Positions 1 through 34,254 of a stretch of 34,254 bases of DNA are shown in pieces. The stretch's first letter is position 1, and every line of letters starts with the position of its first letter. Source of the stretch: Aquitalea aquatica (GTDB lineage Bacteria; Pseudomonadota; Gammaproteobacteria; Burkholderiales; Chromobacteriaceae); the NCBI RefSeq assembly GCF_013911085.1, contig NZ_JACERN010000011.1, positions 1 to 34,254 of the forward strand, given 5' to 3'. The notes beneath the pieces are model-generated. The model did no database searches, was not told the DNA's origin, and saw only the letters and a program-made list of their open reading frames with translations. A program made the position numbers and the translations under genes.

Positions 1-26
1 GCAAGTATTTGGCTTTCGCCAAGTAC
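1..26 (-). other. pre-rRNA leader with a short hairpin, truncated by the window edge
   Basis: Bases 5-13 pair with 18-26 (nine pairs, one G-U) around a TTTC loop. In the minus orientation this lies downstream of boxA, where pre-16S leader structure is expected. It is called from position relative to the promoter and boxA; the mature 16S rRNA is not in view. Confidence 0.45.
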
Positions 27-48
27 TCACACCTATCGGTTATTCTGT

Positions 49-61
49 TTTTTAAAGAGCG
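49..61 (-). promoter_or_regulatory. boxA-like antitermination element of an rRNA leader
   Basis: The minus strand reads CGCTCTTTAAAAA, close to the rrn boxA consensus TGCTCTTTAACA that recruits NusB/NusE. It lies downstream of the strong promoter at 115-143 and upstream of a leader hairpin. This arrangement is that of a pre-16S leader, so an rRNA operon is inferred just left of the window. Confidence 0.7.
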
Positions 62-114
62 GTGCAGGTCGCTGCGTTTCGTTTCCGTCGCTGCGTTGTC
101 TGCTGAGGAGGCGA

Positions 115-143
115 ACTATACCGCCACGCCCACCCCTCGTCAA
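115..143 (-). promoter_or_regulatory. rRNA-operon-type sigma70 promoter reading leftward off the window
   Basis: On the minus strand there is a -35 hexamer TTGACG (138-143), an exact 17-base spacer, and a -10 hexamer TATAGT (115-120). It is followed by a GC-rich discriminator (TCGCCTCC), as is typical of growth-rate-regulated rRNA promoters. About 55 bases downstream lies a boxA, which supports an rrn P1-like promoter whose 16S gene lies beyond base 1. The RNA gene itself is not visible here. Confidence 0.8.
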
Positions 144-346
144 CACTTTGTGCGAAGAAATCTGCAGATTCTGGCCAAATACCGCCCCACAGCGCGCTAA
201 GTGACTGAGGGGAAAACAATTATGCCATGGGCGTTTTATTACAGCTTTGCTGCGGATGCACAGTAGCAGGCGGCGTAGTGGCTGCTCCGGGTACTGAAAA
301 ACAGCCTGGCTGGCGCAAAAGGGAGTCACTCTACCGACACAGACAG

Positions 347-375
347 CAAAAAGCCCGGCTCGCGCCGGGCTTTTT
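347..375 (-). terminator. rho-independent terminator after the thioredoxin-like gene
   Basis: A perfect 8-bp GC-rich stem (352-359 with 364-371) with a TCGC loop is flanked by an A-run on one side and a T-run on the other, so it can work in both directions. It sits 30 bases past the minus-strand stop at 403 and insulates that gene from the rRNA promoter further left. Bases 144-346 hold no supportable gene and probably form the upstream activating region of the rRNA promoter. Confidence 0.85.
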
Positions 376-402
376 ATCGGAAACATGAATCAGCAGCTGC
401 AA

Positions 403-765
403 TCACTCGTCCTGTGCAGCGATATCTGCCTTGATCTTTTCCATGTCCAGATCACGCAGAGCCTTGATCAGCTCTTCAAACTGCGCCGGCATCATAGCAC
501 CAGACTGATTGAACACGATGATGCCATCCTTGAGTGCCATCAGCGTGGGGATGGAGCGGATCTGGAAGTGCGCAGCCAGTTCCTGCTCTTCCTCGGTATT
601 GATCTTGCCGAACACGATGTCAGGATGCTTGAGCGCCGCAGCTTCGAAGGTAGGGCCAAACATCTTGCATGGACCACACCATTCGGCCCAGAAGTCGAGA
701 ATGACGATGCCACCCTTGTCGACGGTTTCATTAAATGTGCTGCCGGTAATATTGATGGTGGCCAT
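403..765 (-). CDS. thioredoxin-family protein
   Basis: A 120-residue single-domain thioredoxin fold, predicted to be a cytoplasmic dithiol-disulfide reductase. The redox site WCGPC is at residues 29-33 (Cys30 and Cys33), preceded by the strand ILDFWAE, and the conserved cis-proline is in SIPTL (Pro73). The start at 765 is chosen because a GGAAGGGAG ribosome-binding site lies just upstream and the family begins here; a 34-residue upstream extension in frame is arginine/alanine-rich and not thioredoxin-like. It is about 12 residues longer than classical TrxA because of an acidic C-terminal tail. No signal peptide is present. The bidirectional terminator follows. It is not necessarily the housekeeping TrxA, so no symbol is given. 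Confidence 0.93.
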   Translation of the reverse strand: MATINITGSTFNETVDKGGIVILDFWAEWCGPCKMFGPTFEAAALKHPDIVFGKINTEEEQELAAHFQIRSIPTLMALKDGIIVFNQSGAMMPAQFEELIKALRDLDMEKIKADIAAQDE

Positions 766-903
766 GTAGCGCTCCCTTCCGGTGTTGCGACACCGCGGAT
801 AAGTAATAGCAGCAGAGATGGGACTGGCGGCGGCATTTGCAAGTGCTGCCACCATGGTTTGTCGCAATCAGGCTGATTGTGTCTGGCTATCCCGCACAAG
901 ACA

Positions 904-924
904 AAGGCCCACTGAGTGGGCCTT
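904..924 (-). terminator. hairpin downstream of the tautomerase gene
   Basis: The arms AAGGCCCACT and AGTGGGCCTT form a near-perfect inverted repeat with a tiny loop. Read on the minus strand it is followed by TTTGTCTTG, a modest U-tract, so it is a plausible intrinsic terminator 30 bases after the tautomerase stop and before the thioredoxin-like gene. Confidence 0.6.
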
Positions 925-953
925 GGCTCTCTATATATAGTGTGCTGCGCGAT

Positions 954-1301
954 TTACAGTAGCAGCTTGCTATAACTTTCTTTTTCCATCTGGCAGATTT
1001 CCACACACAGCTGGGTGCCTGCAGGCCCTGATACGTGCTGTTGCAATACCGGCAGCAGGCTGGCGGACAGTTGTTGGCGGGTAGCCAGATCTCGTCCGGT
1101 CAGAATGTGCAGTTGCAGGTGAACAAATGGGTGAGCACCAGGCTCGGTGCCGGTCAGCCAGTGATCCAGCGGGATGGCCCGGCTTTTGATATCAACAGCC
1201 TGAAACTGCCCGCTGCCCAGCAGTGCCTCGTTGATGGCCAGCAAGGTGGCCGGCACATCCAGCTGCAACCCGCTGCTGTATTGCATGATGATTTGCGGCA
1301 T
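954..1301 (-). CDS. 5-carboxymethyl-2-hydroxymuconate delta-isomerase (CHMI)-type tautomerase
   Basis: A 115-residue protein starting MPQIIMQYS, which fits the CHMI/HpaF family (Pfam 5-carboxymethyl-2-hydroxymuconate isomerase) in which Pro2 becomes the N-terminal catalytic proline after Met removal. Other family-like stretches are the HLQLHILTGR strand and a C-terminal CVEICQMEKESYSK segment. HpaF isomerises an intermediate of homoprotocatechuate breakdown, but no other aromatic-degradation gene is nearby, so the substrate is open. The start is one base past the upstream rlmK stop with only a weak ribosome-binding site, suggesting translational coupling to rlmK. Confidence 0.8.
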   Translation of the reverse strand: MPQIIMQYSSGLQLDVPATLLAINEALLGSGQFQAVDIKSRAIPLDHWLTGTEPGAHPFVHLQLHILTGRDLATRQQLSASLLPVLQQHVSGPAGTQLCVEICQMEKESYSKLLL

Positions 1302-1302
1302 G

Positions 1303-2253
1303 TCAGCTGGCTTTCTTTTTAAGCTGATAGCACTGGTGAATCTTGCGGTTGCGGAAGTCTTCCGGCACCGACTGGGCGCTGATATCGCGGATGTGATAGT
1401 CCTCGGCCAGCCGCTCGTCCAGCACGAAGCTGCGCAGGTTATTGGAGAAGTACAGTGTGCCGCCCGGCGCCAACAGCGCCATGGCGTAGTCGATGAGCCA
1501 GACGTGATCGCGCTGGACATCGAGAATGTCCTGCATTTTCTTGGAGTTGGAGAAAGTGGGCGGGTCCATGACGATGAGGTCGAACTGCTTGCCCTCGTCT
1601 ACTGCCTGCTCCAGATACTGGAACACATCGGCGCGTACCAGCTGATGGCGCGCCAGATCCAGCCCGTTCAGTTCGAAGTTGCGGCGCGACCAGTCTTGAT
1701 AGGTATTGGACATGTCGACGGTTTCGGAACTGACCGCCCCGCCAGCGCCGGCGTAAACGGTAAAGCTGCCGGTATAGGCAAACAGATTGAGAAAGCGCTT
1801 GCCGGCAGCTTCTTCGCGTACCCGCTTGCGGGTGTTGCGGTGATCGAGGAACAGGCCGGTATCCAGATAGGCATCCAGATTGACGATGAAGCGCTGGCCG
1901 AACTCCTCCACGGTGAAGTCATCACCCAGCTTGCCCACTTTCTCGTACTGGCTGACGCCCTTCTGGCGGCGGCGGCTTTTCAGGGTGATGGCCTGCGGTG
2001 CGCGGCCGGTGACCTCGGCAATGGCGGCGATGATGGCAGCGATCCACTGCTGATAGACGTCTTCTTCCATTGCCCAACCGGTGTCGTATTCCTGCAGGTG
2101 CACGCGCTCGCCATATAGATCCACCGCCAGCGGAAACTGCGGTACATCCTTGTCGTAGACGCGCCAGGCATCCAGCCCCTGACGCGAGGCCCACTTGGCG
2201 TAGTGCTTGTAATTTTTCTGCAGCCGGTTGGCAAAGGCGGAGACATCGACCAT
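1303..2253 (-). CDS. rlmK: 23S rRNA (guanine(2069)-N7)-methyltransferase RlmK, stand-alone form
   Basis: A 316-residue class I SAM methyltransferase. It matches, by my recall, the C-terminal half of the E. coli RlmKL fusion: FANRLQKN near residue 7, RVYDKDVPQF (31-40), LDTGLFLDHR (130-139), the SAM motif NLFAYTGSFTVYAG (156-169), the catalytic-motif region DPPTFSNSKKM (230-240), and a C-terminal NRKIHQCYQL. In E. coli this domain makes m7G2069 in 23S rRNA. No THUMP/RlmL half is attached. The start at 2253 has AAGGA five bases upstream; a 16-residue longer in-frame form lacks family similarity. It lies in a minus-strand pair with the tautomerase gene. Confidence 0.88.
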   Translation of the reverse strand: MVDVSAFANRLQKNYKHYAKWASRQGLDAWRVYDKDVPQFPLAVDLYGERVHLQEYDTGWAMEEDVYQQWIAAIIAAIAEVTGRAPQAITLKSRRRQKGVSQYEKVGKLGDDFTVEEFGQRFIVNLDAYLDTGLFLDHRNTRKRVREEAAGKRFLNLFAYTGSFTVYAGAGGAVSSETVDMSNTYQDWSRRNFELNGLDLARHQLVRADVFQYLEQAVDEGKQFDLIVMDPPTFSNSKKMQDILDVQRDHVWLIDYAMALLAPGGTLYFSNNLRSFVLDERLAEDYHIRDISAQSVPEDFRNRKIHQCYQLKKKAS

Positions 2254-2305
2254 AACATTCCTTGGCGACAGCAGCCGGTGTGGCCCTGCCGGGTAATTCA
2301 TTCGG

Positions 2306-2345
2306 ACAAAAACAAACGCGCGCCAGCATAAGCTACCGGCGCGCG
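2306..2345 (-). terminator. rho-independent terminator after coaD
   Basis: An 8-bp GC-only stem (2317-2324 with 2338-2345, loop 13 bases) is followed on the minus strand by TTTGTTTTTGTCC. It starts about 25 bases past the coaD stop and separates coaD from rlmK. Confidence 0.75.
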
Positions 2346-2369
2346 CATCAGCAAGTCCTGCTTTACCGC

Positions 2370-2864
2370 CTATTCAGGCTGATACATGGCGATCAGCTTG
2401 CGATAGACCGGCTCGGGCAGATACTGGCGAATCATGTTCTGCCAGCCACGCGGGCCAACCAGGCCCTTGACCATGGTGGAGGACACTTCGGCATATTCCC
2501 GCGGTGGCAGCAGGAAGATGGTGGTGATGTCCGGGTGCAGGTCCGAGTTGATGTAACGCATGGTGCGTTCGTATTCGTAGTCGCTGGCGGTACGAATGCC
2601 GCGAATGATGTAGTTGGCGCCGATACTCTGGGCGTAATTCACCAGGAACTGGTTTTCGAACACGTCGACCCGCAGCTTGTTGAAGCCACGAGTGACGGCA
2701 CGCAGCATCTCGACGCGCTCATCCACACTGAAGGTACAGTGTTTTTCCGGATTCACGCCGACCGCCACGATGAGTTCGTCGAACAGCTCTACCGCTTCGC
2801 GAATCATCCACAAGTGACCGTTGGTGACCGGGTCAAAACTTCCGGCGTACACGGCTCTTTTCAA
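2370..2864 (-). CDS. coaD: phosphopantetheine adenylyltransferase
   Basis: The penultimate CoA biosynthesis enzyme: 4'-phosphopantetheine plus ATP gives dephospho-CoA plus PPi. From the chosen start the product is 164 residues, the usual CoaD length. It opens [17 protein letters not shown], with the nucleotidyltransferase TNGH motif at 14-17, followed by [12 protein letters not shown] (88-99) and the C-terminal VSSTMVK (127-133). I choose a TTG start at 2864 because AAAGGGA lies eight bases upstream and family alignment begins here. An ATG at 2894 gives ten extra non-conserved residues, has no ribosome-binding site, and falls at the predicted transcription start. Followed by a terminator, so probably monocistronic. 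Confidence 0.93.
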
Positions 2865-2898
2865 TTCTCGCTTCCCTTTGGATGTGTGTGCCATGGCG

Positions 2899-2927
2899 AC
2901 TGTATCGTGCAGAGTAAGGGGGGTAAA
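2899..2927 (-). promoter_or_regulatory. candidate coaD promoter
   Basis: The minus strand carries TTTACC (2922-2927), a 17-base spacer and TACAGT (2899-2904), each 4 of 6 to the sigma70 consensus. The start of transcription would be near 2892, about 28 bases before the TTG start codon. Confidence 0.4.
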
Positions 2928-3020
2928 GGCATTTTTGTTGCAGTGCGCCAAAAATGCGGCAGAACGGCGGGCTTTTGCGTCTTTTACATCATGATTGCAG
3001 ATCATTCTGGTGCAAGAAGC

Positions 3021-3047
3021 AAGAAAGGCCGACAAAAAGCCGGCCTT
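3021..3047 (-). terminator. rho-independent terminator of the dpp operon
   Basis: The stem AAGGCCG (3025-3031) pairs with CGGCCTT (3041-3047) around a nine-base loop. Read on the minus strand it is followed by TCTTGCTTCTTGC. It starts 27 bases after the dppF stop. Confidence 0.7.
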
Positions 3048-3073
3048 AGTCATAAAAACCGCACCGGAATGGG

Positions 3074-4045
3074 TCAGCTATTGATGTTTTCCGCGTGATG
3101 GCAGGCAATCATCCGCTCGTCGAGCGCACGCAATTCGGGCACTTCCTGCTGGCAACGCTCGTTGGCAAACGGGCAGCGTTTGTGGAAGGTGCAGCCAGAT
3201 GGCGGATTCAGCGGGCTGGGCAGTTCGCCATGAATCTTGATCTTGATGCGGCGGTCTTCCGGATGGATCGATGGCGTGGCCGACAACAAGGCCTGGGTAT
3301 AAGGATGCAGCGGACGGGAGTAGATCTTTTCCTTGGCCCCCACTTCCACCGCGCGTCCCAGATACATCACCATCAATTCATCTGCCACGTGCTCCACCAC
3401 CGCCAGATTATGCGAGATGAACACATAGGCGGTGTTGAACTCTTCCTGCAGATCCATGAACAGGTTGAGCACCTGCGCCTGGATGGATACGTCCAGCGCC
3501 GAGGTCGGCTCGTCGGCCACCACGATGCGGGGATTGAGCATCATGGCGCGGGCGATGGCGATACGCTGACGCTGGCCGCCAGAGAACATGTGTGGATAAC
3601 GGTAGTAATGCTCGGGGCGCAAGCCAACCCGCGTCATCATGGCGCGCACGCGTTCTTCGCGCTCGCTGGCGGACAGGCTGGTATTGATTTCCAGCGGCTC
3701 ACCCAGCTGGGTGCCAATCTTCTGGCGCGGATTGAGCGAGGCGTAGGGGTTCTGGAACACCATCTGCACCTTGGTGCGCATGGCTTTCAGTTCGGCCTTG
3801 CTGGCGGTGGCCGCATCCTGCCCTTCCAGCAATAGCGAACCGGCAGTCGGCGGCTCGATCAGCGTCAGCTGGCGGGCCAGTGTGGACTTGCCACAGCCAG
3901 ACTCGCCCACTACCGCCAGCGTCTTGCCGGCAGTCAGTTCAAAGGAGACGCCATTGAGCGCCTTCACCTGGGCCGCCGGCTTGAAAAAGCCCTGGGCGAC
4001 ATCGTAATAACGGGTGAGATCCCGTGCCTGCAATACGGTGCTCAT
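3074..4045 (-). CDS. dppF: dipeptide ABC transporter ATP-binding protein DppF
   Basis: The second ATPase of the dipeptide importer, 323 residues. Walker A is GESGCGKST (47-55), the signature is FSGGQRQR (154-161), Walker B is IVVADE with the D-loop SALD, and the H-loop is in [11 protein letters not shown]-terminal oligopeptide-transporter domain carries cysteines in [11 protein letters not shown] and ERC. The N-terminal [11 protein letters not shown] loop is typical of DppF/OppF. Two tandem ATGs exist; the second (4045) is chosen because it sits four bases from AAGGAGG, whereas the first is only one base away. The start touches the dppD stop, indicating translational coupling. It is the last gene of the operon. 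Confidence 0.95.
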
Positions 4046-5016
4046 CATGCCTCCTTGGCCGTAATCGGGTAGTGGCAGCGTACGACGCCACCTTCAATAG
4101 CGGTCAGGCCCGGACGTTGGGCCTTGCACTTATCCTGGACATAAGGACAGCGCGGAGACAACAGGCAGCCGCTTGGCCGGTCGTACTGCCCCGGCACGAT
4201 GCCGGCCAGCGTGGACAGGCGATGCGCCCCCTTGCTGTGTTCCGGGATCGACTTGAGCAGGGCCTCGGTGTAGGGATGGGCCGGTTTACGGAAGATACCT
4301 GGCACCTTGGCCATTTCGGCGACTTGCCCGGCATACATCACCGCCACCTTGTGCGCCACTTCGGCCACCACGGCCAGATCGTGGGTAATCATGATCAGCG
4401 CCATGTTCTGGCTTTTTTGCAGATTGACCAGCAAGTCCATGATTTGCGCCTGAATGGTGACATCCAGTGCGGTGGTGGGCTCGTCGGCAATCAGCAGCTT
4501 GGGGCTACAGGCGATGGCCATGGCGATGACCACGCGCTGGCTCATGCCGCCGGACAGCTGGTGCGGATAGGCGGCCAGACGGCTGGCTGCCGCCGGGATT
4601 TCCACCATTTCCATCAACTCCAGCGCACGCTGCTTCAACGCAGCACCACGCAGGCCCTGATGGATTTTCAGCACTTCCATGATCTGGTAACCCACGGTGT
4701 AGCTGGGGTTAAGCGAGGTCATCGGGTCCTGGAAGATCATGGCGATATCCTTGCCGACGATCTTGCGCCGCTCGCGCGCCGAGATGGTGAGCAGATCCTT
4801 GCCATCAAACTGCAGGGTATCCGCCACGATGCGGCCCTGACCTTCCAGCAAGCCCATCATGGCCATCATGGTGACCGATTTACCCGAACCGGACTCGCCG
4901 ACGATGCCGACGATTTCGCCCTGCTCAACCGTCAGGTCCAGCCCTTCCACTGCACGGAAAGGATTGTGTTGCGAACCGAACTCCACCGAGAGGTTCTTGA
5001 TTTCCAGCAGACTCAT
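4045..5016 (-). CDS. dppD: dipeptide ABC transporter ATP-binding protein DppD
   Basis: The first ATPase of the importer, 323 residues. Walker A is GESGSGKS (40-47), the signature is LSGGMSQR (154-161), Walker B is LLIADE (174-179), and the H-loop is in [12 protein letters not shown]. The C-terminal domain has cysteines ([18 protein letters not shown]) of the kind that bind an iron-sulfur cluster in some Dpp/Opp ATPases. A strong AGGAGG precedes the ATG. It follows dppC by ten bases and pairs with DppF to energise the DppBC channel. Confidence 0.96.
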
Positions 5017-5026
5017 ACATCCCTCC

Positions 5027-5950
5027 TCAGGCGGCGCGCTTCAGTTTCGGATCCAGCGCATCGCGCAGGCCGTCACCCATCAGGTTGATAGCCAATACCG
5101 ACAGCAAAATGGTCAGGCCAGGCAGCGACACCACCCACCAGGCACGCTCGATGTAATCACGGGCGGATGCCAGCATGGTGCCCCACTCCGGCGTGGGCGG
5201 CTGTACCCCCAGGCCGAGAAAGCCCAGCGCAGCAATTTCCAGAATGGCCGAAGAGAAGCTCATGGTCGCATGCACGATCAGCGGTGCCATGCAGTTGGGC
5301 AGCACGGTGTTGAACATCAGGCGGAACAGCCCGGCGCCAGACACGCGCGAGGCGGTGACGTAATCACGGTTCAGCTCGGTCATGGCCGAGGCGCGGGTCA
5401 GCCGCACATAGGCCGGCAACGACACCGTGGCAATAGCGATCATGGCGTTCATCAGGCCAGGCCCCAGAATGGCCATGATGGCCACCGCCAGCAATAGCGA
5501 GGGCAGTGCCATCATGATGTCCATGACACGCATGATCACGCCGCCCAATACCTTGGGGAAGAATGCGGCCAGCAGGCCCAGTACCACCCCGGGAATCAGC
5601 GCCAGCAGCACCGAGCACAGGCCGATGAACAGCGACAGGCGCGCACCGTAGATCAGGCGCGACAGGATGTCGCGGCCCAGTTCGTCGGTCCCCAGCAGGA
5701 AGGCCGTGGAACCGCCATCCAGCCAGGCCGGCGGCGTCAGCAGATGATCACGGTACTGCTCGATGGGGCTGTACGGTGCCACCAGCGGTGCCAGAATGGC
5801 ACACAGCAGCACGATACTCATGAAGATCAGCCCGGCCACCGCGCCCTTGTTATAGGAAAAGCCCTGCCAGAACTCCTTGAATGGCGAAGGGTAGCTCAGC
5901 GCCGCATCTTCGGCAGCCGACGCGACGGTAGAGGTGTTTGCATTAGTCAT
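5027..5950 (-). CDS. dppC: dipeptide ABC transporter permease DppC
   Basis: A 307-residue inner-membrane permease of the binding-protein-dependent transport family. A cytosolic N-tail of about 35 residues with PFKEFW precedes the first membrane segment (about 36-58). [19 protein letters not shown] (86-104) is typical of DppC/OppC, and the EAA loop that docks on the ATPase is around 196-215 ([12 protein letters not shown]). The start at 5950 (MTNANTS) is chosen by family length; the reading frame continues 54 codons upstream into dppB with non-permease sequence. It is 17 bases after the dppB stop. Confidence 0.95.
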
Positions 5951-5967
5951 AGCGATACCTGCAAGCG

Positions 5968-6996
5968 TTATTTGGCGTGACGGATGCGCGGATTGGCGAC
6001 ACCGTACAGAATATCCACGATGAAATTGGTGACGATCACCAGCGTGGCCACGATCAGGATGCCGTTTTGCACCACCGGGTAATCGCGGCGGCTGATGGCA
6101 TCGATCAGCCATTTGCCGATGCCGGGCCAGGAGAAGATGGTTTCGGTCAGCACCGCACCACCCATCAGCGTGCCCACTTGCAGGCCGATCACCGTCAGCA
6201 CCGGAATCAGCGCATTACGCAGGGTATGTACAAAGATGACACGGGCCGGCGACAGGCCCTTGGCACGGGCGGTACGCACATAGTCTTCGCGCAGCACTTC
6301 CAGCATCGAGGAGCGGGTCATCCGCGCGATCACCGCCAGCGGAATGGTGCCCAGCACGATGGCCGGCAGGATCAGATGCATCAAGGCATCCTTGAACGCG
6401 CCAGCATTGGCGGCCGGATCGGCTGCTTCGGCCAGCCAGGTATCAATCAGCATGAAGCCGGTACGCGGCGTGATGTCGTAGGCCAGGTCGAGCCGCCCGG
6501 AAACCGGCGTCCAGCCCAGCTTGACCGAGAAGAACATGATGAGAATCAGGCCCCACCAGAAAATCGGCATGGAAAAACCGGTGAGCGAAATGCCCATCAC
6601 ACCATGATCCAGAATCGAGCCGCGCTTGATGGCAGCAGTGACACCAGCCAACAAGCCGAACACCACGGCAAACAGCATGGCGGCCAGCGCCAGCTCCAGC
6701 GTGGCGGGAAACAGCGTCTTGAACTCAACCCAGACACTGCTTTTGGTTACCAGCGACTCACCCAGATTGCCATGCAGCAGATTACTGATGTAATCGATAT
6801 ATTGCGCATACAACGGTTTATCCAGGCCAAGACGGTGCATGGCATCAGCATGCATCTGCGGATCCAGCGTGCGCTCACCCACCATGACTTCGACCGGATC
6901 ACCGGGAATCATACGGATAAGACCGAAAGTCAGCAGGGTAATGCCGAAGAACGTGGGAATCAGTAAACCCAGTCTGCGGAAAATGAAAGACAACAT
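5968..6996 (-). CDS. dppB: dipeptide ABC transporter permease DppB
   Basis: A 342-residue inner-membrane permease. It starts MLSFIFRRLGLLIPTFFGI, the standard OppB/DppB first membrane helix, followed by RMIPGDPVEVMVG (28-40). The EAA loop is YVRTARAKGLSPARV (239-253). GGAVLTETIFSWPGIGKW near the C-terminus is a family hallmark. The start at 6996 is supported by GGGAGAAG nine bases upstream. It forms the channel with DppC. It is separated from dppA by 439 bases holding a terminator and a candidate FNR-type promoter, so dppBCDF may have its own transcript. Confidence 0.96.
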   Translation of the reverse strand: MLSFIFRRLGLLIPTFFGITLLTFGLIRMIPGDPVEVMVGERTLDPQMHADAMHRLGLDKPLYAQYIDYISNLLHGNLGESLVTKSSVWVEFKTLFPATLELALAAMLFAVVFGLLAGVTAAIKRGSILDHGVMGISLTGFSMPIFWWGLILIMFFSVKLGWTPVSGRLDLAYDITPRTGFMLIDTWLAEAADPAANAGAFKDALMHLILPAIVLGTIPLAVIARMTRSSMLEVLREDYVRTARAKGLSPARVIFVHTLRNALIPVLTVIGLQVGTLMGGAVLTETIFSWPGIGKWLIDAISRRDYPVVQNGILIVATLVIVTNFIVDILYGVANPRIRHAK

Positions 6997-7200
6997 ACGT
7001 ACTTCTCCCGTGAATCCACCCTGCCTTGCAGCATGGCAGATGGACACCGTTAATTCAGACCCAAAGCGTGGATTTGGATGACGATACCGGTAACAGGGAG
7101 GAATGCGGGAGAGCCGAAGAGAACAACAAGAGGGTGTCGGGCAGAAGACGCCAGCTGAACCACCCACCTACATCAGCCACGTCTTCGCCACGACGGAGTG

Positions 7201-7242
7201 AAGATATCACCCGCACACGGCTACGCCTTTGATACAGGTCAA
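7201..7242 (-). promoter_or_regulatory. candidate FNR/ANR-activated promoter upstream of dppBCDF
   Basis: The minus strand has TTGAC-CTGT-ATCAA at 7229-7242, nine of ten matches to the FNR/ANR consensus TTGAT-N4-ATCAA. Twenty-two bases downstream is an extended -10, TGA followed by TATCTT (7201-7206). A start at about 7194 would put the box centre at -41.5, the class II activator position. The leader to dppB would be about 200 bases. This is a sequence-only prediction. Confidence 0.5.
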
Positions 7243-7370
7243 GCCTGTCACCACGGCGCTGGCACGCCGGCCTCTGCGTCCTGCTGCTTATCCTGCTTCC
7301 TGCTGACATCCCTGCCTGTGGTGCCGGCAACTGCGCGTCCTTCTCTGATGGAAGGATAAGGCAGTGTTAT

Positions 7371-7403
7371 ATGCAAAACATCGGGGGCTTGCGCCCCCGA
7401 TGT
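7371..7403 (-). terminator. terminator or attenuator between dppA and dppB
   Basis: A perfect 11-bp stem (7378-7388 with 7393-7403, loop TTGC) is followed on the minus strand by TTTTGCATAT. It starts 33 bases past the dppA stop. It should end most transcripts after dppA and let only part continue into dppBCDF, giving excess binding protein. Apart from this and the candidate promoter, bases 6997-7435 hold nothing I can support. Confidence 0.75.
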
Positions 7404-7435
7404 TCAACACTTCCCCGCAGGGAAGCATGCTGGCA

Positions 7436-9034
7436 TTACTTCAGGCTGACACCATAGAAGGAGTTCAGGCCGAAGGGGCTGACCTTGAAGCCAACCACCG
7501 ACTTGGACATCGGCTGTACCACGGTGGAGTGGGCAACCGTGGTGTACGGCAGTTGCTGCTTGAAGATTTCCTGTGCCTTGCTGTACAGCTTGGTGCGCTC
7601 GGCCACATTGGTGGTGCGCTTGGCTTTTTGCAGCAGGTCTTCAAACGGCTTGTAGCACCACTTGGCGAAGTTGTTGCCGTTCATGGCTTCGCAGCCCAGC
7701 TGGGTGCCCAGCCAGTTGTCCGGATCACCATTGTCACCCGTCCAGCCGATCAGCATGGCATCGTGCTCGCCAGCCTTGGCGCGCTTGATGTACTCGCCCC
7801 ATTCGTAGGTGGTGATCTTGGCCTTGACGCCGATCTTGGCCCAGTCAGCCTGGACCATTTCGGCCATCAGCTTGGCATTGGGGTTGTACGGACGCTGAAC
7901 CGGCATCGCCCACAGGGTGATGTCAAAGCCGTTCGGGTAGCCAGCCTTGGCCAGCAGTGCCTTGGCTTTTTCCACGCTGTACGGCGCATCTTTCAGGCTC
8001 TTGTTGTAGGACCACTGGGTCGGCGGCATCGGGTTGGTGGCGGCCTGGCCTGCACCCTGATATACGGCGTCGATGATGGCTTTCTTGTTGACAGCCATGT
8101 CCAGCGCCTGACGCACTTCCAGCTTGTCCATCGGCTTGTGCTTCACGTTGTAAGCCAGGTAGCCCAGATTGAAGCCGGCCTGGGAAATCACGTTCAGCTT
8201 GCTGTCAGCCTTCATGGCCGCGATATCGGTCGGGCGCGGGAAAGCGGTGATCTGGCATTCGCCAGCCTTCAGCTTCTGGAAACGTACCGAGGGATCGGTG
8301 GTGATGGCAAATACCAGGTTGTCGACTTTAGGACCGTCGGCCTTGTCCCAGTACTGCTTGTTGGCAGCAAAACGGATCTGCGCATCTTTCTGATAACGCT
8401 TGAAGATGAAGGGACCGGTACCTACCGGCTGCTGGTTCAGCAGTTGCGGTGTACCAGCCTTCAGCAGCTTGTCGGCGTATTCGGCCGACTGAATGGAGGC
8501 AAAGCTCATCGCCAGGTTCTGCAGGAAGGCAGCATCGATGCTCTTCAGAGTGAACTTGACGGTGTTGGCATCCAGCTTTTCGACTTTGGTGATGTTTTCA
8601 TCCATGCCCATATCGGTGAAATACGGGAATTCAGTCGGGTAGGCTTTGCGGAAAGCGTTGTTCTTGTTGAGCATGCGGTCGAAGGTAAACACCACGTCGT
8701 CCGCACTGAAGTCACGCGTCGGCTTGAAGTAATCAGTAGTCTGGATCTTCACACCCTTGCGCAGGTGGAAGGTGTAAGACAGGCCATCGGCAGCGACGTC
8801 CCACTTTTCAGCCAGGCCCGGCACTACCTTGGTGCCACCGCGCTGGAATTGCACCAGACGGTTGAATACGGTTTCGGCAGCGGCATCGAAGTCGGTGCCA
8901 GTGGTGTACTGACCCGGGTCGAAACCGGCCGGGCTACCTTCCGAGCAATATACGAGCGTACCAGCAGCTTGCGCGGCCATCGAGGCCGTGGCGATCAGGC
9001 CGGCGGCCAGCAGCATTTTTTTTGCAGCTTGCAT
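7436..9034 (-). CDS. dppA: dipeptide ABC transporter periplasmic binding protein DppA
   Basis: A 532-residue solute-binding protein of family 5 (SBP_bac_5). It has a Sec signal peptide: KK at 5-6, a hydrophobic core, and cleavage after AQA near residue 23. It is followed by LVYCSEGSPAGFDPG, very like the N-terminus of mature DppA. Later landmarks are TFHLRKGVKIQTT and SADDVVFTFDRML. It delivers di/tripeptides (or haem-like ligands in some species) to DppBC. The start at 9034 is preceded by AAGGA at a good distance; upstream in-frame residues are lysine-rich and not a signal peptide. First gene of the operon. Confidence 0.96.
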   Translation of the reverse strand: MQAAKKMLLAAGLIATASMAAQAAGTLVYCSEGSPAGFDPGQYTTGTDFDAAAETVFNRLVQFQRGGTKVVPGLAEKWDVAADGLSYTFHLRKGVKIQTTDYFKPTRDFSADDVVFTFDRMLNKNNAFRKAYPTEFPYFTDMGMDENITKVEKLDANTVKFTLKSIDAAFLQNLAMSFASIQSAEYADKLLKAGTPQLLNQQPVGTGPFIFKRYQKDAQIRFAANKQYWDKADGPKVDNLVFAITTDPSVRFQKLKAGECQITAFPRPTDIAAMKADSKLNVISQAGFNLGYLAYNVKHKPMDKLEVRQALDMAVNKKAIIDAVYQGAGQAATNPMPPTQWSYNKSLKDAPYSVEKAKALLAKAGYPNGFDITLWAMPVQRPYNPNAKLMAEMVQADWAKIGVKAKITTYEWGEYIKRAKAGEHDAMLIGWTGDNGDPDNWLGTQLGCEAMNGNNFAKWCYKPFEDLLQKAKRTTNVAERTKLYSKAQEIFKQQLPYTTVAHSTVVQPMSKSVVGFKVSPFGLNSFYGVSLK

Positions 9035-9125
9035 GTGTTCTTTCCTTTTCCTTTGTACAGACTTCGTGTTTTTTATCGATCGTCCGATCTCATTAAGCGC
9101 CTTTTGGGCTGCTTTGGTCGGATAC

Positions 9126-9152
9126 ATTATGCAGAGAGGGGCAGTTTGACAA
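9126..9152 (-). promoter_or_regulatory. candidate dppA promoter
   Basis: The minus strand has TTGTCA (9147-9152) and CATAAT (9126-9131), each five of six to consensus, but with a short 15-base spacer. It lies about 90 bases before the dppA start in the 177-base gap after the FabH-like gene. Confidence 0.4.
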
Positions 9153-9211
9153 GCACCCCTCCCCTGTTTTCAGTCATTAATTGCGCGTGCACAGTAGTTG
9201 TCAGGCAAAAA

Positions 9212-10333
9212 CTAGCACTTTTTCACCACAACACTGCCGACTGAATAACCGGCACCAAACGAGGAAATGACACCAACATCGCCGCTTTGCAGAGCATCAC
9301 GGCACAGATGAAAAGCAATGATCGAGCCAGCCGAGCTGGTATTGGCATAGCGATCCAGGATCACCGGTGCTTCCTGCTCCTGCGCATCGCGGCCCAGCAC
9401 GCGGCGGGCAATCAGCTGGTTCATCGCCAGATTGGCCTGATGCAGCCAGAAACGGCTGACCTGCTGCGGCTGGATGTCCAGGCTTTCCAGATGCTGCACG
9501 ATGTGCTCACCCACCATCGGGCACACTTCCTTGAATACCTTGCGCCCCTGCTGCACAAACAGCTTGTCGGTCTGGCCTATGCCCTGCTCATCGCAACGAT
9601 TCAGGAAGCCGAAATTGTTGCGGATATTATTGGAGAACACGGTAGCCAGACGGGTACCGAGGATTTCGAACTGCTCGGCCGCACTGGCCGACTCGGCAGC
9701 TTCCAGCACGATGGCGGTGCAGGCATCGCCAAAAATGAAATGGCTGTCGCGGTCGCGGAAATTAAGGTGAGCCGAGCAGATTTCCGGGCTGATCACCAGC
9801 ACCGCGCGCGCCTGGCCGCTCTGGATGGCATTGACTGCAGTCTGGATGCCGAAGGTGGCCGAAGAACAAGCCACATTCATATCAAAAGCGTAGCCCTGCA
9901 CACCCAGCGCCTGCTGAATCTCGATGGATACCGCCGGATAGGGGCGCTGCATATTGGAGCAGGCCACCAACACCATATCGATATCAGCGGCGCTTCTACC
10001 TGCCTGGGCCAGCGCGGCCGTGGCCGCCGCCACGCCCATTTCGGCCTGGATGGACAATTCATCATTGCTGCGTTCCGGCAGATAAGGTGCCATCCGCGTT
10101 GGATCCAGCACCCCATCCTTGTTCATCAGGAAACGCTGCTTGATGCCGGAAGCCTTCTCGATGAATTCGGCACTGGATTCAGCCAGCGCGCTCAGGTTGC
10201 CAGCGGCAATTTCTGCGGCATGCTGCTGGTTGTATGCTGCGACATACTGATTGAAAGCAACAACCAGTTCTTCGTTGCTGACGGCATGCGGCGGGGTAAA
10301 CAGGCCGGTGCCGCTGATGACCACTTTCTTCAT
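9212..10333 (-). CDS. beta-ketoacyl-ACP synthase III-like enzyme (long FabH homologue)
   Basis: A 373-residue thiolase-fold condensing enzyme. The Cys-His-Asn triad is complete: Cys156 in [10 protein letters not shown], His298 in [10 protein letters not shown], Asn331 in YANTSSAGS. It is longer than standard FabH (about 320) because of an N-terminal insertion (about residues 25-90) and resembles, by recall, Pseudomonas aeruginosa PA3286, which condenses medium-chain acyl-CoA from beta-oxidation with malonyl-ACP. That substrate assignment is inference. A glycine-rich C-terminal GAGYSVGS is present. The start at 10333 ([10 protein letters not shown]) is chosen by family similarity, with AGGGA close upstream. 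It is alone on its strand, divergent from iscR. Confidence 0.88.
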
Positions 10334-10460
10334 ATTCCCTGTCTCTCTGACAAAAACACCACCAGCAATATGTTTCGCTGTCACCACGGCAAGCAGTGCA
10401 GCAGCAGCGCACAGCAGGCGGTATTTGTGATTGCACCCATGTAAACGGGCGTTTGCTCGA

Positions 10461-10490
10461 ATAATACACCAAGCCCTGCACAGCCTGTAA
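10461..10490 (-). promoter_or_regulatory. weak candidate promoter for the FabH-like gene
   Basis: The minus strand has TTACAG (10485-10490), an 18-base spacer and TATTAT (10461-10466), about 130 bases upstream of the start codon in the 328-base divergent region shared with iscR. The -35 match is poor. Confidence 0.3.
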
Positions 10491-10596
10491 TTAATGCCCC
10501 CGGCCGTTTATAAACCTAGTAAAATGCTCAACTTTGCTGCACTTGCGTCGCAGGTCTGGGATGCTTTGCAACAACCATGTCCGCATGGATGAATTT

Positions 10597-10621
10597 ATAG
10601 TTGACCAAATTAGTCGGGAAT
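10597..10621 (+). promoter_or_regulatory. IscR type 1 operator
   Basis: The 25 bases from ATAGTTGACC onward match the published type 1 IscR consensus at 23 of 25 positions by my count; the two mismatches are at positions 10 and 23. The site overlaps the iscR -35 region, so [2Fe-2S]-IscR bound here would repress the isc operon, as in E. coli. Confidence 0.8.
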
Positions 10622-10631
10622 TGGGTATAAT
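10601..10631 (+). promoter_or_regulatory. isc operon promoter
   Basis: TTGACC (10601-10606) and a perfect TATAAT (10626-10631) lie upstream of iscR, with a long 19-base spacer. The -35 lies inside the IscR operator. The transcription start would be near 10638, about 25 bases before the iscR start codon. Confidence 0.75.
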
Positions 10632-10661
10632 AAGCCCAACCACCCACCGGAGTTTAAGATC

Positions 10662-11156
10662 ATGCGTCTCACCACCAAAGGCCGCTTTGCGGTAACCGCC
10701 ATGCTGGACCTTGCCATGCGCGAAGCCAATGGCCCGGTGACACTGGCCGGCATCAGCGAACGCCAGAGCATTTCCCTTTCCTACCTGGAACAACTGTTTG
10801 GCAAACTGCGCCGTTCCGAACTGGTTGACAGCGTGCGCGGCCCTGGCGGCGGCTACACCCTGGCCCGCGTACCGGCCGACATCTCGGTGGCTGACATCAT
10901 CGCCGCCGTGGATGAGCCGGTTGACGCCACCCAGTGCGGTGGCCGCGAAAACTGTCATGACAATCACCGCTGCATGACCCACGACTTGTGGACCAACCTG
11001 AACGCCACCATTTTCGACTATCTGGCCAAGGTCACCCTGGGCAGCCTGGTTGAAAAGCAGCGCGCCAAGGAAGCAGCAGCCAAAGATAGCAATGTAATGC
11101 AGGACAAGCGCGAAAGCAGCACTCGTACCGCTGCCTCCGCCTCCAGCGCACTGTAA
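10662..11156 (+). CDS. iscR: Fe-S cluster assembly transcriptional regulator IscR
   Basis: A 164-residue Rrf2-family repressor. The winged helix covers about residues 1-75 (MRLTTKGRFAVTAMLDLA; recognition region SLSYLEQLFGKLRR; wing GPGGGYTLAR). The [2Fe-2S] ligands are Cys92, Cys98, Cys104 and His107, exactly as in E. coli. The C-terminal tail (about 130-164) is charged and low in complexity. The start is fixed by GGAG nine bases upstream and conserved MRLTTKGR. It heads the isc operon behind its own operator and presumably adjusts it to Fe-S demand. Confidence 0.98.
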   Translation: MRLTTKGRFAVTAMLDLAMREANGPVTLAGISERQSISLSYLEQLFGKLRRSELVDSVRGPGGGYTLARVPADISVADIIAAVDEPVDATQCGGRENCHDNHRCMTHDLWTNLNATIFDYLAKVTLGSLVEKQRAKEAAAKDSNVMQDKRESSTRTAASASSAL

Positions 11157-11183
11157 GCGCACCGCATCCCCGGAGAATTGATA

Positions 11184-12401
11184 ATGAGTCAGCTCAAGCT
11201 TCCCATCTACCTCGACTATTCGGCCACTACCCCGGTCGATCCCCGCGTTGCCGCCAAGATGATTCCCTATCTGACCGAGCAGTTCGGCAACCCGGCGTCG
11301 CGCAGCCACAGCTTTGGCTGGACGGCAGAAGAGGCGGTAGAGAATGCGCGGGCAGAAGTGGCCAAGCTCCTGAATGCCGACCCCAAGGAAATCGTCTGGA
11401 CCTCCGGTGCCACCGAGTCTGACAACTTGGCCATCAAGGGCGCCGCCCAGTTCTACAAGAGCCGTGGCAAGCACATCATCACCGTCAAGACCGAGCACAA
11501 AGCGGTGCTGGATACATGTCGCGAGCTGGAACGCCAAGGCTTTGAAGTCACTTATCTGGGCGTGCAGGAAAATGGCCTGATCGACATTGAAGAATTCAAG
11601 GCGGCCATCCGTCCGGACACCATCCTGGTGTCGGTGATGTACGTCAACAATGAAATCGGCGTGATCCAGGATATTCCGCAAATCGGCGAAATCTGCCGTG
11701 AAAAAGGCATCATCTTCCATGTCGACGCCACCCAGGCGCCGGGCAAGGTGAAGATGGACATGAATGTGCTGAAAGTGGACCTGATGAGCCTGTCGGCTCA
11801 CAAGGCCTATGGCCCCAAGGGCATCGGTGCCCTGTATGTTCGCCGCAAACCACGTGTGCGTCTGGAAGCACAGATGCACGGCGGTGGCCATGAGCGCGGT
11901 TTCCGTTCCGGCACCCTGCCCACCCATCAGATCGTCGGTATGGGCGAGGCTTTCCGCCTGGCCCGCGAAGAGATGGACAGCGAGAGCGAACGCATCCGCA
12001 TGCTGCGCGACCGCCTGTGGAACGGTATCAAGGACATGGAAGAGGTGTACATCAACGGCGACATCGACCAGCGTGTACCGCACAACCTCAATGTCAGCTT
12101 CAACTTCGTCGAAGGGGAAAGCCTGATCATGGCGATCAAGGACTTGGCAGTTTCCAGTGGTTCGGCCTGCACCTCGGCCTCGCTGGAGCCTTCCTATGTA
12201 CTGCGCGCACTGGGCCGTAACGACGAGATGGCACACAGCTCCATCCGTTTCACCCTGGGCCGCTTCACCACCGAAGAAGAAATCGACTTCGCCATTGCGC
12301 TGTTGAAAGATAAAATCGGCAAGCTGCGCGAACTGTCCCCACTGTGGGAGATGTTCAAGGAAGGCGTAGACCTGAATTCGGTACAGTGGGCCGCACACTG
12401 A
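11184..12401 (+). CDS. iscS: cysteine desulfurase IscS
   Basis: A 405-residue PLP enzyme that converts cysteine to alanine and gives a persulfide for Fe-S clusters and tRNA thiolation. PLP lysine is Lys207 ([12 protein letters not shown]), and the mobile persulfide cysteine is Cys329 in [29 protein letters not shown] at the N-terminus and [13 protein letters not shown] (232-244) are class hallmarks. The ATG at 11184 is preferred over an in-frame TTG six bases earlier, as GGAG lies nine bases upstream of it. Its start is 27 bases after iscR. Confidence 0.98.
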
Positions 12402-12415
12402 ACTATCAATGATTT

Positions 12416-12448
12416 ACGGGGTGGGCCAGCCAGTTTGGCCGGCCCCGT
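12416..12448 (+). other. mRNA hairpin between iscS and iscU
   Basis: ACGGGG (12416-12421) pairs with CCCCGT (12443-12448), and GGCCA (12424-12428) with TGGCC (12436-12440), separated by a 2x2 internal loop. There is no U-tract, so it is not a terminator. It ends just before the iscU ribosome-binding site (AGGAGA) and could protect or process the downstream mRNA. Confidence 0.55.
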
Positions 12449-12465
12449 CAGCAGGAGAGAGAACC

Positions 12466-12849
12466 ATGGCATACAGCGACAAGTTGATGGATCACTACGA
12501 GAACCCGCGCAATGTAGGTTCCTTCGAAAAGGGCGATGACAGCGTGGGCACCGGCATGGTGGGCGCTCCGGCCTGTGGCGACGTGATGAAGCTGCAGATC
12601 AAGGTCAATGCCGACGGCGTGATCGAAGACGCCAAATTCAAAACCTATGGCTGTGGCTCAGCCATTGCCTCGTCGTCTCTGGTCACCGAGTGGGTGAAAG
12701 GCAAATCGCTGGACGAAGCCATGGCGATCAAGAACACCGCCATCGCTGAAGAACTGGCCTTGCCGCCGGTGAAGATTCACTGCTCCATCCTGGCCGAAGA
12801 CGCCATCAAGGCAGCAGTCAGCGACTACAAGCAAAAGCACGGCAAGTAA
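12466..12849 (+). CDS. iscU: Fe-S cluster scaffold protein IscU
   Basis: A 127-residue scaffold on which [2Fe-2S] clusters are built. The cluster cysteines Cys37 (PACGD), Cys63 (YGCGSA) and Cys106 (HCS) are at the positions known from E. coli, with Asp39. The HscA-recognition motif LPPVK is at 99-103. The start at 12466 ([16 protein letters not shown]) has AGGAGAGAGAA upstream; a longer in-frame form would translate the intercistronic hairpin. It works with IscS, HscA and HscB encoded next to it. Confidence 0.98.
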
Positions 12850-12859
12850 GGAGCACGAC

Positions 12860-13183
12860 ATGGCTATCACTCTGTCCGCCAGCGCGGCCAACCACGTCAG
12901 CCAGTTTCTGGCCAAACGCGGCAAAGGCCTGGGCATCCGTCTGGGGGTGAAAACCTCCGGCTGCTCCGGCATGGCCTACAAGCTGGAGTTCGTCGACTCG
13001 GCCATCGAGGACGACATCACCTTCGAGAGCCATGGCGTCACCGTCTTCACCGATGCCAAGAGCCTGGCCTATCTGGACGGCACCGAACTGGATTACACCA
13101 AGGAAGGGCTCAACGAAGGTTTCAAGTTCAACAACCCCAACGTGAAAAACGAATGTGGTTGTGGCGAAAGCTTCAACGTCTGA
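12860..13183 (+). CDS. iscA: iron-sulfur cluster assembly protein IscA
   Basis: A 107-residue A-type carrier. The three conserved cysteines are Cys35 (KTSGCSGM), Cys99 and Cys101 (ECGCGESF), the set that binds an Fe-S cluster or iron. It begins ten bases after iscU behind TAAGGAG. It delivers clusters to apo-targets. Confidence 0.97.
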
Positions 13184-13185
13184 TT

Positions 13186-13234
13186 GCGCGCCTTCGCGCC
13201 ACACTGCCGTGGATGGCCGCCCCTAGCGGCCATC
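13186..13234 (+). other. tandem hairpins between iscA and hscB
   Basis: GCGCG-CCTT-CGCGC (13186-13199) is followed by a 9-bp perfect stem (13212-13220 with 13226-13234, loop CCCTA). Neither is followed by a U-run. They may mark a processing or stability boundary between the scaffold genes and the chaperone genes. Confidence 0.5.
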
Positions 13235-13268
13235 TGCCAGCCAACCTGCAGTTTCCCAGCCCAAGGCC

Positions 13269-13802
13269 ATGACCACCGAATTCTCCCAGGATTTCTTTCA
13301 GCTGTTCGGCCTGTCGCGCCGCTTCGCGCTGGATAGCCAGCAACTCGAACAATCCTGGCGTGCCGCCGCCGCCGCCGTCCACCCAGACCGCTACGCCAGC
13401 AGCCCGGATGCGGAAAAGCGCATGGCACTGATGCAGGCTACCCACGTCAACGAAGCTTATCAGACGCTGAAAAGCCCACTGCGCCGTGGCCGTTACCTGC
13501 TATCGCTGCAGGGTGTGGATACCCAGGAAGAAACCAATACCAGCATGCCGCTGGATTTCCTGATGGCGCAGATGGAATGGCGCGAAAGCATAGAAGAAGC
13601 GCGCGACAGCAGTGATGTCGATGCACTGGAAGCCCTGTCCTCCCGCCTGCGCAGCGACAAGCGCGCACTGGAAGCCGAACTGGGAAATGCTCTGGATAGC
13701 ACAGCAGACTTGGACGCGGCTGCGGTGATGGTGCGAAAATTGCGCTTTCTGGAAAAACTCGATCAGGAGATCGGCGACGCCATCGAAACCCTGCTTGGCT
13801 AA
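13269..13802 (+). CDS. hscB: Fe-S cluster co-chaperone HscB
   Basis: A 177-residue J-domain protein (Hsc20). The HPD tripeptide that stimulates HscA ATPase is at 38-40 (VHPDR), within an N-terminal J-domain (about 1-75: FFQLFGL, NEAYQTLKSPLRRGRYLL). The C-terminal three-helix domain (about 90-177) binds IscU. Only a weak ribosome-binding site (AAGG) precedes the ATG. It lies 85 bases after iscA with two hairpins between. Confidence 0.95.
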   Translation: MTTEFSQDFFQLFGLSRRFALDSQQLEQSWRAAAAAVHPDRYASSPDAEKRMALMQATHVNEAYQTLKSPLRRGRYLLSLQGVDTQEETNTSMPLDFLMAQMEWRESIEEARDSSDVDALEALSSRLRSDKRALEAELGNALDSTADLDAAAVMVRKLRFLEKLDQEIGDAIETLLG

Positions 13803-13861
13803 GCCGTCACCACTGGCACCGCTGATGTTTCTGCTCACGCGACAACAATAAAGATTCCGTC

Positions 13862-15721
13862 ATGGCTCTACTACAAATCGCCGAACCCGGCCTGTCCGCA
13901 GCACCACACCAGCACCGCCTGGCTGTGGGCATTGATCTTGGCACCACCAACTCGCTGGTGGCCACGGTAAGAAGTGGCGCCACCACCGTACTGGCCGACG
14001 AGTTTGGCCGTAGCCTGCTGCCCTCGGTCGTACGCTATCAGGATGGCGGCCAGGTGACCGTGGGCTACGATGCCCAGCGTGAACAGAACCATGACCCGCA
14101 CAACACCATTACCTCGGTAAAACGCTTCATGGGACGCGGCCTGTCCGATATCAAGGATGCCGGCAGCCTGCCCTACCGTTTTGTCGATGCCCCCGGCATG
14201 GTGCAATTGCACACGGTGGCCGGGGTAAAAAGCCCGGTGGAAGTATCGGCCGACATCTTGCGTGCGCTCACCCAGCGTGCTGAAGCCAGCCTGGGCGGTG
14301 AGCTGACCGGTGCCGTGATTACCGTACCGGCGTATTTTGACGACGCCCAGCGCCAGGCCACCAAGGATGCCGCCCGGCTCGCCGGCCTCACCGTACTGCG
14401 CCTGCTGAACGAACCCACCGCCGCCGCCATTGCCTACGGTCTGGACAATGGCGCAGAAGGCACTTACGTGGTGTACGACCTGGGCGGTGGTACTTTTGAC
14501 ATCTCCATCCTCAAACTCACCCGTGGTGTCTTTGAAGTGCTGTCCACCAGTGGCGACTCTGCCCTGGGTGGCGATGACTTCGACCACCGCGTGTATTGCT
14601 GGATTCTGGAACAAGCCGACCTGCATGGCCTGTCCGCCCAGGACACCCGCCTGTTGCTCACCCGTGCCCGCGAAGCAAAAGAAGCACTCACCGAGCACAG
14701 TGATACCCGCATCACCGCCATCCTGTCCGATGGCAACGCGGTAGACCTGACCCTGGATCAGGACACCTTCCGCCAGATCACCAAGACCCTGGTCGACAAG
14801 ACCCTGCTGCCGGTGCGCAAGGCCTTGCGCGATGCCGATATCAGCGCTGTCGACGTCAAGGGTGTGGTGATGGTGGGCGGTGCCACCCGCATGCCGCATA
14901 TCCAGAAAGCCGTGGCCGACTTCTTCGGCCAGCCGCCCTTGACTAATCTGGACCCGGACAAGGTGGTTGCTCTCGGTGCCGCCATCCAGGCCAATGTACT
15001 GGCCGGCAACAAGGGCGAGGACGAATGGCTGCTGCTGGACGTGATTCCGCTGTCGCTGGGCATCGAAACTATGGGCGGCCTTACCGAAAAGATCATCCCG
15101 CGCAACAGCACCATCCCGGTGGCGCGCGCGCAGGAGTTCACCACCTTCAAGGATGGCCAGACCGCCATGTCCATCCATGTGCTGCAGGGTGAGCGCGAAC
15201 TGGTGGCCGACTGCCGCAGTCTGGCGCAATTCGTGCTGCGAGGCATTCCGCCCATGGTGGCCGGAGCTGCCCGCATCCGTATTACCTTCCAGGTAGACGC
15301 CGACGGCCTGCTGGCGGTATCTGCCCGCGAAATGACCAGCGGCGTCGAAGCCAGCATCGAAGTGAAACCCTCTTATGGCCTGTCCGACGACGCCATCAGC
15401 CAGATGCTGAGCGACTCGCTGGCCCATGTGCAGGACGACATCGAAGCGCGCAAACTGCGCGAAGCCATTGTTGATGCCGACAGCCTGCGCGATGCCACGC
15501 TGGCCGCGCTGCGCATCGATGGTGACCTGCTCACGGCAGAAGAAACCAGTGCCATCCAGCTGGTATTGCAGCAGCTGGAACAAGCCACGGCCAGCCATAC
15601 AACACTGCAAGTCAACCAGGCCACCCATCGCCTGAACAAGGCCACCGAAGACTTTGCCGCCCGCCGCATGGATCGCAATATCCAGCGCGCACTCAAGGGC
15701 CAGAAAATTTCCGAGCTATAA
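13862..15721 (+). CDS. hscA: Fe-S cluster assembly Hsp70-type chaperone HscA
   Basis: A 619-residue Hsp70 of the HscA type. The nucleotide-binding domain (about 20-385) has [25 protein letters not shown] and [16 protein letters not shown]. The substrate-binding domain (about 390-505) is followed by a helical lid. The C-terminal EEVD-like tail of DnaK is absent, as is usual for HscA. It binds the LPPVK motif of IscU and, with HscB, drives cluster transfer. The ribosome-binding site is weak (AAAGA). It follows hscB by 59 bases. Confidence 0.97.
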
Positions 15722-15730
15722 GGACCCTCC

Positions 15731-16072
15731 ATGCCACGCCTGATTGTGCTGCCCCACGCCGACCTCTGCCCCGAAGGCGCAGTGATCGACAACGCCGAAA
15801 CCGGCAAAAACATCTGCGAGGTGTTGCTGGAACACGATATCGAAATCGAGCACGCCTGCGAGCTGTCCTGTGCCTGCACCACCTGCCACTGCATCGTGCG
15901 CGAAGGCTTTGATTCGCTGAATGAGGCGGACGAACTGGAAGAAGACATGCTGGACAAGGCCTGGGGGCTGGAATCGCAGTCGCGCCTGTCCTGCCAGGCG
16001 GTGATCGGTGACGAAGACCTAGTGGTGGAAATTCCGCGCTACACCATCAACCACGCCCGCGAACACCATTGA
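15731..16072 (+). CDS. fdx: [2Fe-2S] ferredoxin of the ISC system
   Basis: A 113-residue adrenodoxin-type ferredoxin. The cluster ligands are Cys43, Cys49, Cys52 (C-X5-C-X2-C) and Cys88 in RLSCQAVI, at the E. coli Fdx spacing. Acidic stretch NEADELEEDMLDKA (64-77) is the usual partner-binding surface. AAGGA precedes the ATG, nine bases after hscA. It supplies electrons to IscS/IscU. Confidence 0.96.
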   Translation: MPRLIVLPHADLCPEGAVIDNAETGKNICEVLLEHDIEIEHACELSCACTTCHCIVREGFDSLNEADELEEDMLDKAWGLESQSRLSCQAVIGDEDLVVEIPRYTINHAREHH

Positions 16073-16081
16073 TTTGCTCCC

Positions 16082-16121
16082 CGGCAGGGCTGCCCCTGTC
16101 GCCCTGCGACATGCCCTGCCG
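16082..16121 (+). other. inverted repeat after fdx
   Basis: CGGCAGGGC (16082-16090) and GCCCTGCCG (16113-16121) form a 9-bp perfect stem with a 22-base loop that could itself fold. There is no following U-run. It lies ten bases past the fdx stop, in the 131-base gap before iscX. Confidence 0.45.
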
Positions 16122-16146
16122 ATAGACGCAATCTTTTACAAGAGCC

Positions 16147-16179
16147 ATGCACAAAACCTGCACGCTAAGTTTTATGCAT
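16147..16179 (+). promoter_or_regulatory. dyad upstream of iscX
   Basis: ATGCACAAAAC (16147-16157) and GTTTTATGCAT (16169-16179) are inverted copies with ten of eleven pairs and an eleven-base spacer. The dyad ends 24 bases before the iscX ATG. It could be an RNA stem near the ribosome-binding site or a protein-binding site. A longer iscX reading frame would start inside it, but the downstream ATG is preferred. Confidence 0.4.
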
Positions 16180-16203
16180 CGCCCCGGTACTCTGGAGAAC
16201 GAG

Positions 16204-16398
16204 ATGAAATGGACCGACGTTAACGACATCGCCATCGAGCTGGTGGAGAGCCATCCCGACATCGACCCCAAAACCGTACGCTTTGTCGACCTGCACAACT
16301 GGGTAATTGCCCTGCCAGACTTCGACGACGACCACAGCCGTGGCGGTGAGCGCGTGCTGGAAGCCATCCAGCAAGCCTGGATAGACGAGGCTGAATAA
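16204..16398 (+). CDS. iscX: Fe-S cluster assembly accessory protein IscX
   Basis: A 64-residue acidic protein of the IscX/YfhJ family, an IscS-binding iron-sensitive modulator. The MKWTDVNDIAIEL opening, DLHNWVIAL (about 28-36), the acidic DFDDDHSRG and QAWIDEAE end are family hallmarks. GGAG lies upstream at a good distance. It is the last gene of the isc operon and is followed by a terminator. Confidence 0.95.
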   Translation: MKWTDVNDIAIELVESHPDIDPKTVRFVDLHNWVIALPDFDDDHSRGGERVLEAIQQAWIDEAE

Positions 16399-16418
16399 GC
16401 GCCGCGCCAAGCATACCG

Positions 16419-16453
16419 ACGCCCTGACTTAGCGCAGGGCGTTTTGCATTTTC
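16419..16453 (+). terminator. rho-independent terminator of the isc operon
   Basis: An 8-bp stem (16419-16426 with 16435-16442, loop ACTTAGCG) is followed by TTTTGCATTTTCT, starting 21 bases after the iscX stop. Confidence 0.85.
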
Positions 16454-16568
16454 TCTTGCCCCGCCTCCCCGCCCTGCCACACTGGCTGCGTCTGACCGGC
16501 TGCTATAAGATGGTTCATCCCCCTACTCTGCCGCCGGTTCAAGGCGGTGTCGTCATGGAGCCTGAACC

Positions 16569-17213
16569 ATGTTTACCCTGATCATCGGCAACAAGAATCT
16601 GTCTTCCTGGTCGCTACGCCCCTGGCTGGTGCTGAAAATGCTGAACGAGCCCTTCGAGGAAAAGCGTATCGACCTCACCGCCAGCGACTGCAAGACACGC
16701 ATCCTCGCCTGCAACCCTGCCGGCAAGGTGCCGCTGCTGATCGACCAGCAGCTGCGCATCGGTGACAGCCTGGCCATCTGCGAATATCTGGCCGAATGTT
16801 TTCCCGCCGCCGGACTGTGGCCGGATGATGCTGCCACTCGCGCCATTGCCCGGGCCGTCGTGGCAGAAATGCACGCCGGCTTTGCCGCCCTGCGCAGCGA
16901 ACTGCCGATGAATGTCTGTGGCGACTTCCCGGCCGCCTCACCAAGTGCAGCCGCCCAAGCCGACATTGCCCGTATCAGCAGCCTGTGGGAAAGCCTGCGT
17001 CAACAACATCAAGGCAATGGCCCCTTCCTGTTTGGCCAATTCAGCATCGCCGATGCTTTTTTTGCGCCGGTGGTATGGCGTTTTCACAGCTACCACGTCG
17101 CCCTGGACGGGCAGGCCGCCGCCTATGCCGCCCACATGCGCCAGCTCCCCGCCATGCAGGAATGGCTGGCCGCAGCGCAGCGGGAAGAACAGGCGTCCGC
17201 CTCCAGCAAATAA
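16569..17213 (+). CDS. glutathione S-transferase family protein
   Basis: A 214-residue cytosolic GST-like protein. The N-terminal thioredoxin-fold domain (about 1-80) has NKNLSSWSLRPWL, with Ser12/Ser13 as possible glutathione-activating residues, the cis-proline motif GKVPLL and the glutathione-binding DSLAICEYLAE. The C-terminal all-helical domain (about 90-205) contains FLFGQFSIADAFFAPV, the N-capping box region. GGAG precedes the ATG by nine bases. It probably conjugates or reduces with glutathione; the substrate is unknown. A strong terminator follows. Confidence 0.9.
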   Translation: MFTLIIGNKNLSSWSLRPWLVLKMLNEPFEEKRIDLTASDCKTRILACNPAGKVPLLIDQQLRIGDSLAICEYLAECFPAAGLWPDDAATRAIARAVVAEMHAGFAALRSELPMNVCGDFPAASPSAAAQADIARISSLWESLRQQHQGNGPFLFGQFSIADAFFAPVVWRFHSYHVALDGQAAAYAAHMRQLPAMQEWLAAAQREEQASASSK

Positions 17214-17234
17214 ATACCGCAATCCTGATGGAAC

Positions 17235-17270
17235 AACGCGCCATAACTCATTAAAATGGCGCGTTTTTTT
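17235..17270 (+). terminator. rho-independent terminator after the GST gene
   Basis: A 10-bp stem (17235-17244 with 17256-17265, loop eleven bases) runs straight into TTTTTTT (17264-17270). It ends only 29 bases before the udk ATG. Confidence 0.9.
17252..17257 (+). promoter_or_regulatory. possible -10 element for udk inside the terminator
   Basis: TAAAAT (17252-17257) is five of six to TATAAT. A start at G17263 would place seven Ts directly in the initially transcribed region. No good -35 is visible, so the call is weak. Confidence 0.25.
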
Positions 17271-17299
17271 ATGCGTTATTGCGTCAAGAGGCTTACAGC

Positions 17300-17917
17300 A
17301 TGACTACCCCGTTCATTATCGGCGTTGCCGGCGGCAGCGGCAGCGGCAAGACCACGGTAACCGCCAAGGTGCTGGAAACCATCGGTCCCGACATGGCGGC
17401 CGTCATCGTGCAGGACTATTACTACCGGGATCAGGCCCACCTGACCTTCGAGCAGCGCCTCGCCACCAATTACGACCACCCGCATGCCTTCGACTGGCCC
17501 TTGCTGATCGAGCATATCGAAGAGCTGCTAGCCGGCCGGCCCATCGAGATGCCGGTCTACGATTTCACCCACCACACCCGTGCGACAGAAACCATTACGG
17601 TAAAACCCGCTCCAGTCATCGTCATCGAGGGGCTGTTTCCGCTATACGATGCCGCGCTGCGCGACATGATGTCGCTGAAGATTTTTGTGGATACCGACCC
17701 GGACGTGCGCTTCATCCGCCGTCTGCAACGCGATATCCGCGAACGCGGCCGCAGCGCCGACCATGTGATCGAACACTACCTGGCCACCGTGCGTCCCATG
17801 CACAACCAGTTCATCGAGCCGACCAAACGCTTTGCCGACGTGATACTGCCGCATGGTGCCAACGATCCGGCGGTGGACATCATTACCACCAAGGTCGCCA
17901 GCCTGATCAGCAACTGA
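17300..17917 (+). CDS. udk: uridine kinase
   Basis: A 205-residue P-loop kinase phosphorylating uridine and cytidine to UMP and CMP in pyrimidine salvage. Walker A is GGSGSGKT (11-18). Other family landmarks are QDYYYRD, NYDHPHAFDW, the PVYDFTHHTR substrate-binding loop, VIVIEGLFPLY (Walker B-like), and RDIRERGRS. The ATG at 17300 has AGAGG nine bases upstream; a TTG seven codons earlier is not supported. It follows the GST terminator so closely that its promoter must overlap the terminator or lie further upstream. Confidence 0.96.
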   Translation: MTTPFIIGVAGGSGSGKTTVTAKVLETIGPDMAAVIVQDYYYRDQAHLTFEQRLATNYDHPHAFDWPLLIEHIEELLAGRPIEMPVYDFTHHTRATETITVKPAPVIVIEGLFPLYDAALRDMMSLKIFVDTDPDVRFIRRLQRDIRERGRSADHVIEHYLATVRPMHNQFIEPTKRFADVILPHGANDPAVDIITTKVASLISN

Positions 17918-18213
17918 GGCAACTCAGCCTCCAGGCGGGCTACCACCACAGCCCGTCGCCATCTTTTCTCCCTCCCCCTTGCTGCAACTGCCGGCCAATA
18001 ACAGGCGGACAGCTGCGTCATTTCCGCGGCAGCCGCCGGCCTCTCGCCATGCGCAGCCAGCTCCCCACCCCAGCTACGACTCTTGCCTAGCCGCTCTTGA
18101 CTGGGAAATAGCCTCGTATTTCCACTGACTTAGCGGTTCCCGCTACCGCAGCCCGCTCCAGCACTGCCTACAAGCAGCTACCACCCCTGCCGTGAAGGGC
18201 GGCACGGTACATC

Positions 18214-18300
18214 CTTTAGGTCAGATGCCAGCAGAACAGACTTGCCGGAAAGTCAGCCCCGATTGTGTCGCAATAATGCCGCACTTAACCTGACCTAAAG
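18214..18300. repeat. perfect 11-base inverted repeat, 65 bases apart
   Basis: CTTTAGGTCAG at 18214-18224 and CTGACCTAAAG at 18290-18300 are exact reverse complements, with centres 76 bases apart. They could be paired operators for a looping regulator or the base of a long RNA stem. No U-run follows the second arm. Confidence 0.6.
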
Positions 18301-18321
18301 ACAGGTGTTTCCTGGCTTCTG

Positions 18322-18377
18322 TGAAATAAATTTTCAAAAATAGTGAATTTATTTACGTTTTTTGATAATTTTTTTCA
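18322..18377. promoter_or_regulatory. two TGA-N9-TCA operator-like dyads
   Basis: TGAAATAAATTTTCA (18322-18336) and TGATAATTTTTTTCA (18363-18377) are both 15 bases with TGA/TCA ends; the first resembles the 15-base HexR (RpiR-family) operator. They lie between the inverted repeat and the operon's first ribosome-binding site and are candidate sites for the RpiR-family regulator encoded in the operon. Confidence 0.4.
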
Positions 18378-18399
18378 AAACAATCATGAGGAGATGGCC

Positions 18400-19674
18400 A
18401 TGGTTCAACAGGAACACGCAGCGCAGACGCTGAACCGCGCGACCAAGGGGCTGGGTGCCAGCCCAGCATCCTGTACCCTGCAACAGGTAGCCGGACTAGG
18501 TTGGAACATTCTGCGCGAGGATGTCAGCCTGCCGGTGGCATTACTGCGCCAGAGCCGTATCGAACACAATCTGCAATGGATGCAGCAGTTCATGCAGCGC
18601 TACGGCGTAGAACTGGCCCCGCATGGCAAAACCACCATGAGCCCGGCGTTATTCCACATGCAGCTGGCGCATGGTGCCTGGGGTATCACCCTGGCCACCG
18701 CCCCGCAAGTGCATGCTGCCTATCTGCATGGTATCCGCCGCTTCCTGCTGGCCAACCAGCTGGTGGGCAAGGCCAATATGGCCATCATCTCGCGCCTGCA
18801 ACAGCAAGACCCCGACTTCAGCTTCTGCTGCATTGTCGACTCCGCCGCCAACGTTGATGCACTGGGCCGCTTCTTTGCCCAGAACGGGCAAACCTTGCGC
18901 ATTTTGCTGGAATACGGCGTGGAAGGCGGCCGTACCGGTGTGCGTTCACCGCAGCAGGAAGATGAAGTGCTGGCGGCGATTGCCCGCTGGCCACAATCGC
19001 TCAGCCTGATCGGAGTGGAAATCTACGAGGGCGTGCTGCAACAGGAAGAAGACATCCGGGCCTTCCTGCGCAGCGTGGTGGCCCGTACCCGCGAGCACGC
19101 CGCGCGCCGGCTGTTCCGTGAAGAGAAAATCCTGCTCAGCGGTGCCGGCTCGGCCTGGTACGACGTGGTGGCCGACGAGTTCTCCGGCCTCGACCTGGGC
19201 CAGCCACTGCAGGTGCTGCTGCGCCCCGGCTGCTATCTCACCCACGATGTCGGCATCTATCTGCATGCCGAACAGCGCATCCAGAGCAATAACCCGGTGG
19301 CCCGCGAAATGGGGCGCAGCCTGCAGCCGGCACTGCAATTGTGGGCTTATGTGCAATCGATCCCGGAAAGTGGCCGCGCCATCATTGCACTGGGCAAGCG
19401 CGATGCTGCTTTCGATGCCGGCCTGCCGCAAGTATCACTGCATTTCCGCCCTGGCAGCAGTACGACACCACAGCCGGCTCCGGCTGACTGGATCGTCAGC
19501 GCCATGATGGACCAGCACGCCTTCATGCGTATTCCGGCCGATGCCGACCTGCAGGTGGGCGACATGCTGGCCTTCGAGATATCCCATCCCTGCCTCACCT
19601 TCGACAAATGGCGTCAGCTGCTGCTGGTGGACGATGCCCTCAATGTCACCGGTGCGGTGGAAACCCTGTTTTAG
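18400..19674 (+). CDS. D-serine dehydratase-like (DSD1/D-threonine aldolase family) PLP enzyme, metal-dependent type
   Basis: A 424-residue fold-type III PLP enzyme: N-terminal alanine-racemase-like barrel with PLP lysine Lys77 (APHGKTTMSP) and a C-terminal D-serine-dehydratase-like beta domain. The zinc pair of the eukaryotic-type D-serine dehydratases, His-X-Cys, is present as His396 and Cys398 in SHPCLTFDKW. Family members eliminate water/ammonia from, or cleave, D-3-hydroxy-amino acids. It heads an operon with a GntP permease, N-acyl-D-amino-acid deacylase, RidA and KDG kinase, so D-glucosaminate is a possible substrate besides D-serine (inference). The ATG at 18400 is six bases from GAGGAG; an upstream frame extension is Asn/Phe-rich and excluded. 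Confidence 0.88.
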   Translation: MVQQEHAAQTLNRATKGLGASPASCTLQQVAGLGWNILREDVSLPVALLRQSRIEHNLQWMQQFMQRYGVELAPHGKTTMSPALFHMQLAHGAWGITLATAPQVHAAYLHGIRRFLLANQLVGKANMAIISRLQQQDPDFSFCCIVDSAANVDALGRFFAQNGQTLRILLEYGVEGGRTGVRSPQQEDEVLAAIARWPQSLSLIGVEIYEGVLQQEEDIRAFLRSVVARTREHAARRLFREEKILLSGAGSAWYDVVADEFSGLDLGQPLQVLLRPGCYLTHDVGIYLHAEQRIQSNNPVAREMGRSLQPALQLWAYVQSIPESGRAIIALGKRDAAFDAGLPQVSLHFRPGSSTTPQPAPADWIVSAMMDQHAFMRIPADADLQVGDMLAFEISHPCLTFDKWRQLLLVDDALNVTGAVETLF

Positions 19675-19693
19675 ACCAGAAGCACCACCAAGA

Positions 19694-19718
19694 CCGCCCC
19701 CGCAACGTACGGGGGCGG
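19694..19718 (+). other. GC-rich hairpin between the PLP enzyme and permease genes
   Basis: CCGCCCCCG (19694-19702) pairs perfectly with CGGGGGCGG (19710-19718), loop CAACGTA. There is no U-run, so it is probably a stability or processing element within the operon rather than a terminator. Confidence 0.55.
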
Positions 19719-19748
19719 CACCTCCCCCCTACTACAAGGAGAACCCAC

Positions 19749-21101
19749 ATGACCCCAGTCCTGGGCAGCCAGCTGTTGCTGTATGCCGCCATCGCCATTA
19801 TCGCGCTGGTGATTCTGATTGCACGTTATCGCATCAACCCCTTTATCGTCCTGACGGTGGTTTCCATCGGCCTGGCCCTGGCCGCACAGATGCCGGCCAA
19901 GGACATCATGGCCGCCTATGAAACTGGCGTGGGCAAAACACTGGGCCATATTGCGCTGGTGGTGGCATTGGGCACCATGCTGGGCAAGATGATGGCCGAA
20001 TCGGGCGGTGCCGAGCGCATTGCCCTGACGCTGATCGATAAGTTCGGCGAGAAGAACGCCCACTGGGCCATGGTATGCATCGCCTTTGTCTGCGGCCTGC
20101 CGCTGTTCTTCGAGGTGGGCTTCGTGCTGCTGATTCCGATTGCCTTTACCGTGGCCAAGCGCGCCGGGGTATCCATGCTGCTGGTCGGCCTGCCCATGGT
20201 GGCTGGCCTGTCGGTAGTACATGGACTGGTACCGCCGCATCCGGCTGCCATGCTGGCCGTGAGCGAATACGGTGCCCAGGTAGGCAAGACAGTGTTCTAC
20301 GCCATTATTGTCGGCGTGCCCACCGCCATCATCGCCGGGCCGCTATTTGCCAAATTCATCGCACCGCGCATTGATCTGCCAGCAGAAAACCCGATTGCCA
20401 GCCAGTTTACCGAGCGTGAAACCGGCAAGCGCGAACTGCCAAGCTTTGGCATCACCATCGCCACCATTTTGCTGCCGGTGTTCCTGATGTTGCTGGGTGG
20501 CTGGGCCAATGTATTGACCGACAAGGGCAGCGCCATGAACGGCCTGTTGCTGTTCATCGGCAACTCGGTCATCGCCCTGTTGATCGCCACTCTGGTCAGC
20601 TTCTGGACGCTGGGTATTGCCCGTGGCTTCAGCCGCGACAACATCCTCAAGTTCACCAACGAATGCCTGGCCCCCACGGCCGCCATTACCTTGCTGGTGG
20701 GCGCGGGTGGCGGTCTGAACCGCATCCTGATCGAAACCGGTGTCACCAAGGAAATCATTGCCCTGTCGGCAGAATTCCAGCTGTCACCCCTGCTGCTGGG
20801 CTGGTTACTGGCGGTGCTGATGCGGGTAGCGACCGGCTCGGCCACGGTTGCCATGACCACCGCCGCCGGCATTGTCGCCCCCATTGCCCTGGCCAGCGGC
20901 TATCCGCACCCGGAATTGCTGGTGCTGGCCACCGGTGCCGGCTCGCTGATTCTGTCGCACGTCAACGATGGCGGTTTCTGGCTGGTCAAGGAATACTTCA
21001 ACATGACCGTTATCCAGACCCTGAAAACCTGGACTGTTCTGGAAACCCTGATCTCCGTCGTCGCCTTCCTGCTGACCCTGGGCCTGGCCCAGCTGCTGTA
21101 A
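19749..21101 (+). CDS. GntP-family permease (gluconate/D-serine type)
   Basis: A 450-residue, very hydrophobic inner-membrane protein with about 12 to 14 predicted helices, of the gluconate:H+ symporter family (GntP, IdnT, DsdX). Family hallmarks include ALGTMLGKMMAESGGAERIA (about 74-93), GLPLFFEVGFV and ATGSATVAMTTAAGI in the C-terminal half, followed by GSLILSHVNDGGFWLVKEY. Sugar acids and D-serine are known substrates; sequence alone does not separate them. The start has AAGGAG seven bases upstream; upstream in-frame sequence overlaps the previous gene and is not membrane-like. Confidence 0.92.
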   Translation: MTPVLGSQLLLYAAIAIIALVILIARYRINPFIVLTVVSIGLALAAQMPAKDIMAAYETGVGKTLGHIALVVALGTMLGKMMAESGGAERIALTLIDKFGEKNAHWAMVCIAFVCGLPLFFEVGFVLLIPIAFTVAKRAGVSMLLVGLPMVAGLSVVHGLVPPHPAAMLAVSEYGAQVGKTVFYAIIVGVPTAIIAGPLFAKFIAPRIDLPAENPIASQFTERETGKRELPSFGITIATILLPVFLMLLGGWANVLTDKGSAMNGLLLFIGNSVIALLIATLVSFWTLGIARGFSRDNILKFTNECLAPTAAITLLVGAGGGLNRILIETGVTKEIIALSAEFQLSPLLLGWLLAVLMRVATGSATVAMTTAAGIVAPIALASGYPHPELLVLATGAGSLILSHVNDGGFWLVKEYFNMTVIQTLKTWTVLETLISVVAFLLTLGLAQLL

Positions 21102-21132
21102 GCGCACGACCGCACCTGAAGAAAGCCCTAGC

Positions 21133-21996
21133 GTGGACATCCTGTATCTGATTCGCAGTCGTCTGGACCAGCTCAGCCCAACCCAGCTGAAAGTCGCCGA
21201 AGCCATTCTGGACGACGTCCGTTTTGCCGCCTCAGCCGGCATCGAACAACTGGCAGCCAAGGCTGGAGTCAGCCCGGCAGCGATGTCACGCTTTGCCAAG
21301 GCCATGGACTGCGAGGACATCCGCACCCTGCGCATGCGGCTGGCACAGGCTGCCACGGTGGGGCAACGCTTTCTGGATGGCAGCCCGGCACCCGCCGAAC
21401 CAGCCAGCTTTTTCGGCAACATCGTCAGTGATATTGAAAAGACCCTGCGGCGCCACCTGGCCGGTTTTGATGAGCAGCAATTCAGCGCGGCCGTCGACCT
21501 GATCAGCCAGGCCGATCGCCTGGTGGCTTTTGGCATGGGCGGTGGCTCCACCGTATTTTCCGACGAGCTGCAATTCCGCCTGGTCAGGCTGGGACATATG
21601 CTGACGGCCTATCACGACCCGGTGTTGATGCGCATTACTGCGGCCACGCTGGGGCCACATGATCTGCTGATCGTGCTGTCCACCACCGGCATCACACCCG
21701 AACTGCTGGCGGCAGTGGACATCGCCCGAGGCTACGGTACCCGCCTGCTGGCGCTGACCCGGCCGGACAGCCCGCTGGCACGCCGTGCCGATGTGGTGCT
21801 GCCGGTATTCCTGGACGAAACCGACTTCATCTACAAACCCACAGCGGCCCGTTACGGCATGCTGCTGGCGGTAGACATCCTCGCCACCGAGCTGGCACTG
21901 CGCCAGCCGGAGCACAGCCAGGAGCTGCTGCGCCGCGTCAAGCTGGCACTGGACGACTACCGCCACGGCGAAGACCGATTGCCGCTTGGAGACTGA
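21133..21996 (+). CDS. MurR/RpiR-family transcriptional regulator
   Basis: A 287-residue regulator with an N-terminal RpiR helix-turn-helix (about 1-75; LAAKAGVSPAAMSRFAKAM is the HTH) and a C-terminal SIS phosphosugar-binding domain (about 120-255; VAFGMGGGSTVFSDELQFRL, LSTTGITPELLAAVDIARGYG). It starts at GTG with a poor GAAAG ribosome-binding site, 31 bases after the permease. SIS domains usually bind sugar phosphates, and HexR of this family responds to KDPG, which fits control by a product of the KdgK encoded two genes downstream. Target sites may be the dyads before the operon. Confidence 0.93.
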   Translation: MDILYLIRSRLDQLSPTQLKVAEAILDDVRFAASAGIEQLAAKAGVSPAAMSRFAKAMDCEDIRTLRMRLAQAATVGQRFLDGSPAPAEPASFFGNIVSDIEKTLRRHLAGFDEQQFSAAVDLISQADRLVAFGMGGGSTVFSDELQFRLVRLGHMLTAYHDPVLMRITAATLGPHDLLIVLSTTGITPELLAAVDIARGYGTRLLALTRPDSPLARRADVVLPVFLDETDFIYKPTAARYGMLLAVDILATELALRQPEHSQELLRRVKLALDDYRHGEDRLPLGD

Positions 21997-21999
21997 ACC

Positions 22000-23499
22000 A
22001 TGCACACCTACGACACCCTGATCCGCAGTGTCACCATAGTCGACGGCAGCGGCGCAGCAGCCTATGTCGCTGATGTCGGCATCCGCCAGCAGCGCATTGC
22101 CCTGCTTGGCGATGCCGGTGTGGCCACCGCCGAGCACACCATTGATGGCCAGGGCCTGACGCTGGCCCCCGGCTTTATCGATGTCCACACCCATGACGAC
22201 ACCATGGTAATCCGCCAGCCGCAGATGCTGCCCAAGCTCAGTCAGGGCGTCACCACGGTGATTGTCGGCAATTGCGGCATCAGTGCCTCGCCGGTCAGCC
22301 TGCAAGGCGAACCGCCCGACCCAATGAACCTGCTGGGGCCAAAGGATGCCTTCCGCTACCCGCGTTTTGCCGACTACCGCGCTGCAGTGGAACAGGCTGA
22401 ACCGGCGGTCAATGTGGCAGCGCTGGTGGGGCATACCGCCTTGCGCAGCAATCATCTGGACCGGCTGGATCGTACTGCCACGCCCACTGAAATCAGCGCC
22501 ATGCGCGCTCAACTGGCCGACAGCCTGCGTCATGGTGCGCTGGGGCTGAGCAGCGGGCTGGCCTATGCCTCAGCCTTCAGTGCCGACAGCAGCGAAGTGG
22601 AACAACTGGCGGCCGAGCTGAACAGCTGCGGCGGGATATACACCACTCATCTGCGCAGCGAATTCGAACCGGTGCTGGAAGCCATGGACGAAGCCTGGCG
22701 CGTAGGCCGCCATGCCAACAGCCCGGTCATCGTGTCGCACATGAAATGTGCCGGCAAAGGCAACTGGGGCCGCAGCCCACAGCTGCTGGCCTCGCTGGAA
22801 CAGGCGGCCAGCCGGCAACAAGTCGGCTGTGACTGCTACCCCTACTCGGCCAGTTCCTCCACGCTCGACCTGAAACAGGTGACCGCTGATTTTGAAATCT
22901 TCATCACCTGGTCCACCCCGCATCCGGAGATGGCCGGCCAGACCCTGCAGGCTATTGCCGAACAATGGCAGCTCCCTTTGCTGGATGCCGCCCGCAAATT
23001 GCAACCGGCCGGTGCGGTGTACCACGGCATGGAGCCGGCAGATGTGGAAAACATTCTGCGTCATCCGCTGACCATGGTCGGCTCGGATGGCCTGCCGGAA
23101 GACCCGCTGCCCCATCCACGACTGTGGGGGGCTTTTCCCCGCGTACTGGGCTACTACTGCCGCGAACGCCAGCTGTTCAGCCTGGAAACCGCAGTGCACA
23201 AGATGACCGGCCTGTCCGCCAGCCGTTTTGCCCTGGATGAGCGCGGCCTGATCCGCCCCGGCTACTGGGCCGATCTGGTGCTATTTGACGCCGCCACCAT
23301 CCAGGACACCGCCACCTTCCATGCACCGATCCAGGCAGCAACAGGAATCAGCGCAGTCTGGGTCAATGGCGTGCTCAGCTGGCAGGACAAGGCGGCCACT
23401 GGCGTGCGTGCCGGCCGCTTTCTGCCGCGTACCCGCGACATCCGCTGCAGCTTTCCCGCCTTTACCCCTCTGACATCAGACAAGGAAACCCGCTCATGA
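22000..23499 (+). CDS. N-acyl-D-amino-acid deacylase (D-aminoacylase family)
   Basis: A 499-residue amidohydrolase-superfamily enzyme. The metal and catalytic residues of D-aminoacylase are all present at family spacing: His63 and His65 (DVHTHDD), Cys92 (GNCGIS), His217 (YTTHLRSE), His247 (VSHMKC) and Asp363 (GSDG). ALGLSSGLAYASAF and a C-terminal RPGYWADLVLFD also fit. It removes the acyl group from N-acyl-D-amino acids; N-acetyl-D-glucosaminate would be chemically such a compound. GGAG lies eight bases before the ATG, only three bases after the regulator's stop, and the stop overlaps the next start by four bases. Confidence 0.95.
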   Translation: MHTYDTLIRSVTIVDGSGAAAYVADVGIRQQRIALLGDAGVATAEHTIDGQGLTLAPGFIDVHTHDDTMVIRQPQMLPKLSQGVTTVIVGNCGISASPVSLQGEPPDPMNLLGPKDAFRYPRFADYRAAVEQAEPAVNVAALVGHTALRSNHLDRLDRTATPTEISAMRAQLADSLRHGALGLSSGLAYASAFSADSSEVEQLAAELNSCGGIYTTHLRSEFEPVLEAMDEAWRVGRHANSPVIVSHMKCAGKGNWGRSPQLLASLEQAASRQQVGCDCYPYSASSSTLDLKQVTADFEIFITWSTPHPEMAGQTLQAIAEQWQLPLLDAARKLQPAGAVYHGMEPADVENILRHPLTMVGSDGLPEDPLPHPRLWGAFPRVLGYYCRERQLFSLETAVHKMTGLSASRFALDERGLIRPGYWADLVLFDAATIQDTATFHAPIQAATGISAVWVNGVLSWQDKAATGVRAGRFLPRTRDIRCSFPAFTPLTSDKETRS

Positions 23500-23882
23500 G
23501 CGATTTGAAACGATTTGGCATTGCCGGTGGTACCGGCGGCCAGCAAATGCCGTTTGCCCGTGCCGTACAGGCCGCCGATGGCTGGCTGTATGTCTCCGGC
23601 CAGACCCCGATGGTCAATGGCGAAGTGATTGAAGGTGGCATCGTCACCCAGTCGCACCAGTGCATCCAGAACGTGATGGCCATTCTGGAAGAAGCCGGCT
23701 ACGGCCCGGAACACGTGGTGCGCTGTGGCGTGTGGCTGGATGATACCCGCGACTTTGCCTCGTTCAACCGCGTGTTCCTGCAGTACTTTGGCGAGCACCC
23801 GCCCGCCCGCGCCTGCGTGCAATCCAGCATGGTGATCGACTGCAAGGTCGAAGTGGACTGCATCGCCTACAAAAAGCCCTAG
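23496..23882 (+). CDS. RidA/YjgF-family enamine/imine deaminase
   Basis: A 128-residue Rid-family protein. The carboxylate-binding arginine Arg105 (PPARACVQ) and Glu119 (KVEVDCIAY) are present, as in active RidA enzymes. It hydrolyses reactive 2-aminoacrylate-like enamines or imines released by PLP-dependent eliminations. It overlaps the deacylase stop by four bases (ATGA), with AAGGA upstream, so it is translationally coupled. Its presence with the PLP enzyme suggests that enzyme works by elimination rather than aldol cleavage (inference). Confidence 0.93.
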   Translation: MSDLKRFGIAGGTGGQQMPFARAVQAADGWLYVSGQTPMVNGEVIEGGIVTQSHQCIQNVMAILEEAGYGPEHVVRCGVWLDDTRDFASFNRVFLQYFGEHPPARACVQSSMVIDCKVEVDCIAYKKP

Positions 23883-23933
23883 TCCCTTGCCCCTCACCCG
23901 AGGGGCATACCCCGCACGGAGAAAAACCCAACC

Positions 23934-24842
23934 ATGCATATAGCCTGCCTTGGTGAAGGCATGATCGAACTGAGTGGTCAGCCCCTGCAGCGCCGTTTTG
24001 GCGGAGACACGCTCAATACCGCCATCTACCTGGCCCGACTGCTGGCCGGCAGCCCGCACGATGTGCGCTATCTAAGCGGCATGGGCAATGACAGTCTGAG
24101 TCGCCAGTTACTGGCCGACTGGCAGGCAGAAGGTGTGGATGTCAGCCATATCGTCATCCAGCCAGGGAAATTGCCTGGTCTGTACATGGTGGAAACCGAC
24201 GCCAAGGGCGAGCGCAGCTTTCTCTACTGGCGCAGCGACAGTGCCGCCCGGCATTACTTTGCCTCCGGCATTGATTTTGCCAGCCTGCTGAACCCCAGCC
24301 ATCTGCAGGCAGTGTACCTTTCCGGCATTTCGCTGGCCCTGTTCAACGAAACCGAACGGCAGCGGCTGCTGGAGGCCTTGCGGCTATTCAAACAGGCGGG
24401 TGGCAAGATATGGTTCGACAACAATTTCCGCCCCTCACTGTGGACTGCCGCACAAGCGCGCTCCGGCCATGAGGCCATCCTGGCACTGGCCGATATCGGT
24501 TTGCTGACGCTGGATGATGAAAGAGCACTGTACGGCAATGAAGATGCCGAAGCCGTCGCCAGCCGCACACTGGCACTGGGCTGTACCGAAGTGGTGATCA
24601 AACGTGGCGGTGAACCCTGCCTGCTGGCCATGGCAGAGTTACGGGAAGAAGTGTTCGCCACCGCCGTGCCCCGCGTCGTAGACACCACCGCAGCGGGTGA
24701 CTCCTTTGCTGCAGGCTATCTGGCCAGCCGTACGCAGGGTTATAGCCCGTCACAAGCCGCCGCCTATGCCCACCGGCTGTCGGCTGCTGTCATTGCCCAT
24801 GCCGGAGCCATCATTCCCCTCGCCGCGATGCCACTACGCTAG
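23934..24842 (+). CDS. kdgK: 2-dehydro-3-deoxygluconokinase (KDG kinase), PfkB family
   Basis: A 302-residue ribokinase-fold sugar kinase. The anion hole and catalytic base are in DTTAAGDSFAAGYL (250-263, Asp256). Beyond generic PfkB motifs it has KdgK-specific stretches recalled from E. coli KdgK: GGDTLNTAIYLARL (23-36), FLYWRSDSAAR (96-106), YLSGISLALF, FDNNFRPSLW (161-170), LTLDDERALYG and the terminal GAIIPLAAMP. It phosphorylates 2-keto-3-deoxygluconate to KDPG for the Entner-Doudoroff aldolase. GGAG is 12 bases from the ATG, a long spacing. It is the last gene of the operon. Confidence 0.9.
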   Translation: MHIACLGEGMIELSGQPLQRRFGGDTLNTAIYLARLLAGSPHDVRYLSGMGNDSLSRQLLADWQAEGVDVSHIVIQPGKLPGLYMVETDAKGERSFLYWRSDSAARHYFASGIDFASLLNPSHLQAVYLSGISLALFNETERQRLLEALRLFKQAGGKIWFDNNFRPSLWTAAQARSGHEAILALADIGLLTLDDERALYGNEDAEAVASRTLALGCTEVVIKRGGEPCLLAMAELREEVFATAVPRVVDTTAAGDSFAAGYLASRTQGYSPSQAAAYAHRLSAAVIAHAGAIIPLAAMPLR

Positions 24843-24858
24843 TCCCCTGCTTGCCGCT

Positions 24859-24912
24859 AACGGCCCGGACCACTTCACGGCAGCCTGCTGAAGTGGTCCG
24901 GGCCGTTCTTTG
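24859..24912 (+). terminator. long-stem terminator after kdgK
   Basis: A 19-bp perfect stem (24859-24877 with 24889-24907, loop eleven bases) ends in TTCTTTGT. The stem is unusually long and the U-run modest. It lies 17 bases past the kdgK stop and closes the operon. Confidence 0.75.
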
Positions 24913-25061
24913 TAATGGGAAATCATATAGAGAAATTTCTTAGTTAATTAATAGAATAATCTTATGTTTGATTTTATTTAAAATGAATAAGCTATTTCCC
25001 AACTACCGCATCAGCCAAACAAACCTGACGGCCCTCCTCTCCCGCTTAATGGAACCGCGCC
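24913..25061. promoter_or_regulatory. AT-rich region upstream of the fimbrial-like gene
   Basis: Bases 24910-25000 are strikingly AT-rich in a GC-rich setting. They include AGAAATTTCT (24931-24940) and an 8-base inverted repeat TGGGAAAT/ATTTCCCA (24916-24923, 24994-25001). It is probably the promoter region of the next gene, but I cannot fix the -10 and -35. Confidence 0.4.
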
Positions 25062-26150
25062 ATGCGCAAAACAATATTATTCATTGCGGCCTTGCTGTTG
25101 GCTGCTTTTTGGCTTGGATCTAGCCAGGCACGCTGCGCGCCATGGATAGTCAACACCTCGTCCGCCAGCAACGGAGCCCTGTTCCTGATCACGGATACCA
25201 AAAGCGGCATCGCCAGCAACCAGCCTAACTTCACCGCCATCAGCGGCTGGTCCAGCGACCGCCTGGTCAGCCCCCTGGGGACCTGTGATATGAATGGCGG
25301 CGGCTTTTATTTCATTCTGGACGGGACAACATCGCCGCCGCTGGGGCTGACCGCAACTGGCATGAGCAGCGCGGTAGGCAGCTATAGCGAAAGCGGCGTC
25401 AACTACCCGGTTTACCCCAGCTCGGTACCTGGCATCGGTTTCATCATCAAACAGCGCATTGTCAGCCCAGCCAGCGCCACCGTTCCCGGCGGCACGGCCA
25501 TCAGCTTTACACCAACAGCCAGCCAGCAAAGCTTCAATAGCTATATTGCCGGCAAGCTGATCAAAACCGGCGATATCGGCAATGTGAATGTCTCTGCCAT
25601 TCGTCTGCCGGTCACCTATACCCTGACCTTTACCGGCCGCTTCGCTGGCGAAATCAGTACGGCCAGCAACAGTTTCAGTGGTACTGCTGTTGGTAACTAC
25701 ACCGTGCAGAACGTCAGTTGCACGGTCAATACCAGCTCTTTGCAAGTCACACTCGCCAGCATCGCGCCGACCGACCTGCCCGGCCTCAACAGTACCGCCA
25801 AGCCGACACCATTCAACCTGGGGCTAACCTGTCCGAGCAGCACCAGCGTGGCGATTTACATGACGCTGACCGACAACAACAACCCCGGCAATACCGGTAA
25901 TCTGCTGAGTCTTAGCCCAGGCTCCAGTGCCAGCGGGGTCAACTTGCAGATTCTGCGCAATAGCGGCACCCCCACCCTGGTCAACTTTGGCGCAGACTCC
26001 AGCGCAGCGGGAAACCTGAACCAGTTGCTGATGGCAACCGGAGCCACCGGCAGCCAGTCCTTCCCCTTTCTGGTGCGTTACATCCGTACCGGCACGCTGT
26101 CAGGTGGCTCCGTCAATGGCCTGGCGACTTTCACCATGAGTTATCAATAG
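25062..26150 (+). CDS. fimbrial adhesin-like secreted protein (type 1 pilus family)
   Basis: A 362-residue exported protein. Signal peptide: RK at 2-3, hydrophobic core, cleavage probably after SSQA (residue 23). Two cysteine pairs, Cys25/Cys75 and Cys220/Cys257, suggest a two-domain layout as in tip adhesins: a receptor-binding-like N-terminal domain (about 24-210) and a C-terminal pilin domain (about 215-362) rich in Ser/Thr/Gly/Asn beta sequence, ending TFTMSYQ with the penultimate tyrosine typical of chaperone-usher subunits. No chaperone, usher or other pilin gene is next to it. The ribosome-binding site is weak (TGGA). Binding target unknown. Confidence 0.7.
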   Translation: MRKTILFIAALLLAAFWLGSSQARCAPWIVNTSSASNGALFLITDTKSGIASNQPNFTAISGWSSDRLVSPLGTCDMNGGGFYFILDGTTSPPLGLTATGMSSAVGSYSESGVNYPVYPSSVPGIGFIIKQRIVSPASATVPGGTAISFTPTASQQSFNSYIAGKLIKTGDIGNVNVSAIRLPVTYTLTFTGRFAGEISTASNSFSGTAVGNYTVQNVSCTVNTSSLQVTLASIAPTDLPGLNSTAKPTPFNLGLTCPSSTSVAIYMTLTDNNNPGNTGNLLSLSPGSSASGVNLQILRNSGTPTLVNFGADSSAAGNLNQLLMATGATGSQSFPFLVRYIRTGTLSGGSVNGLATFTMSYQ

Positions 26151-26186
26151 CAGGAGCGATGGCATTCAGTACCCTGCTTGCCGTAG

Positions 26187-26216
26187 TTAAAAATCAAAGA
26201 GGCCCTTGCGGGCCTC
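26187..26216 (-). terminator. rho-independent terminator of the solute-binding-like gene
   Basis: The stem GAGGCCC/GGGCCTC (26199-26205 with 26210-26216, loop TTGC) is followed on the minus strand by TTTGATTTTTAAC. It starts 37 bases after the minus-strand stop and lies between the two convergent genes. Confidence 0.8.
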
Positions 26217-26253
26217 GTATGCTGATCGCGTTCAGCTTTGCTGCTACCAATAC

Positions 26254-27150
26254 TTAGCGTCGTGTCCACCACCAACTGGTATCCGGCTTGGCATTACCTG
26301 CTGGCAATTCGGTATTGGCTATCTGGGTAGTCTGCCAGCCATTTTCGCCCAGCAAGCGGATGGCTTCTGCGTGATGGCGCAAAAACAATGCCTTGAAACT
26401 ACCATCGCGTTCGGCCATTTTCAGGCCCTGTAGTATGCGCTTGGCCAGCGGCGTGTTTTCCTTGCCCACCCAGAAATACACCGGGAAGGGAAAATAAATG
26501 GCCTTGGTTTTTTCCAGTGTCAGCGCAGGATAGCGGGGCAGTAATTCCCGCATTTCGCTGCCTACCTCGTTCAGCCCGCGCGGAAAGGCATCGAAGCGCC
26601 CGGCAACCAGCATCTCGAACAGGCTTTCATAGCCAATGGATGCCAGCACTTCATAACCATTGTTCTTCATGATGGGGTAGTCAGCCCACTGACTGTTCAG
26701 GCCCAGCCGGACACCGGCACGGAACTGTTGTGGATTCATGCCACGAAAGATGGCGACATCCTCCTTGCGCACAAAAAACACCCGGTAGCCAAGGATGCCC
26801 TTGAGGATGTCCATGCGTACCGGCTGCAGCAGCCTTTCCCGCTGCGCATTAGGCGCGAAGGCAAGCACATCCACCTTACCGGTGCTGAGTAACTGCTCTG
26901 CACGCCATTGCGTCACCTTGTCGTCCAGCGGCACCAACTCGTAACGGCGGTGATCCACTTTTTCGACATGATCCAGAGCCAGTTTCAGCAAGGCCCAGCG
27001 ATAGGTGTAAATGCTGCCGCTGGGGTAATAGCGGATCACATTGTCAGCGGCCTGGGCTGGCAGGCTAGCAAGCAGGCAAATCAGTACACGCAATACACCA
27101 AAGCATTGGCGCTTGCCAGAGAGAAGCTTGAAAATACGCGATGATGGCAT
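26254..27150 (-). CDS. orphan periplasmic solute-binding-like protein
   Basis: A 298-residue exported protein of the type II periplasmic binding protein fold (amino-acid-binding SBP_bac_3-like), judged from overall pattern: signal peptide to about residue 34 (LPAQA|AD), then IRYYPSGSIYTY, KVDVLAFAPN, GYRVFFVRKED, RLGLNSQWADYPIMKNNGYEVL, YESLFEMLVAGRFDAFPRG, and a C-terminal PLAKRILQGLKMAERDGSFKALF segment that matches the end of such domains. No permease or ATPase is adjacent, and no signalling domain is fused. Ligand unknown. The ATG at 27150 has AGGA eight bases upstream. The 209 bases between it and fdsD show no further gene. Confidence 0.75.
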   Translation of the reverse strand: MPSSRIFKLLSGKRQCFGVLRVLICLLASLPAQAADNVIRYYPSGSIYTYRWALLKLALDHVEKVDHRRYELVPLDDKVTQWRAEQLLSTGKVDVLAFAPNAQRERLLQPVRMDILKGILGYRVFFVRKEDVAIFRGMNPQQFRAGVRLGLNSQWADYPIMKNNGYEVLASIGYESLFEMLVAGRFDAFPRGLNEVGSEMRELLPRYPALTLEKTKAIYFPFPVYFWVGKENTPLAKRILQGLKMAERDGSFKALFLRHHAEAIRLLGENGWQTTQIANTELPAGNAKPDTSWWWTRR

Positions 27151-27359
27151 GTGTCCCGTCCTGAGCTGCCTTAGCTTACACAGACAATATGAAAGTTCAT
27201 TGATGTCTGCGAAACGAGCAGTCTGTCACCCCAGCATACTGCAGCGCACGGGAATGACAAGTTTTGTAAATGCTCGGGACAATGCGGGGGATACTTGCAG
27301 GACGGTCACTGCCGGGCAAGACGGGGATGCGCAGCCCGATGCCACGCAACCCTGTGCGC

Positions 27360-27590
27360 TCAGCGTAGCTCTGCGGGGCAAGACAATTTCTGCACCGCCA
27401 GGCAGGCGGCCGGGCGTAGCTCTCCGGCTTCGCCCTGCGCTACCGCCTGTGCCAGCCGCTGGCGCATGGCCGGGGCCCAGAAGCGTTGCAGATGGCTGGC
27501 GATTTCCGCCGCAGCTTCTTCCTCGCTGCAATCGGCGCTGAAAAAGTCGCTGATCTGATTGGCCATCTTCACCAGGTGTGACGGGTTCAT
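27360..27590 (-). CDS. fdsD: formate dehydrogenase delta subunit
   Basis: A 76-residue protein of the FdsD family, a small subunit needed for active NAD-dependent molybdenum formate dehydrogenase. The opening MNPSHLVKMANQISDFF and HLQRFWAPAMRQRL (48-61 region) are typical. The ATG overlaps the fdsA TGA by four bases with GGAGG upstream, so it is coupled to fdsA. In the commonly described fdsGBACD order an fdsC gene would come before it; here it is missing. No clear terminator follows. Confidence 0.9.
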   Translation of the reverse strand: MNPSHLVKMANQISDFFSADCSEEEAAAEIASHLQRFWAPAMRQRLAQAVAQGEAGELRPAACLAVQKLSCPAELR

Positions 27591-30457
27591 TGCACCTCCT
27601 CCCCACGGCCTTGCCGTAGCAGTTCCTGTTGCTGACGGCTGAAATGGCGGTAACGCTGCTGCCATTCCGACGGCTGGTTGACCTTGATGATTTCCACCGC
27701 CGTTACCTTGTATTCCGGGCAGTTGGTGGCCCAGTCGGAATTATCCGTGGTGATGACATTGGCCCCGGATTCCGGGAAGTGGAAGGTGGTGTACACCACA
27801 CCGGCGGCCACCCGTTCGCTTACCCTGGCGCGCAGCACAGTTTCACCGGCACGGCTGGCCACGCCCACCCAGTCGCCATCGACAATGCCACGGTTTTCGG
27901 CATCGGCAGGGTGGATTTCCAGACGGTCTTCCTCGTGCCAGGCCACGTTGTCGGTGCGGCGGGTTTGCGCGCCGACATTGTACTGGCTGAGGATGCGCCC
28001 GGTGGTGAGCAACAGCGGGAAGCGGCCGTTGACGCGCTCTTCGGTCGGCACGTAGCGGGTGATCATGAAGCGGCCCTTGCCACGCACGAATTCGCCGATA
28101 TGCATGGTGACCGTGCCATCCGGCGCTGCCGCATTGCATGGCCATTGCAGGCTGCCGTGGCGGTCCAGCGCGGCATAGCTGACGCTGTTGAAAGTGGGCG
28201 TCAGGCGGGCGATTTCATCCATGATTTCCGATGGATGACGATAATCCATGGCATAGCCCAGTGCCTGGGCCAGAGCGACAGTGACTTCCCAGTCGGCCTT
28301 GCCGCCCAGCGGGTCCATCACCTTGCGCACGCGCGAGATGCGGCGCTCGGCATTGGTGAAGGTGCCGTCTTTTTCCAGGAAGGAGCTGCCCGGCAAGAAC
28401 ACATGGGCGAACTTGGCGGTTTCATTCAGGAAGATATCCTGCACCACCACGCACTCCATGGCCGACAGCGCGGCGGTGACATGCTGGGTGTTGGGGTCGC
28501 TCTGCGCGATGTCCTCGCCCTGGCAGTACAGCGCCTTGAAGCTGCCATCCAGCGCAGCTTCGAACATATTGGGAATGCGCAGGCCGGGTTCGTTATGCAA
28601 GGACACACCCCAGGCCTGTTCAAATTCGGCACGCACCACGTCGTCCGACACATGGCGGTAGCCGGGGAATTCGTGCGGGAAGCTGCCCATGTCGCAGGAG
28701 CCTTGCACATTGTTCTGGCCGCGCAGCGGGTTCACCCCCACGCCTTCGCGGCCGATATTGCCGGTAGCCATGGCCAGGTTGGCAATCGCCATCACCGAGG
28801 TACTGCCCTGGCTGTGTTCGGTCACCCCCAGGCCGTAATAGATGGCGGCATTACCAGCGCTGGCATACAGCCGGGCGGCGGCGCGGATGTCGTCCGCCGC
28901 CACGCCGCATACTTCAGCCATCGCTTCCGGCGCGTGTTCCGGCTGGGCGACAAAGTGCCGCCAGTGGCCAAAGGCTTCGCTATCGCAACGGGCGGCGACA
29001 AAGTCCTCGTCCAGCAGCCCTTCGGTGACGATGACATGGGCCAAGGCATTGAGCATGGCCACATTGGTGCCGGGACGCAGCGCCAGATGATGGGCGGCGC
29101 GGGCGTGGATGGCGTCCACCAGATCGATACGGCGCGGGTCGATGACTATCAGCTGCGCACCCTCGCGCAGGCGGCGTTTCAATTGCGAGGCAAATACCGG
29201 ATGGGCATCGCTGGGGTTGGCACCAATCACCAGCACTACGTCGGCCTGCATCACCGAGTCGAAACTCTGGGTACCGGCGGATTCACCCAGCGTCTGTTTC
29301 AGGCCATAACCGGTGGGCGAATGGCAGACGCGGGCGCAGGTGTCGACGTTGTTGTTGCCAAAAGCGGCGCGCACCAGCTTTTGCACCAGATAGGTTTCTT
29401 CATTGGTGCAGCGGCTGGAGGTGATGCCGCCCACCGCGTCGCGGCCATATTTTTGCTGGATGCGGCGGAATTCGCTGGCAGCGTGATTCAGCGCCACTTC
29501 CCAGCTGACCTCCTGCCACGGCTCGTCGATGCTGTGGCGGATCATCGGCTTAGTGATGCGGTCCGGGTGGGTGGCATAACCCCAGGCAAAGCGGCCCTTG
29601 ACGCAGGAATGGCCATGGTTGGCCTGGCCGTTCTTGTCCGGCACCATGCGCACCAGCTGGTTGCCCTTGAGTTCGGCACGGAAGGAGCAGCCCACGCCGC
29701 AATAAGCGCAGGTGGTGATGACGCTGCGCTCCGGCTGGCCCCACTGGATGACGCTCTTTTCCATCAGCGTGGCGGTGGGGCAGGCCTGCACGCAGGCCCC
29801 GCAGGACACACATTCCGAACCGAGAAAATCCGCCCCGCCCGCCGCGCTGACACGGGATTCAAAACCGCGTCCGGCAATGGTCAGCGCAAACGTGCCCTGG
29901 GTTTCTTCACAGGCGCGCACGCAGCGGTTGCACACGATGCACTTGGACGGGTCGTAATCAAAATACGGGTTGGAAACGTCTTTCTTGTCCTGCAGATGAT
30001 TGGCCCCGTCCATGCCATAGCGCACTTCACGCAGGCCCACCTGCCCGGCCACGGTTTGCAGCTCGCAATTGCCATTGGCACTGCAGGTGAGGCAATCCAG
30101 CGGATGGTCGGAAATATACAGCTCCATCACGCCACGGCGCAGTCTGGCCAGTTTTTCGCTCTGGGTGCGCACCACCATGCCGGGCGATACCGGTGTGGTA
30201 CAGGAAGCCGGATAGCCGCGATGGCCGTCAATTTCCACCATGCACATGCGGCAGGAGCCAAACGGCTCCAGGCTGTCGGTGGCGCACAGTTTGGGGATGG
30301 CAGTGTCCAGCAGTGCCGCCGCATGCATCACCGAGGTACCCGGCGGCACGCTGATGTTCTGGCCGTCAATAGTGAGGGTGATGCTGGCTTCGCCGGGGTG
30401 GGCCGGCGTGCCCATGTCCTTGTTGCAGGATGCACCTGCTCCGCATTGGCAGCTCAT
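27587..30457 (-). CDS. fdsA: NAD-dependent formate dehydrogenase alpha subunit (Mo/W-bis-MGD)
   Basis: A 956-residue catalytic subunit that oxidises formate to CO2. The cluster sites are visible in order: [2Fe-2S] Cys58, Cys69, Cys72, Cys86; His-ligated cluster His118, Cys122, Cys125, Cys131; two ferredoxin-type [4Fe-4S] sets Cys173/176/179/183 and Cys216/219/222/226; the Mo-domain [4Fe-4S] Cys250/253/257/285. The metal ligand is cysteine (Cys378-His379 in RVCHSPT), not selenocysteine. A molybdopterin dinucleotide-binding domain ends the protein. The start at 30457 has AGGAG upstream and overlaps the fdsB stop by four bases. Length matches known FdsA (about 960). Confidence 0.97.
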   Translation of the reverse strand: MSCQCGAGASCNKDMGTPAHPGEASITLTIDGQNISVPPGTSVMHAAALLDTAIPKLCATDSLEPFGSCRMCMVEIDGHRGYPASCTTPVSPGMVVRTQSEKLARLRRGVMELYISDHPLDCLTCSANGNCELQTVAGQVGLREVRYGMDGANHLQDKKDVSNPYFDYDPSKCIVCNRCVRACEETQGTFALTIAGRGFESRVSAAGGADFLGSECVSCGACVQACPTATLMEKSVIQWGQPERSVITTCAYCGVGCSFRAELKGNQLVRMVPDKNGQANHGHSCVKGRFAWGYATHPDRITKPMIRHSIDEPWQEVSWEVALNHAASEFRRIQQKYGRDAVGGITSSRCTNEETYLVQKLVRAAFGNNNVDTCARVCHSPTGYGLKQTLGESAGTQSFDSVMQADVVLVIGANPSDAHPVFASQLKRRLREGAQLIVIDPRRIDLVDAIHARAAHHLALRPGTNVAMLNALAHVIVTEGLLDEDFVAARCDSEAFGHWRHFVAQPEHAPEAMAEVCGVAADDIRAAARLYASAGNAAIYYGLGVTEHSQGSTSVMAIANLAMATGNIGREGVGVNPLRGQNNVQGSCDMGSFPHEFPGYRHVSDDVVRAEFEQAWGVSLHNEPGLRIPNMFEAALDGSFKALYCQGEDIAQSDPNTQHVTAALSAMECVVVQDIFLNETAKFAHVFLPGSSFLEKDGTFTNAERRISRVRKVMDPLGGKADWEVTVALAQALGYAMDYRHPSEIMDEIARLTPTFNSVSYAALDRHGSLQWPCNAAAPDGTVTMHIGEFVRGKGRFMITRYVPTEERVNGRFPLLLTTGRILSQYNVGAQTRRTDNVAWHEEDRLEIHPADAENRGIVDGDWVGVASRAGETVLRARVSERVAAGVVYTTFHFPESGANVITTDNSDWATNCPEYKVTAVEIIKVNQPSEWQQRYRHFSRQQQELLRQGRGEEVQ

Positions 30458-32013
30458 CGTGCTTGCTCCTGAGTGTCCAGCCCGAAGTCGGCCGGAAAAT
30501 GACGCATGGCGCTTTGTACCGGGAACGGCGTCATGCCGCCCAGCGCGCACAAGGAGCCGTATTGCATGGTGTCGCACAGATCATCCAGCAGCGCGCGCTG
30601 GCATTCCCGTTCGGCGCTATCCGGTGCCGCCAGCAGCCGCTCGATGACTTCCACCCCGCGGGTGGAGCCGATACGACAGGGCGTGCACTTGCCGCAGGAT
30701 TCCTCGGCACAGAACTGCATGGCAAAGCGTGCCATTTGCCCCAGGTGCAGGCTGTCATCGCACAGTACCGCGCCACCGTGGCCCAGCATGGCGCCAATGG
30801 CTGCCAGCGCTTCGTAATCCAGCGGGGTATCAAACTGCGACGGTGGAATCCACGCGCCCAGCGGGCCGCCTAGCTGCACGGCTTTCACCGGTTTGCCGCT
30901 GGCGGTGCCGCCGCCGTAATCGAACACCAGCTCGCGTAAGGTCAGACCGAACGCCCGCTCCACCAGCCCGCCACGCCGTACATTGCCTGCCAGCTGGAAA
31001 GCCATGGTGCCCAGCGAACGGCCCATGCCGAAATTGCGATACCAGCTGGCCCCGCGCGACAGAATCAGCGGCACCGAAGCCAGTGATAGCACGTTGTGCA
31101 CCAGGGTGGGCTGGCCGAACAGGCCTTGCAAGGCGGGCAGTGGTGGCTTGGCGCGCACCGTGCCACGGCGGCCTTCGACTGACTCCAACAGCGAGGTTTC
31201 CTCGCCGCAGATATAGGCCCCGGCACCCTCGCGCACTTCGATATCAAACTCGTGGCCGCCGTGGGCCACATCCTCGCCCAGATAGCCATGGGTGCGGGCA
31301 ATGTCGATAGCCTCACGCAGCACAGCAATGGCCGGGGCGTATTCGGAGCGTACATAGATATAGCCACGGCTGGCACCCACCGCCAGCCCGGCAATGGTCA
31401 TGCCTTCGATCAGCAGGAAGGGGTCGCCTTCCATCAGCATGCGGTCAGCAAAGCTGCCGGAATCGCCCTCGTCGGCATTGCACACCACGTATTTCTGTTC
31501 CGCCTGGGCCTGACGCACGGTGCGCCACTTGATACCGGCCGGAAAGGCCGCACCGCCACGGCCACGCAGGCCGGATTCCAGCACCTCGGCCACGATTTCG
31601 TCGTGGCTCAGCCGTGCCGCGTGCTGCAGCCCCTGATATCCACCGTGGGCCAGATAGTGTTCCAACGACAGCGGGCTGGTGATACCGGCGCGGGCAAACA
31701 GCAGGCGCTGCTGGGTTTTCAGATAGGGCAGCTGTTCCACCAGCCCCACCGACAGCAAGTGGTCACCATTGGCGGCCAGGTCCACATCCAGCAGGCTGGC
31801 GACTTGATCCGGGCTGACTTCGCGGTAACCAGCACGGCCTTGTGCGGTATCCACTTCCACCAGCGGCTCCAGCCAGAACAGGCCGCGCGAGCTGGTGCGC
31901 ACGATAGTGATGTCGAGCTTGCGGCGCTCCGCTTCGGCGGCGAACTCTGCCGCCACGCCATCCGCCCCCACCGCACAGGCCACCGAATCCATCGGGATAT
32001 ACAGGGTCAGCAT
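30454..32013 (-). CDS. fdsB: NAD-dependent formate dehydrogenase beta subunit (NADH/FMN)
   Basis: A 519-residue NuoF-like diaphorase subunit that passes electrons from formate to NAD+. An N-terminal thioredoxin-like part (about 1-110) precedes the NAD site GLRGRGGAAFPAGIKW (148-163), the FMN site NADEGDSGSFADR (179-191) and the [4Fe-4S] ligands Cys440, Cys443, Cys446 and Cys489 (ESCGKCTPCR, GSLCALG). AAGGAGG precedes the ATG. It overlaps fdsG by seven bases and fdsA by four, so the operon is tightly coupled. Confidence 0.97.
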   Translation of the reverse strand: MLTLYIPMDSVACAVGADGVAAEFAAEAERRKLDITIVRTSSRGLFWLEPLVEVDTAQGRAGYREVSPDQVASLLDVDLAANGDHLLSVGLVEQLPYLKTQQRLLFARAGITSPLSLEHYLAHGGYQGLQHAARLSHDEIVAEVLESGLRGRGGAAFPAGIKWRTVRQAQAEQKYVVCNADEGDSGSFADRMLMEGDPFLLIEGMTIAGLAVGASRGYIYVRSEYAPAIAVLREAIDIARTHGYLGEDVAHGGHEFDIEVREGAGAYICGEETSLLESVEGRRGTVRAKPPLPALQGLFGQPTLVHNVLSLASVPLILSRGASWYRNFGMGRSLGTMAFQLAGNVRRGGLVERAFGLTLRELVFDYGGGTASGKPVKAVQLGGPLGAWIPPSQFDTPLDYEALAAIGAMLGHGGAVLCDDSLHLGQMARFAMQFCAEESCGKCTPCRIGSTRGVEVIERLLAAPDSAERECQRALLDDLCDTMQYGSLCALGGMTPFPVQSAMRHFPADFGLDTQEQAR

Positions 32014-32483
32014 TTCGCCTCCTTGCCACAGGCTGCCAGCAGGGCGCTGAGTTTTTCCGGAGTGACGCGCGCATGCAGCTGGCCATCCAGCTGCAAGGCC
32101 GGGGCACAGGCACAGGCCCCCAGGCAGTAGACCGGGCGCAATTCAAGCTGGCCGTCCGCCGTGTGGCCGTGGTCGTCCACCCCCAGTTGTGTGCGCAGCT
32201 GGGCGGCCAGCGCCTCGGAACCCATGCTCTGGCAGGCTTCGGCGCGGCACAGGCGCAGGCTGTGCGCGGCAGGCGGGGTGGTACGGAAATCATGATAGAA
32301 GCCGATGACGCCATGCACCTCGGCCTGACTCTGGTTCATGGCGCGGGCAATCGCCGGGATGGATTCAGCCGGAATATGGCCCAGTGCATCCTGTACGGCG
32401 TGCAGCAGCGGCAGCAGGCCGCCGGGCAAGTCCCGGTATTGCTGCAGCAGTTGCTGAAGGGTGTCTTGTTGTTGTGCGTTCAT
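32007..32483 (-). CDS. fdsG: NAD-dependent formate dehydrogenase gamma subunit
   Basis: A 158-residue NuoE-like subunit with a thioredoxin-like [2Fe-2S] domain. The ligands are Cys79, Cys84, Cys120 and Cys124 (CRAEAC; YCLGAC). VHGVIGFYHDFRTTP (56-70) is a family hallmark. The start at 32483 is chosen from AGGA eight bases upstream and family length; the frame extends 40 codons further without similarity. First gene of fdsGBAD, 146 bases downstream of fdhA on the same strand. Confidence 0.95.
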   Translation of the reverse strand: MNAQQQDTLQQLLQQYRDLPGGLLPLLHAVQDALGHIPAESIPAIARAMNQSQAEVHGVIGFYHDFRTTPPAAHSLRLCRAEACQSMGSEALAAQLRTQLGVDDHGHTADGQLELRPVYCLGACACAPALQLDGQLHARVTPEKLSALLAACGKEAKC

Positions 32484-32529
32484 GCTTGCGGTCCTGCGGG
32501 TGAGCCCTGCTTGAAAACATGCTGTTTGA

Positions 32530-32561
32530 CTGTCAGACGGCAAGATTGCGCCGTCTGACAG
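32530..32561 (-). other. 12-bp perfect hairpin between fdhA and fdsG
   Basis: CTGTCAGACGGC (32530-32541) pairs exactly with GCCGTCTGACAG (32550-32561), loop eight bases. On the minus strand it is followed by TCAAACAGCATGTTTTC, a poor U-run. It could be a weak terminator, an attenuator before fdsG or a protein site. Confidence 0.6.
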
Positions 32562-32629
32562 CTCACTGCAATGCCCAATTGGCGTTAGTTTCCAGTCGGG
32601 CAACTACTCCTTGATGGTGAGGCCCGCCT

Positions 32630-33832
32630 TCAGGCTGCGCTGAGCAATTGCAGATGCGGGTCGATGACGAATTTCTTCGGTGCGCCGCCATCGAAAGCCG
32701 CATAGCCCTGTGGGGCCTGATCCAGCGTGATCAGCTCCACCCCCACCACTTCGGCAATATTGATGCGGTCCCACAGAATGGCCTGCATCAGCGCACGGTT
32801 GTACTTCATCACCGGGGTCTGGCCGGTAAAGAAGGTATGCGACTTGGCCCAGCCCAAGCCCAGGCGCACCGACAGGCTGCCACGGCGGGCAGCTTCGTCC
32901 TTGGCACCGGGGTCGTCGGTCACATACAGGCCGGGAATGCCGATACGCCCTGCTTCGCGGGTGACTTCCATCAAGGAATTGAGCACGGTGGCCGGGGCCT
33001 CGTGCTGCGAACCGGTATGGCCATGGCCACGCGCCTCAAAGCCAACGGCATCAATTGCACAATCGACTTCCGGCACGCCCAGAATGGCGGCGATCTGCTC
33101 GGCCAGCGTAGCGTCCTGCGACAGGTCGGCGGTTTCAAAGCCCACCGCCCGCGCATGTACCAGCCGTGCCGGGTTCACATCGCCGACAATCACCACCGCC
33201 GCACCCAGCAAGCGGGCGGAAGCCGCCGCCGCCAGCCCCACCGGCCCTGCTCCGGCCACATACACCGTACTGCCGGGGCCAACCCCGGCGGAAACTGCAC
33301 CGTGATAACCGGTGGGCAGAATGTCGGACAGGCAGGTGAGATCGCGGATCTTGGCCATGGCCTGATCGCGGTCGGGGAATTTCAGCAGGTTAAAGTCGGC
33401 GTAGGGCACCATCACGTATTCGGCCTGACCGCCCACCCAGCCGCCCATGTCGACATAGCCATAGGCGCCCCCGGCACGGGACGGGTTCACCGACAGGCAG
33501 ACGCCGGTGTTCTGCTCCTTGCAGCAGCGGCAGCGGCCACACGCCACATTGAACGGCACCGACACGATGTCGCCCTTTTTCAGGGTTTCCACATCGCTGC
33601 CCAGCTCGATCACCTCGCCGGTGATTTCATGGCCAAGCACCAGCCCGGAAGGCGCGGTGGTGCGGCCACGCACCATGTGCTGGTCCGAGCCACAGATATT
33701 GGTGCTCAATACTTTCAGGATTACCCCATGGCCCAGCTTGCGGCCCTGGGGGGATACCAGTTCGGGAAAGGGGATGTGCTGCACCTCCACCTTGCCTGGA
33801 CCTACATAAACGACTCCGCGGTTTCCCGTCAT
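32630..33832 (-). CDS. fdhA: glutathione-independent formaldehyde dehydrogenase (zinc, NAD+)
   Basis: A 400-residue medium-chain zinc dehydrogenase like Pseudomonas putida formaldehyde dehydrogenase (about 398), oxidising formaldehyde to formate with NAD+ without glutathione. Catalytic zinc ligands are Cys47 (NICGSDQH), His68 (GHE) and Asp170 (LSD). Structural zinc ligands are Cys98, Cys101, Cys104 and Cys112. The nucleotide-binding motif is AGAGPVGLAAA (193-203). The start (MTGNRGVVYVGPGKVEV) has GAGGAG at seven bases; a 20-residue upstream extension is not conserved. It precedes fdsGBAD, which would oxidise its product. Confidence 0.95.
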   Translation of the reverse strand: MTGNRGVVYVGPGKVEVQHIPFPELVSPQGRKLGHGVILKVLSTNICGSDQHMVRGRTTAPSGLVLGHEITGEVIELGSDVETLKKGDIVSVPFNVACGRCRCCKEQNTGVCLSVNPSRAGGAYGYVDMGGWVGGQAEYVMVPYADFNLLKFPDRDQAMAKIRDLTCLSDILPTGYHGAVSAGVGPGSTVYVAGAGPVGLAAAASARLLGAAVVIVGDVNPARLVHARAVGFETADLSQDATLAEQIAAILGVPEVDCAIDAVGFEARGHGHTGSQHEAPATVLNSLMEVTREAGRIGIPGLYVTDDPGAKDEAARRGSLSVRLGLGWAKSHTFFTGQTPVMKYNRALMQAILWDRINIAEVVGVELITLDQAPQGYAAFDGGAPKKFVIDPHLQLLSAA

Positions 33833-34254
33833 TGTTGTCTCCTCACTGCTACCACATCGGAGCGCGCCCCGCTCCGGGGGAGGTATTGGCAACAGCGGCC
33901 AGCACCCACCCTACGGTAATGGCGCACAGGTAGCAGGACTTGAACAAATACGACAGCTTTACCATGGATAACGTCTGATTGCTTCCACGGCCAGTACAGC
34001 AAAAAAACCTGTTGAATCATGGGGTTTTATGCATAGAACCGGCAGCAGCCGAATGCCGCAATGCACAAGACCCCGACTGATGTCGGGACACGCCTGAACG
34101 CGGGAGTCGAAGCAGCCCCGGTCCCGGCAGCGCGAGCCGACGCAGACCTGCCGCACAGGGTAAGTAGCGGTCGGCTGTTCGAAGTAGCGCGACGCTAGCG
34201 CGCCGCAAGTTCCGGCCGCGCCCTGGGCGGCATGGCTGGGGCGGGAATTCGACG
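33833..34254. other. non-coding right end, upstream of fdhA
   Basis: No supportable gene. It should contain the fdhA promoter, which I cannot place with confidence. A 6-bp stem CCCGAC-TGAT-GTCGGG (34072-34087) could be a terminator stem of a gene lying to the right, or chance. The last 100 bases are GC-rich, with repeated GCGCG clusters around 34188-34204. Confidence 0.4.

Follow-up and report, generated by a model that had tools for sequence, protein, structure and literature searches.

Degradation of 2-acetamido-2-deoxy-D-gluconate (N-acetyl-D-glucosaminate, GlcNAc1A) was demonstrated in Pseudoalteromonas prydzensis ACAM 620, where it relies on the ong cluster (PMC9537276, 2022). In the accessible part of that report, the deacetylase, lyase and kinase steps are established, OngR acts as a repressor, the RidA-type protein OngD is essential and the lyase OngC is found to deaminate D-serine and D-threonine as well. 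There, ong clusters are screened for by the presence of at least four co-occurring homologues with E < 1e-5 and identity > 30%. In Aeromonas, according to the accessible text of another study, the authors could not confirm a GlcNAc1A route, and OngB and OngC matches were distant or none (PMC11653859).

The structure of the deacetylase OngB was described more recently (PMC12017989, 2025). In the P. prydzensis enzyme (PpOngB), the hydroxyls of GlcNAc1A are held by Glu226, Ser290, Ser292 and Gln298, and PpOngB and two homologues deacetylate GlcNAc1A only. The pair Ser292 and Gln298 separates GlcNAc1A deacetylases from D-aminoacylases. Position 292 is Thr in the D-aminoacylases AfDam and BbDam, position 298 is Leu in AfDam or Arg in BbDam, and the AfDam-type cavity is hydrophobic (Phe191, Met254, Leu298, Met346, plus the Thr at 292) (PMC12017989).

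An ong-like operon in Aquitalea aquatica

The window analysed here, a 34,254-nucleotide stretch from A. aquatica, carries six open reading frames, all on the forward strand and separated in order by 74, 31, 3, -4 and 51 nt. The first (18400-19674; Pfam D-ser_dehydrat and Ala_racemase_N) is an OngC-like PLP enzyme, predicted to be a D-glucosaminate (GlcN1A) ammonia-lyase yielding 2-keto-3-deoxygluconate (KDG). It is followed by a GntP-family permease (19749-21101; Pfam GntP_permease, 527 bits), a predicted GlcNAc1A importer, and by an OngR-like RpiR/SIS regulator with a GTG start (21133-21996; HTH_6 and SIS), the predicted repressor of the operon. Next come an OngB-like subtype V amidohydrolase with D-aminoacylase-type relatives (22000-23499; Amidohydro_3), predicted to deacetylate GlcNAc1A, an OngD-like RidA protein (23496-23882; Pfam Ribonuc_L-PSP) and kdgK (23934-24842; PfkB), a putative KDG kinase gene. 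In order, the genes correspond to OngC, GntP, OngR, OngB, OngD and KdgK. The original prediction, a six-gene operon on one strand with a 3-nt gap between regulator and deacylase and a 4-nt overlap between deacylase and ridA, is confirmed in order and spacing by the ORF coordinates, and the gene families that it named are borne out by Pfam and NCBIfam profiles, except for a comparison with HexR discussed below.

As in P. prydzensis, OngC, OngR, OngB, OngD and KdgK are all present, the relative order is C-R-B-D, and deacetylation and deamination are predicted to occur without prior phosphorylation, before the KDG kinase step. When the P. arabiensis cluster (L040) is taken as a stand-in for ACAM 620, identities of 46% (46.1%) for OngC, 41% for OngR, 54% for OngB, 60% for OngD and 36% for KdgK place the locus within the published screening rule. 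Unlike in P. prydzensis, a GntP permease stands between C and R where an SSS-family transporter (OngIT) would be expected, KdgK directly follows OngD, the operon contains neither OngA (GH20) nor the TonB receptor OngOT, and the Aquitalea genome has no AA10 LPMO match; nor was a GH20 match found genome-wide.

It can be proposed that GlcNAc1A would be imported by the GntP permease and lose its acetyl group to the zinc amidohydrolase, after which the PLP lyase would take ammonia from D-glucosaminate to give KDG. KdgK would then convert KDG to KDPG, and Eda, encoded elsewhere in the genome, would cleave KDPG to pyruvate and glyceraldehyde-3-phosphate, while RidA would support the pathway, the enamine clearing named in the original prediction being a putative role, and the RpiR regulator would repress the operon when substrate is missing. 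A single Eda (KDPG aldolase) match was found in the genome (237 bits), next to an ILVD_EDD (Edd-family) protein. Very probably, the operon encodes the ong catabolic route in a version with GntP, a confidence that extends to the route and not to the source of the substrate. The originally predicted succession of uptake, deacetylation, ammonia elimination to KDG and phosphorylation by KdgK is supported, as it is the published P. prydzensis pathway and the deacylase residues match. As an idea, the pathway is thus already known, having been published in 2022 (PMC9537276).

Deacylase, lyase and kinase

The closest PDB match of the deacylase is 9g5m (664 bits), for which a literature search found no paper, followed by PpOngB (9kb1, 555 bits), AfDam (1m7j, 484 bits) and BbDam (394 bits). 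Its identity to PpOngB is 55%. In the tree, it is located among the Ser/Gln-type rows and apart from AfDam, with PpOngB and L040 on another branch. Support for the fork uniting the Ser/Gln-type rows is low (87/77, drawn as open), and two Thr/Arg rows (L034 and L112) are enclosed by it. In the alignment, the deacylase is the same as PpOngB (PDB 9KB1) at all 20 compared active-site residues. The zinc ligands Cys97, His222 and His252, the catalytic Asp368, and His68 and His70 are all identical; AfDam (1M7J) and BbDam (3GIP, the latter according to PMC12017989) share the zinc-site residues and the catalytic Asp. Like PpOngB, the deacylase carries Ser292 and Gln298 together with small residues in the cavity (Ala193, Ala256 and Gly348), whereas AfDam and BbDam have Thr at 292. 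In the same alignment, AfDam differs from PpOngB at 6/7 cavity positions. At the AfDam cavity positions 191, 254, 298, 346 and 292, the window deacylase has Ala, Ala, Gln, Gly and Ser, and the D-aminoacylase (AfDam-type) cavity is not found in it. Position 298 of AfDam is Arg in our alignment, as opposed to Leu in PMC12017989. By alignment, therefore, the residues tied to GlcNAc1A specificity are those that the window deacylase carries.

The best PDB match of the PLP enzyme is 3gwq (529 bits, 58.6% identity), named D-serine deaminase; a D-threonine aldolase comes next with 74.7 bits. Lys77 (HGKT) and His396/Cys398 (SHPC) are invariant across 39 aligned rows, and the score against the 3-hydroxy-D-aspartate aldolase model BhcC (NF045642) is 71.4 bits, for a cut-off of 690. 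By kinship, 3GWQ may itself be a GlcN1A lyase. For KdgK, NF052444 is the best of the 20 NCBIfam models listed (368.3 bits, cut-off 400), and the PDB entry 3lhx, named ketodeoxygluconokinase, is matched with 263.5 bits.

An operon dedicated to N-acyl-D-amino acids such as N-acetyl-D-serine or N-acetyl-D-threonine, with deacylation followed by deamination to an alpha-keto acid, would agree with the name of 3gwq, with the action of PpOngC on both D-serine and D-threonine, with the 47.6% identity of the deacylase to the A. faecalis D-aminoacylase (AfDam) and with a match of the permease to the DsdX model (322.2 bits, under the cut-off of 618). It is, however, highly improbable: Ser292, Gln298 and the small cavity residues are as in PpOngB and not as in AfDam, PpOngB and the two homologues are restricted to GlcNAc1A, kdgK would have no evident use, and OngC and KdgK are near none of the eight deacylases that lack the Ser/Gln pair (see below). 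A lack of activity of the PLP enzyme on D-glucosaminate, combined with strong activity on D-serine or D-threonine, had been put forward as a refutation of the GlcNAc1A route. This substrate test is weak because P. prydzensis OngC deaminates both amino acids; the specific step is the deacetylase.

The residues also bear on whether the main substrate could be D-glucosaminate that needs no deacetylation, or else a different 2-acetamido-aldonate, for example N-acetyl-galactosaminate. Both acids would be handled by one lyase and one kinase, and D-glucosaminic acid was used on EcoPlates by Br23, an isolate related to Aquitalea, which agrees with the GlcNAc1A route as well; the accessible part of that study reports this trait for 8/8 isolate types, including a Chromobacterium relative, so that it is not specific. 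Such a substrate is compatible with the GlcNAc1A route and appears unlikely as the main one, the deacylase gene being embedded in the operon (3 nt after the regulator, overlapping ridA by 4 nt) and its product having the complete Glu226/Ser290/Ser292/Gln298 set of PpOngB.

Gene neighbourhoods, predicted import and probable source of GlcNAc1A

The original prediction had suggested surveying conserved gene neighbourhoods for co-occurrence of kdgK with the DSD-like gene. Among 54 deacylase relatives, fetched by similarity to the window query, 46 have the Ser/Gln pair and 8 do not. OngC is nearby in 37/46 Ser/Gln-type loci (absent from 9/46 stretches), an OngD relative in 37/46 and KdgK in 18/46 (absent from 28/46), and each of the three is found in 0/8 of the others. 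The Fisher value of 2.3e-5 for this 54-locus comparison is descriptive only, given the kinship of the loci and their retrieval through similarity to the query. Because the genes recur together in other genera, their grouping goes beyond chance. In L040, the order is C-R-B-D-SSS-KdgK-GH20, SSS and GH20 being named from the cluster members; P. arabiensis OngB was assayed in PMC12017989, a correspondence to L040 at the species level. The order C-GntP-R-B-D occurs in L108 and L109, which belong to another family.

GntP lies in the vicinity of OngB in 14 of the 54 loci. The window permease exceeds the cut-off of TIGR00791 (486.3 bits versus 292.75), and we infer that GlcNAc1A is the substrate of this GntP, in place of the SSS-family OngIT. 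Among the papers listed by literature searches on glucosaminic acid and glucosaminate, none was seen to connect GntP with glucosaminate.

Where GlcNAc1A would come from is a separate question. The original prediction had linked the operon to chitin- or GlcNAc-derived sugar acids. A supply from oxidative chitin breakdown by A. aquatica itself, the situation in P. prydzensis, is compatible with the catabolic route and has in its favour the shared core enzymes, the chitinase-associated KOs counted in an Aquitalea MAG in the accessible part of a pitcher-plant study, and two GH19 (chitinase class I) matches exceeding the family cut-off of 25.5 bits. These two matches are weak (33.5 and 32.3 bits, in 222-aa frames), AA10 LPMO, GH18 and GH20 were searched for in the A. 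aquatica genome without a match, and AA10 LPMO was found in 0/10 genomes of the genus, versus 21/51 other genomes of the family (21/61 family-wide, same search). With no AA10 LPMO match in the genome, the oxidative chitin pathway would be incomplete. That the operon serves chitin degradation by A. aquatica itself is not supported, and we consider it quite improbable. A membrane PQQ glucose dehydrogenase (TIGR03074), a possible own source of glucosaminate, had no genome match either. Since AA10 LPMO, GH18 and GH20 are not matched in the genome, GlcNAc1A would mostly be obtained ready-made, and the operon is best seen as a module acting on free GlcNAc1A that other organisms probably produce. Across the survey, an AA10 LPMO is found in the genome for 0/24 clusters with OngC but without GH20, and for 9/13 clusters with GH20.

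With slightly more confidence than doubt, it can be proposed that GlcNAc1A importers include a second class, the GntP permeases, and that the GlcNAc1A core has turned into a stand-alone scavenging module, by which oxidised monomer released by chitin degraders feeds bacteria with little or no chitin-cutting machinery. The locus extends a pathway mainly marine so far to a freshwater genus outside chitin degraders, and points to GntP as a transporter of an oxidised amino sugar. It also suggests that bacteria that do not oxidise chitin draw on GlcNAc1A as a shared good. Deacylases named 'D-aminoacylase' and lyases named 'D-serine deaminase' in databases are probably, in such clusters, sugar-acid enzymes.

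A definition of GntP-type clusters as a class lacking LPMO was rejected: an LPMO match was found in the genome for each of the seven Pseudomonas loci that have GntP but no OngC in the neighbourhood (L005, L006, L009, L010, L011, L014 and L015).

Regulator and putative regulatory elements

The regulator had been compared with HexR. Its assignment to the RpiR/SIS family holds, but its score against the NCBIfam HexR model is 148.6 bits for a cut-off of 296, so that by this test it is a HexR-like RpiR protein and not HexR itself. L003 and L004 yielded no relative of the regulator. Downstream of kdgK, a hairpin at 24859-24907 on the forward strand (19 pairs, a bulge and 3 further pairs) is followed by a short interrupted T run, CTTTGT. 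The hairpin is strong (z = -6.7; 0/200 shuffles fold equally well) and absent from the output of a consensus terminator scan of the window; the predicted closing terminator stands as a reading of this hairpin.

Upstream of the first gene, a perfect 11-nt inverted repeat is formed by the arms CTTTAGGTCAG (18214-18224) and CTGACCTAAAG (18290-18300), separated by 65 nt. With at most one mismatch, the arm has only these two sites in the window, both exact, for a chance mean of 0.28, and at least two sites occurred in 2/100 shuffles. The repeat (18214-18300) is a candidate operator of the RpiR regulator. In L003 and L004, only one arm is present, with 2 mismatches; L001 has one exact arm and one with 1 mismatch, and in L002 both arms are exact.

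Operon layout and the published GlcNAc1A pathway

The original prediction read the six genes at 18400-24842 as a pathway for the catabolism of N-acetyl-D-glucosaminate (GlcNAc1A) via 2-keto-3-deoxygluconate (KDG). This reading is supported, and the same route is already in print for P. prydzensis (PMC9537276). In strain ACAM 620, GlcNAc1A is deacetylated by OngB and deaminated by OngC to KDG, on which KdgK then acts; OngR is a repressor, OngIT an SSS-family importer, and the RidA protein OngD is essential, with a role left unexplained in that account (PMC9537276). The ong cluster together with an LPMO is also described in terrestrial Gammaproteobacteria and in one betaproteobacterium; the main text of that article does not name Aquitalea (PMC9537276). 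The core of the pathway interpretation is already known, and what remains to be claimed is a variant with a GntP permease, in a genome where the LPMO, GH18 and GH20 families known from the published pathway were not found.

All six genes were found where predicted; they share the + strand and are separated by 74, 31, 3, -4 and 51 nt. Their families are those proposed, with the regulator scoring below the HexR cut-off and the kinase slightly under that of KdgK. The window is part of contig 16 of a genome that measures 4.46 Mb and has a completeness rating of 100%. On another contig, a single Eda-family gene (237 bits) adjoins an ILVD_EDD-family gene, an arrangement suggesting that KDPG can probably be split in this genome.

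A strong hairpin was detected by a fold test 3' of the last gene of the operon; it is absent from the list of the consensus terminator scan. A perfect 11-nt inverted repeat, a candidate operator, lies 5' of the first gene. Among the other Aquitalea loci, L002 retains both arms, as does L001 with a single mismatch; in L003 (Aquitalea pelogenes) and L004 (Aquitalea sp. LB_tupeE), just one degraded arm was detected. In these last two loci, no OngR relative was detected between GntP and OngB or anywhere else in the 19.5-kb stretch (E up to 1e-8, frames of at least 90 aa). It therefore seems that this branch of Aquitalea has lost the regulator gene or carries it elsewhere.

Deacylase specificity

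In a scan of named genomes, the window deacylase is 98% identical to that of Aquitalea palustris and 95, 87 and 88% identical to those of three further Aquitalea. Structures of the P. prydzensis enzyme (PpOngB) and residues distinguishing GlcNAc1A deacetylases from D-aminoacylases have been published (PMC12017989). The window deacylase was aligned with PpOngB, the PDB entry 9g5m, the D-aminoacylase of A. faecalis (AfDam) and 54 relatives, comprising 43 of the 45 loci of the deacylase genome scan and 11 stretches chosen from further searches. Twenty positions were compared: six metal or catalytic, seven binding the acetamido and carboxylate groups, and seven around the sugar chain. The window deacylase matches PpOngB at all 20, whereas AfDam matches it at the first thirteen and at only one of the last seven.

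The Ser292/Gln298 pair (PpOngB numbering), the mark of GlcNAc1A deacetylases, occurs in 46 of the 54 relatives. Among the eight without it, L113 is 37% identical and its zinc Cys is missing. In the tree, the window deacylase and those of the four Aquitalea loci group together; their branch also holds Pseudomonas, L108, L109, Bordetella (L007), Paracidobacterium (L023) and 9g5m, and it stands beside, not within, the PpOngB branch. Support is weak (87/77) for the fork that joins the Ser/Gln rows, and two Thr/Arg rows fall within it. These are L034 and L112, with Thr292/Arg298 and ABC-transporter genes nearby, whose deacylases may have a different substrate. Among known structures, 3GWQ, named D-serine deaminase, is close to the window OngC, and 9G5M/9GV8 (9G5M being named amidohydrolase family protein) to the window OngB. 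Since 9G5M also carries Ser292/Gln298, both 3GWQ and 9G5M may, judging from sequence, be GlcNAc1A pathway enzymes.

Gene neighbourhood and apparent importer exchange

Within the fetched stretches, an OngC relative accompanies 37 of the 46 Ser/Gln-type loci vs none of the 8 others; the same counts hold for OngD, those for KdgK are 18/46 vs 0/8, and an OngR relative is present in 33 of the 46, all these counts being purely descriptive because the loci are interrelated and were picked by similarity. As compared with the published ong cluster, the window has GntP between OngC and OngR. Near OngB, GntP was found in 14 of the 54 loci and an SSS protein in 23. The order C-GntP-R-B-D recurs in L108 and L109, from another family, and GntP adjoins OngB in the acidobacterial L023; in the Bordetella locus L007, oligopeptide-type ABC transporter genes lie between OngC and OngR. 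Thus, one importer seems able to replace another around a constant set of enzymes, each importer type presumably carrying GlcNAc1A. Seven Pseudomonas loci (L005, L006, L009-L011, L014, L015) have GntP and OngB with an OngR relative; no OngC, OngD or KdgK was found within their fetched stretches.

Substrate source and chitin machinery

No match to AA10 LPMO, GH18, GH20 or the membrane PQQ glucose dehydrogenase model was obtained in the window's genome; LPMOs of families other than AA10 would escape this search and the LPMO comparisons below. Two weak GH19 matches (33.5 and 32.3 bits, family cut-off 25.5), in 222-aa frames, may allow some chitin or cell-wall cutting.

In a family comparison whose OngB side is effectively one lineage, a deacylase match (E <= 1e-60) is present in 8 of the 10 genomes of the genus and in one of the other 51, an LPMO match in 0 of 10 vs 21 of 51, and both together in none. 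The deacylase of the sole such genome outside the genus (G434) lacks the Ser/Gln pair. In the wider set, an LPMO match is present in the genomes of 9 of the 13 loci that have OngC and GH20, vs 0 of the 24 that have OngC without GH20, the latter including seven near-alike Pseudomonas oryzihabitans-type loci and L026, a short MAG contig whose end could hide a GH20. The seven Pseudomonas GntP loci without OngC nearby, plus L008, are all in LPMO-matching genomes, which argues against a simple rule.

Most likely, the Aquitalea module serves the uptake of GlcNAc1A produced by other organisms. In an EcoPlate study, D-glucosaminic acid and GlcNAc were used by every one of the eight isolate types, an Aquitalea-related isolate among them (PMC4905999); the use of D-glucosaminic acid fits the pathway and is non-specific. 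Chitin or GlcNAc use was suggested by the same authors for their own isolates, with data not shown (PMC4905999), and chitinase-associated KOs were counted in an Aquitalea MAG (PMC11651108), both of which argue somewhat against a pure scavenger.

Elsewhere in the window, a 362-aa fimbrial-domain protein (25062-26150) lies directly 3' of the operon hairpin, with relatives in L001 (one) and L003 (four). In the Pfam scans, three sizeable ORFs had no match: 26254-27150 (-), 7364-9244 (+) and 10491-12398 (-). The last two overlap long opposite-strand ORFs and may not be genes. Finally, domain matches at 27587-32013 (-) show adjacent subunits of the molybdopterin oxidoreductase and Nuo51 types, the combination seen in NAD-dependent formate dehydrogenases.
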